Assembly (NCBI GenBank): GCA_021774695.1
Contig: JAJFIU010000147.1
Span: forward strand, 1-64,000
DNA: 64,000 nucleotides
Reading direction: 5' to 3'
DNA from: Alphaproteobacteria bacterium
GTDB lineage: Bacteria > Pseudomonadota > Alphaproteobacteria > Sphingomonadales > Kordiimonadaceae
Shown here: in pieces, positions 1 through 64,000 of the stretch
Numbering within the stretch: position 1 is the first letter of the stretch
Layout of the letters: every line of letters starts with the position of its first letter
Notes under the pieces: model-generated
Database searches by the model: none
Told to the model about the DNA's origin: nothing
Seen by the model: only the letters and a program-made list of their open reading frames with translations
Program-made: the position numbers and the translations under genes

Positions 1-24
1 GTATAGCGAAGTGACTTTGCGATT

Positions 25-549
25 ATGACATCAAACCGACTTTCATCTGTGACGCGTTTTTCTTTGTGTTTTGCACCGCTCTTGCTGGCGGCCTGTTCGT
101 TTGCATCCGGCCCGGTGAATGATCCCGCAGCCAGTATAGATCGCGCGCCAGTAACAGTCACCGCGTTAGGGGCGGATGAAGTGTTGTCGCGTATAAAACC
201 GATGCCACCACAGCAGATACCAAACGGTGAATGCGGACTGTTTTTATGGGCAAAGCGCCAGGACACGCCGCTGGTTTTTTTCCAGCGCTCCGGTGGTAAT
301 ACTTTCATGCATTTGGACGGTCAGGTCGTCGAGCTGACGCGAACCAGCGCGGTTGATCAGATAGCGCTGCAGTTTTATCAGGCGCAGACTTTCGTGATTG
401 AAGGTTTGACCGTTAAAATTGACGTGAAGCCAGAGCAAATTCGTAGCCTGCAGCAAGGGTTGAAAATACCATCAGGTAGCATTTCCATAACCACAAAAGA
501 CGGTTGGTCAGCGGCAATGCCGGTTGCTGGTGCTATTGGTTGTCAGTAA
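25..549 (+). CDS. Putative lipoprotein of unknown function
   Basis: This 174-residue protein has a basic N-terminus, a hydrophobic stretch and a lipobox LLAAC with the Cys at residue 24. It is therefore probably cleaved by signal peptidase II and anchored to a membrane facing the periplasm. The mature part has Cys residues near 69 and at the very C-terminus that could form a disulphide. It looks like a compact beta-rich domain, but I do not recognise a family. No clear ribosome binding site is visible before the ATG, and the window edge hides further upstream sequence, so the start is provisional. It lies on the chromosomal side of the tRNA scar that follows. Function unknown. Confidence 0.6.
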   Translation: MTSNRLSSVTRFSLCFAPLLLAACSFASGPVNDPAASIDRAPVTVTALGADEVLSRIKPMPPQQIPNGECGLFLWAKRQDTPLVFFQRSGGNTFMHLDGQVVELTRTSAVDQIALQFYQAQTFVIEGLTVKIDVKPEQIRSLQQGLKIPSGSISITTKDGWSAAMPVAGAIGCQ

Positions 550-719
550 CCGCAGAGCAGTCATAATAGGAGTAACTTTATTTGACTAATTTGTGACAAG
601 CTTTTGATTTATTTTGCTTTATTAAACTATTTATAACGGTATTTTCTGAAGAGTGACCCTACATTTCTGAAGTTTTCTTCTGTGTGTTCCATCAAGGTTT
701 TGAAACAATAAACAAGAAT

Positions 720-772
720 TGGTGGAGCCGAGGGGGCTCGAACCCCTGACCTCTACACTGCCAGTGCAAGCA
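720..772 (-). tRNA. Partial tRNA-Ala(GGC): 3' part only, probable attachment-site remnant
   Basis: Read on the minus strand, this segment has an anticodon arm TTGCACTGGCAGTGTAG with loop CTGGCAG (anticodon GGC, Ala). It continues with a variable loop, a T arm with paired AGGGG/CCCCT around TTCGAGC, and a 3' acceptor strand CGGCTCC followed by ACCA. The sequence upstream of the anticodon arm (above 773) does not supply a D arm or a matching 5' acceptor strand. The gene is thus cut just before the anticodon stem. This is the pattern left when a site-specific integrase uses a tRNA 3' half as its core attachment site. By the geometry, the inserted DNA would lie to the right (773 onward) and the ancestral chromosome to the left. 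The anticodon stem contains G-U pairs, so some decay is likely. A stand-alone functional tRNA is excluded. Confidence 0.75.
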
Positions 773-996
773 CTTTATAGGTAACTTATTGATTTTATCT
801 GATTTTTTATTTCACACGCGATCATAGCGGATCAAAAAAACTCAATAAAAACAATACCAGTTCACACGCTCCGTGTGAAAACCGTGTGAATATGAATAAT
901 TTCACTGTTAAAATTATTTAAGTGCGCAATAAATAGTATTGCGCCCGGCTTTAAATGATTTTGCGAGTTGCTTTGTAAGCGTCCGGTGAGCTTGAT
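773..996. repeat. AT-rich gap with four TTCACACG/CGTGTGAA repeats beside the tRNA scar
   Basis: No gene is visible here. The 8-mer TTCACACG occurs at 811-818 and 861-868, and its complement CGTGTGAA at 872-879 and 883-890. The middle two form a perfect 8-bp inverted repeat with a 3-nt loop. Repeats of this size next to a tRNA core resemble arm-type integrase binding sites or excisionase sites. That reading is an inference from position, because no integrase gene is present. Confidence 0.5.
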
Positions 997-1110
997 TTAA
1001 GCCGCTTCTTCCAGTTTGGTTTCGCTGAAGTTCCAGGGCAGCAGATCGTCAATACGGTTGATCGGATGGTCAGCAATGGTTTCAAATACCCATGCCAAAT
1101 TCTTCGGTAG
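997..1110 (-). pseudogene. IS66-family transposase, C-terminal remnant
   Basis: Minus-strand translation of this stretch gives the conserved end of IS66 TnpC: a segment around ETIADHPINRIDDLLPWNF followed by SETKLEEAA and a stop codon (TTA at 997-999 on the plus strand). The HPINRI(D)ELLPWN signature is typical of the IS66 C-terminal domain. Upstream the frame runs into a stop and then into unrelated sequence, so only about 35 codons survive. No terminal inverted repeats, tnpA or tnpB are seen. The remnant abuts the broken phosphoesterase gene and was probably the agent that truncated it. Confidence 0.75.
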
Positions 1111-1598
1111 ACCAACCTACCCGTTCAGAGGTGGTTGCTGCGTAACAGGCATAGGGTTCTGGCCTTGGCTGAAAGCTGTGGAAAAAAATCTGTCTTAACG
1201 TATGCAGCCTCTCAAACTCCACGACAGGACAATCGGACTATTCATTATCGTCGGGGGTGTAGATTATGGACTGTTCGAACGTATCAAAAAAACACCCGTT
1301 TTACGTTCGCATTAAAATCAGGTTCACATACGTCATCGCTCCCGGTGTCTCCAACATGAATTGTGAAGGGGGAAGCCTCGTTGTTGATTCTATCTACCAG
1401 CGACTCATAACATCTGTAGCTGTCAAGCCCATGATAAGCCAGCGTATAAGCTAAACGTTGAGGATTGTCCCTGCAGACCGAGTTGAGCGCTATATGCCGC
1501 ACTATTAAAAGCAGCGCAAAAAAGCATATTCGCTACGAGGGCGGCAAACTTCCAGCGCGCTCCAACGTTGGTAACGTTGGTCTTGATGACATCTTCAT
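1111..1598 (-). pseudogene. Degenerate secreted metallophosphoesterase
   Basis: Fragments of one protein appear in successive minus-strand frames. First comes a start region (ATG at 1596-1598) and a signal-peptide-like stretch (FAALVANMLFCAAFNSAAYS). Next is a frame containing the metallophosphoesterase-type motif FTIHVGDTGSDD. After a further frameshift comes a segment matching the usual 'LVYTPGDNEWTDC...RLxxLRxxFF' region, here read as IIYTPDDNE, an in-frame TAG where Trp is expected, then SDC and ERLHTLRQIFF. At least two frameshifts and one nonsense change are needed, so the gene is dead. Homology ends near the IS66 tail at about 1110. The family is recognised from motif order only; confidence in the exact family is moderate. 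Confidence 0.6.
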
Positions 1599-1973
1599 GG
1601 GGGTTTGGGGGCTAGCTGGAACGCCCCTCTTTAACAAGACAAGAATGAAAGAATGCTAATCTATAATTTTCATTGTGTAGGAACTATCAATGAACTGACG
1701 TGAGCCGTTATAAGGATGCCTTAGCAATATGTTGACTTAACGGTACTAGCTAAGGGTTAAATGTTCTGACCATGGACAAATTGCCTATGAAACTGCCTAA
1801 GAAATACTATTTTTTGGAAAAAGGTATTGATAATTAATTATTAATAACAAAAGGTTAGGTGTTATTATGATTTGAGTACGTGGCATATCGGGCGCACCAT
1901 TATTTTCAATAAAATCAATGATTTAACTATTTTCTAAGCTCGATTTACGTCGGATTTTTGTGCCGACGGACCG
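1599..1973. other. Non-coding gap, nothing recognised
   Basis: This AT-rich stretch has no coding frame with family resemblance, no tRNA and no convincing hairpin with a T-run. It separates the decayed region on the left from the oxidoreductase gene, whose 3' end lies at 1974. Confidence 0.5.
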
Positions 1974-2972
1974 CTAAGGCGTATCAGTTGACACTACAAT
2001 TTTTCCAACTTGATTTCCCTTAAGCATATAGCGGTATGCGTCGATCGCTTCGTTAAAGGCAAATACGCGGTCGACTTTGGGTACTAAAAGACCTTTTTCC
2101 TGGCGCTCCAGAACGTAATTTACCCCGCGCTGCCGTTGATCTGCATGGCGCATATGATTGAATAATGAATAAGGGATCACCGTCGCAGCTTTTCGGACCA
2201 TCTTTACAATATCAATTTGAGCATGCATGCCGCGCAGCACGCCGTATATAAACACAAGCGCATTTTCTCCAAGTGCTTCAGCATACTCATCGACAAAGTC
2301 ACCGCCTATGGGATCATAGACGACGCGAACACCTGCTCCGTCCGTTACTTCAAGAATGCGGGCGTTGAGATCTTCTTCATCGGTTGCCACAACATAGTCT
2401 GCGCTGCTGGCGAGAATGTCGGCGACCTTCTGCCTCGTGCGTGTTGTTGCAATGACGGTTGCGCCGACGTCTTTTGCCAAAGCAATGGCGCCAAGCCCGG
2501 CGCTGGAACTTGCCGCTGGAATTAATATAAAATCCTCCCGTGTCAGGTTTGCAATTTCGATAAGAGGATAATAGGCAGTGAGCATTTCCATCCAGGTAGA
2601 CGTTGCTTCCTCTTTTGACAATTTGTCTTGCCATGGGGCGAGGAAATCTGTGTCAAAAACCGCATGTTGGGCGTGAACACCATATTTGGTTGTGGCGTGA
2701 GGAAGCGTGCTGACACGGTCACCTATTTGGAACCCATGCACACCTTCACCCACTTCTTCAATAACGCCGGCCGCTTCGGAGCCTAATCCCGACGGCAAGG
2801 ATGCAACAGAATAATGGTTGTCTTCCAAATACAGGATGTCGGCGCGGTTTAATGCAAAGGCTTTTACATTAATCAAAACTTCGCCCGGTCCGGGTTTAGG
2901 TCGATCAATTTGCTCGATTCGAAGCGAATCTACCCCTCCAGTTTCGTGAAATTGCAATGCCGTTGTTTTCAT
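1974..2972 (-). CDS. Zinc-independent quinone oxidoreductase-like dehydrogenase (MDR superfamily)
   Basis: The 332-residue protein belongs to the medium-chain dehydrogenase/reductase superfamily. It has an N-terminal GroES-like domain opening with the typical HETGG and GPGEVLI pattern. A nucleotide-binding Rossmann half contains SSAGLGAIALAKDVGATVIAT near residues 157-177 of the shorter form. The Cys/His zinc ligands of true alcohol dehydrogenases are absent, as in the NADPH:quinone reductase branch. It should act in the cytoplasm with NAD(P)H, but the substrate is unknown. The start at 2972 is preferred over 3002 because the family begins with MKTTALQF and AAGGG/GGG-like purines precede that ATG. 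It is divergent from the LuxR-type regulator and shares a 520-bp intergenic region with it, so it may belong to that regulon. Confidence 0.85.
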   Translation of the reverse strand: MKTTALQFHETGGVDSLRIEQIDRPKPGPGEVLINVKAFALNRADILYLEDNHYSVASLPSGLGSEAAGVIEEVGEGVHGFQIGDRVSTLPHATTKYGVHAQHAVFDTDFLAPWQDKLSKEEATSTWMEMLTAYYPLIEIANLTREDFILIPAASSSAGLGAIALAKDVGATVIATTRTRQKVADILASSADYVVATDEEDLNARILEVTDGAGVRVVYDPIGGDFVDEYAEALGENALVFIYGVLRGMHAQIDIVKMVRKAATVIPYSLFNHMRHADQRQRGVNYVLERQEKGLLVPKVDRVFAFNEAIDAYRYMLKGNQVGKIVVSTDTP

Positions 2973-3490
2973 TTTAAACCCTTTTTTATTCTGCGGAAAC
3001 AAAGTTGATCTTCTGGCGAATGAACTGTAATTTCCTCCAAAAACTTTATCGACTTACGCATTGCATTTGCTTAAAGGCAACATCTTAAAAGGGTAGTTAA
3101 TTGGCAAGCAGCCCACCCAAAAGAGTGGGGGCAAGCGGCGCATAGCATGGTTGCAGCTTCTCCAGTGTGCCCATCCGACAGGTCTTTACCGCGCTAACCG
3201 GTCGGCGCAGGAAAGCGGGAAGCGTCTAAGGTCTGTATGTGCGAAATAACGAGGAAGCTCATAAGGCAATGAGAATAATCTGACAAAGAGACCAAAACTA
3301 GCCACCCATCCTTGCGGCGGTTTTTTTGCGCTGCGGTTACGACCATGTTAGCGGCACGATGGACTTGGCAATAAGACTCAAGTCGGACCACCAAATCAGC
3401 TTTAGTTATTTTATAGAAATAACTAGCGGTTGCCTGAAAAGTTATTTTGACGATAGAGTTCTGCAGTTTTTCAGGTGAAAAGGCGGAAAT
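2973..3490. promoter_or_regulatory. Divergent intergenic region with candidate regulator box
   Basis: No gene is supported here; a 100-codon minus-strand frame (3194-3496) lacks any family signal and a ribosome binding site. At 3111-3130 lies an imperfect inverted repeat, GCCCACCC-AAAAG-AGTGGGG. Its left half CCCACCCAAAAG recurs in related form before the cyclophilin gene (6237-6252) and the TonB receptor (6856-6876 and 6889-6902). The region most likely carries promoters for both the dehydrogenase and the MalT-like regulator. Confidence 0.4.
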
Positions 3491-6160
3491 ATGCAAGACG
3501 TCAGCTATCTGGGTAACTGGTTCATCGCCTCAAAGATCGAGCCAGAGAGACCCAATATAAAGCTCGTTGACCGCCAACGCCTTATCGAAACTCTGACCAA
3601 TGCTTTATCAAATAAGGTGATACTAGTTGTTGCGCCTGCGGGGTTTGGTAAATCGACGCTTGTCAGCCAATGGCGTGAAACGTTGGTTGAAAATGGAGTG
3701 TCTAGCCCGTGGGTTTCACTTGATGAGAATGACTTCGAAGCTAGACAGTTTCTCTCATACATAACCCTCTCGCTGGCGAACGCCGGCATTGATATGGAGG
3801 AGATGGTTGTTGGTGCAAAAAATGGTTTCTCCGATACATCTGAACGAGTGGTGATCAGGCGGCTTATTTCCGAAATTGAAATGTCTGACACGCGCTGTGT
3901 GTTAATCTTGGATGACTATCACCGTGTTCGTTCGCCTCAGATTGACAGCTTGATAAAACAGCTTATCAAGGAAACACCGTCGTCGTTTTCGATACTCATA
4001 AATAGTCGGACTGTACCAGATATTGATTGCGCAACTCTTATAGCTGCAGGCTTAGCGGTAGAGTTAGGAACGGAAAATTTGCGCCTGACTAGAAATGAGG
4101 CGAAAGAAGCGATTGCTTCTGACATTACAGATCAAGACTTTGGTTCATTATATGAAAAAACGGAAGGATGGCCGGTCGCAGTTCAGCTGGCAAAATTGGA
4201 TGGTGGCAACCTGGGTTCTTTTGCTGCGTCTAAGCTCGGCAATTCAAACAACTTTATCGCCTCTTACCTTACCGAACAGGTGGTAGACGCTTTAGACGAA
4301 GAGACGAAAAAATTCTTGCTTTATACGTCGGTGTTTGAGCGGTTCAATGAAAGCCTTGTAAATCATGTTCTAGAGAGTGACGACGCATGGACGATGATGG
4401 GTCGGCTGCATTCGCTGACCGCATTTATCATTCCTATGGACAAAGAAGGCGGCTGGTACAGGTATCACCATTTATTTGCGGAATATCTTTATGAGTCGTT
4501 GAAGAAAAACTATCCCACAATCGTCAGTGATCTTTGTAGCCGAGCGAGCGAATGGCATTTAGCTAACGGTCAACCGATAGAGGCCACCAGCTATGCGGCG
4601 CGGGTAAAGGACTATGACCGTTGTGCCGACATTATTTTGGACGCTGGCGGCTGGAAAATCATTTTGACGCAGGGCATTGGCTTTATGCGCAAACTTTTGC
4701 GTTTCATTCCAGAAACCGAGCTGCAAAATTATCCCCGTGTGGCGTTAGCCAGAACCTATTTGCACTGCAAAGACGGCGACCTTCAACAAGGGCGCTTCAT
4801 GTATGACGCAACTTCCTGGTCCAACAGGGCTTGCACTGATGCCGCTTGGTTGCAAGATCAATTGGTGGTGGGGCAACTGCTTGGCATTTACCAGGACATT
4901 GTTCTTACGCCGGATATCGTAGACACCTTTGTTGGTGACGTGAAAAACGAACTGCCCAATATCGACTCGTTGTCCCTTGGAACACTCAAATGCATGGAAA
5001 TAAACAGTCTATTTGCAAATGCACAATTGGAAAGCGTTGACGCGAGCTTAACACAGGCTTCTATGCTGATGCGACAAGGCGGCTCAATACTTGGTCTGAA
5101 CTATTGTTACGTTCATGCATGTGTTGCAGCCCTATACAAGTGTGATTTTGAGAATGCTGATATGCATATCAAATTGGCCTTTGAACTTGCCGAGAACAAT
5201 TACGGCGCGGACAGTGGTTTAAAGTATATTGCGAGTACATTGAAGTTTGCCATCATGGTGTGGTCCGGCCGCGCCGATCAAGGTGATCTCAAGGGTTTCA
5301 CATCTTCCTTGGCAGACCTGGTGGAACACGACGGCTGGACGGAAATTTATCTAATTGGTTTGGATGCAGGGTATCATCTGGCTGCAACAAACTCAGACTG
5401 GGCAACTGCCTATGCTATTATTGAAAGATATGAAAGCGTTGCAGCGATCAGGGCTCTCGGGCGATTGAAACAATATTGCCTAGCATTGAAATGTGAAGCC
5501 GAATTCAAAATTGGCCACGATCACAATTCGCGGTCTATCGCCAACAAACTCAAAGAATATTCCATCGATAACCAGTGGCCTAAATATTGGCAGGGTCACG
5601 CTATCAGCGCGATAAAGCTCTCCGCTCTTGAAATGGATGATGATGTAGTTATCGAAGCAACATTGATGGACTTGGCTAGGAAAGCGAAGGCAGCATGTGC
5701 TCATTTTCACCATGTACGGATTGTGTCTGAGCTTTGTATTTTTTATCTCCGGATAGGAGATGACACCAAAAGCCTGAATGCTTTGTCCGAACTCGTAGAG
5801 CTCTGCGCAGCGTTTGAATTTTTCTGGCCGTTCAAGTTCAATGCGTCACTGAAAAGCGCACTTTATTCGATGCGAGATGCTTTAGAACTTGCAGAAGGTA
5901 GTCCAAACCGGGTGTTTGTGGACAAGTTTCTATCGGGCCAGTTCGAACGCCAAAATGTAAACGGGCCAAACATTTTAAGCATGCGCGAACGACAAGTGCT
6001 TCTACATTTGGCCCATGGGTTATCAAACAAGGAAATTGCCCTAAAATTGGACCTTACGGATAACACGGTAAAATTCCACTTGAAAAACATATACTCCAAG
6101 CTGTCCGTTAGTCGCCGAGGCGAGGCAGTATTTGAAGCCAAACATATGGGCCTGATATAA
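3491..6160 (+). CDS. MalT-like LuxR-family ATP-dependent transcriptional regulator
   Basis: This is an 889-residue regulator of the large MalT/LAL type. An N-terminal AAA-like STAND ATPase carries Walker A APAGFGKST (about 48-56) and Walker B CVLILDDYH (about 136-144). A long helical repeat region spans roughly 350-800. A C-terminal LuxR helix-turn-helix follows at about 825-885 (LSMRERQVLLHLAHGLSNKE, then NTVKFHLKNIYSKL). Such proteins bind an inducer and ATP, oligomerise and activate nearby promoters. An AAGGCGG-like purine run precedes the ATG. It stands at the head of the cyclophilin/TonB/hydantoinase cluster and is the obvious candidate regulator. The inducer cannot be read from sequence, and nothing specifically supports maltotriose. 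Confidence 0.9.
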   Translation: MQDVSYLGNWFIASKIEPERPNIKLVDRQRLIETLTNALSNKVILVVAPAGFGKSTLVSQWRETLVENGVSSPWVSLDENDFEARQFLSYITLSLANAGIDMEEMVVGAKNGFSDTSERVVIRRLISEIEMSDTRCVLILDDYHRVRSPQIDSLIKQLIKETPSSFSILINSRTVPDIDCATLIAAGLAVELGTENLRLTRNEAKEAIASDITDQDFGSLYEKTEGWPVAVQLAKLDGGNLGSFAASKLGNSNNFIASYLTEQVVDALDEETKKFLLYTSVFERFNESLVNHVLESDDAWTMMGRLHSLTAFIIPMDKEGGWYRYHHLFAEYLYESLKKNYPTIVSDLCSRASEWHLANGQPIEATSYAARVKDYDRCADIILDAGGWKIILTQGIGFMRKLLRFIPETELQNYPRVALARTYLHCKDGDLQQGRFMYDATSWSNRACTDAAWLQDQLVVGQLLGIYQDIVLTPDIVDTFVGDVKNELPNIDSLSLGTLKCMEINSLFANAQLESVDASLTQASMLMRQGGSILGLNYCYVHACVAALYKCDFENADMHIKLAFELAENNYGADSGLKYIASTLKFAIMVWSGRADQGDLKGFTSSLADLVEHDGWTEIYLIGLDAGYHLAATNSDWATAYAIIERYESVAAIRALGRLKQYCLALKCEAEFKIGHDHNSRSIANKLKEYSIDNQWPKYWQGHAISAIKLSALEMDDDVVIEATLMDLARKAKAACAHFHHVRIVSELCIFYLRIGDDTKSLNALSELVELCAAFEFFWPFKFNASLKSALYSMRDALELAEGSPNRVFVDKFLSGQFERQNVNGPNILSMRERQVLLHLAHGLSNKEIALKLDLTDNTVKFHLKNIYSKLSVSRRGEAVFEAKHMGLI

Positions 6161-6236
6161 TCTACCGCTACTTTTTTAGATCGTTGTGGACCCATGCATG
6201 TAGAAATCTCACGTCAGGCATCCGTTGACTAGATTG

Positions 6237-6252
6237 CACCTACCCATCTGGG
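6237..6252 (+). promoter_or_regulatory. Candidate MalT-like regulator box before the cyclophilin gene
   Basis: CACCTACCCATCTGGG lies 64 bp before the cyclophilin start. Its first ten bases are identical to the minus-strand reading of the element at 6856-6876, upstream of the TonB receptor. Shared sequence and context suggest a common binding site; the protein that binds it is inferred. Confidence 0.4.
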
Positions 6253-6315
6253 CAGCTATCGCGAACCTTCTTTCTCTGTAAACTATTAGTAACGACAGAA
6301 AAGAAGGATGATCGG

Positions 6316-6849
6316 ATGCTAGTGCAGAGCAGTTTTCTAGAGATCGAAACAAAACTTGGAGTCATCGGAATTGAACTTGATTGCGCCAATGCACCTTTGA
6401 CGTCCGACTATTTTCTTAGGTTGGCCGGTATTGGCGCACTTGACGGAACATCATTTTTCCGGATCGTGACTTCCTCTAACAACAGCTACAACCCGGACAT
6501 TCCAATCCATGTTGTGCAAGGTGGTCGAATGGACGATGCCCCTGAGGTGGTGCCACCAATTAAACACGAACCGACCAATGAAACCGGACTGAGTCACAAA
6601 AAATGGTGTGTTTCCTTGGCAAGATACGGAATTGGTGAAACTTACGGCAGCTTTTTTATTGTTATGCGCGATGAACCCGAGTTGGATTATGGTGGTGCTC
6701 GGCATCCGGACAAACAGGGTTTTGCTGTGTTTGGAAAAGTTACTACAGGAAAAAAAAATGTTAAGGCGATGTTTCTGAAAGCGGAAGAAAACGAATTTCT
6801 CACAAACCGAATCCAAATATTGACTGCTCGTTGCATTCACCAATTATAA
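6316..6849 (+). CDS. Cyclophilin-type peptidyl-prolyl cis-trans isomerase
   Basis: The 177-residue protein is a single cyclophilin domain that interconverts cis and trans X-Pro bonds. Family features are the start SxxEIETxxGxIxIELxxxxAP, the central TSFFRIV (usual YYDGTxFHRVI) and VQGG at about 72-75. The later part reads GSFFIVMRDEPELDYGG...GFAVFGKV, the usual SQFFI...LD...FAVFGRV. The Gln before FFI is replaced by Gly, and His of FHR by Phe, so catalysis may be weak. No signal peptide is evident, suggesting a cytoplasmic protein, although periplasmic relatives are common. It sits between the MalT-like regulator and the TonB receptor, an unusual place for a housekeeping foldase, and probably belongs to the catabolic cluster. 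Confidence 0.85.
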   Translation: MLVQSSFLEIETKLGVIGIELDCANAPLTSDYFLRLAGIGALDGTSFFRIVTSSNNSYNPDIPIHVVQGGRMDDAPEVVPPIKHEPTNETGLSHKKWCVSLARYGIGETYGSFFIVMRDEPELDYGGARHPDKQGFAVFGKVTTGKKNVKAMFLKAEENEFLTNRIQILTARCIHQL

Positions 6850-6855
6850 CTGAAA

Positions 6856-6902
6856 GCCCACCCTTTTGGGTAGGTGTGCGGCGAGCTGGCACCACCCAAA
6901 AT
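6856..6902. promoter_or_regulatory. Candidate regulator boxes before the TonB receptor
   Basis: GCCCACCCTTTTGGGTAGGT (6856-6875) is an imperfect inverted repeat. Read on the minus strand it starts CACCTACCCAAAAGGG, like the box at 6237-6252. A further direct copy, CACCACCCAAAATAC, follows at about 6890. The site at 3111-3130 has the same GCCCACCC half and also a nearby GCGGCG. Spacing to the receptor start (6999) fits an activator site. Confidence 0.45.
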
Positions 6903-6998
6903 ACATGCCAAACTACTCCAATGCGTTGTTGCAGCAATGGTTCGCAACAGTCACAATTTGAGCATGAAATCAAAAATAAATGCTCCTGGGAGGGAAAT

Positions 6999-9239
6999 AT
7001 GAGAATCAAGGATGTTACATCTCGTTTGGCTATATTGGCGTGTCTTGCACCGTTGACCTACGAAGTATCGGCTCAAGAGGACGACAAGGGTTCATTCGCG
7101 TTGGAAGAGATTATTGTAACGGCTCGTGGCCGAGAGGAAACGCTGCAGGCGGCTCCTCTCTCGGTAACGGTTCTGGGAAAGCAAACAATTGAAGATGCCA
7201 GAGTTAACCGTGTTGATGATTTCATTGGTATAATGTCTGGTATTACAATCGCAAATTCTCAGGATGCCGGCACAAACTTCATTACTATTCGTGGTATGTC
7301 GCAAACTCGAAACGGCGAACCTCCAGTCGCCGTCATTGTCGACGGTGTTCTACAGATAAATTCCCGTACATTTGACCAGACGCTATTTGATGTTGAGAAT
7401 ATCCAGGTCTTAAGAGGTCCTCAGGGCGCGCGTTACGGTCGTAACGCAACTGGCGGCGCTATTATTATCAATACGGTTGGGCCGACTGAAGAATTTGAGG
7501 GTTATGTAAGAGCCGGGATAGGGCGTGGAGAAGAGTATAATTTTGAAGCATCAATTTCCGGTCCTCTGGTTGAGGACAAATTATCCTATCGCCTATCTGG
7601 CAGTTACATCAACCGAGACGGTATATTCAATAATTTTGTGTTGAATGACGCTGTAGACTATTTTGAAGATATTACAGTGCGCGGACATTTGCACTGGACG
7701 CCGACAGAAAACTTTACAGCAGATGCCCGGTTTAACATTGTTCGCACGGATGCTGGTTCGCTTAATTTTTCTTATCAACCAGCCGTAGTAGACCCCGTCA
7801 CGGGCCTTCCAGGTTTTGATTTTTCGATTGCCGATGCTGACCTCGTTGAGCGAAGTTTTTCAGCAAATAACCTTGGTTTGGATGACCGGGATTTAAACCA
7901 ATTTTCACTTCGGCTCAATTATGAGGCCGACTGGGGTAATTTCACATCCGTTACAAGTTATGACAGCATAGAACAAAGCACCGGCAGCGATCAATTTCCC
8001 TACACGGCGGCAACAAGTGTGACTTTTGGCGCTTTCCCATTCTTTGACGGAATTCAGTCCCAGTATTTTGATGTCAATGCATTCAGTCAGGAAATTAGGG
8101 TTACGTCGAACAGCGATCAACGTTTAAGATGGATGGCAGGCGCTTACTTGCTACTGACAGACCGTTTTATTTCGTCCTCAATATCTAATGACTTGGGCCA
8201 AGGGCTGAACCGGATAGAGCGGGAGCCGATCAATTTCACAACCAATCCATTAACGTCCTTCATTGCGGACGATAATGATAATACAGCCTATGCCGTTTTC
8301 TTTGCTCTTGATTATGACATTACCGAAAATCTCGAGCTATCTTTTGCGGGAAGATATGACAAAGATGAGCGGAGCCAGACAGTTTCGCCGTTGCAAGGCG
8401 CCTATTCAGACGGTGTCCTTATTGCCGCCGTAGGTTCACCTGGTGCCACCAATGAAGCTAATTTCAGCAAGTTCCAACCAAAGATAAGTTTACGGTATTT
8501 GGTGAATGAAGACTTTTCAGTCTACACGTCTTGGGGACAGGGCTTTAGAAGCGGTCAATTCAACCAAAACGGTGTTGGTGCCGTTGCAGCTGGCGCAGGC
8601 GTAGCAGGTGTTTCTGATTTGTTGGGCAAGGAAACCACGGAAACCTATGAAGTTGGTTTCAAGGCTCAATTCCTCAACGACAGGGTTTCACTGAACGGTG
8701 CACTTTATAATACGGAAGTCACCAACGCGCCGTATTTCGTTTTCATAGGTGCTGTAAGTGCGCAGGTATTGGTGCCAATTGATGAGGTCACCATTAAGGG
8801 CGGCGAGCTGGAACTTAATGCGCGGATCACGCCGAACCTGGACTTTTATGCAGGTCTTGCGATTTCTAGCAGCGAGATTGATGCTTATTCTGTAAACTCG
8901 GCTGCGGTTGGCAATGACGCACCGTATGTTCCTGACTCAGCCATCAACATCGGCGGACAATATCGCAAGGAAATTTCCAAGAGCCTCGGCATGTTTATGA
9001 GAGTTGACTACGAGCACCGCGGTAGCCAGTTCTGGGATCCTGAAAATACTACAGCCCGTTCGGCCATTGACCTTGTGAATGTGAGATTGGGAATTGAAGA
9101 CAATGACGGTGCTTGGTCGTTGATCGGCTCCGTATCCAATCTTTTCGATGAAGTCTATAATTCGGAATGGGTTTTGGGCGGCTTCGCTCACGCCGGCCAG
9201 CCTGATGTGTGGCGCCTAGACTTCCGATATAACTTTTAG
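6999..9239 (+). CDS. TonB-dependent outer-membrane receptor, hydantoinase cluster
   Basis: This 746-residue TonB-dependent transporter begins MRIKDVTSRLAILA and has a cleavable signal peptide ending at VSAQ. A TonB box-like LEEIIVTAR is followed by a plug domain with VLRGPQGARYGRNATGGAI. The remainder is a 22-strand beta barrel ending with the C-terminal aromatic motif DFRYNF. It imports a ligand too large or too scarce for porins, using proton-motive energy through TonB. The start at 6999 is chosen because GGGAGGGAAAT precedes it and a signal peptide follows; an in-frame upstream extension lacks both. It is the probable first uptake step for the substrate of the two hydantoinase pairs downstream. 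Confidence 0.93.
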   Translation: MRIKDVTSRLAILACLAPLTYEVSAQEDDKGSFALEEIIVTARGREETLQAAPLSVTVLGKQTIEDARVNRVDDFIGIMSGITIANSQDAGTNFITIRGMSQTRNGEPPVAVIVDGVLQINSRTFDQTLFDVENIQVLRGPQGARYGRNATGGAIIINTVGPTEEFEGYVRAGIGRGEEYNFEASISGPLVEDKLSYRLSGSYINRDGIFNNFVLNDAVDYFEDITVRGHLHWTPTENFTADARFNIVRTDAGSLNFSYQPAVVDPVTGLPGFDFSIADADLVERSFSANNLGLDDRDLNQFSLRLNYEADWGNFTSVTSYDSIEQSTGSDQFPYTAATSVTFGAFPFFDGIQSQYFDVNAFSQEIRVTSNSDQRLRWMAGAYLLLTDRFISSSISNDLGQGLNRIEREPINFTTNPLTSFIADDNDNTAYAVFFALDYDITENLELSFAGRYDKDERSQTVSPLQGAYSDGVLIAAVGSPGATNEANFSKFQPKISLRYLVNEDFSVYTSWGQGFRSGQFNQNGVGAVAAGAGVAGVSDLLGKETTETYEVGFKAQFLNDRVSLNGALYNTEVTNAPYFVFIGAVSAQVLVPIDEVTIKGGELELNARITPNLDFYAGLAISSSEIDAYSVNSAAVGNDAPYVPDSAINIGGQYRKEISKSLGMFMRVDYEHRGSQFWDPENTTARSAIDLVNVRLGIEDNDGAWSLIGSVSNLFDEVYNSEWVLGGFAHAGQPDVWRLDFRYNF

Positions 9240-9246
9240 AATTAAG

Positions 9247-9288
9247 GCACCGCGTAGGGGAACTCTCCTCCATGCGGTGCTTCTTCTG
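9247..9288 (+). terminator. Probable transcription terminator after the TonB receptor gene
   Basis: GCACCGC (9247-9253) pairs with GCGGTGC (9274-9280) around a loop that can itself pair GGGGA with TCTCC. It is followed by the pyrimidine-rich TTCTTCTGTT. The position directly after the receptor stop codon suggests that the receptor and the hydantoinase operon have separate transcripts or that read-through is limited. Confidence 0.55.
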
Positions 9289-9423
9289 TTCCGTGTTTGT
9301 TAAAAGCTATCGGCACCGCTAGTTAGGCTGACTTTCCGATTGGCTATGCGTGCGAAGTAGTCACGCCTGTATCCGACGGCATCAAATTATTCACTATAAC
9401 TCAGAGAAAAAAGAGCTTCGATT

Positions 9424-11448
9424 ATGGCAAAATACCGTATCTCAGCTGACATAGGCGGCACTTTCACCGACTTTGTAATTGAAGACAAAACTACTGGGGA
9501 CATGAAAATTGGAAAAGTTCCCACCACTCCAGACAACCCGGCCCGGGGTGTTTTAAACGGGGTAAAACAGCTGGTTGATAATGCCAAGGACATCGACTTC
9601 TTTGTTCATGGCACAACAGTGGGGCTGAATGCATTTTTGGAACGACGCGGGGCAAGGGTTTTGCTCCTGATGACATCAGGAATTAGCGACACCTACACAA
9701 TTGCCCGCGGGCACAGGGAAGAGCTGTATAAACTTCATTACCGTAAACCGGATCAGCTTGTGCCACGCCGAGACGTACACGGCGTTGAAGAGCGGTTGGG
9801 TTGGGACGGCACAGTAGTTATCCCGCTTGATGAAAGCTCACTGCTTCCGATCATCGACAAGGTGAAAGCGGAAAACATCCCCGCAGTCGCTGTTTGTCTT
9901 CTTCATGCCTATTCTAATCCGGCTCACGAGCAAAGGGTCGGTGAAATCCTGGCAGCTGCCCTGCCGGGTGTATCTATATCATTGTCCCACGAAGTAGCGC
10001 CGGAATGGCGCGAAGTAGAACGTGCATCTTCCACGGTGATGGATGCCTACGTCGCGCCGGTTGTGGAGCTATATCTGTCTACCCTCAAGAAGGAGCTAGT
10101 CGGTGTTGGCATGAAAGAAACTGTTCATGTTATGCGGTCGAACGGCGGCGTGATGACAGATGCGCATGCAAGCAAACACCCTATTACAACGCTGTTATCG
10201 GGCCCTGTCGGGGGTAGTATTGGCGGTGTTGAACTGTCTAAGTCTACCGGTATTAAAAACCTCCTCTGTGTCGATATGGGGGGCACTTCTTTTGATCTGA
10301 GTTTAGTTGTTGACGGACAGGCCGAGCTTTCTAGTGAAACTGTCCTGCAGGGTCTGCCGTTATTGATGTCGATCATCAATATTGAAACTGTTGGTGCCGG
10401 CGGTGGATCGCTTGCTTGGGTTGAAAATGGCGGTTTGAGAGTGGGCCCCCAAAGTGCCGGTTCGCAGCCCGGGCCTGTTTGCTATGGTCGGGGCGGAACG
10501 CAGCCGACAATAACGGACGCCAATCTTTTCCTTGGGCGCCTTGGTGAGGGGTCGCTCCTTAACGGAGAAATGTCATTAGACACTTCTGCGACAGCTCTAG
10601 CTTTCAAAAAATTAGCGTCTGAAATAGGCCTTTCCGATATCCAACTTGCGGAAGGGATGATCTCCATTGGCAATGCCAAGATGGCAGATGCAATGCGGAC
10701 CATTACCGTTGGCCGCGGCATTGACCCGCGCGGGTTCACTCTGGTCGCCTTTGGCGGCGCGGGGCCAATGCATGCGGTTGAATTGGCACGCGAACTGGAT
10801 ATAGGGCAAATAATCATCCCCCAATTCCCAGGAACCTTTTCTGCGTGGGGCATGTTGCAAAGCGACATAAGGCATGACCTCAATGTGAGCTACTATGCCC
10901 TTTCCGATGACATAGACCATTCTATCGTCGCGGGTCATTTTGATGAAATGCGGACTGCAGGGGCAGCGGTACTTACCGAAGAAAATGTAGCCGTAGAGGA
11001 CATGAGCTTCAATTTCTCGGTAGATCTGCGTTATGTGGGACAAGAATATACCATTAACGTTCCGGTATCTGAAGGTGTCGACATTGACCTAGCAGTTGAC
11101 TGTTTTCACGATTTGTATGAAGCGCGTTACGGTCATGCTCTCAAAGGTTCTCCGGTTGAATTTATCAACCTGCGTGTGGCGGCTATTGGACAGCTTGAGC
11201 GGTCACCTTCTGGAAGTGAAACCACGAAGAACACCGGTTCTCCGATAATTAACCACAGAGGAATTATCTTTGACGGCGAGACGCATAAAACACCGATATT
11301 CAAACGGGATTTTATGAATGAAGGACAGCTTTTTACTAGCCCCGCAGTGATCGAGGAAGCTAGTGCGACTACCATTATCCCACCAGGCTATGGGTTTAGG
11401 TTGGATGCGATCGGCAATATTGTCATTCAGTCGGAGGCTATATCATGA
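9424..11448 (+). CDS. Hydantoinase/oxoprolinase subunit A, first pair
   Basis: The 674-residue protein is the ATP-binding subunit of the N-methylhydantoinase / 5-oxoprolinase / acetone-carboxylase superfamily. It carries the N-terminal phosphate loop DIGGTFTD (9-16), the FVHGTTVGLNA segment, a second actin-like motif CVDMGGTSFD and SGPVGGS. The C-terminal domain follows. The A subunit phosphorylates an amide or carbonyl oxygen of a cyclic substrate, which the B subunit then hydrolyses or carboxylates. The gene overlaps its B partner by 4 bp (ATGA). Its sequence differs clearly from the second A gene at 13170, so the pairs are diverged paralogues, not a recent copy. The substrate is unknown. 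Confidence 0.92.
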   Translation: MAKYRISADIGGTFTDFVIEDKTTGDMKIGKVPTTPDNPARGVLNGVKQLVDNAKDIDFFVHGTTVGLNAFLERRGARVLLLMTSGISDTYTIARGHREELYKLHYRKPDQLVPRRDVHGVEERLGWDGTVVIPLDESSLLPIIDKVKAENIPAVAVCLLHAYSNPAHEQRVGEILAAALPGVSISLSHEVAPEWREVERASSTVMDAYVAPVVELYLSTLKKELVGVGMKETVHVMRSNGGVMTDAHASKHPITTLLSGPVGGSIGGVELSKSTGIKNLLCVDMGGTSFDLSLVVDGQAELSSETVLQGLPLLMSIINIETVGAGGGSLAWVENGGLRVGPQSAGSQPGPVCYGRGGTQPTITDANLFLGRLGEGSLLNGEMSLDTSATALAFKKLASEIGLSDIQLAEGMISIGNAKMADAMRTITVGRGIDPRGFTLVAFGGAGPMHAVELARELDIGQIIIPQFPGTFSAWGMLQSDIRHDLNVSYYALSDDIDHSIVAGHFDEMRTAGAAVLTEENVAVEDMSFNFSVDLRYVGQEYTINVPVSEGVDIDLAVDCFHDLYEARYGHALKGSPVEFINLRVAAIGQLERSPSGSETTKNTGSPIINHRGIIFDGETHKTPIFKRDFMNEGQLFTSPAVIEEASATTIIPPGYGFRLDAIGNIVIQSEAIS

Positions 11449-13118
11449 CCAAATTACAAGCTAACCCCATTACAACGGAGATTATCCGCAATGCTTTCAA
11501 TTCTATTGCGGAGGACATGAATGCAGCGCTGATAAGGAGTGCCTATACCCCCATAATTTATGAAGGTAAGGACTGTGCCGTAGCCTTGCTCGATGAAGAC
11601 GGGGAGGTTTTAGGCCAATCGTTGGGGCTGCCATTGTTTTTGGGGAACCTCTCTTTGTGCGTGCAGATTGTAGCCGAGATGCATGGCTGGGATTACTTTA
11701 ACGAAGGGGATGTGGTTTTCTTGAACGACTCGTATATTGCCGGTACGCATTTAAATGATGTTACGGTAATTGTGCCCATATTCTGGAACAATAAACGTGT
11801 TGGTTTTGCAACCTCACGAGCGCATTGGCTTGACGTAGGCGCGAAAGACGCAGGTCAATCTACCGATTCCCATGAAATTTATCAGGAGGGCATGCGGTGG
11901 GCACCAACAAAGGCCTATGCGGCAGGCAAACCACAACAAGAAATTCTCACATTTCTGAAACTGAACAGTCGGTTTGGAGATGCCTTGCTTGGAGATCTCC
12001 ATGCTCAAATAGCCGCAGGCAAAACAGGCGAACAGCGCTTCAGTGCATTGCTTGATAGGTTTGGGATTGAAACTGTTTTAGCCGCGCGGGATGATATTTT
12101 TAGGCAGTCTGCAGAAATGGAGCGCGAGTCGATCCGCGCAATCCCTGACGGCATTTACAAGGCGGAAGGTGCGCTCGATAATGATGGGCTTTCCAAGGAA
12201 CCAGTTCCCGTTAAGCTTACTATTTCAGTCAACGGCGATAAAATGGCAGTTGACCTCGCGGGTTCGTCAGAACAAACGCGCGGCGCGGTTAACTGCGGTG
12301 AAACCCAAACTATTTCGGCAACACGCGTGGCGTTCAAACTACTGATTAACCCGCAGCGCCCGGTAGATGGTGGCACCTTCACGTCGCTGGACGTACTGGC
12401 GCCGGAAAATTCGATATTCAACGCTCGGGAACCTGCTGCTTGCTCTTGGTATTTTTCTTCATTGGGCTTGTTGATCGATTTATTTGTTAAAGCCTTGTCG
12501 CCGGTTATGCCGCAGGCCGTTGCTGCCGCCCATTACGGCGATTCGATGGTTTTGATTTTAAGTGGCTACGATAAATCGAAGAATGATGAACTGTTTGTAT
12601 CGATCGAGGCCAACACTGGTGGTTGGGGCGCTTGGTCTGAAGGTGACGGGCAGGATTGCCTGATCAACAATGTAAACGGCAGCTTCAGAGACTATCCCAT
12701 CGAAGTGTATGAGCACCGTTATCCGGTTCGCATCATGAAGTATGGCATTCGGGAAGATAGTGGAGGCCCCGGAAAGCACAGAGGCGGCAACGGAAGCTAC
12801 CGGGAATATCACCTCACCAATGATGCAAATATGTCCCTTTGGTTTGAAAGGGCACATACCACAGCTTGGGGGCTTGAAGGCGGGCACGCCGGTAAAGCAC
12901 CCGAGGTTAATGTCATTTCTCCCGATAATACTGAGAAAAGTCTCATGAAAACTAATGCGATGCCACTAAAGGCAGGTACGATTATTCTGACAAAAACCGG
13001 AGGTGGCGGTGGATATGGTGATCCGGCGGAGCGAGATGCGACGCAAATCGCCAAGGACATAGAGAACAGCCATGTAAGCGAAAGCTTTGCTAAAGAGTTT
13101 TATGGTGGGGTTGGATAA
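11445..13118 (+). CDS. Hydantoinase/oxoprolinase subunit B, first pair
   Basis: The 557-residue B subunit of the hydantoinase superfamily opens with PITTEIIRNAFNSIAEDMNA, the usual PxxxEVxxxxxxxIAEEM pattern. It contains NDSYIAGTHLNDVTV, the family's NDPYxGGTHLxDV metal-site region, and SRAHWLDVGA. The C-terminal GGGGGYGDP region is also typical. It forms a complex with the A subunit encoded just upstream (4-bp overlap), implying translational coupling. Length is normal for hydantoinase B proteins, which are shorter than fused 5-oxoprolinases. It is cytoplasmic. Confidence 0.92.
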   Translation: MTKLQANPITTEIIRNAFNSIAEDMNAALIRSAYTPIIYEGKDCAVALLDEDGEVLGQSLGLPLFLGNLSLCVQIVAEMHGWDYFNEGDVVFLNDSYIAGTHLNDVTVIVPIFWNNKRVGFATSRAHWLDVGAKDAGQSTDSHEIYQEGMRWAPTKAYAAGKPQQEILTFLKLNSRFGDALLGDLHAQIAAGKTGEQRFSALLDRFGIETVLAARDDIFRQSAEMERESIRAIPDGIYKAEGALDNDGLSKEPVPVKLTISVNGDKMAVDLAGSSEQTRGAVNCGETQTISATRVAFKLLINPQRPVDGGTFTSLDVLAPENSIFNAREPAACSWYFSSLGLLIDLFVKALSPVMPQAVAAAHYGDSMVLILSGYDKSKNDELFVSIEANTGGWGAWSEGDGQDCLINNVNGSFRDYPIEVYEHRYPVRIMKYGIREDSGGPGKHRGGNGSYREYHLTNDANMSLWFERAHTTAWGLEGGHAGKAPEVNVISPDNTEKSLMKTNAMPLKAGTIILTKTGGGGGYGDPAERDATQIAKDIENSHVSESFAKEFYGGVG

Positions 13119-13169
13119 AATGATGGGCAAGTTTTCTGCGACGTCTCAATTTTCTGAGGGGGGTCTGCG

Positions 13170-15254
13170 ATGTCAAAAATAAGGGCAGCAAGTGATATTG
13201 GTGGTACCTTCACTGACCTCGTATATTTTGCAGTTGACGAAGAAACCGGGCAAGTAGCTGAAATTAACGCCGTTAAGACACACACAACGCCGGATGAATT
13301 CCAGGCTGGCGTTATGACCAGTCTTGACGTTGCGGGCATCTCGGCTAAGGATCTATCGTTTTTTGCTCACGGCTCAACCGTAGTTATCAATGCTCTGACC
13401 GAACGTAAAGGTGTGAAAACTGGACTAATAACAACACGTGGATTTCGAGATATTCTTGAAATTGCGCGCGGTAACAGACCGGACTTTTTTAATTTACGGT
13501 ACCAGAAACCTGAAGCATTTGTGCCGCGCTATCTTCGCCAGGAAGTTACGGAACGGATGACCCATCGCGGCGACGTAGTAACGCCGCTAATACTTGATGA
13601 AATCAAACCAATTCTGAAGAGTTTTGAAGCTGAGGGTGTTGAGGCGATAGCCGTTTGCCTGCTGCACTCATATGCCAACCCTGCACACGAACAACAGGTT
13701 TGTGAAGAAATCAAAAGGCTGGCGCCAAACGTCACGCTTGTGGCGTCGCACCAAATATCGCGAGAATGGCGCGAGTATGAACGAACCAACACCACGGCGT
13801 TATGCGCTTATGTCAAGCCTATCGCGGGTGCATACCTTAATGAAATGGAAAAGTCATTACAGCGTGATGGGTTCACGGGATCGTTCTATGTCATGCAGTC
13901 TAACGGAGGTATTGACACTGTCGCGTCTGCGAAAGAAGTGCCGATTTCTATCGTAGAATCAGGTCCAGCAAGTGGTGTTTTAGGAGCTGCGGCTCTAGGT
14001 AAAGTTCTTGGTATTGACGATATTCTTGCCTTTGATATTGGCGGCACCACAGCCAAGTGTTCGTTGATTGACGGAGGAAGGGTCAGCCTTACAAATCAAT
14101 ATATGATCGAAAAAAACGCTCGGTCTGCCGGCTATCCAATCATGACACCGGTTGTTGATATTGTAGAGATCGGGAATGGAGGCGGGTCAATTGGATGGGT
14201 TGACGAATTCAATAAAATGCATGTTGGACCGCAAAGCGCGGGCGCCATTCCGGGGCCGGTTGCTTACGGAAAAGGTGGCACCGAGCCGACAACTACTGAT
14301 GCGAATATACTGCTGGGACGGATCAACCCTAATTACTTTATCGGCGGAGAAATACAGGCGGATGTAGCTGCCGTTAGCTTGGCTTTCGAAAAACTCGGCG
14401 AGCAACTTGGTATGTCTGCCATTGAGGCTGCGCGAGGTGTCATTCGAATTGCAAATCACAATATGGGCAATGCCCTTAAGCTAGTTTCAATAAACCGGGG
14501 GTATGACCCGAGAGACTTCACTATGATCGCGTTTGGCGGTGGCGGCGCGATGCATGCTGCTGCACTGGCCCGTGAACTGAATATTCCGAAAGTTATTATA
14601 CCCGCTCATGCAGCGGTGTTTTCAGCATGGGGAATGTTGATGTCTGATCTGCGGCGTGACTATGCGTTGACTTTACCTCTGGCACTCAAGGCCAATAACG
14701 CATCGAAGATATCTAAGACGTTTCAGAATATTTGCACTGAAGCGACAGAAGCATACGCAACTGAATCTATAGAAAAGGGTGATGTGTATTTTGAGCAAAT
14801 GCTTGAGCTACGCTATGAGGGACAAGAGCACACCGTTCAAATTCCTATTCCATTAGACGGTATTGATGGTGCAGCAATCGAAAAACTGGTTGAAAGTTTT
14901 AATGACGCTTACGAACGCAAATATACATACCGCCTTGAGAATAATGTTGAGCTCGTTAGCTGCAAAGTAACAGCGTTTGCCCGAGTTGATCGACCAGCAA
15001 TTGGTAAATTGGATGCGTCTTTGTTTGGGTCGATTGATGAGGCGAAAAAGGAAGTTCGCGATGTGGATTTTGATGAATACGGCATGCACAAAACTACAAT
15101 ATATCAGAGAGAAAAACTGGCCCCAGGCGTTGTTTTCAGCGGTCCGGCTATTGTTGAAGAGGCGGGTAGTACGGTTGTAGTTTTCCCTTCTCAAATTCTG
15201 AACGTTGATGACTATGGTAACCTGCACATAAACACGGCGGGGGGATTATCATGA
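13170..15254 (+). CDS. Hydantoinase/oxoprolinase subunit A, second pair
   Basis: The 694-residue second A subunit has the phosphate loop DIGGTFTDL near residues 9-17, FFAHGSTVVINAL, LAFDIGGTTAKCSL and ESGPASGV. It starts 51 bp after the first B gene behind a strong TGAGGGGGG ribosome site and overlaps its own B gene by 4 bp. Having two complete A/B pairs in tandem suggests either two consecutive ATP-dependent ring openings or two substrates of one compound class, for example N-methylhydantoin and 5-oxoproline. Sequence alone does not decide between these. Confidence 0.92.
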   Translation: MSKIRAASDIGGTFTDLVYFAVDEETGQVAEINAVKTHTTPDEFQAGVMTSLDVAGISAKDLSFFAHGSTVVINALTERKGVKTGLITTRGFRDILEIARGNRPDFFNLRYQKPEAFVPRYLRQEVTERMTHRGDVVTPLILDEIKPILKSFEAEGVEAIAVCLLHSYANPAHEQQVCEEIKRLAPNVTLVASHQISREWREYERTNTTALCAYVKPIAGAYLNEMEKSLQRDGFTGSFYVMQSNGGIDTVASAKEVPISIVESGPASGVLGAAALGKVLGIDDILAFDIGGTTAKCSLIDGGRVSLTNQYMIEKNARSAGYPIMTPVVDIVEIGNGGGSIGWVDEFNKMHVGPQSAGAIPGPVAYGKGGTEPTTTDANILLGRINPNYFIGGEIQADVAAVSLAFEKLGEQLGMSAIEAARGVIRIANHNMGNALKLVSINRGYDPRDFTMIAFGGGGAMHAAALARELNIPKVIIPAHAAVFSAWGMLMSDLRRDYALTLPLALKANNASKISKTFQNICTEATEAYATESIEKGDVYFEQMLELRYEGQEHTVQIPIPLDGIDGAAIEKLVESFNDAYERKYTYRLENNVELVSCKVTAFARVDRPAIGKLDASLFGSIDEAKKEVRDVDFDEYGMHKTTIYQREKLAPGVVFSGPAIVEEAGSTVVVFPSQILNVDDYGNLHINTAGGLS

Positions 15255-16933
15255 GCAATCAAACGCCATCCGCCATCGACCCTATTGATCCAATTACGAC
15301 TGAAATCATTCAGAGTTCATTGACAGCTATAACTGACGAGATGTTCGCCACCATGCGAAAAACGGCGATGAGCTCGATCATATACGAAGTGCTGGATTTC
15401 GGTGTTGCCATGATGGATGCAACGGGAAGTCTGGCAAGCTCCGGATCTGGAATTCCAGGGTTTATTGGTATGTTGGAGCCGGGCGTACGATCTGTCATGG
15501 AGAAGTTTGACGTCGCAACAGATGTGTTCCCCGGCGATATCTTTATGACCAACATCCCTCATCATGGAGGTGTTAGTCACCTCAACGATGTAGTTTTGAT
15601 TTTGCCCGTATTTGCTGACGGCAAATTGTTGGCCTGGCTTGCTAACAAGGCCCACTGGGTGGATGTTGGCGGCTCCTTTCCCGGGAGTATCAGCCCAGAT
15701 GCGTTGGACATTTACCAAGAGGGACTTCAGCTTCCCTGCATAAAAGTGGTCGATAAAGGCATAACAAATCAGTCAGTGATCGATATTCTGGCAATTAACA
15801 GCCGCCTGCCTGACATCACTGTGGGCGACTTTTGGGCCGGTGTAGCGTCCATGCGTGCCGGGGAGCGGCGCTTATTGTCTCTCGCTGGCAAATATGGACC
15901 CGCAGCCCTGTATTATGCGATCGAAGATTACATTGTGACCGGGGAAGCGATGTCCAGGAAAGCGCTGAGCGGCCTTCCTAAAGGCACCTTTGAAGCAACT
16001 GATATTACCGACGAAGGGCTGAAAATTCAGGCAACAATAAAAATTTCCGACGATGAATTTCTTGTTGACCTGCGCGGAAATCCACCACAACGCAAAGATG
16101 CTCTAAACGCTTCGTTTGACGCGACATTTGTAGATGTGCAGATGATTTACAAAGCCATCGCGGGCGCTCAGACCTTTGCAAATGCAGGAACCTTCAAGCC
16201 GCTGAATGTGATTGTCGATGACGATTCGATGTTTGCCGCCAAGTATCCTGCGGCAATGAGTGTCTATTATGAGACCAGCATTATGCTGTTTGATCTTCTT
16301 TGGAAGGCGCTTGCGCCGGTGATGCCCGAGTGCCTGCCCGCCGGTCACTATGCGTCAATATGCGGTACTTTCATGGGTGGCCCGCACCCGGAAACTGGAA
16401 AAGATCATAGTATTGTTGAACCGCAAATTGGTGGTTGGGGTGGCAGTATCGACCGTGATGGGTTGAATGCTTTGTATACTGGTTACCACGGCGACACCTT
16501 CAATGTTCCGGTCGAAGTGGCGGAACAGCGCAACGGCTTGATGATCGACCGGCTGTGTTTGAACGAAGAGCAAGGCGGCGAAGGTGAGTACATTGGCGGT
16601 AAGGGAATTAATCTGGACTACAGAATTCTCCGCGACGATTGGTGGATCACGATGGCGTATGTTCGCTCCAAAAATGGTCCGTGGGGTTTAAACGGTGGTT
16701 TAAAAGGCACAACAAATTACATAAAAGTTCTGCGTAAAGACGGACATGAAGAACGATTTAGCAGCTGCACAGCACTTCCGCTTAGTAAAGGGGACGTGGT
16801 GCAGGTTGTTACGGCAAACGGCGGTGGCTATGGGTCGCCTGAAAGCAGGCCCCGAGCCAAAGTGCTGGCGGATATCAAAAACGGTTACATAACCAAAAAG
16901 CGGGCTGATGAAATATATGGATTTAGTGAATGA
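15251..16933 (+). CDS. Hydantoinase/oxoprolinase subunit B, second pair
   Basis: The 560-residue B subunit has DPITTEIIQSSLTAITDEMFA at the N-terminus, NIPHHGGVSHLNDVVL in the metal-site region and ANKAHWVDVGGS. The Gly-rich NGGGYGSP lies near the C-terminus. In the first B subunit the corresponding motif is NDSYIAGTHLND, so here the conserved ND is replaced by NI and the stretch carries two adjacent His. That is a hint of altered metal binding or specificity. The gene overlaps both its A partner (4 bp) and the amidohydrolase gene (4 bp), so all five genes from 9424 onward form one operon. Confidence 0.9.
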   Translation: MSNQTPSAIDPIDPITTEIIQSSLTAITDEMFATMRKTAMSSIIYEVLDFGVAMMDATGSLASSGSGIPGFIGMLEPGVRSVMEKFDVATDVFPGDIFMTNIPHHGGVSHLNDVVLILPVFADGKLLAWLANKAHWVDVGGSFPGSISPDALDIYQEGLQLPCIKVVDKGITNQSVIDILAINSRLPDITVGDFWAGVASMRAGERRLLSLAGKYGPAALYYAIEDYIVTGEAMSRKALSGLPKGTFEATDITDEGLKIQATIKISDDEFLVDLRGNPPQRKDALNASFDATFVDVQMIYKAIAGAQTFANAGTFKPLNVIVDDDSMFAAKYPAAMSVYYETSIMLFDLLWKALAPVMPECLPAGHYASICGTFMGGPHPETGKDHSIVEPQIGGWGGSIDRDGLNALYTGYHGDTFNVPVEVAEQRNGLMIDRLCLNEEQGGEGEYIGGKGINLDYRILRDDWWITMAYVRSKNGPWGLNGGLKGTTNYIKVLRKDGHEERFSSCTALPLSKGDVVQVVTANGGGYGSPESRPRAKVLADIKNGYITKKRADEIYGFSE

Positions 16934-18153
16934 GTGACAACGGAAGACAGTTGTACTTGAAAAACGTTAGAATTTTTAACGGGCATGACGACCAGATATC
17001 TGCGCCGTCGCATATCCTGATTAAGGATGGGCAATTTGCGGCGATAAGCTCCATCAAAATTACCGGAGACTTTGCACAGGAAATCGATTTGTCCGGCAAA
17101 TTTATCATGCCCGGACTAATTGATGCCCATTTCCACGCTTATGCCTCGGATTTGGATTTTGCCAAGCTCGATCAGCTCCCGGCCACATATCACTCGTTGA
17201 AGGGAAGCAGCTTGCTAACAGCTTCGCTGTTGCGGGGCTTTACTACTGTGCGAGATGTAGGCGGCGCGGATTACGGTTTGTGGCGCGGCCTTGAGGACGG
17301 GCTATTTCAGGGCCCCCGGCTTTTGTATGGGGGGCGGGCGTTAAGTCAAACAGGGGGGCACGGCGACGCGCGTGTCCCATCGCTTGAGCCGTGTGGATGC
17401 GGAATGGTTGGACGCCTGTCACGGGTTGTGGACGGCGTTGACAACATTCGTGTTGCAGCCAGGGAAGAACTTCGCCGGGGAGCAAGCCATATCAAAGTTT
17501 TTGTTTCTGGGGGTATCTCTTCCCCCAGTGATCCGGTCTGGTCTCTCCAGTATTCGGATGAGGAATTGGAGGCTGTCGTAGATGAAGCCACCCGGCGCGG
17601 CGCTTATGTGGTAGCGCATGCCTATACGCCGGAAGCCATTGAACGGTCTGTTCGCGCTGGAATACGTTCTATTGAGCACGGAAACCTTATTACCGAGGAA
17701 GTTGCCAAATTAGTGAGTGCTAACGAAGCCTACGTGGTTCCTACGCTAGTTACATATGATGCCCTTGGCAAATATGGTGCAAAAGAAGGCGCGCCGGATA
17801 CGCTAATCGAGAAACTGGGTGAAGTTGCGGGCAGAGGGCTAGAAGCTATAACCATTTGCAGGCAGGCAGGCGTTAAGCTTGGTTTTGGGACAGATCTTCT
17901 TGGAGAGCTGCACAAATTTCAACGGGACGAGCTTTTACTGCGAGCCCAGGTAGAAACACCTTTTCAGGTTTTGCATTCGGCCACGGGTGTAAACGCTAAA
18001 CTGTTGAAAATGGCCGATCTTGTTGGGGTTATTAAAGAGGCCGCCTTTGCTGACTTTTTGGTGTTAGAAAACAATCCGCTTGAAGATATTACAGGATTGG
18101 CCAGCGGCACTTCTATAAATGCAATCTACAAATCGGGCCAGTGTATTCAATAG
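16930..18153 (+). CDS. Metal-dependent amidohydrolase (imidazolonepropionase / Xaa-Pro-dipeptidase-like branch)
   Basis: This 407-residue amidohydrolase-superfamily enzyme has a TIM barrel flanked by a beta-sandwich. Metal ligands are visible as the HxH in MPGLIDAHFHAY (about 59-70), a Lys in HIKVFVSGGI, His in VVAHAYTPEAI and in SIEHGNLI, and Asp in GFGTDLLGE. That pattern matches the imidazolonepropionase-like branch, which includes enzymes once annotated as prolidases that cleave acyl or peptidyl amino acids. It overlaps the second B subunit by 4 bp and most likely hydrolyses the linear N-acyl or carbamoyl product of the hydantoinases. No signal peptide is seen, so it is cytoplasmic. Confidence 0.88.
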   Translation: MSDNGRQLYLKNVRIFNGHDDQISAPSHILIKDGQFAAISSIKITGDFAQEIDLSGKFIMPGLIDAHFHAYASDLDFAKLDQLPATYHSLKGSSLLTASLLRGFTTVRDVGGADYGLWRGLEDGLFQGPRLLYGGRALSQTGGHGDARVPSLEPCGCGMVGRLSRVVDGVDNIRVAAREELRRGASHIKVFVSGGISSPSDPVWSLQYSDEELEAVVDEATRRGAYVVAHAYTPEAIERSVRAGIRSIEHGNLITEEVAKLVSANEAYVVPTLVTYDALGKYGAKEGAPDTLIEKLGEVAGRGLEAITICRQAGVKLGFGTDLLGELHKFQRDELLLRAQVETPFQVLHSATGVNAKLLKMADLVGVIKEAAFADFLVLENNPLEDITGLASGTSINAIYKSGQCIQ

Positions 18154-18204
18154 TTTTGAACGGCGTACTTTGTGATCCGAAAGTTATCGATTAGGAAAAC
18201 TCAT

Positions 18205-19479
18205 ATGGATAAAGCCAGCGTTTTAGCGGCGGATGACTTTGCTCGAGGTCCTGTTTCAACCGGCGTAACATCGACTGGTTGGCACCTGGCCTTGATTATT
18301 ATCGGAGGAACAATCGGGTTTTCCGTATTTATTGTTTCGGCTCAAATAGGAGGCTCCCTCGGATATGTCGATGCTGGCTTGGCATTTTTGACTGGTAGTT
18401 TGGTTCTTGGAGTGCTTGGTGCCACAACCAGTTATGTGGGTGCGAAAACCCGACTTTCCACATATATTTTGTCTGAATTTGCATTTGGACGCGATGGTGC
18501 AAAGTTTACAAACTTGGCAGTTGGACTGTCTCTGATTGGCTGGTACGGGGTGATAAGCAATTTTTTGGGGCAGGCCTCTCAGCAAATTCTGCTCGATATT
18601 TTCGGCTGGAACATCTCGATTTATGTGACGGTTTCGGCCGCCAGTATTTTGATGATTTTGGTAACTGTAAAAGGCTTTACGGGAATTGATCGTTTGGCAG
18701 CCATATTGGTGCCGGTAATGATTGCGTTCATTCTGTATGCGGCATATGCCAGCACCGCCGAGCAAGGTGGTGAGATTGCTGCTGGTCATACTGATGCGTT
18801 TACATTTTCGACGGCTGTTTCGGCGGTGGTGGGCAGTTATATTGCAGGGGTCATTATCCAGCCCGACTACAGTCGATTTGCCGTTAACACCAAGCATGCT
18901 GTGTGGTCGGTGTTTATTGCTCTTGCCGTCGTGTTTCCGACAATTCAGTTTTTTTCGGCAGTACCTAGCATGGCTATGGGTGAGCCTGACCTCCTGGCAG
19001 TATTGGTTTCTTTGGGTCTAATTATACCAGCGTTCTTGCTTTTGTTTTTCGGTTCTTGGTCAAGTAATGTCTTGTGTCTGTATTCGTCAGGGTTGTCTTT
19101 TGCGACTATGTTGCCAAATATTGGTCTGAACAAGATCATAGTAGCTGTAGGTATTGCGGGGACGGCGATTGCATTTGTTCCAGCGCAAGACTACTTGGTC
19201 AATTTCCTGGTACTGCTGGGAGTTGCTATACCGCCGATTGGTGCGATTTACATTATAGAAGCCGCTTACTCGCGCCGGTTTCTTGTGAATGTGAATGACT
19301 TGGAGACCGATCCAAAATTTAATTTCTCAGCGCTCTTTTCCTGGATGCTGGCAATTGCGGCGGGTTACTTGTCACAGACTGGCATTTGGGGTTTGACCGA
19401 TATTGCCTCTATAGATTCTCTCATTGTGTCCGCTTTGGTATTTTTTGCCCTCAAGTATGGCCAAGCAAGAAACCAATAG
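18205..19479 (+). CDS. NCS1-like permease (cytosine/purine/hydantoin transporter family)
   Basis: The approximately 424-residue protein has about twelve hydrophobic segments. Its N-terminal region, VSTGVTSTGWHLALIIIGGT, is typical of CodB/Mhp1-type nucleobase-cation symporters. These carry cytosine, allantoin, hydantoins or thiamin across the inner membrane with Na+ or H+. Placement directly after the hydantoinase and amidohydrolase genes (51-bp gap) favours a cyclic amide or hydantoin-like substrate. The start at 18205 is preferred because TTAGGAAAAC precedes it; an upstream in-frame start at 18172 would add a short basic extension. It completes the import route begun by the TonB receptor. 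Confidence 0.85.
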   Translation: MDKASVLAADDFARGPVSTGVTSTGWHLALIIIGGTIGFSVFIVSAQIGGSLGYVDAGLAFLTGSLVLGVLGATTSYVGAKTRLSTYILSEFAFGRDGAKFTNLAVGLSLIGWYGVISNFLGQASQQILLDIFGWNISIYVTVSAASILMILVTVKGFTGIDRLAAILVPVMIAFILYAAYASTAEQGGEIAAGHTDAFTFSTAVSAVVGSYIAGVIIQPDYSRFAVNTKHAVWSVFIALAVVFPTIQFFSAVPSMAMGEPDLLAVLVSLGLIIPAFLLLFFGSWSSNVLCLYSSGLSFATMLPNIGLNKIIVAVGIAGTAIAFVPAQDYLVNFLVLLGVAIPPIGAIYIIEAAYSRRFLVNVNDLETDPKFNFSALFSWMLAIAAGYLSQTGIWGLTDIASIDSLIVSALVFFALKYGQARNQ

Positions 19480-19620
19480 GTTCGATTGGAGACAAAAGGG
19501 TGTTGTCAGGCTAAATCATTTTGCAATATTTGGTAATCTAGATGCCTGCTTCAAAATTAGCCTTTGGGGTAGATTGCCAGAGTGAAGTGTCGGAGTGTGC
19601 AAAACGCGTGAAATCCGAAG

Positions 19621-20598
19621 CTAGGTTTCTGTGGCGAATGACGCCAGGACCTTTCGCGCTCCAGTGAAAGGTCGGCGGCCATGCATGGCCATGAAATTGT
19701 CAACAAGCGCGATATCCCCATTTTGCCAAGGTACATCAAAAATCAGGTCGTCTGCGGTTTTGATAACGCGCTGCATTTGCTCGTCTGTAATGTCGCTATC
19801 ATCTCCAAAACATATAATTTTGGCACCAAAATGGCTGACATCTCCCCAGCCCTGGTAGGCTGCGATGAGCTGGTTGAAGAAGACAGTAGTGCCTCTTTCC
19901 AGATGTTTAATCGCGGGCAAGACAGCGCTGGTTGCTCCCAGCGATCCGTCTGGCAACCAGCTCCAGCTATAGCCAAGTTCCTTAAGCCTTAGCTCAGCCG
20001 CCTGTTTAGTTTTGACGCCGAGTGTTGTTTGCCATCCGCGCCCTTGGCCGGATTCAGGGTTGTCCCCGTTTGGCATGACATTGGTGTATTTCACCCCTTT
20101 TTCTTCACAGTTCTTGATGAAGTCTGGGTCGATTTCTTTCAATTTTGTGTACAGCTGGTCACATCGGCACAGGGATGTTTCACCCTGAGTTTCAGCCGTT
20201 TGTTCGCAAAAAAAGAATAGCCGTGTCGGGTAAATGGGGGTTTGCGCCATTTCATTATGCAGGAAAATACCCGCGCTTGGAGGTGCTTCATTAGCGGTGA
20301 AAACTCGCGGCGTCCTGTTGACGCGCACCGCATTCGATAATGATTCTTCATACGTGAAAGTCTGGTAATCGAAGCTTGCAATGACGGTGTCGAGGTCTTG
20401 ATCGGTTTGTACTGGAAAATCCCTGAACAATACAGCGCCGCTTGTACTTAGCCGGCCTTTGATCGCAGCCAGATTTTCCTCAATCCAAACCTTGCTTTCT
20501 GAAAGCGTCGCAGAGGATGTTTTGTTTGTCAGTACCAGGGGGAATACGCCAGTCTCGTTATCTTTTAACGAGAGACCTGTAACTTCAATATTGCTCAT
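19621..20598 (-). CDS. TauD/TfdA-family Fe(II)/2-oxoglutarate dioxygenase (SyrP-like)
   Basis: The 325-residue protein is a non-haem iron dioxygenase. The facial triad is visible as HNE in FLHNEMAQTPIYP (an HxE variant, as in SyrP and clavaminate-synthase-like members) and a distal His in DNFMAMHGRRPF. The following RPFTGARKV supplies the Arg that binds 2-oxoglutarate. It should hydroxylate an unactivated carbon while converting 2-oxoglutarate to succinate. The start at 20598 is chosen because AACAGGAGAATGAC precedes it; an earlier in-frame start lacks such a site. It is the second gene after the aldo/keto reductase (50-bp gap) and shares the GntR-type operator at 21704-21719. The substrate is unknown; taurine is unlikely given the SyrP-like features. 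Confidence 0.87.
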   Translation of the reverse strand: MSNIEVTGLSLKDNETGVFPLVLTNKTSSATLSESKVWIEENLAAIKGRLSTSGAVLFRDFPVQTDQDLDTVIASFDYQTFTYEESLSNAVRVNRTPRVFTANEAPPSAGIFLHNEMAQTPIYPTRLFFFCEQTAETQGETSLCRCDQLYTKLKEIDPDFIKNCEEKGVKYTNVMPNGDNPESGQGRGWQTTLGVKTKQAAELRLKELGYSWSWLPDGSLGATSAVLPAIKHLERGTTVFFNQLIAAYQGWGDVSHFGAKIICFGDDSDITDEQMQRVIKTADDLIFDVPWQNGDIALVDNFMAMHGRRPFTGARKVLASFATET

Positions 20599-20648
20599 GT
20601 CATTCTCCTGTTCCTCGGCTGCCATTGAGTGGCACCGCGGTATGTCAG

Positions 20649-21605
20649 CTAGTCATAAATGGGGTTAAAGAGACCAAAGGCTTGTTCACAAAATTCCCCA
20701 GGGTCATTGAAGCGACGGTTAGCATTCAACGCTGAGATTGCTGCCATTTCCTCTTCAGAAAGCACGAAATCAATGATGTTCAAATTTTCCCGCATGCGCC
20801 TAGGGTTGCTACTTTTGGGAATAATCGCGGTACCGCGCTGAATACCCCAGCGCAGGACTATCTGAGCAGGTGTCTTGTTGTGCGCTACGGCGATACCTTG
20901 CACATTTTTTTCCGTTAAGGTGTTGTCAGCAGGCTTGGCCATGTCGATTTCGAAATACGATAGGGCTCCGAGCGGCGAGAAGGCGGTGACCGCAATGCCG
21001 TACTGCGCTGCCAAGCGGATCAGTTTTTCCTGCGTTAGATAAGGGTGAGATTCGATCTGCAACGCCGACGGTTTAATGTTGGCATAGCTCATCAGGTCGT
21101 GGAGAAGACCACTATTGTAGTTACACACGCCGATTTGCTTGGTTAGACCTTTGTCGACCAACGCTTCCATGGCGCCCCAGGTTTCCTGTAGCGGAACCTG
21201 GGCCCGCCGCATTTCCGGCTTTTCGGCTTCGGGGTTAAATAACCATTCGGCAGGATAGCGCACTTCAAATGGAACAAACTCAAGGGCGATTGGAAAATGC
21301 ACAAGATAGAGATCCAGATAGCCCAAGTCCAAATCTGACAAGGATTTTTGGCAGGCCATTTCAACATGATCCGGGTGATGACATGTGTTCCAGAGCTTTG
21401 AAGTGATCCACAGATCTTCTCGTGTTACCAGGCCTTGATCAATTGCCGCTTTGAGGCCCGCGCCGACAGCCTCTTCATTGCCATAGTCAGCAGCGCAGTC
21501 AAAATGGCGATAGCCTGCCTTGATCGCTTCAACAATAATACGCTCGCAGTCCACGGGGGCTATTTTCCACATGCCAAAGCCGATATTTGCCATTTTTTTT
21601 GTCAT
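20649..21605 (-). CDS. Aldo/keto reductase (aldose/xylose reductase-like)
   Basis: The 318-residue protein has an (alpha/beta)8 barrel with the full catalytic tetrad. These are Asp and Tyr in HFDCAADYGNE, Lys in ITSKLW and His in YLVHFPI. The NADP(H)-binding loop is IPKSSNPRRMRENL. The run from LGYLDLYLVHFPIALEF through the ETWGAMEALVDKGL region resembles yeast-type xylose reductases. It should reduce a sugar aldehyde or ketone with NADPH in the cytoplasm. It is the first gene of a leftward two-gene unit with the dioxygenase. A GntR-type operator lies about 100 bp upstream. Next to a GH31 glycosidase, reduction of a released monosaccharide is the simplest role. Confidence 0.88.
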   Translation of the reverse strand: MTKKMANIGFGMWKIAPVDCERIIVEAIKAGYRHFDCAADYGNEEAVGAGLKAAIDQGLVTREDLWITSKLWNTCHHPDHVEMACQKSLSDLDLGYLDLYLVHFPIALEFVPFEVRYPAEWLFNPEAEKPEMRRAQVPLQETWGAMEALVDKGLTKQIGVCNYNSGLLHDLMSYANIKPSALQIESHPYLTQEKLIRLAAQYGIAVTAFSPLGALSYFEIDMAKPADNTLTEKNVQGIAVAHNKTPAQIVLRWGIQRGTAIIPKSSNPRRMRENLNIIDFVLSEEEMAAISALNANRRFNDPGEFCEQAFGLFNPIYD

Positions 21606-21703
21606 TTAGATTCCAATTCGCCAAACCCCTGTGGGTTCATAACCTTCAGCGCCAGGTTATCTTTTAGAGCAAGGCTTTTCTTGCTCGGGAAGTTTTATTT
21701 AAA

Positions 21704-21719
21704 TGTCTTATATAAGACA
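21704..21719. promoter_or_regulatory. GntR-type operator, perfect palindrome TGTCTTATATAAGACA
   Basis: This perfect 16-bp palindrome lies about 100 bp before the aldo/keto reductase start. It recurs with one changed base (TATCTTATATAAGACA) at 24018-24033 and 24985-25000, both beside genes of the same locus. The regulator encoded at 24105-24821 is the obvious ligand. Confidence 0.8.
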
Positions 21720-21850
21720 GAAGACTTAATAGCAAACATATGTTGCGGCGATGTGCCGACTTTTATTTGTAATGTCTGGTGCTGAAATACAGGCGGATGC
21801 CAACTGGTTTGTTATTCATTGGTGGCCTATGTCCAGTTTTGGTGCCCAGT

Positions 21851-23932
21851 TCAGAGACCCTGTTCGGGAGCCCAATATTTTTCCACAACTATTTTGTCCT
21901 GCAGCGCGTCGGTATGTTTTACTTTGGGCCCAAGTGGGATCTTTGCGCCCGCTTTCACAAATACCGCCATATCTTCCAGGGCCAGTGTGAATTTATAGCT
22001 CTTGCCGCCAACGAATTTTTCACCAGTTTGGAAATTGTGCCAGTTACCTGCTGGTAAATAAACTTCTACAAACCCATCTGGCCTGAGGCAGGGGGCCACC
22101 AATATATCGTCGCCAAACATATATTGGTCTTCAAATGCCCACGCGACCCTTTCGTCCGGATAATCAAGCGCCATCGCCCTTTGAACCGGCAAGCCGGTTT
22201 CATGTGATTGCTGCATAGTTTCCCAGAGATACGGGATCAGCTGATAGCGAAGATCAAGGGCCTTGAAGGCAACCTGTTCAACCTCAGGGCCGTACGACCA
22301 AGGCTCCCGAGGGCCAATGCCATGCAGGCGCATATGCGCCGAAAAAACACCCGCCTGCAACCAACGCACATACAGTTTCAAATCACGTTCATCTTGATAG
22401 AAACCGCCAATATCCGTTGCATAGTATGGCGCGCCGCTCATTCCCCAAGAGACGCCGCCCCGAATATTGCCTGCCATACCACCCCAGTTGGCTTGAGGGT
22501 CGCCGCCCCATTGGGCCGGGTATCGCTGGCTGCCGGTCCACGCAGACCTGCTAAAGAGAAATGGTCCGTTGGCGGCATATTTTTCCGCTGCTTCATATAC
22601 ACAGCGATTGTAGAGAAGGGCATAAACATTATGCAGCGCATGCCCGGTTTCGCCGTTGAAGGCCAGCATGTCGTCATATTCAACCTGTTCGCCGAAGTCT
22701 GCTTTTATCATATCAACGCCCAGCTCACACATTTCCTTGTGGCATTCTCGCCAAAATGCGTAGGCGCCGGGATTGGTGAAATCAATGATTCCTGATTTTG
22801 GCAAAGGGCTTAGAACATCTCCGAAAGCTTGCGAGTCCCACTCATATTCGAAGGTTTTCCCCGTTCTTTTGTCTTTAAGAAAATAGCCTTTGTCGCTCAG
22901 CTCCTGGAAGCGGCCATTCTTGACGGAAACAAGTGGATACTCCCAAACGCAAACTTTGAAATTTTTCGATTTCAATTCATCCATGACTTTTGCGGGGTCA
23001 GGGTATCTTCTGGGGTCCCACTCAAACAAGAATCGGGTATCCGTATCTTGCCATGCCCGCCCATCGATGGTGATGACATCGCAGGGCATGCCGCGCTTGC
23101 GAGCTTCATCGGCGGTTGAAAGCAACTCTTCCTGCGTGAGATAATATGCCTTCGACAAGATAACGCCCAAACTCCATAAAGGTGGGCGAGGGGCAAATCC
23201 TGAGAGGTTTGCGTATTGGCGGATAATCTCCTTGCCGTTTTCTGCGGCAAAGAGAAAAAAATCAAACGCGTCATCTTCAACTATCACCGTGTATGAGCGC
23301 TGTGACCAGGGCGCGTGGCCTACACTATGGGTGACAGGTGCTGGCGTGTGGGCTAAGGTTCCCCATCCGCTGTTGCTCCAGGCAAACGGCGTGTTCTTGT
23401 ATGAAACTTCACTATTCACTCCCAGTGCATCGCAATTGTAAGACCGAATAAATTGGCCGCGTTTGTCTAATTTACCCCACTTCTCGCCCAGCCCATACAC
23501 GGGCTCGTTGCTCTCTAAGTTCAAATTGATCATCCACCCTTCAGCTACCTTTGCCAGAGGGGGTACGCGAAATCGCCGTTCAAAATGGCCATCGGCGGCC
23601 GACCTTTGGACTCGTTGATCGTCTTTGTAGAATTCGAATGAAAAGGGGTTGTGCTCAACGATGAATGTAAGCGATCCTGAGTTGATCGTTGTGCGACCCT
23701 TTTCATTTAACATCACTGGTGTCGAAGGATCAGGGACTGACACTAGGATGCCATATTGATTGTCTGGCCGTTTTCGTCCAATACGCAGCCGAACAGCATC
23801 CTTGTAAAATGAGATGGTCAGAGGACCATTGTCTGTGGGTACGCAGACATTGTTGTTTTCATCAATGCTAGGCTCTTCATTGACTTTAACCGGCTTTATG
23901 GCTGCCCAGTCGGGTATCTGATTAGTTGTCAC
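21851..23932 (-). CDS. Glycoside hydrolase family 31 alpha-glycosidase (alpha-xylosidase-like)
   Basis: The 693-residue GH31 enzyme lacks a signal peptide and is presumably cytoplasmic. The catalytic nucleophile is Asp412 in MIKADFGE, matching KTDFGE of E. coli alpha-xylosidase YicI. The acid/base is Asp478 in QWGGDPQANW. Other family landmarks are GLGEKWGKLDKRG, FEWDPRRYPDP, IDFTNP and SGAPYYATDIGGF. It releases a monosaccharide from the non-reducing end with retention. Overall layout and motifs favour the YicI branch over the sulfoquinovosidase branch, though GDTDTRFLFEW-like sequence before WDP differs from YicI and may change sugar recognition. The start is GTG. An operator lies about 86 bp upstream. 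Confidence 0.88.
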   Translation of the reverse strand: MTTNQIPDWAAIKPVKVNEEPSIDENNNVCVPTDNGPLTISFYKDAVRLRIGRKRPDNQYGILVSVPDPSTPVMLNEKGRTTINSGSLTFIVEHNPFSFEFYKDDQRVQRSAADGHFERRFRVPPLAKVAEGWMINLNLESNEPVYGLGEKWGKLDKRGQFIRSYNCDALGVNSEVSYKNTPFAWSNSGWGTLAHTPAPVTHSVGHAPWSQRSYTVIVEDDAFDFFLFAAENGKEIIRQYANLSGFAPRPPLWSLGVILSKAYYLTQEELLSTADEARKRGMPCDVITIDGRAWQDTDTRFLFEWDPRRYPDPAKVMDELKSKNFKVCVWEYPLVSVKNGRFQELSDKGYFLKDKRTGKTFEYEWDSQAFGDVLSPLPKSGIIDFTNPGAYAFWRECHKEMCELGVDMIKADFGEQVEYDDMLAFNGETGHALHNVYALLYNRCVYEAAEKYAANGPFLFSRSAWTGSQRYPAQWGGDPQANWGGMAGNIRGGVSWGMSGAPYYATDIGGFYQDERDLKLYVRWLQAGVFSAHMRLHGIGPREPWSYGPEVEQVAFKALDLRYQLIPYLWETMQQSHETGLPVQRAMALDYPDERVAWAFEDQYMFGDDILVAPCLRPDGFVEVYLPAGNWHNFQTGEKFVGGKSYKFTLALEDMAVFVKAGAKIPLGPKVKHTDALQDKIVVEKYWAPEQGL

Positions 23933-24017
23933 TTCGCCGTGCCTTTATAGTGTTTTTTCTAAACCAGCAATTTTGACGCTGGGTTTTCCTTTGAAAGATG
24001 TCATAATCAATATCTTA

Positions 24018-24033
24018 TATCTTATATAAGACA
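24018..24033. promoter_or_regulatory. GntR-type operator before the GH31 gene
   Basis: TATCTTATATAAGACA is one base different from the perfect palindrome at 21704-21719. An extra half copy (ATCTTATAT) overlaps its left side. It sits 86 bp before the glycosidase start codon, where repressor binding would block transcription. Confidence 0.78.
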
Positions 24034-24104
24034 AATAAGGAAGATTAGAGGTGATGGCAATAAGCAAATTTTTGGGAGGGGCGAAGTGGGCTAATCTATT
24101 CAAC

Positions 24105-24821
24105 TTATATGCGTGCTGTGTAGATTATGCCTTGTGTGTTCACTTTTGTAATTCTGAATTCCACGCATTTTTTGTGAATATCGAATGTGCTGCGCTGAAT
24201 CATCAATAGCGGTGCCCCTACCTCGACACTAATTTTCTTTGCGTCAGCCTTTGAGGCAACGATTGCTGAAATTTCATCGTTGGTGGAGATAACATGAATG
24301 CCGTATTTCTCCTGAAACAAAGTATAAAGCGCTGTGCCTATTTTACCTTGCTCTTGTAACCCTTGAAAAGGCTTCGCGGAAACGACGATTTTGTCAATGA
24401 TTGCGGGCTTGTTTTCAATAAGGCGAGTTCTGGAAATTTCATAAACGTCTTCAGAGCCGTCCGTATCTAGCTGGCGTAGCTCTTTGGCAGTTCCCTTGCG
24501 TTTTCGGATCGATTCTTCACCATTTTGGGGTGTCAGAGGCGTTCCATCAGGGCGGGAAAAGCCAAAAAAGCGAAGGGTAGACCGCTCCGGCGTTTGTTCC
24601 GAAACAAAAGTGCCTTTGCCTTGACGTCGCTCCAGAATATTTTCTGACGTCATTGTGTCCAGTGCCTTGCGGACAGTCCCCTGGCTAACTTTTAACTGGC
24701 CTGCCAACTGTTGTTCGCTGGGAAGCATTTCACCTGGGCGATATTCGCCGTCAGATATCTTCGTGACCATTAAGTCATACACTTGTTGATATAAAGGGCG
24801 AAATCCCAAAGTGGTTGACAT
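24105..24821 (-). CDS. GntR-family transcriptional regulator (HutC/UTRA type)
   Basis: The 238-residue regulator has an N-terminal winged helix typical of GntR: PLYQQVYDLMVTKISDGEY, PGEMLPSEQQLAGQLKVSQGTVRKAL and RRQGKGTFV. A C-terminal UTRA ligand-binding domain follows, including YEISRTRLIENKPAIID and GAPLLMIQRSTF. Such proteins are usually repressors released by a sugar or sugar-phosphate-like ligand. The start at 24821 is preferred because ACGGAGAGCC precedes it and the family normally begins just before PLYQQV. Three near-identical palindromes in the locus, including one in its own upstream region, mark its regulon and suggest autoregulation. Confidence 0.9.
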   Translation of the reverse strand: MSTTLGFRPLYQQVYDLMVTKISDGEYRPGEMLPSEQQLAGQLKVSQGTVRKALDTMTSENILERRQGKGTFVSEQTPERSTLRFFGFSRPDGTPLTPQNGEESIRKRKGTAKELRQLDTDGSEDVYEISRTRLIENKPAIIDKIVVSAKPFQGLQEQGKIGTALYTLFQEKYGIHVISTNDEISAIVASKADAKKISVEVGAPLLMIQRSTFDIHKKCVEFRITKVNTQGIIYTARI

Positions 24822-24984
24822 ATGGCTCTCCGTTGATGAAGCAACTGTAGTTTGTTTGCGCAACATACTGCTCCGATGCATTTTTGTCGAGCGGCCCCTA
24901 CGGACCGCCTATTTACCGCAATGAACTGACGGGATCATCGACCGCGATGTCCGAATGTCCAACGCTCGTGGTTTATTAGTGTTA

Positions 24985-25000
24985 TATCTTATATAAGACA
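24985..25000. promoter_or_regulatory. GntR-type operator in the gntR/TonB-receptor divergent region
   Basis: TATCTTATATAAGACA, identical to the site at 24018-24033, lies in the 334-bp gap between the divergent gntR and TonB receptor genes. It is positioned to control both. The rest of the gap holds no gene and no other pattern I can support. Confidence 0.78.
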
Positions 25001-25155
25001 TCTTACGAAAGATATATATTGTTAACCGATGCATTCGATGATAGGTTGGCCAGAGAATTGGCATAAAAATACACTGAAAATAAGGTCGTTGCCAATAAAC
25101 ACTGGGAAGTATTCTGAACGCGGGGAGTGTTCGGAAGTCACGAGGGAGCCCCATT

Positions 25156-27528
25156 ATGAAGACATTAACATCATGCACTGCATTGCTGACTGGATTGGCG
25201 TTTGCATCTCCGACCATTGCTCAAGATAATCAAGCAGCGGCTGAAGATGCGACATTTGAGGAAATTGTTGTCACCGCGCAGAAGCGCGAACAAACGCTTA
25301 CAGAAGTGCCTATTGCAGTAAGTGTGCTGGGCGCAGAGAGAATTGAACGTAGTTTTTCGCCGAATATCGAATCGCTGCAAACGTTGGTTCCGTCGGTTAG
25401 TTTCAGAAAAGGAACGACCAGCGCTAACTCTGCGATAACAATCCGCGGTATTGGAACCATATCCTTTAGCGGCGCAGCAGAACCAAGTGTGTCCACAGTT
25501 GTTGACGGTGTGGTTTTAGGGCGTTCAGGTCAGGCATTCACCGACCTTTATGATATAGAACGCTTGGAAGTTTTGCGCGGTCCGCAAGGTACATTGTTTG
25601 GTAAAAATGCGTCGGCCGGTGTGCTGAATATTACAACGTCCCGACCTTCAGAAGAATTTGAAGGCTATTTTGATGCCACTTACGCAAGCGGCAATGAATG
25701 GCGCCTTCGCGGCAAAGTTTCTGGTGCATTGAGCGACAATGTCAACGCAAGTTTGGTCGGTATGGTGTCTGAATATGCAGGCAATATCACCAATGTTTTC
25801 AACAACGAAAAAGTTAACGGCTACAGCAAGTATGGCTTGAGAGGCATGGTGGAATTTACACCTTCTGATACATTGTCGATGCTAGCGATTGTTGAGTACA
25901 ACAAGTCAAATGATGACTGTTGCGCTGATCTTGAGGTGCTTCCTAGTGGGCGCAACCCTGCATCCCCGGCTGCCCCGGACAGTGATGGTATTGTTAACGG
26001 CAGGACAGATTTGGATCTGGGTCAGCGCCGCGTAGACCATGATTTTGAAACGCGCATGCTTGACGAGACCATTGGTGCGTCTTTGGAAATAAACAAAGAC
26101 CTCGGTGACTTTACGTTGACGTCGATTTCAGCGTTCCGAAAATGGGAAAACACAGAGTTTCGCGAAGGTGATTTCACATCAATCGGCGGCACATCAACCA
26201 CGCCGGTTTTCGCTGTTCCCTTTCAACTTCATGATGACGGCACGCGCACTTGGGACCAAACTTCTCAGGAAATCAGGCTAACCTCTCCTGACGGTGAGCG
26301 GTTGTTCTATCAGGTAGGTTTTTACTATTTTGACCTCCATCAGGAAGCTGATTTTACTCGTGAAGCAAGTTGCCAGAATAACGGCGGCCAGAACCAGGCG
26401 ATTTTGGACGCGAACCCCGGTTTGACATGTGGTGCAAACGACATTGTATCTGCAACCGGTTTTTCATCTGTAGATATCCAAAACTGGGCCCTGTTTGGTC
26501 AAGCCGAGTATGAAATTACTGAAGACGGGCTGACTGCAATTTTCGGACTGCGCTATACAGACGATTCTGTTGATTTCAGGCATCGCCGCGTCAGCAATGA
26601 CTCATTTGGTCGCCAAGGCGTCGGGGTTAGGCCGGCACTTCCTAACGGCCAGTTCAGCGAAGCATCCGGTGGTTTTGCCACCGACTTCGAGGGAAGCAGC
26701 GACAACACAGATTTGTCGTTCAAAGCAGGCTTTCGGTACGACTTGCAAGAATATGGCTCGGTGTATGCAACCTATTCTCAAGGATATAAAGGACCAGCAT
26801 TCAACGTCTTTTATAACATGGGAACCAATGACACGCTGCCCATCGACCCTGAAACGTCGGATGCGTACGAGATTGGATATAAATATGCTTCATCGGACAT
26901 AATGTTCAGCGTCGCAGCATACAAGGCCAACATCGACGGCTTTCAGGCAAACAATTTTGACAACTCTACCGGGGTAACAATCACGCGTTTGACCAATGCG
27001 GGTAAAGTGTCCACCAAGGGTGTAGAAGTTGACTTGCAGTGGAACGCGACTGCAAATCTTGCATTCACTGTGGCGGCGGCCTGGAATGATGCCCAGATTG
27101 AGGAATTTAACTGTCCGCTTGATCCTTTGTCTGGTCAGCCGCCTGCCGGTTGTACCTCGCGGTCTGGGCTGGACCTGCTTTTCTCACCAGACTTTAACTA
27201 TACAGTCGGGGCCAATTATTCCGCGCCCGTCGGCGAATCTGACTTGGTGGTATTTGATGTTTCCTGGGCCCACGTGGATGAGCAAAATTCACTGCTACCA
27301 AGCACATCCGGCGCTTTTAGTCCGGTAAGCCGCCTGCCTGGGTATGATATGCTGAATGTAAGCATATCATATGAACTAAATGACGGGCAGTACCGCTTGA
27401 CGGGGTTTGTTAAGAATCTGTTGGATGAAAGCTTCGTCACAACCTACAGCGGAGATAATTTCCGGTACCAAATTCCCCGTGACGCAGATCGTTATTTCGG
27501 CGTGAATTTACGGGCTGCTTTTAATTAG
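25156..27528 (+). CDS. TonB-dependent outer-membrane receptor, GntR locus
   Basis: The 790-residue TonB-dependent transporter has a signal peptide ending ASPTIAQ and a TonB box-like FEEIVVTAQKR. A plug domain contains VLRGPQGTLFGKNASAGVLN, and the beta barrel ends in an aromatic residue-rich strand. A GAGGGAG ribosome site precedes the ATG. The barrel has several Cys pairs (CC near 255, others near 415-430 and 645-660) that could form extracellular disulphides. It is divergent from gntR and sits next to a copy of the regulator's operator, so it probably imports the glycoside processed by the GH31 enzyme. A terminator follows directly. Confidence 0.93.
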   Translation: MKTLTSCTALLTGLAFASPTIAQDNQAAAEDATFEEIVVTAQKREQTLTEVPIAVSVLGAERIERSFSPNIESLQTLVPSVSFRKGTTSANSAITIRGIGTISFSGAAEPSVSTVVDGVVLGRSGQAFTDLYDIERLEVLRGPQGTLFGKNASAGVLNITTSRPSEEFEGYFDATYASGNEWRLRGKVSGALSDNVNASLVGMVSEYAGNITNVFNNEKVNGYSKYGLRGMVEFTPSDTLSMLAIVEYNKSNDDCCADLEVLPSGRNPASPAAPDSDGIVNGRTDLDLGQRRVDHDFETRMLDETIGASLEINKDLGDFTLTSISAFRKWENTEFREGDFTSIGGTSTTPVFAVPFQLHDDGTRTWDQTSQEIRLTSPDGERLFYQVGFYYFDLHQEADFTREASCQNNGGQNQAILDANPGLTCGANDIVSATGFSSVDIQNWALFGQAEYEITEDGLTAIFGLRYTDDSVDFRHRRVSNDSFGRQGVGVRPALPNGQFSEASGGFATDFEGSSDNTDLSFKAGFRYDLQEYGSVYATYSQGYKGPAFNVFYNMGTNDTLPIDPETSDAYEIGYKYASSDIMFSVAAYKANIDGFQANNFDNSTGVTITRLTNAGKVSTKGVEVDLQWNATANLAFTVAAAWNDAQIEEFNCPLDPLSGQPPAGCTSRSGLDLLFSPDFNYTVGANYSAPVGESDLVVFDVSWAHVDEQNSLLPSTSGAFSPVSRLPGYDMLNVSISYELNDGQYRLTGFVKNLLDESFVTTYSGDNFRYQIPRDADRYFGVNLRAAFN

Positions 27529-27546
27529 AGCACCTAGTATACAATC

Positions 27547-27580
27547 AAAGGAGAAGCTTTAGGGCTTCTCCTTTTTAGTT
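27547..27580 (+). terminator. Rho-independent terminator after the TonB receptor gene
   Basis: AAAGGAGAAGC (27547-27557) pairs with GCTTCTCCTTT (27564-27574) over a 6-nt loop, followed by TTAGTTTGTTT. The stem is perfect and the T-rich tail is clear, so the TRAP genes downstream probably have their own promoter or depend on read-through. Confidence 0.85.
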
Positions 27581-27639
27581 TGTTTCACCCGCCCAATGGC
27601 GTCACTTTATCATTTGAAATTGGAAAGGAAGGCAACTGC

Positions 27640-28212
27640 ATGTTTGTTCGTACTTTCTGTCAGATGGTCGGAAACACCCTTGCTGTAATTAATTCGGCAA
27701 TTTCCAAGACTGGTGTCGGGATAGCATCGGCCTTCCTGCTTGGAATGGTTACTGTTGTTCTGGCGCAGGTATTTTTTAGATACATATTGAACGACAGTTT
27801 GGTTTGGGCAGAAGAGCTTTCCAAATCTATGATGGTTTGGGTGGCTTTTCTGGTCGCACCGATGGCCATGCGCCAAGGGGCCAACGTGCGAATTGAAATG
27901 TTGACCGAGGCATTGCCGGCACGTTTGCGCATCTTCTTAAGCCTCGTAATCGGCGTGGCTGTCATTTGGGTTTTATCGATATTTCTTTATGAGAGCATTG
28001 GATTTTGGGAACGCGGCAAACAAGTTTCTGCCGCCAGTCTGCCCGTTTCCATGGCGGTCTTTTATACTATTGTGCCGGTGGGCTTCACCGCCTTGTTGAT
28101 GGTGGGACTGGAGATGGTTTTACGCGATTTCCTTTCCTTAATCGACCCGGACAAAGACAGCGATAAGTCTGAAGGTGAAAACCGAAGCGTCATTGGCGGA
28201 GGAAGTAAGTGA
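27640..28212 (+). CDS. TRAP transporter small membrane subunit (DctQ type)
   Basis: The 190-residue protein has four hydrophobic segments and the DctQ signature region QVFFRYILNDSLVWAEELSKSMMVWVAFL followed by APMAMRQGANVRIEML. With the large subunit it forms the inner-membrane part of a tripartite ATP-independent periplasmic transporter, driven by an ion gradient. The start at 27640 is preferred because GGAAAGGAAGG precedes it. An earlier in-frame start at 27580 falls on the terminator tail. The stop overlaps the DctM start by 4 bp. Confidence 0.9.
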   Translation: MFVRTFCQMVGNTLAVINSAISKTGVGIASAFLLGMVTVVLAQVFFRYILNDSLVWAEELSKSMMVWVAFLVAPMAMRQGANVRIEMLTEALPARLRIFLSLVIGVAVIWVLSIFLYESIGFWERGKQVSAASLPVSMAVFYTIVPVGFTALLMVGLEMVLRDFLSLIDPDKDSDKSEGENRSVIGGGSK

Positions 28213-29498
28213 CTTTTGCCTATTTCTGGATGTTTATTTTTTTAATGGCGGCTGGGGCACCGATTGTTTTCGCGTTGCTCATCTCGCCGACTGCAAGCTT
28301 GTTCGTTGACGGTGAACAAGTTTTCTACAAAGCGCTATTGTCTCGTTTCTACAACGGAATGGATTCTTTTCCGCTGATGGCGGTTCCCTTCTTTATTCTG
28401 GCTGGGGAATTGATGAATTCAGCTGGGATCACCCGTTCAATTGTACAATTCAGCCAATCATTGGTTGGGCATGTGCGCGGCGGTCTGGCGCAGGTTAATA
28501 TTGTTTCGTCTATTCTATTTGCTGGACTGTCCGGTTCAGCGGTGGCGGACACCTCGGCGCTCGGGAAGATGCTCATTTCTTCGATGGAAGAGAATGGCTA
28601 TTCAAGGAAGTTTGCTGCGGCGATCACTGCGGCTTCCTCCGTAATTGGTCCTATCATTCCGCCGTCCGGCATCATGATTATTTATGCTTTCATCATGAAT
28701 GTGTCGGTCAGTGGTTTGTTCGCTGCGGGCCTGGTACCCGGCCTGATGATTGCATTTGGTTTGATGGCTGTGACCAGCTATTTAGCCAAAAAACGGAATT
28801 ATCCCATCGCCAGCCGAAAGGCGACCTTCTCTGAGCGCACCCAAGCTTTTAAGCTTTCCGGCCCTGCTTTGATGACACCGGTCATATTGCTGGGCGGTAT
28901 TCTCGGCGGCGTGTTCACGCCAACAGAAGCGGCGGCGGTGGCTTCTGCCTATGCCTTGGTTGTGGGCCTATTCATTCTGAAAACGGTTAAGATCAAGGAT
29001 CTGCCCAGTATTTGTGCCGCTGCTGCACTGCAGTCGGGCGTAATTCTCTTTTTGGTCGGTGCGGCACTGACTTTCGCATGGATTATCACCGTATCAGGCA
29101 TGGCAGAGGTAATAGCCGACAGTATGTTTGGGCTCACGGATAATATTTTGTTGCTGTTGTTGATGTTGAACATATTCTTGTTCTTCGTGGGCATGTTTTT
29201 GGATGCAGGACCTGCTATCATGATTTTGGGCCCAGTGCTTGCGCCCATTTTCTTGGCGCTTGGTATTGATCCGCTGCATTTCGCGATTGTGATGTGTGTC
29301 AATGTGACCGTCGGACTTGCTACACCGCCTATGGGCTTGGTGCTTTTTGTTGCCGCCTCTGTTTCCGGTGAAAAGGTCGAAGCTATTGCGAAAGAAATGT
29401 TGCCGTTTCTAGCTGTTGAAATCGGCGTCATCTTTCTCATTACCTACTTTCCGGCACTGTCACTAACGCTGCCCAAGCTGCTTGGATTGGCAACCTGA
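28209..29498 (+). CDS. TRAP transporter large membrane subunit (DctM type)
   Basis: The 429-residue multi-spanning protein has the DctM pattern: PFFILAGELMNSAGITR, GGLAQVNIVSSILFAGLSGSAVADTSALG and PIIPPSGIMIIYA. The late GLATPPMGLVLFVA motif is also present. It carries the substrate across the inner membrane with the DctQ subunit. The gene starts with GTG and overlaps dctQ by 4 bp, implying coupled translation. The substrate class of TRAP systems is mostly acids and sugar acids, which hints that the locus handles an acidic or oxidised sugar. Confidence 0.92.
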   Translation: MTFAYFWMFIFLMAAGAPIVFALLISPTASLFVDGEQVFYKALLSRFYNGMDSFPLMAVPFFILAGELMNSAGITRSIVQFSQSLVGHVRGGLAQVNIVSSILFAGLSGSAVADTSALGKMLISSMEENGYSRKFAAAITAASSVIGPIIPPSGIMIIYAFIMNVSVSGLFAAGLVPGLMIAFGLMAVTSYLAKKRNYPIASRKATFSERTQAFKLSGPALMTPVILLGGILGGVFTPTEAAAVASAYALVVGLFILKTVKIKDLPSICAAAALQSGVILFLVGAALTFAWIITVSGMAEVIADSMFGLTDNILLLLLMLNIFLFFVGMFLDAGPAIMILGPVLAPIFLALGIDPLHFAIVMCVNVTVGLATPPMGLVLFVAASVSGEKVEAIAKEMLPFLAVEIGVIFLITYFPALSLTLPKLLGLAT

Positions 29499-29522
29499 TT
29501 TCGGCTATGTAAAGGATCAGTT

Positions 29523-30584
29523 ATGATCAAGAAATATTCGTCCGTTCTTCTTTTAGCCGCGATTTTTGCGGCCTCGGTTTACGGCAGCGTTAGCAGCGTT
29601 CAAACAAAAGCAGATCATATCATTCGCGTCGGCTTTCTTGGCTCGGCTGATGGCGAAGATTATGACGGCGCCCTGGTATTCAAGGATTATGTAGAAAGTC
29701 GTACCAATGGCCGCGTGGCTGTACAGATCTTTCCGTCCGGCCAGTTTTGTGGCAATGAACGCGAATGCATTGAAGCTACGCAAAGCGGTATTTTAGACAT
29801 TCATATGACGACAACAGGGGGGCTGGGTCGGCTGTTTGGTCCTGCGCAGGTCCTCGACCTACCCTATGCATTTGAAGACGATGGTATTGCAGAATGTGTT
29901 TTTGACGGCCGATTGGTTTCTGATTTACGGACAGCAATTCTGGGTGAAAAGCTGGGCATGCGGCTCATGGTTATCTCAAACACAGGCGGCTGGCGCAGTA
30001 TAGCAACCACATCGAAGCTTGTCAGAGAACCTGCAGATATGGTGGGGCTCAAAATAAGGACTATTCCCTCGGCCATCCAACAGGAGTTGGTGAGACAGCT
30101 GGGCGGAAACCCGACACCGATTGCATGGCCAGAGGTATACTCTGCATTGGCGACCGATGTAGTTGAAGGCACGAAGAACAGTATTCAGGATATTGTTTCT
30201 GCCAAGCTTCACGAAAACCTGAAATTCATCACTCTGGATGGGCATGCTTATATGACCGCGCTCTGGTGGTATTCGGAAAGCGCATGGCAACAATTACCCG
30301 TGGATTTGAAGAAAATAGTATTTGAAGGTTTTCAAAATCTGAAAACTGTTGCCAGAGCGTTGCCTATACGTCGTCAGATTTCGGATTATGACGACTTCAA
30401 GAAAAATGGCGGCACCATTTATGTGCCGACGGTTGCTGAAAAAGTAAAATTCAGGGAAGCAGCATCAGGGATGAGAGATTGGTTTGTGGACCAATATGGC
30501 GCTGAATGGCTTGAAAAACTGGATGCCGAGATAAATACCTGTGAACGGAACAAAGCAGAGTCGTTTGATCAGGTGGCTGGTTAA
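29523..30584 (+). CDS. TRAP transporter periplasmic substrate-binding protein (DctP type)
   Basis: The 353-residue protein has an N-terminal signal peptide (residues 1 to about 25) and the DctP fold. The characteristic region is LGMRLMVISNTGGWRSIATTSK...LKIRTIPSAIQQELVRQLGGNPTPIAWPEVYSAL. In this family the Arg of KIRT usually forms a salt bridge with a carboxylate of the ligand and is conserved here. Two Cys pairs near the N-terminus (CGNEREC) and one near FDG could form disulphides. It binds the ligand in the periplasm for DctQM. The order Q-M-P, with P last, is common. Confidence 0.92.
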   Translation: MIKKYSSVLLLAAIFAASVYGSVSSVQTKADHIIRVGFLGSADGEDYDGALVFKDYVESRTNGRVAVQIFPSGQFCGNERECIEATQSGILDIHMTTTGGLGRLFGPAQVLDLPYAFEDDGIAECVFDGRLVSDLRTAILGEKLGMRLMVISNTGGWRSIATTSKLVREPADMVGLKIRTIPSAIQQELVRQLGGNPTPIAWPEVYSALATDVVEGTKNSIQDIVSAKLHENLKFITLDGHAYMTALWWYSESAWQQLPVDLKKIVFEGFQNLKTVARALPIRRQISDYDDFKKNGGTIYVPTVAEKVKFREAASGMRDWFVDQYGAEWLEKLDAEINTCERNKAESFDQVAG

Positions 30585-30742
30585 CCATTTTTCAATGGGG
30601 TTCAACTGGATAGAGGCGTCAAGTGACGGGCGTTCCACTCCGGGCCTTTTCACATTATTGCTCCATCGGATTGCTTGTTTTTCAAATAGGCATGAATGAT
30701 AAAATCAGGATTTCCTGCCAGTTCGCCAAACTGGAAAGCGGT

Positions 30743-31130
30743 CTACTTTGCCTCTTCTGGGATATTATAAAGACTGTGTTGCCATGAAAGGGCCGGCAAA
30801 CCTACGGGGGTCGCCATGGCACTTGATACGGGTACGTCGTAAATCCATCCTTCACTTTCAAATGCAGGGGTTGCAGTATCGCCGTCCGGGCGCATAAGCG
30901 GCGAATCATCAATAAGAATGGGAGGGACGGGCTGCCTGTTCCACATGAGTTTCATGAATTCCTTCCAGTCCCGTGACAACTCTACCGCGTCTGCCCATGG
31001 CGGCATAAGCGGGATTGTCGTCCGGATAATAAATAGTGAGATAAATCGTCTGGCGTTCAACATCTGCGTAGGCTGTAAATCCGGAAAAAGACGCAGCCAA
31101 TATGAATAAAACACACAGCCAGTGCGCCAT
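30743..31130 (-). pseudogene. Frameshifted secreted protein of unknown function
   Basis: One minus-strand frame starts at 31130 with a clean signal peptide (MAHWLCVLFILAASFSGFTA) and a continuation YLTIYYPDDNPAYAAMGRRGR. It then becomes unlikely coding. In another frame, from about 30995 down to 30743, the continuation VELSRDWKEFMKLMWNRQPV and a Pro-rich segment reads like the rest of the same protein. Joining the two near 30975-30995 gives a single exported protein of about 125 residues. Either a single-base indel killed the gene or the sequence carries an error. I do not recognise a family. Confidence 0.55.
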
Positions 31131-31210
31131 ATTTTTTTCGCTAGTCACCACTGCGACTCAAAGCCTGTAAGCAGCCAGGTGTTGCCAAAAGCAGGCAATG
31201 CCCAGCAGTT

Positions 31211-32842
31211 TCAAGAAATTACAGATGGCTCTACTCTACCTGTGCGGCTGGAAATATTGGCAATTTTGTCGGCCGCAGCGATGAGCGGCGCGAGCGCATC
31301 TTGAGTGTTCATAGACAGCTTTTCTTTGTTTCCCTCAAACCGTTCGAGGTAGACCCTAAGTGTGGCACCCTCGGTGCCCGTACCCGAAAGCCGGAATATG
31401 ATGCGGCTTTCGCCTTTGAAATAGATGCGCACGCCTTGGTGCGAGGAGACAGATCCATCAACAGGGTCAGTATAACAGAAATCATCCGCAGCAACGACCT
31501 TCAAGCCGTCAATCGTCTTTCCGGCTAGCGACGGGATTTTGCCCCGCAAGTCGGCGATAAGCTTGTTGGCTGTTTCCAAATCCAGATTTTCATAGTCATG
31601 GCGAGAATAAAAATTACGCCCGAATTTTGCCCAGTGGTCTGTCATAAGCTCTGGAACGTTTTTGCCCGATGCTGCGATAATGTTGAGCCACAAGAGCACC
31701 GCCCATAACCCGTCTTTTTCCCGCACATGGTCGGATCCCGTGCCGGCGCTTTCTTCGCCGCACAGCGTCACTTCGCCAGCATCCAACAGGTTGCCAAAAA
31801 ATTTCCAGCCAGTTGGTGTTTCAAAACAAGGAATATTCAGGCTTTTTGCGACCCTGTCGACAGCAGCGCTTGTCGGCATTGACCTTGCTACCCCTTTGAT
31901 ACCTTTTGCGTAGCCCGGCGCAAGATGCGCATTCGCTGTTAGAACAGCAAGGCTGTCAGAGGGTGCCGCATACGTGTTTCTGCCGAGCACAATGTTGCGG
32001 TCGCCGTCGCCGTCAGAAGCTGCGCCAAAATCTGGCGCGCTGTCGCTATGCATCAGATCAAACAGGGCCTTAGCGTGAACCGGATTTGGGTCCGGGTGGA
32101 GCCCACCAAAGTCGAGCAGGGGCACCGCATTCACGACACTGCCTTCAGCTGCGCCGAGTGTGCGTTCGAGGATTGCTTTGGCGTAAGGGCCTGTGATCGC
32201 GTTCATGGCATCGAAACGAACGGTAAAGCCTGAGGCGATCAGTTTACGGATCGCGTCAAAGTCAAAAATCTCTTCCATCATCAATTGGTAATCTTCAACC
32301 GGATCAATGATGTGGATATCCATATCCATCAGCTTATAGCTGTTCAAATGCTCGATATCGACGTCTGGAATTTCAAGTATTTTATAGTCAGTGATTTTTT
32401 TGGTTTCTTCGAATATGGCGTCGGTGATTTTCTCCGGAGCGGGCCCGCCGTTGCTGCTGTTGTATTTTATACCAAAGTCACCATTTTCCCCCGCTGGGTT
32501 ATGGCTGGCTGACAGGATAATGCCGCCGGTTTTCTTGTATTTGCGAATAATGTTTGATGCTGCCGGCGTCGACAACAGCCCATTTCTACCAACCGTTGCA
32601 GAGGCAACGCCGTTAGCCGCGGCCATCTTCAGAATAATCTGGGTGGCACGGCGATTGTAGAAGCGTCCGTCTCCGCCGATAACCAGATCAGCCCCTTCAA
32701 CGCCGCCAAGCGCGTTAAAAAGTGACTGGATGAAGTTCTCCAAATAGTCTGGCTGCCTGAAAACGCTCACTTTTTTTCTCAGGCCCGAAGTTCCAAGCTT
32801 TTGGTCATCAAAAGGCGTGGTTTTCAAGGTGGTCAATGTCAT
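31211..32842 (-). CDS. pgm: Phosphoglucomutase (alpha-D-glucose type)
   Basis: The 543-residue enzyme interconverts glucose 1-phosphate and glucose 6-phosphate. It has the N-terminal KLGTSGLRKK, the phosphoserine loop LSASHNPAG at about 129-137, the metal-binding loop SDGDGDRN and the sugar loop CGEESAGTGSDH. The C-terminal phosphate-binding region is FRLSGTGTEG. This is the eukaryote-like PGM family found in many Proteobacteria, of normal length. It is the last gene of the glycogen operon and overlaps malQ by 4 bp (ATGA), so it connects the glucose 1-phosphate of glycogen turnover with central metabolism. It is cytoplasmic. Confidence 0.95.
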   Translation of the reverse strand: MTLTTLKTTPFDDQKLGTSGLRKKVSVFRQPDYLENFIQSLFNALGGVEGADLVIGGDGRFYNRRATQIILKMAAANGVASATVGRNGLLSTPAASNIIRKYKKTGGIILSASHNPAGENGDFGIKYNSSNGGPAPEKITDAIFEETKKITDYKILEIPDVDIEHLNSYKLMDMDIHIIDPVEDYQLMMEEIFDFDAIRKLIASGFTVRFDAMNAITGPYAKAILERTLGAAEGSVVNAVPLLDFGGLHPDPNPVHAKALFDLMHSDSAPDFGAASDGDGDRNIVLGRNTYAAPSDSLAVLTANAHLAPGYAKGIKGVARSMPTSAAVDRVAKSLNIPCFETPTGWKFFGNLLDAGEVTLCGEESAGTGSDHVREKDGLWAVLLWLNIIAASGKNVPELMTDHWAKFGRNFYSRHDYENLDLETANKLIADLRGKIPSLAGKTIDGLKVVAADDFCYTDPVDGSVSSHQGVRIYFKGESRIIFRLSGTGTEGATLRVYLERFEGNKEKLSMNTQDALAPLIAAADKIANISSRTGRVEPSVIS

Positions 32843-34980
32843 GCTGATTTCCTAGCTTCAAGGCGACTGTTGGCGCGTTCTTGGAGGGTAGTCTGTATCA
32901 GTGCCTTTACGGCAATGGTTTCAAAGATTTGTTCCAGCGGCACATCTATTTTGCGGCGCCAGTTAGGGTATTCATTGGTAGTGCCGGGCAAGTTGCTTTG
33001 TTCTCTCAATCCAAGCAGATCCTCTAACTGTAAAGCAACCGCGCATGTGCTAGTTCGCGCGATAAACCTATGCAGCGCCTCATTGAGTGCCGGCGAAAAC
33101 TGCTGAGAAAGGTCGCTCAGTTTAATGCTGTCTGGCAGCATATTTTCACTGCCGAGCAGCTGCAAAATGGCCTCGCGGTCCCTGTCGCGCAAGTATAGAT
33201 CGCGGGCGATTTTCTGTTTGCCAGCACCGATGCCTAACTTTTGCTGGACCTCAATGTCTGCCCCTTCCCAATATCCCCTTATGGTGGGAAAATCATGATT
33301 GCCAAGAGAGGCAAGTTGCATATTTTGATATTCATGAGCCTTGAGGAAGGCGCCGTCTTGCGTGCGGGCAAAGGGTAATAGCGTGCAGCCTAATAGCCCA
33401 TATGAATGCAGAAGTTCATTGAAGCCTGAAGGCACAATGCCAAGATTTTCGCCGACAACACAGCAATCGTGTCGCGCTGATTCAAGGGCAATAATAGCCA
33501 ATAATTCAGCGCTCGGATACGACACATAAGCGCCCGCATGATTAAGCGAAAGTGGCGCCCAAAAACTGCGATTGACGCCCAGGATATGATCGATGCGCAC
33601 CATTCCCGCATTTGCCATTGTGGCACCCAACGTCTCGCGAAAGAGTTTGAAGCCCGTTTGTTTGAGTGCTTCAGGGTTGAGCGGCGCAAGGTTCCATTTT
33701 TGGCCATCTGGATTAGCGGCATCGCCTGGTGCACCGAGGCTTACGTTTGTGGCGACTTCATCTTTGTTGCCCCATGTCTCGGCACCGCCCGGCACCATGC
33801 CGACAGCAACATCAAGGTAAAGGCCGACCTTCATACCGGCTGCTTTGGCTCTTTGTTGGGCTTGGGCTAACTGCTCTGCGGCGAGCCACTGGAGAAACGT
33901 ATAAAAGCGGAGCGAACTCGCGTGCTTTTCAGCAAATGAGCGGCTGGCTTGGGTGTTTGGATCCTGCAAATCCTGCGGCCACTTTGTCCAGTCGTAAAGT
34001 GGCTCATTTTCGGTTACCAAAAACTCAGCGATGGCTTCAAACAGGGCGTGTCGTTGCAGCGACTCGCCTTCTTTTTCGATGAATTTCAGAAAAGCTTTTT
34101 TGCGCGCGTTGGATGGTTTGTGGTTTTCCATAACTTGGAAAGCTGTATGTAGTGCCCGCCATTTCAATCGGTAGACTAATTCATAATCTACTAACGCAGC
34201 TCCGCGTGCGTGAGAATACTCTTGGCTGGTGAAAATTTCACGTAGCACAACTTTGCCTATGCGGGATTTATTAAGCTCCGGCACCATATCCGGCGCAATA
34301 TGCATCACATTAAAATAGCGCCGCGAGGAGGGTGAGTAGGGGCTATATAGTGTGGATTTTTTAGGGAACAGCGCATGCACTGGGTTTATGCCAACAAAAT
34401 CAAGGCCTTCCGCAGCGGCGTTTTCGGCGATCAGCGCAAGATCTTCATAATCCCCTACGCCCCAATTTCGCGCCGACCGCAACCCATAGAGCGGCAACGT
34501 GATGCCGCAAAGTTTTTGGTCGGTGGCTTTCGCCGAGTCCGGTGCAATAATCAGATTGCTTGAAACTATAAAATCAGCTGGCAGCTGGAGTTCCAACTGG
34601 TGATAGCCGAGCGGCAGACCATTCTTGATTTCGATATAACCTTCCGAACTTGCTTTACCCGAGACTGTATCCCCAGTTTCCAGCAGAAGGCGCCATGTAA
34701 TCTCCTGCTCGGGTCGGCCGCTCGGTGTTTTTGGTGCAAGTGAAATATTCTCAGATTGACGGCGCACAATTGTTTTCGGAATGACGCGCGCAGCGATTTT
34801 TTTTAGCGCATCCAGTTGGGCAGCAACTTTGCCTTCGTCTTCGGTATCAATGCCAAAGCCTCTAAGCGCCGCGCGTTTCGACACTGCATCGGCCTTGATA
34901 TAGTCGCCGTTCAAAGCGTGATAGCCATCTGATACGCCGAGCCGCTCGGCCAGTGTATCCAAAAGATTATCTGCTATCAC
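32839..34980 (-). CDS. malQ: 4-alpha-glucanotransferase
   Basis: The 713-residue amylomaltase of GH77 transfers segments of 1,4-alpha-glucan between chains. Family landmarks are GITLPLYGLRSARNWGVGDYEDL, GINPVHALFP, GLYLDVAVGMVPGGAETW, VRIDHILGV (nucleophile region) and GENLGIVP (acid/base Glu). The N-terminal region is the longer type seen in E. coli MalQ. It begins with GTG directly after the glgX stop codon (one base apart) behind AAGGAACTGTAGG, and its stop overlaps pgm. In this operon it recycles the short maltodextrins released by debranching. Confidence 0.95.
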   Translation of the reverse strand: MIADNLLDTLAERLGVSDGYHALNGDYIKADAVSKRAALRGFGIDTEDEGKVAAQLDALKKIAARVIPKTIVRRQSENISLAPKTPSGRPEQEITWRLLLETGDTVSGKASSEGYIEIKNGLPLGYHQLELQLPADFIVSSNLIIAPDSAKATDQKLCGITLPLYGLRSARNWGVGDYEDLALIAENAAAEGLDFVGINPVHALFPKKSTLYSPYSPSSRRYFNVMHIAPDMVPELNKSRIGKVVLREIFTSQEYSHARGAALVDYELVYRLKWRALHTAFQVMENHKPSNARKKAFLKFIEKEGESLQRHALFEAIAEFLVTENEPLYDWTKWPQDLQDPNTQASRSFAEKHASSLRFYTFLQWLAAEQLAQAQQRAKAAGMKVGLYLDVAVGMVPGGAETWGNKDEVATNVSLGAPGDAANPDGQKWNLAPLNPEALKQTGFKLFRETLGATMANAGMVRIDHILGVNRSFWAPLSLNHAGAYVSYPSAELLAIIALESARHDCCVVGENLGIVPSGFNELLHSYGLLGCTLLPFARTQDGAFLKAHEYQNMQLASLGNHDFPTIRGYWEGADIEVQQKLGIGAGKQKIARDLYLRDRDREAILQLLGSENMLPDSIKLSDLSQQFSPALNEALHRFIARTSTCAVALQLEDLLGLREQSNLPGTTNEYPNWRRKIDVPLEQIFETIAVKALIQTTLQERANSRLEARKSA

Positions 34981-34981
34981 C

Positions 34982-37048
34982 CTACAGTTCCTTCACCACA
35001 ATGATGCTCTCTTCTAAAACCTGTAATTTATTACCCGCTATTGAATCGCAGGCAGGAAATTCATCTCCTATGCGAGCTGTGTTCATCAATAACTGCCACT
35101 GTCCTTCAGGCAGGCAAAAATCCGCCGCCCGGTCACCAGCATTGAGCATTATATACAGGCTTTCATCTGGTGTATTCAGCCAAAGAGCAAAGGCTGTTTC
35201 ATCGTCATGCCAGTTCTTTCCCACAAGTTCATTTCCGTCAGGTGATAACCAGCGCACATTTTTTCTAACGCCGTCATTCCGAGTTTCGCCGTGCAGGTAT
35301 CTGGGCTGGCTAAAGGCCTCGTGGTTCTGCCGCAGTTTGATCAGACCGGCCGTAAACTCGCAGAGCGCCGGGTCAGCGTCGTCCCAGTCCAGCCAGCTTA
35401 TTTCATTATCCTGACAGTAAGCATTGTTGTTACCGCCTTGGCTGTTGCCAATTTCGTCGCCTGCCAGCAGCATCGGGGTGCCTTGTGACAGGAACAGGGT
35501 CGCGAGCAGGTTGCGCTGGCGTTTTGCACGGCGGCGGTTAATCGAGGGATTATCGGTGGGTCCTTCAGCGCCTAAATTATTGCTGATATTATGGTTATGT
35601 CCGTCCCGATTTTCTTCGCTGTTGGCCTGATTATGCTTGTCGCGGTAACTCACCAGATCGCGCAAAGTGAAGCCGTCATGACTAGTGATGAAATTCACGC
35701 TATCAAAAGGGCTGCGGTGCTGCCCGTTGAACTTGTCGGCGGAGCCAAGAAGTGCGCTCGCGAGCGCGGGCTTGGCCTCTGATGACCCACTCCAAAAACG
35801 GCGAGCGCTGTCTCTATATTCATCGTTCCATTCTTGAATGCCAGCCGGAAATTCACCCAGCTGGTACCCACCGGGGCCAATGTCCCAAGGCTCAGCGATC
35901 AACTTGACCTTGCTGAGCACCGGGTCCTGCCTGAGAGCGGAAAGGAAAAGCCCGTCAGCCTCAAAGCCAGTAGTGCCGCGTGCGATTGTTGTCGCAAGAT
36001 CGAAGCGAAAACCGTCAACCTGCATTATTTCAACCCAATATCTAAGGCTGTCGAGGATTAGCTTCAAAACCATTGGGTGCTCTGCATTCAAGCAGTTGCC
36101 GCAGCCTGTGTCATTGATATAAAAGCGCGGATTGTCACTTTGAAGACGGTAATAGCTTTTGTTGTCAATACCGCGCATTGAAAGCGTTGGGCCATGTTCC
36201 CAGCTTTCGGCCGTATGGTTGTAAACCACATCCAATATCACTTCGATACCCGCCTTGTGTAGCGCGCGAACCATATTTTGAAAGGACTTGATGCCTGAGG
36301 GGTTCATGTAACTGACTTCGGGTACAAAAAAGGCGACGGGGTTATATCCCCAATAATTTGTCAGCCCCAGTTTTGTAAGGCGCGGTTCGGAAAAGAAAGC
36401 CTGAACTGGCAAAAGCTCCAATGTTGTCACTCCCAGCCTTGCAAAATGCTCCAGCATGGCGGGTGAAGACAGTCCTTCAAAGGTGCCTCGTTTTTTGGCA
36501 GGGATGCCCGAATGCCGCATCGTCTGGCCCTTTACATGCGCTTCATAAATGATGGTTTGGTCGTCCGGGACGCACGGTTTTTGTAAAGTTGGCAATCGTG
36601 TGGGTGAGACCGCGGCGACGCATTTGGGCATGTAAGGTGCGCTGTCCAGTTCGCTGAAGGACAAGTCGGCCTGATCTGACTGCGGATTATAGCCATAGAG
36701 GCTGTCGTGTTGCTTGAACTGGCCAGACAAAAGCTTGGCATAAGGGTCTATTAAAAGCTTATTTGGGTTAAATCTATGGCCTTCTTCCGGCGCATATGGG
36801 CCGTGAACGCGGTAACCATAAAGCTGGCCGCTCGGTAAATTGGGCACAAACCCATGCCAAATATCACCGGTGCGTTTCGGTAGAAACAGGCGCTCAGCTT
36901 CTTTTTCACTCTTTTCTGAAAATAGGCATAGTTCGACAGCTGAAGCATGCGCAGAAAACAGCGCAAAATTGATACCGTCTTCCTGAACTGTTGCGCCTAG
37001 CGGATGCGGCGCACCGGGCAAAATTTCTACGGGCGTAGGCATAGACAC
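34982..37048 (-). CDS. glgX: Glycogen debranching enzyme (isoamylase type)
   Basis: The 688-residue GH13 isoamylase-type enzyme has an N-terminal CBM48-like domain (PHPLGATVQEDGINFALFSA). The catalytic barrel contains EVILDVVYNHT, DGFRFDLATT (nucleophile Asp), LIAEPWDIGPGGY (acid/base Glu) and FITSHDGFTLRDLVSY. It hydrolyses 1,6-branches left after phosphorylase action. The gene starts with GTG at 37048 or ATG at 37042; neither has a strong ribosome site, in keeping with coupling to glgA, whose stop is only 6 bp upstream. Confidence 0.95.
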   Translation of the reverse strand: MSMPTPVEILPGAPHPLGATVQEDGINFALFSAHASAVELCLFSEKSEKEAERLFLPKRTGDIWHGFVPNLPSGQLYGYRVHGPYAPEEGHRFNPNKLLIDPYAKLLSGQFKQHDSLYGYNPQSDQADLSFSELDSAPYMPKCVAAVSPTRLPTLQKPCVPDDQTIIYEAHVKGQTMRHSGIPAKKRGTFEGLSSPAMLEHFARLGVTTLELLPVQAFFSEPRLTKLGLTNYWGYNPVAFFVPEVSYMNPSGIKSFQNMVRALHKAGIEVILDVVYNHTAESWEHGPTLSMRGIDNKSYYRLQSDNPRFYINDTGCGNCLNAEHPMVLKLILDSLRYWVEIMQVDGFRFDLATTIARGTTGFEADGLFLSALRQDPVLSKVKLIAEPWDIGPGGYQLGEFPAGIQEWNDEYRDSARRFWSGSSEAKPALASALLGSADKFNGQHRSPFDSVNFITSHDGFTLRDLVSYRDKHNQANSEENRDGHNHNISNNLGAEGPTDNPSINRRRAKRQRNLLATLFLSQGTPMLLAGDEIGNSQGGNNNAYCQDNEISWLDWDDADPALCEFTAGLIKLRQNHEAFSQPRYLHGETRNDGVRKNVRWLSPDGNELVGKNWHDDETAFALWLNTPDESLYIMLNAGDRAADFCLPEGQWQLLMNTARIGDEFPACDSIAGNKLQVLEESIIVVKEL

Positions 37049-37054
37049 GTTTCG

Positions 37055-38503
37055 CTATTTTGCAGCTATGCGTCGGTACAATGCAGCATATGAAGCTGCG
37101 GGCCCGCGCCAGCTAACGTCGAGGTTCATGGCGTTTTTTTGAAGTTTACGCCATGTTTTTTTGTCGTTCCATAACCGAAGCGTTCGGTCTATTGCGCTTT
37201 TAAGGGCGTGTTCTGTAACAGGCGAGAATTGAAGGCCTGTACCAAGACCTAGCTGTAGCGCCATTTCGTTGGCATCGATGACAGTATCTGCTAACCCGCC
37301 AACACGCGCCACAAGCGGCAGTGTGCCGTATCGCATGGCGCAAAGCTGCGTTAGACCGCAGGGTTCAAACCTTGACGGGATAAAAATTACATCTGCTCCG
37401 CCCTGGATTTGGTGCGCCAGATTTTCATCATAACCGATAAAACAGCCAACATGATCTGAATGGGCTCCAGCGGCAGTTATAAACGCCTTTTCAAGTTTCG
37501 CCTCGCCAGAGCCAAGTACAATAAGCTGTGCTCCGTTGCCGATAATATGCGGGACAGCGGCAGCCAGCAGGTCCAGTCCTTTTTGTTCGGTGAGGCGGCT
37601 GATTACGCAAAAGAGCGGTGCATCGCTGTCGATTTTAAGACCAAAATGCTCCTGAAGCACGCGCTTGTTTTTGGCTTTTCCAGCAAGTTTGTTCCGACTG
37701 TAAGGCCTTGTCAGGGCGCCGTCGGTTTCAGGATTCCAGATATTTGTATCTATGCCGTTAAGAATACCAGAAAGCTTGTCACCGCAATGGGACAGCAAGC
37801 CACCAAATCCCATACCGCCATCGTCGCTGCATATCTCGTCGGCATAACTCGGGCTGACCGTCGTAACAGCATCGCTGTATACGATGCCCGCTTTTAGAAA
37901 GCTGATCTTATCCCAATATTCGATCCCGTTTCTGGAAAAACATGCCTTTGGAATTTTTAAGGCCGCAAGCTCGGTTGGCGGGAACAAGCCTTGAAACGCC
38001 AAATTATGGATAGTGAAAACGGTTTTGGGTTTTTTGCCGCTTTCGAGCGATAGATATAAAGCTGTAAGTCCGGCCTGCCAGTCGTGCGCATGCACAATCT
38101 CTGCTTGCCAGTTGGTCAACGCGCCTGTGGCTAGTTTTGCTGCAGCATAGGAAAGGGCAGCGAAGCGAATGTGATTGTTTGCCCGGTCTTTTCCAGCGTC
38201 ATCTTGATACGGGTTGCCTTCGTCACCGTACAGGTGGGGCGCATTCAACAGGAAAAGCTTTAAGCCGTCTGCCGATTTGGCCGACATGAGTTTGGCTGAA
38301 CCACCAAAGAAGTCTGGCAACTTACAGAGCGTTTTCCGGGATTTCGTTGTCTTTAATACCGCCGGGAATGCTGGCAGCAGCGTGCGTACGTCAAAACCCT
38401 GCTCCTCAAGCGCTATAGGAAGAGCCCCGGCAACATCAGCAAGCCCACCTGTTTTTATAAGGGGAAAGCATTCAGACGTGACCGAAAGTACCCTATTAAC
38501 CAT
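37055..38503 (-). CDS. glgA: Glycogen synthase (ADP-glucose)
   Basis: The 482-residue GT5 enzyme transfers glucose from ADP-glucose to growing alpha-1,4-glucan. The N-terminal KTGGLADV (variant of KxGGL) binds ADP-glucose. VHAHDWQAGL and FTIHNLAFQGLFP follow, and the C-terminal SRFEPCGLTQLCAMRYGTLP carries the catalytic Glu. The start at 38503 is used because it gives MVNRVLSVTSECFPL and usual length. A longer frame would run into the end of glgC. It lies 5 bp after glgC and 6 bp before glgX. Confidence 0.95.
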   Translation of the reverse strand: MVNRVLSVTSECFPLIKTGGLADVAGALPIALEEQGFDVRTLLPAFPAVLKTTKSRKTLCKLPDFFGGSAKLMSAKSADGLKLFLLNAPHLYGDEGNPYQDDAGKDRANNHIRFAALSYAAAKLATGALTNWQAEIVHAHDWQAGLTALYLSLESGKKPKTVFTIHNLAFQGLFPPTELAALKIPKACFSRNGIEYWDKISFLKAGIVYSDAVTTVSPSYADEICSDDGGMGFGGLLSHCGDKLSGILNGIDTNIWNPETDGALTRPYSRNKLAGKAKNKRVLQEHFGLKIDSDAPLFCVISRLTEQKGLDLLAAAVPHIIGNGAQLIVLGSGEAKLEKAFITAAGAHSDHVGCFIGYDENLAHQIQGGADVIFIPSRFEPCGLTQLCAMRYGTLPLVARVGGLADTVIDANEMALQLGLGTGLQFSPVTEHALKSAIDRTLRLWNDKKTWRKLQKNAMNLDVSWRGPAASYAALYRRIAAK

Positions 38504-38508
38504 CGAGC

Positions 38509-39774
38509 CTAGCTTCCCAATTTGTCGATCATTTTTTGCGTAATTAAGCAAACGCCGTTATCGCTGCGGTAAAACCGTTTTGCATCTGCAATCGGGTCCT
38601 CACCCACAACCAGACCTTTGGGGATTTTAACGCCCCGGTCAACAACGACTTTTGTTAAACGAGCACCACGGTTCACTTCAACATGGGGCAAAATGACAGC
38701 TTCTTCCAGATGACTAAAGGAACGCGCTCGTACGCCTGTGAATAATAAGGACTTCTCAACATGGCTGCCCGACACAATGCATCCACCCGACACCAAAGAG
38801 CTGATCGATGCGCCGCGTCTACCCTCTTCGTCGTGAATGAATTTCGCTGGAGGCGTGATTTCGGCGTATGTCCACAATGGCCATTCAGTATCATAAAGGT
38901 TTAGAGCAGGCTCAATTGTCGCCAAATCAAGGTTTGCTTTCCAATAGGCGTCAACTGTTCCAACATCGCGCCAATAGGCTTCCGCACCGGCGGAGCTTCT
39001 TACGCATGATTTGGTATAGCGGTGCGCAAACACCTTGGCGTTGGCTACCAGATACGGAATGATATCACCGCCAAAGTCGCGAGAAGAATTTGGATCGGCT
39101 GCATCACGTTTTAGTTCTTTGATAAGAAATTCTGTTTCAAAGACATATATGCCCATCGACGCGAGGCAGACATCTGACTTGCCTGGAACAGTGGGCGGGT
39201 CCGCTGGTTTTTCCAGAAAGTCAGTGACGAAGTCATTCTTGTCCACGCCCATGACACCAAAACCAGTTGCTTCTTCCTTTGGAACTTCCAGGCAACCAGC
39301 CGTGACATCTGCGCCGGAATTGACATGCTCTTCCAGCATCACCTCATAGTCCATTTTATAGATATGATCGCCTGCCAGAATGATCATATATTTGGGAGCA
39401 TAGCTTTCGATAATATCGATGTTTTGGAAAACCGCGTCCGCAGTACCTTCATACCACTGTGTTTCAGACACGCGCTGCGAGGCGGGCAGGATATCGAAAC
39501 TTTCGTTGCGTTCCGCCCGGTAAAAGTTCCAACCGCGCTGCATATGTCTGATTAGGCTGTGGGCTTTATATTGTGTTGCAACGCCGATGCGTCGGATGCC
39601 TGAGTTCATCGCGTTTGAAAGCGCGAAGTCGATGATACGGCTTTTGCCACCAAAATAGACAGCAGGCTTTGCGCGCCGGTCTGTCAGGTCATGCAGGCGA
39701 CTGCCACGGCCTCCGGCGAGTACGTAAGCCATTGTATGGCGTGCATATGGCTGCTCAGCATTTCGATTCATCAT
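38509..39774 (-). CDS. glgC: Glucose-1-phosphate adenylyltransferase
   Basis: The 421-residue ADP-glucose pyrophosphorylase makes ADP-glucose, the committed step of glycogen synthesis. It has the N-terminal nucleotidyl loop [21 protein letters not shown], the Asp-containing [12 protein letters not shown] and EKP in [10 protein letters not shown]-terminal left-handed beta-helix with GCIVSG-type repeats is also present. The ATG at 39774 is preferred over the TTG 9 bases upstream. First gene of the leftward operon; its promoter lies in the divergent region that holds the LacI-type palindrome. The enzyme is normally allosterically controlled by glycolytic intermediates. Confidence 0.95.
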
Positions 39775-39876
39775 TTTTTCCAATCAGGGCGTATGTAATT
39801 ATTATCGAGCATTTGCTATGGTTTGATGACTATAAATTCACCTTGGGCGAAACATATTTGACTTGACATTATCGAC

Positions 39877-39918
39877 AACATAGCTTCAATTGACAGCGCT
39901 GTCAACAAAAGCTATGTT
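39877..39918. promoter_or_regulatory. Nested palindrome, LacI-family-type operator between glgC and glgP
   Basis: TTGACAGCGCTGTCAA (39890-39905) is a perfect 16-bp palindrome of the LacI/GalR operator style with a central CG. Outside it, AACATAGCTT (39877-39886) and AAGCTATGTT (39909-39918) are also perfect complements about the same centre, leaving only a 3-bp mismatch on each side. The position in the 290-bp divergent region suits control of both glycogen units. No LacI-family gene is present in the window. Confidence 0.75.
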
Positions 39919-40064
39919 GTAGTTCTAACTGCTCGAAGAGCAGCTTGATGTTCTTCATTGGTTAACTCGGGTATCATCGATAAACAGTGCAAGCTTCAAA
40001 TTTTCATCCTAAGGGCCGAACTTCGAAATCCAGCTCACCAAAGCGTCAATAAGGCTAAAATACT

Positions 40065-42518
40065 ATGACTGATTTATCTTCGAGTATCGCAAGTGCAACC
40101 GGACAATCCGAAAGTGGTGAGTTCGGCGAAGCAGTTTTGCGGCATCTTGTCTATTCGGTTGGGAAAGATGTGTCGCACGCTGTCAGGCGGGATTGGTGCA
40201 TTGCTGTGTCTTTGGCGGTTCGTGATCACATGGTTGATGGTTGGATGAATACAACCAGAAACACCTATAAAACCAAACAGAAGCGAGTTTATTATCTCTC
40301 CATGGAGTTTATGGTCGGTCGGCTTCTGGAGGATGCCATTTCCAATATGAGGCTCTATCGCGAAGCCAAAACCTTCTTCAAAGAACGTGACATGGAATTG
40401 GCTGACATCTTGTGGTCGGAACCAGATCCCGGCCTTGGTAATGGTGGCCTTGGGCGGTTAGCTGCTTGCTTTCTGGATAGCATGGCGACAATCGGCGTAG
40501 CGGGCTACGGTTATGGTATCCGGTATGAACACGGTATTTTCCGTCAGAGTTTCAACGATGGTTGGCAAATGGAAGAGCCGGAAGATTGGCTTATCCACGG
40601 CAACGCGTGGGAATTCCAGCGCCCGGAGGTGGAATATCCGATTAACTTTGGCGGGTCCGTCAACCAGGGGCCGGACGGCAAAATGATCTGGACACCCAGC
40701 GAACGTATTTTGGCTGGCGCTTTTGACACACCCATAGCCGGATGGGGTGGCAAGCATGTTAATACGCTGCGCCTTTGGTCGGCGCGCTCGACTGAAATGA
40801 TCAATTTGCACCAGTTCAATCAAGGCGATTTTGTCGCTGCTTCACGCAAGCAAGTAATGGCAGAATCCATTACCAAGGTTCTGTATCCGGGCGATCACAC
40901 CGCCGAGGGAAGGGAGTTGCGCCTGAAGCAAGAAGTATTCTTCACATCCGCCTCTTTGCAGGATTTGATACATCGTTTCTTGCTAGATTTTGATGATCTT
41001 AGTTTGCTGCCTGACCATGTTGCGATTCAGATGAATGACACGCACCCGGCCATTGCTGTGCCTGAACTGGTGCGGCTTCTGGTTGACGAACACGGACTTG
41101 AATTTGTGAAATCATTCGAGATCGCGAGTGGTTGTTTACATTATACCAACCACACACTTTTACCAGAAGCGCTTGAGAAATGGCCGCTTGAATTGATTGA
41201 GCGCTGCTTGCCGCGCCATTTGCAGATCATTCGCGAGATCGACAATCTGTTTGCTGTCGAGATTCGGGCAAAGTTTGCGGACAAAGACCCAGCTCCCATG
41301 CAGGTGATTGACCCGCATCATGGTGGCTCGGTACGTATGGGTAATCTCGCCTTTATTGGGGCCAGCAATGTAAACGGCGTGTCCGCGCTGCATACGGAGC
41401 TCATGAAACAAACCGTCTTCAAGGATCTGCATGAGGTTTATCCGGGTCGTATTCTCAATCAAACAAACGGCATTACCCCGCGTCGGTGGCTCTATGAAAG
41501 CAACCCGCGGCTTGCTGGTTTGGTCACTGAGACCATCGGAGAGGCCTGGGTCGGAGACTTGTCTAACATTGCCAAGCTGGTTCCCTATGCGGAAGACAAG
41601 AAATTTCGCAAAAAATTTGCCGCTGTAAAGGCAGAGAATAAGAAGCAACTAGCGGCCTATATTAAAAAGCAAGTCGGTGTAGAGGTGGACCCAAGCGCGC
41701 TGTTTGATGTGCAGATCAAGCGCATTCACGAATATAAACGCCAGTTGATGAATGTGTTGGAAACCATGGCGCTTTATAATGCGATCAAAGCTGATCCAGA
41801 CGCTGATTGGCAGCCTCGAGTGAAGATATTCGCTGGAAAAGCAGCCCCTTCCTATACGTTGGCAAAACTGATTATCAAATTGATCAATGATGCCGCCAAA
41901 GTCATCAACAACGACCCCGACGTTGGTGGCAAGCTTAAGCTTGTGTTTCTGCCAAACTATAATGTGTCAGCCGCAGAGATGATCATTCCGGGCACTGATC
42001 TTTCGGAGCAAATATCAACAGCAGGATTTGAGGCGTCTGGTACCGGCAATATGAAGTTTGCCTTAAACGGTGCGCTTACCGTGGGAACGCTTGACGGCGC
42101 AAACATTGAAATCAAAGAGCATGTTGGTGACGATAATATCTTTATTTTCGGCATGGAAGCCGATGAAGTAGCCGCTCGTCAGCAGGGAAACAGCCAGCCG
42201 TGGCTTACAGTCGCAGAAACCCCGCGCCTGCAGGAAGTAGTGACGCAAATTGCAAACGGCTATTATTCCGATGGTGATACCGAGCGCTTTGCGGGTATTG
42301 TCGATAATATTTTAGCTCATGATTATTTCCAGGTAACACCCGATTTTGATGCCTATTGGAACATCCAGCGCCAGATCGATATAGCCTTCAAGGATACTGA
42401 AGAATGGCACCGCAAGGCGATCTTAAACACCGCCAATATGGGTTGGTTCTCGGCCGATCGCACTATCCGCGGCTATGCTACGGATATCTGGAAGGCTCTT
42501 CCGGAGCCGGGGCAATAG
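40065..42518 (+). CDS. glgP: Glycogen/maltodextrin phosphorylase
   Basis: The 817-residue GT35 phosphorylase releases glucose 1-phosphate from non-reducing ends. It shows [71 protein letters not shown] and [12 protein letters not shown]. The pyridoxal-phosphate site [20 protein letters not shown] holds the Lys that forms the Schiff base. Length and motifs are normal. An AAGG purine run precedes the ATG. It is divergent from glgC and followed after one base by glgB. Confidence 0.96.
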
Positions 42519-42519
42519 A

Positions 42520-44733
42520 ATGACCGATTGTAACGAGTATCAACTTGCAGGCTGGGAAGCCGACGCGCTTGTGGCCGGCACGCACCCAGACGCATTTTCC
42601 CGGCTTGGTCGGCATCCGGTGCCCAATGGCACAATTGTGCGCGCTTTCGTTCCGGGTGCTGAGCGGGTTGAGGTTTTTACACTTAAAGGCAAAAAACCCC
42701 TTGTTGAGCTCAAATCCATCCATCAGGACAACCTGTTCGAAGGTCCACTGGCTGCATCAAAAGCGAAGCAAGGCTACCACTTGAAAGCACACCGCGGGCA
42801 GGACACATGGGAGGTGCAGGACCCCTATCAGTTCCTGCCAGTTTTATCTGATTTTGACCTGCATTTATTGCAGGAAGGTTCACATGAGCACGCCTATAAG
42901 TGGCTAGGCGCACAGGTAAAGAAACACCAAGGAGTTGAAGGCACTAGTTTTGCTGTCTGGGCACCTTCCGCGTCGCGTGTAGCATTAGTAGGAGATTTTA
43001 ATCACTGGAATGGCGCGCAGCATGTGATGCGTTCACGCGGCGCCAGCGGCATTTGGGAGCTGTTTGTTCCGGGAATCGGTGATGGGGCGCGCTATAAATA
43101 CTGTATTTTTGATGCCTCGGGCCAACAGTTGCCCTTAAAGGCCGATCCTTATGCCTTTGGTACAGAATATCGTCCCAACACGGCTTCTGTGGTGCGCGAA
43201 CTGAATAAGTATACATGGTCAGATGATGGCTGGACGGCAAAGCGCGGCACGCTTCAGAACCGCGAGGCGCCGATCTCGATTTATGAAGTGCATTTGGGCT
43301 CTTGGAAACGCACTTGGGACGCGGAAAACCCTTTTCTCGACTATAGGGCGCTGGCTGCCGACCTTATCCCTTATGTGAAAGAGATGGGCTTCACGCATAT
43401 TGAACTGTTACCCGTTACAGAGCATCCATTTGATGGTTCATGGGGTTATCAGCCGGTCGGGCTGTTTTCACCGACGCGGCGCTTTGGCAAGCCGGAAGAT
43501 TTTAAAGCTTTTGTGGATGCCTGCCACGCGGCAGATATTGGGGTGCTCCTCGACTGGGTGCCCGGGCACTTTCCCGAGGACGATCACGGCCTAGCGAAAT
43601 TTGACGGTACCCATCTCTATGAACATGCGGACCCAAAAAAAGGATTTCAGCCTGACTGGAATACACTGATCTATAATTTTGGCCGTAAGGAAGTTGCCAA
43701 TTATCTTATTTCAAATGCGCATTTCTGGCTTGATGAATATCACCTGGACGGACTGCGCGTCGATGCTGTCGCATCGATGCTCTATCTGGATTATAGCCGC
43801 AAAGACGGTGAATGGATCCCCAACGAGCATGGCGGCAATGAAAATCTGGAAGCGGTTGATTTTCTGAAGCGCATGAACGAGCGTGCTTACAGCCTTGAAA
43901 GTGGTATTATAACGGTGGCCGAGGAATCGACCGCATGGCCGGGAGTGTCCGCACCGACACACGCTGGCGGTCTGGGTTTTGGTTTCAAATGGAATATGGG
44001 CTGGATGAACGATACGCTGGACTATATGTCCAAAGATCCGATGCACCGCAAGCATCACCACCATCAGTTAACTTTTGGTATTGATTACGCCTTCAGCGAA
44101 AATTATGTGTTGCCGCTCAGTCACGACGAGGTCGTGCACGGCAAGGGCTCCCTGATTGACCGTATGCCAGGTGACCGGTGGCAGAAATTTGCCAATTTGC
44201 GGGCTTATTTTGGCTTTATGTGGACTCATCCCGGGAAAAAACTTCTGTTTATGGGCGGTGAATTCGCACAGGAAGCTGAATGGAATGCGGATGAAAGCCT
44301 GCATTGGCAGCTTCTGGAAAACCAAGACCATCACGGCATCCAGAAACTCGTGCGCAACTTAAATATGCTCTACCGCCAGACACCGGCGCTCTACCAGCAG
44401 GACTGTGTTTCTGAAGGATTTGAGTGGGTGGACGGCGGCGCAAGTGAAGACAATGTTGTCTCTTATTTGCGGTGGGGCGCACCCGGCGATCCCCCGTGCC
44501 TTGTGGTCTGCAATTTCTCCCCTGTGCCACGCCGCGGGTACCGTGTCGGAGTGCCTTACGGCGGATACTGGGAAGAAATCATGAATACTGATTCTGTCGA
44601 TTACGGCGGGTCAGATGTTGGGAACTTTGGCGGCGTGACCGCTGAAGACGCACCGTGGCATGTAAAGCCCTATTCGCTCCAACTCACGCTGCCACCGCTG
44701 GCGACAATTATACTGTCTCATACATCTCAGTGA
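42520..44733 (+). CDS. glgB: 1,4-alpha-glucan branching enzyme
   Basis: The 737-residue GH13 branching enzyme introduces 1,6-branches. It has the N-terminal N1 domain plus CBM48 ([21 protein letters not shown]). The catalytic domain shows [18 protein letters not shown]-like sequence (here [20 protein letters not shown]), [26 protein letters not shown] (nucleophile Asp), [12 protein letters not shown] (acid/base Glu) and [15 protein letters not shown]. The start at 42520 is chosen because the longer frame overlaps the end of glgP and family members begin near here. It is one base after the glgP stop, so the two are co-translated. Confidence 0.96.
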
Positions 44734-45036
44734 TCAACTAGGATGATTGCTACTGGCAGGTCCGCTTTGGGTCAACTCGTGCCGTAGATGCGAAAGCCGA
44801 GATGGGCAGCTCTCACATCGTAAACGGATTAACGTGCTGTTGATAATATTTCCTTATCGAAAGTTCCCCGCCTGTTGAGGCAATAGTCATGCAATCAGAT
44901 TTGCATAATATACAGAGTGAGAACTTGTTTCGAATAGGTTTGAAGAATAGAAATATCGCTACTCATCAAACACAAAGCTGATAAATTTTTCTGGGTTTAT
45001 AAATAGACACATGGATGATGTACTCACGTCATTGCC
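44734..45036. other. Convergent intergenic gap, nothing recognised
   Basis: The gap lies between the converging glgB and mobA genes. It is AT-rich in its right half. I see no coding frame, no tRNA and no clear hairpin with a T-run in either direction, so how the two transcripts end is not visible from the sequence. Confidence 0.5.
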
Positions 45037-45603
45037 TCATTTATGCGAAACTCTGAAACAACCTTGCAAGGCTTGGCGCTTTATCACTGCATGTTCCTGG
45101 AATTCATTATAGTCTCGCGGTGTGTTGATATTGGAAAAGCAGTGATGAGTGGATGGCGGTACGGGCAATAATGTTGCATTATTTTTTAAATGGAGGCCTC
45201 TGATTTTCCTGGAAAATTGACTTGGTGCCAAGTTTGCAATGGCCATGCAGGGTAGCGGGTAGTCTTTAAAATGGGTCCATCGGGACTGGCACGCCAAATC
45301 CGACAGTAATTTCACTGAGAGAGATGGCATGTCTACCGGCACCACAAGGTGCCTACTACCTTTTGGCTGGGTAGTTAGAAAGTCCTGTAACGCTACTGCC
45401 GGCCCTTGGTGGGGGTGCACATCTGCAAGAGTTCCAGGTCCAACACCGCGCCCCAGAACAACAATTTTCGATGCACCGACCAGCCGCAGAAGCTTGATCA
45501 TATGATCAAGCATGGTGCCTGCCCCGGTGTTTAGTAGCGCTTTGTCTTGTCCCATTCGGCGCGAGGCACCACCCGCAAGAACCACACCGGTAAAAGTATC
45601 CAT
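45037..45603 (-). CDS. mobA: Molybdenum cofactor guanylyltransferase
   Basis: The 188-residue nucleotidyltransferase attaches GMP to molybdopterin to give the MGD form that NarG needs. The N-terminal VVLAGGASRRMGQDKALL is the GTP-binding loop with the catalytic Lys. The usual P-x-D region appears as PVDMPSLS. It starts one base after the moaA stop codon. An upstream in-frame start lies inside moaA and is rejected. The C-terminal half is less conserved than in E. coli MobA. Linked with moaA and the nitrate reductase genes, it serves cofactor supply under nitrate-respiring conditions. Confidence 0.9.
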   Translation of the reverse strand: MDTFTGVVLAGGASRRMGQDKALLNTGAGTMLDHMIKLLRLVGASKIVVLGRGVGPGTLADVHPHQGPAVALQDFLTTQPKGSRHLVVPVDMPSLSVKLLSDLACQSRWTHFKDYPLPCMAIANLAPSQFSRKIRGLHLKNNATLLPVPPSTHHCFSNINTPRDYNEFQEHAVIKRQALQGCFRVSHK

Positions 45604-45604
45604 A

Positions 45605-46582
45605 TTAGCCCCCAATCGCTGACAGGTTTGAGGTCTGACCACTGTTGCCGGTGGCCAAATGGTGGCTGGAGGCTTTGCCTTTTACCGCAACCAGCAAGCG
45701 CGCCTTTAGTTCCTCAAGCTGATCGTCTGATTGCAGCAATGCCCGCATCGGCACGCCGAATTCGCCGAATAAACACAGATGCAGCTTACCCAAACTTGAA
45801 AACCGGAGTCGATTACAGCTTTTGCAAAAATCTTTGGCGTAGGGAGCGATCAGGCCAATGCTGCCTTGATAGTCAGGGTGCAAATATTCGTTAGCGGGGC
45901 CAGCGTCGGCTGCTTTCAATTTTGGAGTCCAGCCTTCCTGCAAAAGCTTATCGGCGATACTCTCGCTAGAAATATGGTGCTTCCTGAAAAAGGCTGCATG
46001 ATCTCCGGTTTCCATTAATTCGATAAAGCGCACGGACAGTGGTTGGTGTTGTACCAGCCTGAGGTAGGCATCAACCTCATGATCATTGATGCCCTTCATA
46101 TACACCGCGTTTATTTTTACCTGTTCAAAACCCGTTTCAAAGGCGGCATCAATTCCGCGCAAAATCTCGTTGCATCGGTCATGGCCGGTAATCTGTTGAA
46201 ATCTGGCGGGATCAAGGCTGTCCAGGCTAACATTCAACCCGCGGACACCGGCATCAAACCACGTCTGCGCTCGGGTTGCCAACCGATAGCCATTGGTGGT
46301 CAGCGCCAGTTTTTTGACTAGGGGAAGCGTCGCGATGGCTGTGGCAATTGCATCAAAATCACGGCGAATTGTGGGCTCTCCTCCCGTGAGCCTAATCTTG
46401 TGAATCCCCAACTCTGAAAAAGCCGTAGCGATACGTCTAATTTCGTCCAGATTGAGGGGCTCAGGGCCTGCGCATTTCCGGTAGCCATCTGGGAGGCAAT
46501 AGCTACAGCGGAAATTGCAGGCCTCAGTGACCGAGAGCCTCAAATACTTAAAGCTGCGGCCAAATCCATCGCTCAGGTGCAT
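45605..46582 (-). CDS. moaA: GTP 3',8-cyclase (molybdenum cofactor biosynthesis protein A)
   Basis: The 325-residue radical SAM enzyme catalyses the first step of molybdopterin synthesis with MoaC. The N-terminal cluster motif CNFRCSYC binds the SAM-coordinating [4Fe-4S]. KIRLTGGEPTIRRD follows. A second cluster motif, CKSCNRLRFSSLGKLHLCLF, lies in the C-terminal part and binds GTP. The start at 46582 is preferred because GGAAAGGGGATGG precedes it. No moaC gene is nearby. The two C-terminal GG residues needed in MoaA for activity (SAIGG end) are present. Upstream is a long structured leader. Confidence 0.95.
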   Translation of the reverse strand: MHLSDGFGRSFKYLRLSVTEACNFRCSYCLPDGYRKCAGPEPLNLDEIRRIATAFSELGIHKIRLTGGEPTIRRDFDAIATAIATLPLVKKLALTTNGYRLATRAQTWFDAGVRGLNVSLDSLDPARFQQITGHDRCNEILRGIDAAFETGFEQVKINAVYMKGINDHEVDAYLRLVQHQPLSVRFIELMETGDHAAFFRKHHISSESIADKLLQEGWTPKLKAADAGPANEYLHPDYQGSIGLIAPYAKDFCKSCNRLRFSSLGKLHLCLFGEFGVPMRALLQSDDQLEELKARLLVAVKGKASSHHLATGNSGQTSNLSAIGG

Positions 46583-46745
46583 AAACCATCCCCTTTCCAA
46601 AAACGAGAGGCCTGCCGGTTTCCCGCGCAAACCCGGCAGCAACAATGCTGCGGCCTTGAAGTCCTATTGCCCCGCAATAACTTCTGGGGCGACGTAGACC
46701 TCAAGGCTTCGGAGTAGAGCACTTGATGGAGGTATAATTACCCTG
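46583..46745 (-). ncRNA. Structured moaA leader, possible Moco-type riboswitch
   Basis: The leader RNA can form a nested stem, GCCTTGA/TCAAGGC (46701-46707 with 46653-46659), closing an inner GCCCC/GGGGC stem (46686-46690 with 46669-46673). Nearer the start codon is a long hairpin, CTGCCGGGTTT...AAACCGGCAG (46612-46639), ending just before the GGAAAGGGG ribosome site. A 5' CCTCC and CCATC could pair with this site. moaA is the classic gene under the Moco RNA motif. I cannot match the consensus base by base, so the identity is tentative; that it is structured RNA is better supported. Confidence 0.4.
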
Positions 46746-46771
46746 TTTAGCTGGACATGGTTTGACGCAGA

Positions 46772-48385
46772 TCAAGCGCCTTGGCGAAGGACCAAGTCAG
46801 CGAATTCGGGGCGCGGGCAACTTTCAGACTCAATTCTGGCACATTGGGTGGAAAGCTCGGCATCGCAAAAGGCGCACAAGGCGTTGTTGTCCGGCATTTT
46901 AATATGTCCAGTAGCAACCTCGAAGCCTTCTTTTTTGAACTTTTGCAAGGTGCGAGAAAAGGTTTCCGGACGCATGTCCAGATAGGATGCGATAATAGAT
47001 TTCTCGTAGGGCAGATAGATGGTGCCGTCAGTTGATTTTTGGTTGAGCGAAAGCCGTAACAAAAACCAGCCAACCCGCTCATGAGCACTTTTGAGACGTG
47101 ACAGCTCGAGCTGTTGTACCAACCGCTGGGACCGCAGCGACACTGTATTGAGCATACTGACCGCCAGCTGTGGGCTTGATTGAATGCGTTGGCGGATCAC
47201 AGGCGCAGGGATGGAAAGCATAAGGGTTTGTTCTACCACCTGAGCGCTAACCGGGGTCGGCATGTTTAAAAGGACAGACGATTCGAGCAAGGTTTCTCCG
47301 GCTCCCAGCATCTGCAGGATTGCTTCTTCCCCGGTTTCTAATCCGTTAAAGGCCTTCACCCAACCTTTCAAAATAATATACATGCGAATTGCAGGCTCAT
47401 CCCGCAAAAATAAGAGCTTATCTTTTTCATATTCCCTGATTTGAGCGAATGACAGCAGTTCGTCAAGGTCGTCATCCTCAAGCGTGGAAAGAAGTGGAAG
47501 CGACTTCAAAAAAGGTCGGTATTCCGCCATTTTCCCAGTAGCACCAATTGCTTTATCCGGTTTTATCCGCGGGTGGATCGGCGCTGATACACCTTCTAGT
47601 CCAGCAACCAGAGCAACCTCTGCGGTACGCAAACCGTCGATCATGCGAGTTAGCAGATCAAACCAAGTTTCCCCCGAATAATGCTCGATTTCGCCCGGCG
47701 AGGCGCCTTCTTCCAGCAGGTCGTTGATCAGGCCAAACGCTTCCAGATCGGTGTCTTTCACCGTGTCCTGAAGTAATGCGATCTGCGATGGTGAAGCCAA
47801 CGCCTTGAATGTATCGAAGTAAGTTTTCTGTTCGGCAACAAGTGCTACAAACCGGTCGCAAAACTCCTGATTGCGAAACGAAAATGTGTAGAAGCCGCGA
47901 GCACCAAGTGCGCGTTCCATCCCAACCCGTTCTTTCCATTGCAGAAAATTTGAATAGGCTGACACCAACGCCGAATTATGTCGTGGCTCTCGCTGCGCCA
48001 ATTCGATCATCGCGTCGATGGTTGGGATGGTATAATTGAAGGTGTAATTGTTTAGCGCGAGCGTATAGCGCACAGTTAACAACCGGATCTTGCCCCTAAG
48101 GGTTGGCAACTCCAGGTATTTCCGAAGCAACAAAGTAAGCCGCGCTTCAAAGCTTGCGGGAAGCGCACCTTTGACGTCAGCGCGGTCGCAATAGGCGCGC
48201 AGGCCTTCAATGGCCTTGTCGGTCACTTGAGTTTGGGTTTCGTAGCGCTCAGTGAAAATTTTCCCAAGGCTGTCCAGAAACAAGCCAGAACAACCGCGCT
48301 CGCGCTGAATTTGATGTACCACATCACCCAGCTTATGCAGCAGGTCCTGTACTAGTCTTGTATTTTGTTGCGGACTATCAGTCAT
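46772..48385 (-). CDS. NIT-domain / Crp-Fnr fusion transcriptional regulator, probable nitrate-responsive nar activator
   Basis: The 537-residue protein joins two known modules. Residues about 15-260 form an all-helical NIT (nitrate- and nitrite-sensing) domain with QIQRERGCSGLFLDSLGK near residues 25-42, YTFNYTIPTIDAMIEL, and LQWKERVGMERALGARGF. These Arg-containing helices form the nitrate pocket in NIT proteins such as NasR. Residues about 305-510 form a Crp-type cyclic-nucleotide-like beta roll and dimer helix. The winged helix reads KSIIASYLDMRPETFSRTLQKFKKEGF. The tail carries Cys-rich CAFCDAELSTQCARIESESC. The N-terminal FNR cluster cysteines are lacking. ATG 48385 is preferred over a TTG 33 bases upstream. 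It is divergent from narK1 with a TTGAC-N4-GTCAA box between them. Confidence 0.88.
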   Translation of the reverse strand: MTDSPQQNTRLVQDLLHKLGDVVHQIQRERGCSGLFLDSLGKIFTERYETQTQVTDKAIEGLRAYCDRADVKGALPASFEARLTLLLRKYLELPTLRGKIRLLTVRYTLALNNYTFNYTIPTIDAMIELAQREPRHNSALVSAYSNFLQWKERVGMERALGARGFYTFSFRNQEFCDRFVALVAEQKTYFDTFKALASPSQIALLQDTVKDTDLEAFGLINDLLEEGASPGEIEHYSGETWFDLLTRMIDGLRTAEVALVAGLEGVSAPIHPRIKPDKAIGATGKMAEYRPFLKSLPLLSTLEDDDLDELLSFAQIREYEKDKLLFLRDEPAIRMYIILKGWVKAFNGLETGEEAILQMLGAGETLLESSVLLNMPTPVSAQVVEQTLMLSIPAPVIRQRIQSSPQLAVSMLNTVSLRSQRLVQQLELSRLKSAHERVGWFLLRLSLNQKSTDGTIYLPYEKSIIASYLDMRPETFSRTLQKFKKEGFEVATGHIKMPDNNALCAFCDAELSTQCARIESESCPRPEFADLVLRQGA

Positions 48386-48548
48386 GTTGATTGCAAGTTC
48401 CCCACTAGGTGCGTCCAAATAACGCGCATTTTGCTGACATTACAACATAAACCCGTTGAAAAACATAGTCTGACGCCGTGCATCTCCCTCTGGATTGATG
48501 TCTTGTGCATCTCCAAAAATGCTGCAAATCCCTGAGACTTTTCCTCAC

Positions 48549-48562
48549 TTGACGTGGGTCAA
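48549..48562. promoter_or_regulatory. FNR/NarR-type box TTGACGTGGGTCAA
   Basis: This perfect TTGAC-N4-GTCAA dyad is the half-site pair read by Crp-Fnr proteins of the Dnr/NarR group. It lies 69 bp before the narK1 GTG. A CATAGT -10-like hexamer about 22 bp downstream fits an activator centred near -41.5. It also lies upstream of the divergent regulator gene, so autoregulation is possible. A near copy is at 59649-59662. Confidence 0.8.
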
Positions 48563-48630
48563 ACGCACTTGGCTGTGCCGCCATCATAGTTGCGGCAATA
48601 AAGAAGGCGAAATTTGTTTAGGAGAGAATC

Positions 48631-49941
48631 GTGACGAACACCACAGCAACTGAAGGACAACAGCGGCGCGCGTTAACGGCCAGTACCTTATCATTTACAG
48701 TGTGTTTTGCTGTTTGGACGATATTTTCAATCATTGGCATCAAGATCAAAGCCGAACTTGGTCTGAATGATACTCAGTTCGGGATTCTGGTCGCGACACC
48801 GATTCTAACCGGATCGCTCAGCAGATTGTTTCTTGGTATCTGGACTGACCAATACGGTGGACGCCTTGTTTACACCCTGCAGATGCTGACAACCGCGGTT
48901 GCTGTTTACCTGTTAACACTTGTTTCCACATATTCGATGTTTCTTGTCGCTGCCCTTGGCCTCGGCCTGGCGGGGGGTAGTTTCGCCGTCGGCGTCGCCT
49001 ATGTGTCGCGTTGGTACCCAAAGGAAAAGCAAGGTACAGCCCTGGGCATTTTTGGTATGGGTAACGTGGGTGCGGCTGTCACAAACTTCGGCGCACCTCT
49101 TCTGCTGGTTGCGCTTGGCGGTGCTTGGCAGGATGTGGCACAAGTTTATGCAATTATACTGACGCTGACCGCTGTACTGTTTTTCGTTTTTGCCAAAGAC
49201 GATCCAGTTCATACAGCTCAAAAGGCATCTGGCAAGAAACATCCCAGTTTTGTAACCCAGCTTGAACCCTTGAAAAATCTGCAGGTTTGGCGCTTCTCGC
49301 TATATTATTTCTTTGTATTCGGCGCTTATGTGGCGCTGGCACTTTGGTTGCCTCGATACTATGTGGGGGCCTACGGCCTTGAGCTTGCAACAGCAGGTTT
49401 GCTTGCGGCGGCATACGCACTGCCAGGCAGCATCTTCAGGGCACTGGGGGGCTGGTTGTCTGACAAATACGGGGCGCGTACCGTGATGTATTGGACGTTC
49501 ATAGCATCCATCGCTTGTTGCTTCATTCTTTCCTACCCTGCGACAGACTATACCGTTGCCGGCGTCGATGGACCCATTGCGTTTAACATCACAATCCCCT
49601 TGGAATTATTTGTAGCGCTGACAATTGTGCTTGGCTTCTTCATGTCGCTGGGTAAAGCCGCTGTTTACAAGCATATCCCGGTTTATTATCCGGATCACGT
49701 GGGGTCTGTGGGCGGCATGGTCGGTCTGATCGGTGGATTAGGAGGCTTTTTCCTGCCTATCGCATTCGGGGTGATGAACGACATGATCGGCGTGTGGACA
49801 AGCTGCTTCATGCTGCTGACGATTATCACTTCGATCGCGCTTACCTGGATGCACTTCACAATCCAGCGGTCTGAGAAACTGCGTGTGCCTGAACTGCGTG
49901 GGCCACGTAACCTACCTGAACTAGAGGGCCTTAAAGGCTAA
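48631..49941 (+). CDS. narK1: Nitrate transporter, NarK1-type (major facilitator)
   Basis: The 436-residue protein has 12 predicted membrane spans of the nitrate/nitrite porter family. It contains the conserved Gly-rich nitrate signature GLAGGSFAVGVAYVSRWYPKEKQGTALGIFGMGNVGAAVTNFG and a second one late in the protein (GSVGGMVGLIGGLGGFFLP). NarK1-type proteins are believed to be nitrate/proton symporters that start nitrate respiration. The gene begins with GTG behind TTAGGAGAG. It is separate from narK2 downstream; in Paracoccus the two are fused into one protein. Confidence 0.93.
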   Translation: MTNTTATEGQQRRALTASTLSFTVCFAVWTIFSIIGIKIKAELGLNDTQFGILVATPILTGSLSRLFLGIWTDQYGGRLVYTLQMLTTAVAVYLLTLVSTYSMFLVAALGLGLAGGSFAVGVAYVSRWYPKEKQGTALGIFGMGNVGAAVTNFGAPLLLVALGGAWQDVAQVYAIILTLTAVLFFVFAKDDPVHTAQKASGKKHPSFVTQLEPLKNLQVWRFSLYYFFVFGAYVALALWLPRYYVGAYGLELATAGLLAAAYALPGSIFRALGGWLSDKYGARTVMYWTFIASIACCFILSYPATDYTVAGVDGPIAFNITIPLELFVALTIVLGFFMSLGKAAVYKHIPVYYPDHVGSVGGMVGLIGGLGGFFLPIAFGVMNDMIGVWTSCFMLLTIITSIALTWMHFTIQRSEKLRVPELRGPRNLPELEGLKG

Positions 49942-49988
49942 GCAACAGATTTCGGCAGGCCCGCGTGGGCCTACTGTACCCATATTTT

Positions 49989-50022
49989 GATGCCCCAAAA
50001 AGCCAAAAAAATTAGGGGCATC
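49989..50022 (+). promoter_or_regulatory. Hairpin just before narK2, probable mRNA processing or translation-control element
   Basis: GATGCCCC (49989-49996) and GGGGCATC (50015-50022) form a perfect 8-bp stem with an 18-nt A-rich loop. The structure ends 4 bases before the AAGGAG ribosome site of narK2. No T-run follows, so it is not a typical terminator. It may stabilise or insulate the downstream transcript. Confidence 0.5.
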
Positions 50023-50038
50023 TTCAAGGAGAAGATCA

Positions 50039-51676
50039 ATGACTGAAGAAGTTAAACAGTTGGAAGAAAAAGGGCGAGACCTTTTTGGTTGGAACCCGGA
50101 TGATGAGGCCCAGTGGGAATCGGCGGGTAAAAAAATTGCCACTCGCAACCTGTGGATTTCAATCCCTGCATTGTTGTGCGGTTTTGCGGTCTGGCTTTAT
50201 TGGGGCATCATCACTGTTCAAATGATGAACCTTGGCTTTAATATCAGCCAATCTGAACTATTCACTCTTGCCGCTATCGCGGGCTTGTCTGGCGCAACAC
50301 TGCGTATCCCAAGTACCTTCTTCATTCGAATAGCCGGAGGCCGCTATACGTTATTTTTAACCACAGCCCTATTGATCATACCCGCAGCTGGCGTTGGCTA
50401 TATGCTGCGAGACATCAACACACCGCTGTGGCAGTTCCAACTGATGGCGCTCCTTTCCGGTATTGGCGGCGGCAACTTTGCGTCTTCCATGTCAAACATC
50501 AGTTTCTTTTACCCGAAGAAAATCCAGGGGTATGCGCTGGGTATGAACGCTGGTTTGGGTAATTTCGGTGTTACAACCATGCAGATTTTGGTGCCTCTGG
50601 TAATGACATTCGCTCTGTTCGGCGGCGATCCAATGACGCTGAAAACCACATCCGGCACATTGATTGGTAAGATCCCTGCAGGGACCGATGCTTATATATT
50701 CAACGCCGGTTGGGTATGGCTGTTGTTCCTGGTGCCGCTTGCAATTGCAATCTGGTTTGGCATGAACACCATCCGCGACGATCATGTTTCCCCTGATGCG
50801 AGTTCTGCCCTGCCAGCCTTTGGTAAAATTCTGGGTATGCTCTTGATTGGTTTGGCTACAGCGTCGTTTGGTTTGTGGTTGATGCTGCCGGAAGCAACGG
50901 GTGGATCCGGTCTTAATGTGAATAAATGGATCGTATTGCCGATTGTTATTATTTCAACCCTTGGCTTGATGAAACTGATCCCTGGAAAAATTCAAACAAA
51001 CCTCAAGCGTCAGTTTGCAATTTTTGACAATAAGCACACCTGGGCCATGACTGTTATCTATACGATGACATTTGGTAGCTTCATTGGCTTCGCGGCAACA
51101 ACTGCGCTGGCGATTAAAGTGATCTTTGGTTACCAGCACATTATGGGCGCTGACGGCGTGATGACCCATATTGCAAACCCTAATGGCCCCAGTGCCCTGA
51201 TGTTTGCATGGATGGGCCCTTTCATCGGTGCGCTTATTCGTCCGCTTGGCGGCATGTGGGCCGACAAAATGGGCGGCGCCAAAGTAACGCAAATTATTAG
51301 TGTTGTGATGGTCGCAAGCGCGCTGGGCGTGGCTTACTATATGAAGGCAGCTTATGCGTCTGCCACACCAGAGGAATTCTTTTATCCGTTCCTTGGTCTC
51401 TTGGTCATTCTGTTTGCAGCAACCGGTATTGGAAATGGTTCAACTTTCCGCACCATTGCCATGGTTTTCAACAAAGAGCAGGCCGGGCCGGTTCTGGGTT
51501 GGACAAGCGCGATTGCAGCGTACGGCGCCTTCATTATTCCCAAGGTGTTCGGCGAGCAGATCAAAGCAACCACACCTGAGTATGCTCTCTATGGCTTCGC
51601 TGTTTTCTACAGTGTCTGCATCCTGATCAACTGGTGGTTCTACCTACGCAAGAACGCCTACGTGAAAAACCCGTAA
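50039..51676 (+). CDS. narK2: Nitrate/nitrite transporter, NarK2-type (major facilitator)
   Basis: The 545-residue nitrate/nitrite porter has the signatures GGNFASSMSNISFFYPKKIQGYALGMNAGLGNFGVT and, late, GIGNGSTFRTIAMVF. It is longer than NarK1, with an N-terminal cytoplasmic extension of about 45 residues before the first span. NarK2-type proteins mostly exchange nitrate for nitrite, preventing nitrite accumulation. AAGGAG precedes the ATG. Together with NarK1 it gives the two-transporter arrangement known from denitrifiers. Confidence 0.93.
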   Translation: MTEEVKQLEEKGRDLFGWNPDDEAQWESAGKKIATRNLWISIPALLCGFAVWLYWGIITVQMMNLGFNISQSELFTLAAIAGLSGATLRIPSTFFIRIAGGRYTLFLTTALLIIPAAGVGYMLRDINTPLWQFQLMALLSGIGGGNFASSMSNISFFYPKKIQGYALGMNAGLGNFGVTTMQILVPLVMTFALFGGDPMTLKTTSGTLIGKIPAGTDAYIFNAGWVWLLFLVPLAIAIWFGMNTIRDDHVSPDASSALPAFGKILGMLLIGLATASFGLWLMLPEATGGSGLNVNKWIVLPIVIISTLGLMKLIPGKIQTNLKRQFAIFDNKHTWAMTVIYTMTFGSFIGFAATTALAIKVIFGYQHIMGADGVMTHIANPNGPSALMFAWMGPFIGALIRPLGGMWADKMGGAKVTQIISVVMVASALGVAYYMKAAYASATPEEFFYPFLGLLVILFAATGIGNGSTFRTIAMVFNKEQAGPVLGWTSAIAAYGAFIIPKVFGEQIKATTPEYALYGFAVFYSVCILINWWFYLRKNAYVKNP

Positions 51677-51702
51677 ACAAAAATGGCATTCGGAGAAAAC
51701 CC

Positions 51703-54700
51703 ATGAGCAATTTTATCGACCGGCTCTCATACTTCACCAAATCGCCTGAGACATTCTCGGACGGTCACGGCATTACAACCGACGAAAGCCGATCCTGGGA
51801 AAAGGCCTACCGTGGCCGCTGGTCACATGACAAAGTTGTGCGCTCCACCCACGGGGTGAATTGTACCGGGTCTTGCAGTTGGAAGATTTACGTAAAAAAC
51901 GGCCTGGTAACCTGGGAAACCCAGCAGACAGACTATCCCAAAACCCGGCCGGATTTGCCCAACCACGAACCGCGTGGCTGCGCGCGCGGCGCCAGCTACA
52001 GTTGGTATCTATATAGTGCTGCGCGGCTGAAATATCCGCTGGTTCGCGGCCGGTTGCTGGCTCTGTGGCGCAAGGCAAAAGAAGAGTTTCCAGACCCGGT
52101 CGATGCTTGGGGGAGTATTGTTTCAGACCCCAAAAAGGCCAGCGAATATAAGAAAGTACGCGGCCTTGGTGGTTTTGTCCGCGCTGAATGGGACGAAGTG
52201 AACGAGATTACCGCCGCGTCTAATGTTTATACAGCCAAAGAGTTTGGCCCCGACCGCATCATCGGATTTTCGCCGATCCCGGCGATGTCCATGGTGTCTT
52301 ACGCGGCGGGTAGCCGGTATTTGTCATTGATCGGCGGCGTTTGCATGTCTTTCTACGATTGGTACTGCGACCTGCCGCCCAGTTCGCCGCAAACATGGGG
52401 CGAGCAGACCGACGTACCTGAAAGTGCGGACTGGTATAATTCAGGCTATATCATCGCCTGGGGATCCAACGTGCCGCAAACCCGCACACCAGATGCCCAT
52501 TTCTTCACCGAGGTGCGTTATAAAGGCACTAAAACTGTATCAGTAACCCCGGATTATTCCGAAGTCGCAAAGCTCACCGATATTTGGCTTAACCCGCGTC
52601 AGGGAACCGATAGTGCAATGGCGATGGCAATGGGCCATGTGGTTTTGAAAGAGTTTCACACTGCTGGCAAATCAGAATATTTTGACGATTATTGCCGCAT
52701 GTATACCGACATGCCGTTTCTGGTTGTTTTGGACGAAAAAGACGGTCAACTGGTGCCCGGTCGCCTGCTGCGTGCCTCCGATATGGCCGACAACTTGGGC
52801 GAAGAAAAGAATGCCGAATGGAAAGCTGTCATCCTTGACGGTAATTCTGACAAAATATGTGTGCCCAACGGCACTATCGGTTCACGTTGGGATGAAAGCA
52901 AAAAGTGGAATCTTGAGCTTAAGAATGTGGCTGATGGCAGTGATATTTGGCCCAAAGTCAGCCTGATTGAAGGCAGCGATACGGTCGAAGCAGTGGCCTT
53001 TCCCTATTTTGGCAACATAGTAAATGATCAGCCTATCTTCAAACACACCGATCATGCCAGCGTTCTGGAACGCAATGTGCCGATTAAAACCGTTGAAACC
53101 AAAGACGGCCCTGTCAAAGTCGCGACAGTCTTCGATCTTATGGCCGCCAACTACGGTGTAGACCGCGGCCTCGGCGGCGGTAATGTAGCAAAATCCTTTG
53201 ATGACGACGTGCCCTACACGCCGGCTTGGCAGGAAAAAATTACCGGTGTGGATCGCAGCAAAGTGATCCAGGTGGCGCGCGAATTTGCCACCAATGCTGA
53301 CCAGACACGGGGTCGATCAATGGTCATTCTCGGGGCAGCAATAAATCACTGGTATCATATGGATATGATCTACCGGGGCATAATGAACCTGCTGATCATG
53401 TGCGGTTGTGTCGGTAAATCTGGCGGTGGCTGGGCGCACTATGTGGGCCAGGAAAAGCTGCGTCCACAAACTGGCTGGCAGCCGCTTGCCTTTGGCCTTG
53501 ATTGGACGCGGCCACCACGGCACATGAATTCGACCAGTTTCTTCTACAACCACTCCAATCAGTGGCGCTATGAAAAGCTGGAAGTGGACGAAATCCTGTC
53601 GCCGTTGGCTGATAAGGAAAAATGGCAAAATACCACATTGCTTGATTGCAACGTACAGTCCGAACGTATGGGTTGGCTGCCATCTGCGCCGCAGTTGAAT
53701 GACAATCCGCTGAGAGTAGCTAAAGCCGCTGATGCTGCAGGCATGAAAGCTGCAGATTATGTTGTCGAGAAACTCAAGTCTGGCGATCTTGCCTTTGCCT
53801 GCGAAGACCCGGATGATGCGAAAAATTTCCCGCGCAATATGTTTATCTGGCGCTCAAACATCCTTGGCTCTTCCGGCAAGGGTCACGAATATATGCTCAA
53901 ACACCTGTTGGGCACCCAAAATGGCCTTTTAGGTAAGGACATGGGTTCAACTGGTGGCCAGAAACCAAGCGAGGTAGTTTGGCACGACGAAGCGCCGGAA
54001 GGTAAACTCGACCTTGTCGTTACGTTAGATTTCCGCATGTCAACTACCTGTGTCTATTCCGACATCGTTCTGCCGTCGGCCACATGGTACGAAAAGAACG
54101 ACCTAAACACTTCCGACATGCATCCGTTCATTCATCCGTTGACACGTGCCGTTGATCCGGCGTGGGAAAGCCGCAGTGACTGGGATATTTACCGTGGTCT
54201 CGCAGAGAAATTCTCTGAAATCTGTGTCGGGCACCTGGGTGTTGAAAAAGACATTGTCACCTTGCCTATCCTCCACGATACGCCCGGTGAAATGGCGCAG
54301 CCGCTGGGTGTAACTGACTGGAAAAAAGGCCAGTGTGAGCCCATCCCCGGCAAGACCATGCCTAATATCATCGAAGTTACACGCGATTACCCCAATACAT
54401 ACAAGCGCTTTACCGCTCTTGGGCCGTTGATGGGTAAATTGGGTAACGGCGGCAAGGGCATTGGCTGGAACACCGAAGATGAAGTTGACCTTCTCGGTCG
54501 TCTCAACGGCGTCCACGACGAAACAGGCGCGAATGAGGGCATGCCAAAAATTGTCACTGACGTAGACGCGGCGGAGATAGTTCTGTCGTTAGCGCCTGAA
54601 ACCAACGGTCAAGTGGCGGTAAAAGCATGGGCTGCGCTCGGCAATATCACCGGGCGGGAACATACCCATTTGGCCAAACCCAAGCAGGATGAAAAAATCC

Positions 54701-55449
54701 GTTTCCATGATATCAAAGCACAGCCACGCAAAATTATATCCTCGCCGACCTGGTCGGGGCTTGAGGATGAGCATGTCAGTTACAATGCGGGCTACACCAA
54801 TGTGCATGAGCTTATTCCGTGGCGAACACTAACCGGCCGGCAGCATTTCTATCAAGACCACGAATGGATGCGCGATTTCGGAGAGGGTTTCTGCGTCTAC
54901 AAAGCACCAGTTAACACCAAGACCGTTGCGCCGGTTATGGAAAAGCACGGCCAAGGTGCTAAACAAGTGGCGCTTAACTGGATCACTCCGCACCAAAAAT
55001 GGGGCATCCATTCCACCTACAGTGATAACCTGCTGATGCTGACGCTCAACCGCGGCGGGCCTGTGGTCTGGATGTCAGAAACCGATGCCCGCAAAATCGA
55101 TGTCGAGGATAATGACTGGATTGAGCTTTACAACGCCAACGGCGCTATTATGGCTCGCGCGGTTGTCTCCCAGCGTGTGCCCGAGGGCATGACCATGATG
55201 TATCACGCACAGGAAAAAACCATCAACACGCCGATAGCTAAAACAACCGGCGGCAGGGGCGGTATCCACAACTCCGTCACCCGAACGGTGGTCAAACCTA
55301 CGCACATGATCGGTGGGTACGCCCAACTGGCTTATGGCTTCAATTACTATGGCACTGTTGGTTCGAACCGCGATGAGTTTGTGGTTGTCCGGAAGGCCGA
55401 AAATGTCGAATGGGGTGAAGAACTCGCAACCCCTACAGCGGCCGAATAG
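51703..55449 (+). CDS. narG: Membrane-bound nitrate reductase, alpha (catalytic) subunit
   Basis: The 1248-residue molybdopterin (bis-MGD) enzyme reduces nitrate to nitrite on the cytoplasmic side. The FS0 [4Fe-4S] ligands are visible as HGVNCTGSC with a later Cys in RGCARG (His-x3-Cys-x3-Cys...Cys). The Mo ligand Asp lies in the region CDLPPSSPQTWGEQTDVPES. Length equals the E. coli protein. Start ATG 51703 follows GGAGAAAACCC; an earlier in-frame start lies inside narK2. NarG lacks a Tat signal, as normal for this group, but carries an N-terminal twin-Arg-like stretch remnant only weakly. It is followed by narH after a short gap. Confidence 0.96.
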   Translation: MSNFIDRLSYFTKSPETFSDGHGITTDESRSWEKAYRGRWSHDKVVRSTHGVNCTGSCSWKIYVKNGLVTWETQQTDYPKTRPDLPNHEPRGCARGASYSWYLYSAARLKYPLVRGRLLALWRKAKEEFPDPVDAWGSIVSDPKKASEYKKVRGLGGFVRAEWDEVNEITAASNVYTAKEFGPDRIIGFSPIPAMSMVSYAAGSRYLSLIGGVCMSFYDWYCDLPPSSPQTWGEQTDVPESADWYNSGYIIAWGSNVPQTRTPDAHFFTEVRYKGTKTVSVTPDYSEVAKLTDIWLNPRQGTDSAMAMAMGHVVLKEFHTAGKSEYFDDYCRMYTDMPFLVVLDEKDGQLVPGRLLRASDMADNLGEEKNAEWKAVILDGNSDKICVPNGTIGSRWDESKKWNLELKNVADGSDIWPKVSLIEGSDTVEAVAFPYFGNIVNDQPIFKHTDHASVLERNVPIKTVETKDGPVKVATVFDLMAANYGVDRGLGGGNVAKSFDDDVPYTPAWQEKITGVDRSKVIQVAREFATNADQTRGRSMVILGAAINHWYHMDMIYRGIMNLLIMCGCVGKSGGGWAHYVGQEKLRPQTGWQPLAFGLDWTRPPRHMNSTSFFYNHSNQWRYEKLEVDEILSPLADKEKWQNTTLLDCNVQSERMGWLPSAPQLNDNPLRVAKAADAAGMKAADYVVEKLKSGDLAFACEDPDDAKNFPRNMFIWRSNILGSSGKGHEYMLKHLLGTQNGLLGKDMGSTGGQKPSEVVWHDEAPEGKLDLVVTLDFRMSTTCVYSDIVLPSATWYEKNDLNTSDMHPFIHPLTRAVDPAWESRSDWDIYRGLAEKFSEICVGHLGVEKDIVTLPILHDTPGEMAQPLGVTDWKKGQCEPIPGKTMPNIIEVTRDYPNTYKRFTALGPLMGKLGNGGKGIGWNTEDEVDLLGRLNGVHDETGANEGMPKIVTDVDAAEIVLSLAPETNGQVAVKAWAALGNITGREHTHLAKPKQDEKIRFHDIKAQPRKIISSPTWSGLEDEHVSYNAGYTNVHELIPWRTLTGRQHFYQDHEWMRDFGEGFCVYKAPVNTKTVAPVMEKHGQGAKQVALNWITPHQKWGIHSTYSDNLLMLTLNRGGPVVWMSETDARKIDVEDNDWIELYNANGAIMARAVVSQRVPEGMTMMYHAQEKTINTPIAKTTGGRGGIHNSVTRTVVKPTHMIGGYAQLAYGFNYYGTVGSNRDEFVVVRKAENVEWGEELATPTAAE

Positions 55450-55459
55450 GAGAAGTTGG

Positions 55460-57016
55460 ATGAAAATACGTGCACAAATCGGCATGGTCCTCAATTTGGA
55501 CAAATGCATCGGCTGTCATACCTGCTCGGTCTCTTGCAAAAATGTCTGGACCAGCCGTGAAGGTGTTGAATATGCCTGGTTCAACAACGTGGAAACCAAA
55601 CCCGGCGTTGGCTACCCAAAAGACTGGGAAAACCAGCGTGAGTGGAATGGTGGCTGGGAACGCAAAACCAGTGGCAAAATTCAACCCAAAATGGGCGGTA
55701 AGCTAAGACTTTTATCCAAAATATTTGCCAACCCGGACCTGCCTGAAATTGATGATTATTATGAGCCCTTCACGTTTGATTACGCCCACCTGCAAAATTC
55801 GCCGGAAGTGAATACGCCGCCAACGGCGCGCGCGCATTCGGCGATTACCGGACAGAAAATGGAAAAAGTTGAATGGGGACCTAACTGGGAAGAAATCCTC
55901 GGCGGCGAGTTTGAAAAACGATCACAGGATTATAATTTCAAGGATATTGAAAAAGACATCTACGGCCAGTTTGAAAATACTTTCATGATGTATCTACCGA
56001 GGCTTTGCGAGCATTGCCTCAACCCCACATGCGTGGCTGCGTGCCCTTCGGGTGCGATCTATAAACGCGAGGAAGACGGCATTGTTTTGATCGACCAAGA
56101 CAAATGTCGTGGCTGGCGCATGTGTGTATCGGGTTGCCCCTACAAGAAAATCTATTTCAACTGGCAATCCGGAAAATCGGAAAAATGTACCTTTTGTTTC
56201 CCGCGTATTGAGAACGGCGAGCCGACAGTATGCTCGGAAACCTGCGTGGGTCGCATCCGCTATCTTGGTGTCCTGCTTTATGATGCTGACCGCATTGAGG
56301 AAGCTGCGTCAACGGCCGACGAACAGGACCTGTATCAGGCCCAATGCGATATTTTCCTGGACCCCCATGATCCTGAGGTTATTGCGCAAGCGAAACGAGA
56401 CGGCGTACCTCATAGTTGGTTAGAGGCCGCAAAACAGTCACCGGTTTACAAAATGGCGATCGACTGGAAAGTTGCCTTCCCGCTACATCCAGAGTATCGC
56501 ACCTTGCCAATGGTCTGGTACATCCCGCCGTTGTCACCGATTCAAAGTGCCTACAACGACGGAAAAATTCCCGGCGACGACATTATGCCGGATGTGAAAA
56601 GCCTGCGCATACCGGTCAAATACTTGGCCAATTTGCTAACCGGCGGCAAGGAAGAGCCAGTTGTGCATGCGCTTGAACGTATGATGGCGATGCGTAGTTT
56701 CATGCGCGGCAAAACCGTCGGCAGCGGCGGCGATAAAGCCATTCTTGACCGCGTTGGTCTGGATGAACGCACGCTGGCTGACATGTATAAAATCATGGCG
56801 CTTGCCGACTATGATGACCGTTTTGTCATCCCGACCAACCACCGCGAATATGCCGGCAAAACGCCGTTTGACAATGATATTGCTTTTGAAAGTCGGTCAG
56901 CCTGCGGCTTCAGTTTCGGTGACGGTTGTTCCGGTGGATCAAACGGTTCCAAGAGCATGTTTGGCGGACCAACGCACAAAAACACCATGAGCGGTAATGT
57001 AAGGAAACCAAAATGA
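55460..57016 (+). CDS. narH: Membrane-bound nitrate reductase, beta (iron-sulfur) subunit
   Basis: The 518-residue electron-transfer subunit has four Cys clusters: CIGCHTCSVSCKNVW near residues 16-30; CEHCLNPTCVAACP; CRGWRMCVSGCP; and CTFCFPRIENGEPTVCSETC. The Trp in CRGWRMC replaces a Cys and gives the [3Fe-4S] centre, as in E. coli NarH. Electrons pass from the NarI haems to NarG. ATG 55460 follows AGGAGAAG; an earlier in-frame start lies within narG. The C-terminus has a Gly/Ser/Cys-rich tail. It overlaps narJ by 4 bp. Confidence 0.96.
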   Translation: MKIRAQIGMVLNLDKCIGCHTCSVSCKNVWTSREGVEYAWFNNVETKPGVGYPKDWENQREWNGGWERKTSGKIQPKMGGKLRLLSKIFANPDLPEIDDYYEPFTFDYAHLQNSPEVNTPPTARAHSAITGQKMEKVEWGPNWEEILGGEFEKRSQDYNFKDIEKDIYGQFENTFMMYLPRLCEHCLNPTCVAACPSGAIYKREEDGIVLIDQDKCRGWRMCVSGCPYKKIYFNWQSGKSEKCTFCFPRIENGEPTVCSETCVGRIRYLGVLLYDADRIEEAASTADEQDLYQAQCDIFLDPHDPEVIAQAKRDGVPHSWLEAAKQSPVYKMAIDWKVAFPLHPEYRTLPMVWYIPPLSPIQSAYNDGKIPGDDIMPDVKSLRIPVKYLANLLTGGKEEPVVHALERMMAMRSFMRGKTVGSGGDKAILDRVGLDERTLADMYKIMALADYDDRFVIPTNHREYAGKTPFDNDIAFESRSACGFSFGDGCSGGSNGSKSMFGGPTHKNTMSGNVRKPK

Positions 57017-57708
57017 TCACTTTCAAACTTCTCGGGCTGCTGCTCTCATACCCAAGCGAAGATATGCAGCACTATATGGGTGAGATCAAAGAAGCGATTA
57101 AACAGGAAGCGCTGGTGCCCGCTAAATTGAGAAAACCGCTGTTCGCCTTCATGGATGATTTGGAGCGTCGCAGTATCCTTCGCATACAGGAAGATTATGT
57201 GGCTTTGTTTGATCGTTCCCGGGCCAACTCACTTTATTTGTTTGAGCATGTGCACGGCGAAAGCCGCGACCGCGGCCAAGCGATGGTTGACCTGATGGGT
57301 ATTTATAAGACCCATGGCTTCACGCTGGCGAAGCGTGAACTGCCTGATTATCTGCCGCTTTTTCTAGAGTATCTGTCTGTTCGCCCCTTTGCTGAGGCGC
57401 AGGAAATGCTGGCTGAAACTGCACATATACTGGCGGCGGTCGGGGCAAAGCTTAAGGCTAAGAAAAGCCCCTACCAGCATGTTTTCCGCATCCTTGAAGT
57501 GCTAACCGACGTTGAAGTGGACCCCAAGGTTATCGAGCAGGCAGTTCTTGATGCGAACCGCGAAGATAACAGCTTAGAGGCCCTTGACCGTGAGTGGGAA
57601 GAAACGCCCGCCTTTGACGGTACGGGAACTGCTGCTGACTGCGCCGTTTGCCCGCAGGCGACCCGGCACGAAACTAAACTTGCGGCCCCTGCCGCACCCA
57701 TTGGATAG
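57013..57708 (+). CDS. narJ: Nitrate reductase assembly chaperone
   Basis: The 231-residue all-helical protein is of the TorD/NarJ family. It binds the NarG N-terminus and allows molybdenum cofactor and FS0 insertion before membrane docking. Recognised by the N-terminal LLGLLLSYPSEDMQ, the central YVALFDRSRANSLYLFEHVHGESRDRGQAMVDLM and LPDYLPLFLEYLS. The C-terminus has a CAVCPQ pair of unknown use. The gene overlaps narH (4 bp) and is followed by narI. Confidence 0.95.
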   Translation: MITFKLLGLLLSYPSEDMQHYMGEIKEAIKQEALVPAKLRKPLFAFMDDLERRSILRIQEDYVALFDRSRANSLYLFEHVHGESRDRGQAMVDLMGIYKTHGFTLAKRELPDYLPLFLEYLSVRPFAEAQEMLAETAHILAAVGAKLKAKKSPYQHVFRILEVLTDVEVDPKVIEQAVLDANREDNSLEALDREWEETPAFDGTGTAADCAVCPQATRHETKLAAPAAPIG

Positions 57709-57717
57709 GAGAGGGAC

Positions 57718-58401
57718 ATGACCGCATATCTCAATGATTTTTTCTTCGGAATTTACCCCTATCTTGCCATCGTGGTTTTGGTGCTCGGCTCAATGCTGCG
57801 CTACGATCAGGACCCCTACAGCTGGAAGGCTGGCTCAAGCCAACTGCTGCGCTCCAAGGGAATGCGGGTTGGCAGCAACCTGTTCCATGTTGGCATCATC
57901 CTGTTGTTTTTCGGGCACCTTGTCGGGCTTTTAACGCCGGAGCCCCTTTACCACTTGGTGATGAGCGCACCGGAGAAACAGCTAATGGCGATGGTTGCCG
58001 GCGGCATATTTGGCACAATCTGTTTTGTCGGCATGACAATCTTACTCATTCGGCGACTAACGGACCCGCGCATACGCGCCACCAGCAGTTTCGCTGATAT
58101 CATGATCCTTGTGGTTTTGTATGTGCAACTGATCCTCGGGCTTGCAACCATTCCGGCGTCGGCCCAGCATTCTGACGGTAGTTCGATGATAGCGCTGGCC
58201 AACTGGGCGCAGCATATTGTGACATTCCGTTCTGGTGCCGCTGATTTTGTACTGCACGAGCCGGCCATCTTTAAAGCGCACATCGTGCTGGGGCTGACTA
58301 TATTTGTATTGTTCCCGTTCACACGGCTTGTGCATGTGCTGTCAGCGCCGGTGAAATATCTGTTCCGGTCCGGTTACCAGATTGTGCGAAGGAGGGGCTA
58401 A
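57718..58401 (+). CDS. narI: Respiratory nitrate reductase, gamma (cytochrome b) subunit
   Basis: The 227-residue protein has five membrane spans and binds two haem b groups. It takes electrons from quinol and anchors NarGH to the membrane. Haem-ligand histidines are visible in NLFHVGIILLFFGHLVGL and in ANWAQHIV and FKAHIVLGL towards the C-terminus. TAGGAGAGGGAC precedes the ATG. It ends the core narGHJI unit; a further small gene follows after 3 bases. Confidence 0.95.
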   Translation: MTAYLNDFFFGIYPYLAIVVLVLGSMLRYDQDPYSWKAGSSQLLRSKGMRVGSNLFHVGIILLFFGHLVGLLTPEPLYHLVMSAPEKQLMAMVAGGIFGTICFVGMTILLIRRLTDPRIRATSSFADIMILVVLYVQLILGLATIPASAQHSDGSSMIALANWAQHIVTFRSGAADFVLHEPAIFKAHIVLGLTIFVLFPFTRLVHVLSAPVKYLFRSGYQIVRRRG

Positions 58402-58404
58402 ATC

Positions 58405-58857
58405 ATGCCGATTTATGTAAACGCAGTTGAAATAGACGATGATGCTGTCTTTAAGGAAATGCAGTTTCACCCGGCACCCACCCGCGAGGAGGCGCGCGAC
58501 GAAGCGGCAAAGGCTTTGGTGATACAGGAATTGCTGCGCCAACAAGCTGTTGAAAATGGCATACTGGAGGACACGGCGGATATGGATGCTGTTGAAGCAG
58601 CTGCCCTAAAGTTGATGGAAACGCAAGTGACCACACCCGAAGCCGACAGCATTGCCTGCCGCCGCTATTATGACCAAAATATTGAGCGTTTCCGGGTCGC
58701 TGAAGGTAGCAATATGCCACTGCCCTTTGACAAAGTTGAACACCGTATCCGCGATTATCTGCACACCAGGAGTATCCGCCATGGAATTCAGTCTTACCTG
58801 CTGGACCTTGCTGGAAAAGCAAAGATTGCGGGCTTTGATCTCTCGGCTAGCCTATAG
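58405..58857 (+). CDS. Parvulin-like nar-operon protein lacking the catalytic PPIase domain
   Basis: The 150-residue protein resembles the PpiC/NifM-like isomerase often found after narI, but only its two ends. The N-terminal helical chaperone part reaches ACRRYYDQNIERFR at about 94-107. Normally a parvulin domain of roughly 100 residues follows (SHIL... to VHVI...). Here the sequence jumps, after a few residues, to the C-terminal LPFDKVEHRIRDYLHTRS and its helix. The frame is intact, so this looks like an internal deletion that kept both chaperone lobes. It may still help assemble NarGHI. An AAGGAGGGGC ribosome site precedes the start. Confidence 0.75.
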   Translation: MPIYVNAVEIDDDAVFKEMQFHPAPTREEARDEAAKALVIQELLRQQAVENGILEDTADMDAVEAAALKLMETQVTTPEADSIACRRYYDQNIERFRVAEGSNMPLPFDKVEHRIRDYLHTRSIRHGIQSYLLDLAGKAKIAGFDLSASL

Positions 58858-58886
58858 GCTGAAGGCCTTGAAGGCGGAGTACCGCA

Positions 58887-59540
58887 ATGGACGCCTATGA
58901 AGAATTAATCAAAGGTTACAAGATTTTCCGGGCAGAATATCTCGGCAGGAAATTTTCGGCTTACCGCGATTGGGCATCAAAGGGGCAAAGCCCGAAAACC
59001 CTGATTATTGGCTGTTCGGACAGCAGAGTGAACCCGGCAATCCTCACTCATGCGGGGCTGGGCGAAGTTTTTGCCGTTAATAATGTTGCCAATATCGTAC
59101 CGCCTTACGAAAAAAGCCAGTCGCACCATAAGTCGCTGGGCGCTGCTATCCAATATGCCGTCAACCATGTCAAAGTCGAGCATATCATTGTCATGGGCCA
59201 CAGCGATTGCGGCGGAATTGCTGCCCTGATGGCCGACGACGGGTCTGACCGTTTTGACGCCGATGAGGATGACTATATCGCCGATTGGGTTTCAATTCTT
59301 AATCCGGCAAAAAAGGCCGTTCTGGAAAACAGCGGCGACAGCAGTATGGAAGAATGCTGCCGTCTCGCCGAAATGGAAGGCGCACTATTGTCGATCCAGA
59401 ATTTGGCAGGCTACCCGTGGGTGCGGCAGGCTGTTGCTGAAAACGCCCTCACCCTGCACGCCTGGTATTTCCATGTGGACAGCGGTGAGCTCTTGTCTTA
59501 CCGCCCCGAAGAAGGGCGTTTTCGGCGACTGTGTCGTTGA
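58887..59540 (+). CDS. Beta-class carbonic anhydrase
   Basis: The 217-residue enzyme interconverts CO2 and bicarbonate. The zinc ligands are in CSDSRVNP (Cys and the Asp/Arg dyad) and GHSDCGG (His and Cys), with an N-terminal EYLGRKFSAYRDWASKGQSP-like helical region. No signal peptide is seen, so it is cytoplasmic. It begins 29 bp after the parvulin-like gene behind a GGCGGAG purine stretch and most likely belongs to the nar transcript. A link to bicarbonate supply or pH balance during nitrate respiration is inferred. Confidence 0.92.
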   Translation: MDAYEELIKGYKIFRAEYLGRKFSAYRDWASKGQSPKTLIIGCSDSRVNPAILTHAGLGEVFAVNNVANIVPPYEKSQSHHKSLGAAIQYAVNHVKVEHIIVMGHSDCGGIAALMADDGSDRFDADEDDYIADWVSILNPAKKAVLENSGDSSMEECCRLAEMEGALLSIQNLAGYPWVRQAVAENALTLHAWYFHVDSGELLSYRPEEGRFRRLCR

Positions 59541-59648
59541 CGCCAGCATGTCGATGTCGGTGTGCCGATATTCTTCGGGTTACTGCTTCAATCAGATAGT
59601 TAATCCATCCAAAAAAAGTGACAATTTCAGCAAAAAAAGTGCCCTGAC

Positions 59649-59662
59649 TTGACTTGGGTCAC
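59649..59662. promoter_or_regulatory. FNR/NarR-type box TTGACTTGGGTCAC before the porin gene
   Basis: This is a TTGAC-N4-GTCA dyad with one mismatch in the right half. The 14-mer and the preceding CTG/CAC-CTTGAC context closely resemble the box at 48549-48562. It lies 59 bp before the porin start. Two AAAAAAAGTG repeats lie just upstream (59611-59642), perhaps an UP-element. Confidence 0.7.
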
Positions 59663-59720
59663 CTTGTCTTGCGCAAACCAGCTTAAAACAGATTATCGAA
59701 TGGTTTTAAGGAGTTGAACG

Positions 59721-60950
59721 ATGAAAAAAACAGCCCCATTTTTTTCAGTTAGCGCCCTCGCACTGTTAGCTGCCATGCCGGCAGCGGCGCAGGAAGCAAC
59801 CGGTGCATCCAATTTTATTGCCGACGGTGATGCAGGCCTTGACCTGCGCTATCGTCTAGAGCTTGTTGACCAGGATGGATTCAACAAAAATGCCACCGCC
59901 TCAACCCTGTTGACCAAGCTTTGGTATAAAACAGCCGAGGTGAATGGATTCAGCGCCTATGTGGAAGGCACCAACGTTTTGGTATTGGGCAGCGAAACCT
60001 ACAACAATACCGTTAACGGCAATACATCGCGCCCGGTGGTGGCTGACCCGGATGTCACCGAATTCAATCAGGGTTATGTTCAATATAAGAATGATGACTT
60101 CACGCTGAAAGCCGGACGTCAGGGCATCAACCTGGGCAACCAGCGTTTTGTTGGCACCGTCGGGTTTCGCCAGAACGATCAGACATACGATGCTGCCGCG
60201 GCTATTCTCACGCCGACCAAGGAATTGACCGCAATATACGGCTATGTCTGGAACGTTAACCGGATTTTCGGCAACGATCACCCCTTTGGTGACCTTGATA
60301 CCGAGACCCAGGTCGTTAATGTCATATACTCGGGCTTTGAGTTCGCGAAAATTACTGCCTACGCATACCTGATAGATCTTAACGACGCGCCGGTTTTTGG
60401 TCTCTCCAGCAGTACATATGGTGCCCGCCTTGAAGGCAATAAAGCGGTGTCTGAAAATCTTAAATTGGGTTATGAAATCGAGTATGCGTCTCAGTCAGAC
60501 TATAAAGACAATCCTAATGATTACAGCGCTGATTATTGGAACGCCAGCTTAAGCGCCTCGTCCAGTGGTTTTACCGGCCAGATTGGTTACGAGCTTCTTG
60601 GAAGCGACAACGGCGTTGCCTTTCAGACACCGCTGGCGACGCTTCATAAGTTCAACGGCTGGGCCGACAAATTTCTGTCAACACCAGGTGCTGGTTTGGA
60701 GGACTTAAATGCTTCGGTGGCCTATAAAGTACCCGGTGAAACCGGGTTGGGCGGCACCTTGTTCAAGCTCGTTTACCATGATTTTTCCAGCGATGTTGGC
60801 AACAGTTCCTACGGCAGCGAAATAGATGCCCTTATTTCGAAGAAAGTGACAAAATATATCACTGCCTCGGTTAAGGCCGCTTTTTATAACGCTGATGGTT
60901 TTGCCACCGACACAAACAAAATTTGGTTCACATTGGGGGCCAAGTTTTGA
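59721..60950 (+). CDS. Outer-membrane porin, alginate-export-like beta barrel
   Basis: The 409-residue protein has a clear signal peptide ending MPAAAQ. Many short amphipathic beta strands follow, with a C-terminal strand ending in KF, as expected for an outer-membrane barrel. The YVQYKNDDFTLKAGRQGINLGNQRFVGTVGFRQNDQTYDAA segment is typical of the alginate_exp/porin group. Its own promoter box matches the narK1 box, so it is probably made under nitrate-respiring conditions and may admit nitrate or release nitrite. AAGGAGTTG precedes the ATG. Confidence 0.88.
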   Translation: MKKTAPFFSVSALALLAAMPAAAQEATGASNFIADGDAGLDLRYRLELVDQDGFNKNATASTLLTKLWYKTAEVNGFSAYVEGTNVLVLGSETYNNTVNGNTSRPVVADPDVTEFNQGYVQYKNDDFTLKAGRQGINLGNQRFVGTVGFRQNDQTYDAAAAILTPTKELTAIYGYVWNVNRIFGNDHPFGDLDTETQVVNVIYSGFEFAKITAYAYLIDLNDAPVFGLSSSTYGARLEGNKAVSENLKLGYEIEYASQSDYKDNPNDYSADYWNASLSASSSGFTGQIGYELLGSDNGVAFQTPLATLHKFNGWADKFLSTPGAGLEDLNASVAYKVPGETGLGGTLFKLVYHDFSSDVGNSSYGSEIDALISKKVTKYITASVKAAFYNADGFATDTNKIWFTLGAKF

Positions 60951-60973
60951 GGAAAGCTTAGTAATTTTGTCAC

Positions 60974-61044
60974 AAAACCCAGACCAGAACAAAACCTAGA
61001 CCAGAAGAGATATACTTTGCCCAGTTTTCGCTGTGCAAAGTATA
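60974..61044. repeat. Tandem repeat and inverted repeat between the porin and nagA
   Basis: Two 17-bp tandem copies, AAAACCCAGACCAGAAC and AAAACCTAGACCAGAAG, lie at 60974-61007. Just beyond, TATACTTTGC (61011-61020) is the complement of GCAAAGTATA (61035-61044), a perfect 10-bp stem with a 14-nt loop. The stem sits between converging genes and may act as a two-way terminator, although no clear T-run follows on either side. Confidence 0.5.
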
Positions 61045-61113
61045 ATCAGCGTAGATGGCTGCATTGCGATTATTGAGAAGGGAAAGGCGGGGTTCAATCT
61101 CTGCTTTCTGAGT

Positions 61114-62265
61114 TTAGATGGAATTAGAGATCCCATTGATCCACGTTTGTTTTGTTCGCAGGTTAGGGTTCAGCAGAACTAAATCCGCATGGTAACCCAC
61201 CGCTATTCGCCCCAAAGAGTTTTGAAGCCCTAGAAAGTTTGCGGGCGTCTCACTGGCCATTTGTAAGCAGGCCTCAAGTGGCAGTTTCATCATTTCGTGC
61301 GCGTTTTTAACCGCACCAGCCATATCAAGATTTGAACCGGCAAGGGTTCCGTGGGCGTCTACGCACTTACCATCGCGCACTGTCACTTTTGTTCCCTGAA
61401 CGAGAAATTCCACCTTATCGGTGCCAATAGTCGACATGGCATCGGTTACTAACATGAGACTGTCTGTGCCCTTGGTTTTTTCCGCCAGGCGGAGCACCGC
61501 TGGGTGAACATGGTGTCCGTCAACGATAATGCCGCAGTAACTATCTTTGTCATCCAGCGCTGCCCCCACTGCGCCGGGTGCGCGGCTTTCCAGCGGCGAC
61601 ATGGCGTTAAATAAATGGGTAAAACCGGTCACGCCAGCGCGCAAACTGGACTGTACATCAGCGTATGTGCCGTTGGTATGTCCGGCGGCCACGATAACAC
61701 CGCGTTTGACCAGCTTTTCAATCATGGCTGGGGTTGTGCATTCTGGTGCCAGCGTCACCAATGTAACACCGTTTTTGAGAGAACCAAGGAGGGCAATAGC
61801 CTCGTCGTCCAACACCCTGAATTTGGCGTCATCATGGATGCCCTTCTTTGCCGAATTCAGGAACGGGCCTTCGATATGGATTCCCAAAACACCGGGCACC
61901 TTTTCTGCGATGGCTTGATCTACGGCCGCAATGGCCGCCTTGATCACAGGCAGGTCATCGCTGATCAGCGTCGGTAGAATACCAGTACTGCCGAAATTTC
62001 TGTGTGCCTCGGCGATGGTTTTTATTGTGGCCACACTAGGCACATCGTTGAATAATAGCCCGCCACCGCCGTTGACTTGTGTGTCGACAAAGCCCGGGGC
62101 CAAATAGCAATTTTGACAATCGAATATCTCAGCATCCGCGCCTGTTTTAAACTCGTCCCGCTGCTGATAAACAGCATCGATAAGACCCTTGGACAGCCTG
62201 ACAGTAGTGCCTTCCTGAAAAGCGTTATCGATCAAAGCAGTTGCGTTGGTTAGATAGGTGGCCAT
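61114..62265 (-). CDS. nagA: N-acetylglucosamine-6-phosphate deacetylase
   Basis: The 383-residue amidohydrolase removes acetate from GlcNAc-6-phosphate. It has LAPGFVDTQVNGGGGLLFND, the metal-site Glu in GIHIEGPFLN and His in AAGHTNGTYAD and GFTHLFNAMSPL. The catalytic Asp lies in LVTDAMSTIG. It is cytoplasmic and of normal length. No nagB or transporter lies beside it in the window, though pgi is divergent 156 bp away, so both feed hexose phosphates into glycolysis. No strong ribosome site precedes the start. Confidence 0.93.
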   Translation of the reverse strand: MATYLTNATALIDNAFQEGTTVRLSKGLIDAVYQQRDEFKTGADAEIFDCQNCYLAPGFVDTQVNGGGGLLFNDVPSVATIKTIAEAHRNFGSTGILPTLISDDLPVIKAAIAAVDQAIAEKVPGVLGIHIEGPFLNSAKKGIHDDAKFRVLDDEAIALLGSLKNGVTLVTLAPECTTPAMIEKLVKRGVIVAAGHTNGTYADVQSSLRAGVTGFTHLFNAMSPLESRAPGAVGAALDDKDSYCGIIVDGHHVHPAVLRLAEKTKGTDSLMLVTDAMSTIGTDKVEFLVQGTKVTVRDGKCVDAHGTLAGSNLDMAGAVKNAHEMMKLPLEACLQMASETPANFLGLQNSLGRIAVGYHADLVLLNPNLRTKQTWINGISNSI

Positions 62266-62421
62266 TATACTGTCTCTGTGACTATACTCAGCTATGGGGT
62301 TACCTGTATATTAAGCACAGGTCGCGGCAAGATCACAGCAGCGTAACGGCTGACAGTGGTTGTTCAAATACTTTGGTGTCATTTATTTGATTTTTTCATA
62401 GACAATGGGACGAAAATACTG

Positions 62422-64000
62422 ATGAGCGTTGATACTAGCAGTGAATGGCAGGCGCTTGTTCGCCACAAAGAAATGCTAGCCAGTAACTCCATGGTGGAAC
62501 TTTTTGCGTCGGACAAAGAGCGGGCTACAAATTTCAGTATTTCGCTCAGTGACTTGCTATTCGATTATAGCAAAAACTGCATCACGGCAGACACAATTGA
62601 TTTACTGGCTGGGCTCGCCGATGCGGTCGACGTTGCAGGCCAACGTGCTCGCATGTTTGATGGTACTGCGATCAATACTACAGAGATGCGGGCGGTATTG
62701 CACACAGCGCTGCGGGATAGAAAGCGCAAAAACCTCATGGTGGACGGCGTTAATATCATGCCGCAGATAGAGGCGGAACGCAGCCGGGTTTACGGCTTTG
62801 CGGGGGCGGTTCGAAGTGGCAGCATTGTTGGCGCAACAGGGGTAGCTTTCACCGATGTTGTTAACATCGGTATTGGCGGATCGGACCTGGGGCCAGCGAT
62901 GGCAACTTTGGCGCTTTCCCCGTTCGGTGATGGGCCGAGCATTCATTATGTTTCGAACATAGACGGCGCGCACATCACCGACACACTTGCAAGGCTTGAC
63001 CCTAGAACCACGCTTTTTCTCGTAGCCTCCAAAACTTTTACCACCACCGAAACCATGACCAATGCCAGCACGGCCAGAGCGTGGCTTGTTGCAGCGTTGG
63101 GTGACGGCGCAGTAGCGGATCATTTTGCGGCACTTTCCACAAATCAGGCCGCTGTAGCCAACTTTGGTATCAAGCCAGAGCGCACCTTTGTATTCTGGGA
63201 CTGGGTCGGGGGACGTTATTCCATCTGGTCGGCGATCGGACTACCGCTAGTGATTGCTATTGGAGCTAAGAATTTTGATGCCTTTTTGGACGGCGCCTTT
63301 TTGGCGGACCAACATTTCAGAGATGCTCCCTTCAAGGAAAATATCCCGGTCCTGATGGCGATTATTGGCATTTGGCATCGTAATTTCTTTGGCTTTACCT
63401 GCCACGGCGTTATGCCTTATGACCAACGGCTTGCTCGTTTTCCGGCATATTTGCAACAGCTCGACATGGAGAGCAACGGCAAGGGCGTGAGCCTGAGCGG
63501 TGAACCAGTTGGCTATAGCACAGGTCCGGTTATCTGGGGCGAACCTGGTACAAACGGCCAGCATGCATTTTTTCAATTGTTGCACCAAGGAAGCGACATC
63601 ATACCCGTTGACTTTCTCGTCGCCGCGAACGGTTTTGAAACCGATGTTCGTCACCATGATATTTTAATTGCCAATTGTTTTGCTCAATCTGAAGCCTTGA
63701 TGATGGGCCGGGGCGTAAGCGAAGCCGAGGCTTTGCTTTTGGCGTCGGGTGCCTCAGAAGCGGACGCCAAACGGCTCGCCCCACACAAAACATTCCCAGG
63801 TAACCGGCCATCGAATACTTTTCTTTATGAAAAGCTAGAACCTCATACGCTGGGTATGTTGATAGCCCTTTATGAGCACAAGGTTTTTGTCCAGGGTGTC
63901 ATTTGGGGCATTAATTCATTTGATCAGATGGGGGTTGAGCTTGGCAAAGAGCAGGCCAATACATTGTTACCCGCAGTCGCTGGCAATGCGGACGCTGAAG
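62422..64000 (+). CDS. pgi: Glucose-6-phosphate isomerase (3' end beyond window)
   Basis: The first 526 residues are present; the gene runs off the right edge. The signature [28 protein letters not shown] and [18 protein letters not shown] bind the sugar phosphate and carry the catalytic residues. The later [23 protein letters not shown] and [19 protein letters not shown] are the second PGI signature. It interconverts glucose 6-phosphate and fructose 6-phosphate in the cytoplasm. The start at 62422 is chosen because the ATG at 62405 opens a frame that ends at once. It is divergent from nagA. Confidence 0.95.

Follow-up and report, generated by a model that had tools for sequence, protein, structure and literature searches.

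NasR of Klebsiella oxytoca, a NIT–ANTAR antiterminator, is a one-component, nitrate-responsive NIT protein (PMC7496416) whose ANTAR output domain binds RNA on the nasF leader. The nitrate motif is G-x-x-R; NasR keeps both arginines, with one glycine replaced by glutamine (PMC8199190), and its residues E175 and R176 lie within the predicted pocket (PMC7496416). No binding of nitrate or nitrite was seen in vitro for a NIT domain of P. aeruginosa PA4520 (PMC6381276). Among Crp/Fnr proteins, NarR (Paracoccus) is reported to control nar with nitrate/nitrite and, according to a review, replaces NarXL in alphaproteobacteria, where no NarXL homologues have been identified (PMC8139620). Bacillus Fnr holds an oxygen-labile [4Fe-4S] cluster on a C-terminal C-x2-C-x4-C motif (three Cys) plus Asp141 (PMC3520743), and narKGHJI of Corynebacterium has a dedicated regulator of its own, ArnR, which possesses C-terminal Cys and a [4Fe-4S] cluster (PMC12343034).

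The stretch of 64,000 nucleotides analysed here (the window) encodes a regulator that resembles NasR in being a one-component NIT sensor with the same fold and the same two arginine motifs, but its output is a Crp DNA-binding module, beside respiratory nar genes, in place of an RNA-binding ANTAR domain. It resembles NarR as a Crp/Fnr protein proposed to regulate nar with nitrate/nitrite and to stand in for NarXL, whereas the NarR-type proteins of Thioclava and Shinella (narK-divergent, and taken as NarR's kind) lack both a NIT domain and a four-Cys tail. Like Bacillus Fnr, it has a C-terminal Cys cluster behind a Crp HTH; unlike Bacillus Fnr, with its three Cys and Asp141, it carries a NIT domain as well as four Cys (C-x2-C-x7-C-x7/8-C), and this spacing (2-7-7/8) and the fourth Cys set it apart from the Bacillus type. 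The E-x-x-SR helix in a Crp-type protein is shared with FNR and FnrN, but the FNR cysteines are N-terminal, whereas the conserved Cys of the regulator are confined to the tail; the Cys cluster N-terminal of the Crp module and the central Cys of FNR proper and FnrN are absent. ArnR is similar as a dedicated nar regulator with C-terminal Cys and differs as a winged-HTH repressor that senses NO, with no NIT domain mentioned in the available text.

The regulator is probably a one-component, nitrate- and/or nitrite-responsive class II activator of nar, moaA, and an outer-membrane porin gene, with a tail that may bind a metal. It belongs to a conserved one-component NIT–Crp regulator family of nitrate respiration; among the papers listed by searches of open-licence PMC text, none was seen to describe a NIT–Crp protein, and none is named in the available text of PMC8199190, PMC9603854, PMC12531629, PMC1592074, or PMC5936718.

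Domain Architecture of the Regulator

The ORF has exact ends on the minus strand, with its ATG at 48385 and its stop codon ending at 46772 (Table 1). A sequence-only reading of this DNA had proposed that a NIT domain is fused to a Crp/Fnr regulator, and Pfam searches bear this out at the same coordinates: NIT (PF08376) matches with E 4.1e-38 (132.5 bits against a curated cut-off of 24.9), cNMP_binding with E 6.5e-15, and HTH_Crp_2 with E 9.4e-11. A cNMP_binding fold followed by HTH_Crp is the layout of the Crp/Fnr superfamily. An ANTAR output domain gave no Pfam match in the regulator up to E 1, the Crp module occupying its place. The NIT match is the only one in the source genome (3.8 Mb, 172 contigs, 90.7% complete; Kordiimonas is among the nearest named relatives) in a genome-wide search. 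An origin of the fusion by chance or mis-annotation can be dismissed, because it recurs in 39 of 118 genomes and 73 of 79 loci.

By sequence, the NIT part matches NasR (4akk) with E 2.6e-14, and an AlphaFold model of the regulator (mean pLDDT 75.8, pTM 0.54) superposes on NasR 4akk_B with Z 28.8 and an rmsd of 3.4 Å over 262 residues. Residues 501–530 of this model, the tail region, have a mean pLDDT of 76–83 by blocks. In the recognition helix, E474, S477, and R478 are each present in 75 of 75 family members; this E-x-x-SR helix is presumably the FNR-type signature of TTGAY-N4-RTCAA binders.

Table 1. Positions of the regulator gene, its domains and motifs, and neighbouring features, counted from the first nucleotide of the window.
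Feature	Positions	Strand	Basis or remark
mobA-like ORF, after moaA	45037–45606
moaA	45605–46582	−	Radical_SAM + Mob_synth_C
Moco (molybdenum/tungsten) riboswitch RF01055	46574–46726	−	62.8 bits (gathering 36), E 9.7e-14
Second box, TTGATCTGCGTCAA	46762–46775	.	TTGATCTGCGTCAA is the minus strand; overlaps regulator stop codon, upstream of moaA
NIT–Crp–C4 regulator gene, 537 aa	46772–48385	−	ORF + Pfam + family alignment
Four-Cys tail C504-x2-C507-x7-C515-x7-C523	46817–46876	−	Family alignment
HTH_Crp_2, residues 436–505	46871–47080	−	Pfam
Recognition helix E474-x-x-S477-R478	46952–46966	−	Family alignment
cNMP_binding (Crp effector) domain, residues 317–403	47177–47437	−	Pfam
NIT domain, residues 21–263	47597–48325	−	PF08376 + NasR 4akk fold
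G155-x-x-R158, second anion-site half (NasR E175/R176 region)	47912–47923	−	Alignment to NasR
Q27-x-x-R30, first half of NasR-type anion site	48296–48307	−	Family alignment
Crp/Fnr-type box, TTGACGTGGGTCAA	48549–48562	.	Centre about 75 nt from narK1 start
Predicted narK1 −10 element	48585–48590	+	Includes the conserved A (48586), 30.5 nt past the box centre
narK1	48631–49941	+	Named by reading and linkage
narK2	50039–51676	+	Named by reading and linkage
narG	51703–55449	+	Matches annotated nitrate reductase alpha subunits
narH	55460–57016	+
narJ	57013–57708	+
narI	57718–58401	+
Third box, TTGACTTGGGTCAC, upstream of porin	59649–59662	+	One mismatch
Alginate_exp-type outer-membrane porin	59721–60950	+	Pfam

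Linkage to nar Genes

The link to nar genes, also drawn in the earlier reading, is conserved far beyond the source genome. A divergent nar gene ends within 1.5 kb in 55 of the 66 NIT loci that have at least 1.5 kb of upstream sequence. The remaining 11 comprise seven with nar genes at another place in the locus and four in which none is visible. Of these four, L087 and L096 have some 10 kb of sequence on either side, whereas the upstream sequence of L074 and L078 extends over just 4.3 and 3.2 kb. Three of the seven NIT loci with shorter flanks still show nar.

In 118 genomes (the source genome and its relatives; family matches at E 1e-40), the family and narG occur together in 40, narG alone in 13, the family alone in none, and neither in 65 (Fisher p 1.7e-20, a statistic that ignores relatedness); three of the narG-only genomes (G042, G047, G063) match narG at only 46–47% identity. 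Within the genus, 8 genomes have both and 11 have neither. Loss of the regulator and nar as one block would also give this co-occurrence.

PilJ is the sensor domain type of NarX and NarQ. Among the 59 genomes searched, 16 of the 18 that carry the family gave no PilJ match; G006 has one and G041 one below the cut-off, and the same search obtained a match in E. coli as a control. The suggestion that the fusion protein replaces NarXL fits this result.

Directly after narI lies a small ORF (58405–58857, plus strand) with no Pfam match. A Thioclava plasmid nar operon has, in the corresponding places, a gene annotated as peptidylprolyl isomerase followed by a carbonic anhydrase gene.

Crp/Fnr-Type Boxes at narK, moaA, and the Porin Gene

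The TTGAC-type box that had been pointed out at narK is real: TTGACGTGGGTCAA is a perfect TTGAC-N4-GTCAA, of which the window has just this one (0.04 expected), and it is conserved beyond the source genome. A perfect TTGAY-N4-RTCAA is present in 57 of 59 nar intergenic regions shorter than 500 bp after correction of two start sites (narK in L032 and the regulator in L038, whose perfect boxes lie 74.5 and 78.5 nt, respectively, from the homologous narK start). The uncorrected count, 55 of 59, compares with a dinucleotide-shuffle mean of 0.12 and maximum of 2; random 300-bp windows of the same loci contain a box in 3.4% of cases. L050 and L054 have one-mismatch sites in place of the perfect box. 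The 59 regions include L108, which is NIT-less, and L076, where a narG fragment is the only nar neighbour; three of all 62 regions (L079, L083, L085) exceed 500 bp and stand outside the count, and these also hold perfect boxes.

A conserved A lies 30.5 nt downstream of the box centre in 33 of 43 non-redundant promoters (reduced from 55 aligned promoters, the alignment being anchored on the box). In class II geometry, a box centre about 30.5 nt upstream of the −10 A equals centring at −41.5. If the conserved A is the −11 A, the narK box would be centred at −41.5, which is the predicted class II Fnr-type spacing. A sigma-70 pattern scan of positions 46500–48700 found 0 matches, with 1.7 expected.

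At moaA, a perfect box occurs within 300 nt upstream in 27 of 32 cases. The Moco riboswitch is situated between the second box and moaA, and RF01055 is also present in five of six related loci searched (absent in L040). The box centre is 42.5 nt upstream of the riboswitch 5′ end in the source genome, and 43.5 (L033), 41.5 (L036), 38.5 (L039), 30.5 (L083), and 66.5 nt (L059) upstream of it in relatives. This arrangement suggests dual control of moaA, by a nitrate/redox box and by feedback from the cofactor. The homologous porin gene is preceded by a perfect box in nine of nine relative loci; the copy in the window has one mismatch.

Proposed Mode of Action

The analysis establishes the architecture, the linkage to nar and co-occurrence with narG, the conservation of residues and boxes, and the geometry of the promoters; to these we add by inference the ligand, the direction of the effect, box binding by the NIT–Crp protein, and the tail cofactor. 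The N-terminal NIT domain would bind the nitrate or nitrite anion between the two arginines R30 and R158, and this binding would free or order the C-terminal Crp-type dimer. The dimer would then bind TTGAY-N4-RTCAA centred at about −41.5 and exert class II activation on the divergent narK1K2GHJI, on moaA (which also carries a Moco riboswitch), and on the outer-membrane porin gene. The four-Cys tail behind the HTH would bind a metal, possibly as an oxygen- or NO-labile Fe-S cluster, and could thereby add a redox condition.

The family offers an explicit sensor domain and defined local targets (nar, moaA with its riboswitch, and the porin gene), so that the nitrate input is directly testable. 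Carriers with strain names include Kordiimonas marina, K. sediminis, Pseudokordiimonas caeni, and Asticcacaulis aquaticus, and loci in which the second anion motif (L087) or the whole NIT domain (L102, L103) has been lost provide natural controls.

The Four-Cys Tail and Possible Oxygen Control

The Cys-rich C-terminal tail noticed in the sequence-only reading has held up: C504 is kept in 74 of 75 family members (L050 being the member without it), and C507, C515, and C523 are each kept in all 75, with a spacing of 2-7-7 in 71 members and 2-7-8 in four. These four are the only Cys columns kept in at least 90% of the 75 rows; C32 is present in 42 of 75, and a Cys at the F528 column in 30 of 75. 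NIT-less relatives share the four-Cys motif, and four of these proteins are encoded near nar genes; the tail therefore goes with the DNA-binding half, independently of NIT.

It is close to an even chance that the regulator senses nitrate only, with tail Cys that are zinc-bound or structural, and that oxygen control of the same boxes passes through FnrN, FixK, or a hemN-linked DNR-like paralogue. The near-fixed spacing of the four Cys would fit zinc no less than an Fe-S cluster, and candidate oxygen regulators are encoded in related genomes: an N-terminal C-x2-C-x7-C is present in the FnrN-like proteins of G006, G026, and G041 (the genomes in which this cluster was read), and G015, G021, and G023 have further FnrN-like matches. 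The source genome encodes three other clear Crp/Fnr proteins, namely L111, which is FixK-like by reading, lacks an N-terminal Cys cluster, and is the only FnrN-like match in that genome; L112, with an N-terminal CxxCxxC; and the DNR-like L113 (contig C60), beside a hemN-like ORF. A C-terminal C-x2-C-x5-C, reminiscent of Bacillus Fnr, is present in all four DNR-like rows (L113, L140, L148, L149), and such proteins are a possible oxygen sensor in Kordiimonas genomes with no FnrN-like match. However, several NIT–Crp genomes have to be accounted for: among 12 searched at E 1e-20, no FnrN-like match was found in G001, G004, G005, G010, and G012, and of these G012 (Kordiimonas marina) is 100% complete, G010 only 83% (the source genome, 91%). 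In addition, the C-terminal Cys of Bacillus Fnr can hold an oxygen-labile [4Fe-4S] cluster (PMC3520743). This cluster may serve as a precedent for how the tail works, not as a sign of membership in that group.

Tentatively, if the tail carries an Fe-S cluster, a single polypeptide could combine the presence of nitrate with the absence of oxygen (or NO): the NIT domain would read the electron acceptor, the cluster next to the DNA-binding helix would read the redox state, and both would jointly gate nar, moaA, and the porin gene. Such a protein would take over the tasks of FNR and of NarXL, would explain the family genomes with no FnrN-like match, and would be a compact two-input switch, useful as a nitrate biosensor part.

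The Anion Site and Its Ligand

The regulator has the two-arginine anion site of NIT domains (Q/G-x-x-R and G-x-x-R). Q27 and R30 are kept in 72 of 75 family members, the remaining three being truncated or gapped there, and G155 and R158 in 74 of 75, with L087 as the sole exception; judged from this alignment, the anion site is under selection. NasR E175–R176 falls on E157–R158 of the regulator by sequence alignment, given a hand-counted difference of 27 that separates chain from protein numbering. Both motifs are also present in seven of seven control NIT domains from other proteins; conservation of the motifs therefore does not identify the ligand, and it is dismissed as proof of nitrate binding.

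The regulator is unlikely to respond to something other than nitrate or nitrite, be it through a different anion sensed by the NIT domain or through a role of that domain in protein interactions. PA4520, whose NIT domain bound neither anion (PMC6381276), sets a precedent for such a response, and Q/G-x-x-R motifs occur in NIT domains generally; against it, NasR is a NIT protein that does respond to nitrate (PMC7496416), the strict narK–narG tie argues for nitrate or nitrite, and loss of the motif or domain coincides with lost nar linkage in L087 and L103.

L087 (10001–11569) has lost G155 and R158, its NIT domain still matching Pfam at E 2.9e-20, and is a natural candidate for a nitrate-blind form. 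It adjoins a carbonic anhydrase gene, not nar. L103 has the same ORF order and sizes, again with that carbonic anhydrase, but its Crp protein is without NIT, and in both genomes the nar operon is elsewhere, beside a different NIT-less four-Cys Crp protein. These losses represent at best one or two events, because the two genomes (G067 and G055) share one genus. L096, which keeps an intact NIT domain although the surrounding 10 kb or so contain no nar gene, runs against the pattern.

Other Regulators at the Same Boxes

The source genome contains 46 perfect boxes, against 16 for a reversed control pattern, which makes it very likely that other regulators share this box. The consensus of the nar box is also that of Sphingopyxis Fnr (PMC7713065). 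As proof of NIT–Crp binding the box is dismissed, since its consensus is general and the NIT-less L108 has it too.

It is improbable, all the same, that the boxes belong to other Crp/Fnr paralogues while the NIT–Crp protein has its targets elsewhere, or represses or antagonises. That reading draws on the generic consensus, on E-x-x-SR paralogues in the same genome, and on the many boxes outside nar, but the narK box is retained in the genomes with no FnrN-like match (G001, G004, G005, G010, and G012; loci L037, L038, L033, L032, and L036), the residues E474, S477, and R478 are invariant, and the spacing to the conserved A is activator-like. The boxes, proposed to be bound by the NIT–Crp protein, could also serve its paralogues.

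On contig C68 of the source genome (7474–46065), 13 perfect boxes occur within about 39 kb, in the region of the FixK-like L111. The region, perhaps a microaerobic island, also holds an ORF that resembles a universal-stress protein by eye.

Distribution and Phylogeny

The family is matched in 40 of the 118 genomes, in one of them (G055) in the Crp part only, which leaves the fusion in 39; the copy in G065 has a stop inside the matched frame. A contig scan, in which the best 80 of 260 relatives were kept and which is not a census, gave 79 loci, of which 73 have NIT plus Crp and six Crp only. Near-copies weigh in these counts, 74 relatives collapsing to 37 at 80% identity. Host names among the listed relatives are Kordiimonas, Emcibacter, Robiginitomaculum, Asticcacaulis, Hyphomonadaceae, and some gammaproteobacteria. 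The family is rare, since a draw of the phylum yielded it in three of 398 genomes at E 1e-45, the source genome included. A plasmid collection held no place matching at least 80% of the whole regulator protein.

In a phylogenetic tree, the NIT–Crp proteins form a clade (support 99/93) in which L102 and L103 are nested; these two are likely NIT losses. The NIT-less four-Cys proteins L108, L109, L128, and L129 form a second clade (100/95), and five NarR-like rows a third of their own (98/95), so that Crp proteins of three lineages or more have come to lie beside nar genes. The regulator is separated from NarR on the basis of these NarR-like proteins, Paracoccus NarR itself being outside the tree. 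Genes of the NIT-less four-Cys clade at loci with nar genes lie at 3221–3961 (L128), 3147–4013 (L129), 9917–10690 (L108), and 2319–3128 (L109). L055 has two NIT–Crp copies, at 10001–11581 and 13092–14660, which flank a porin gene.
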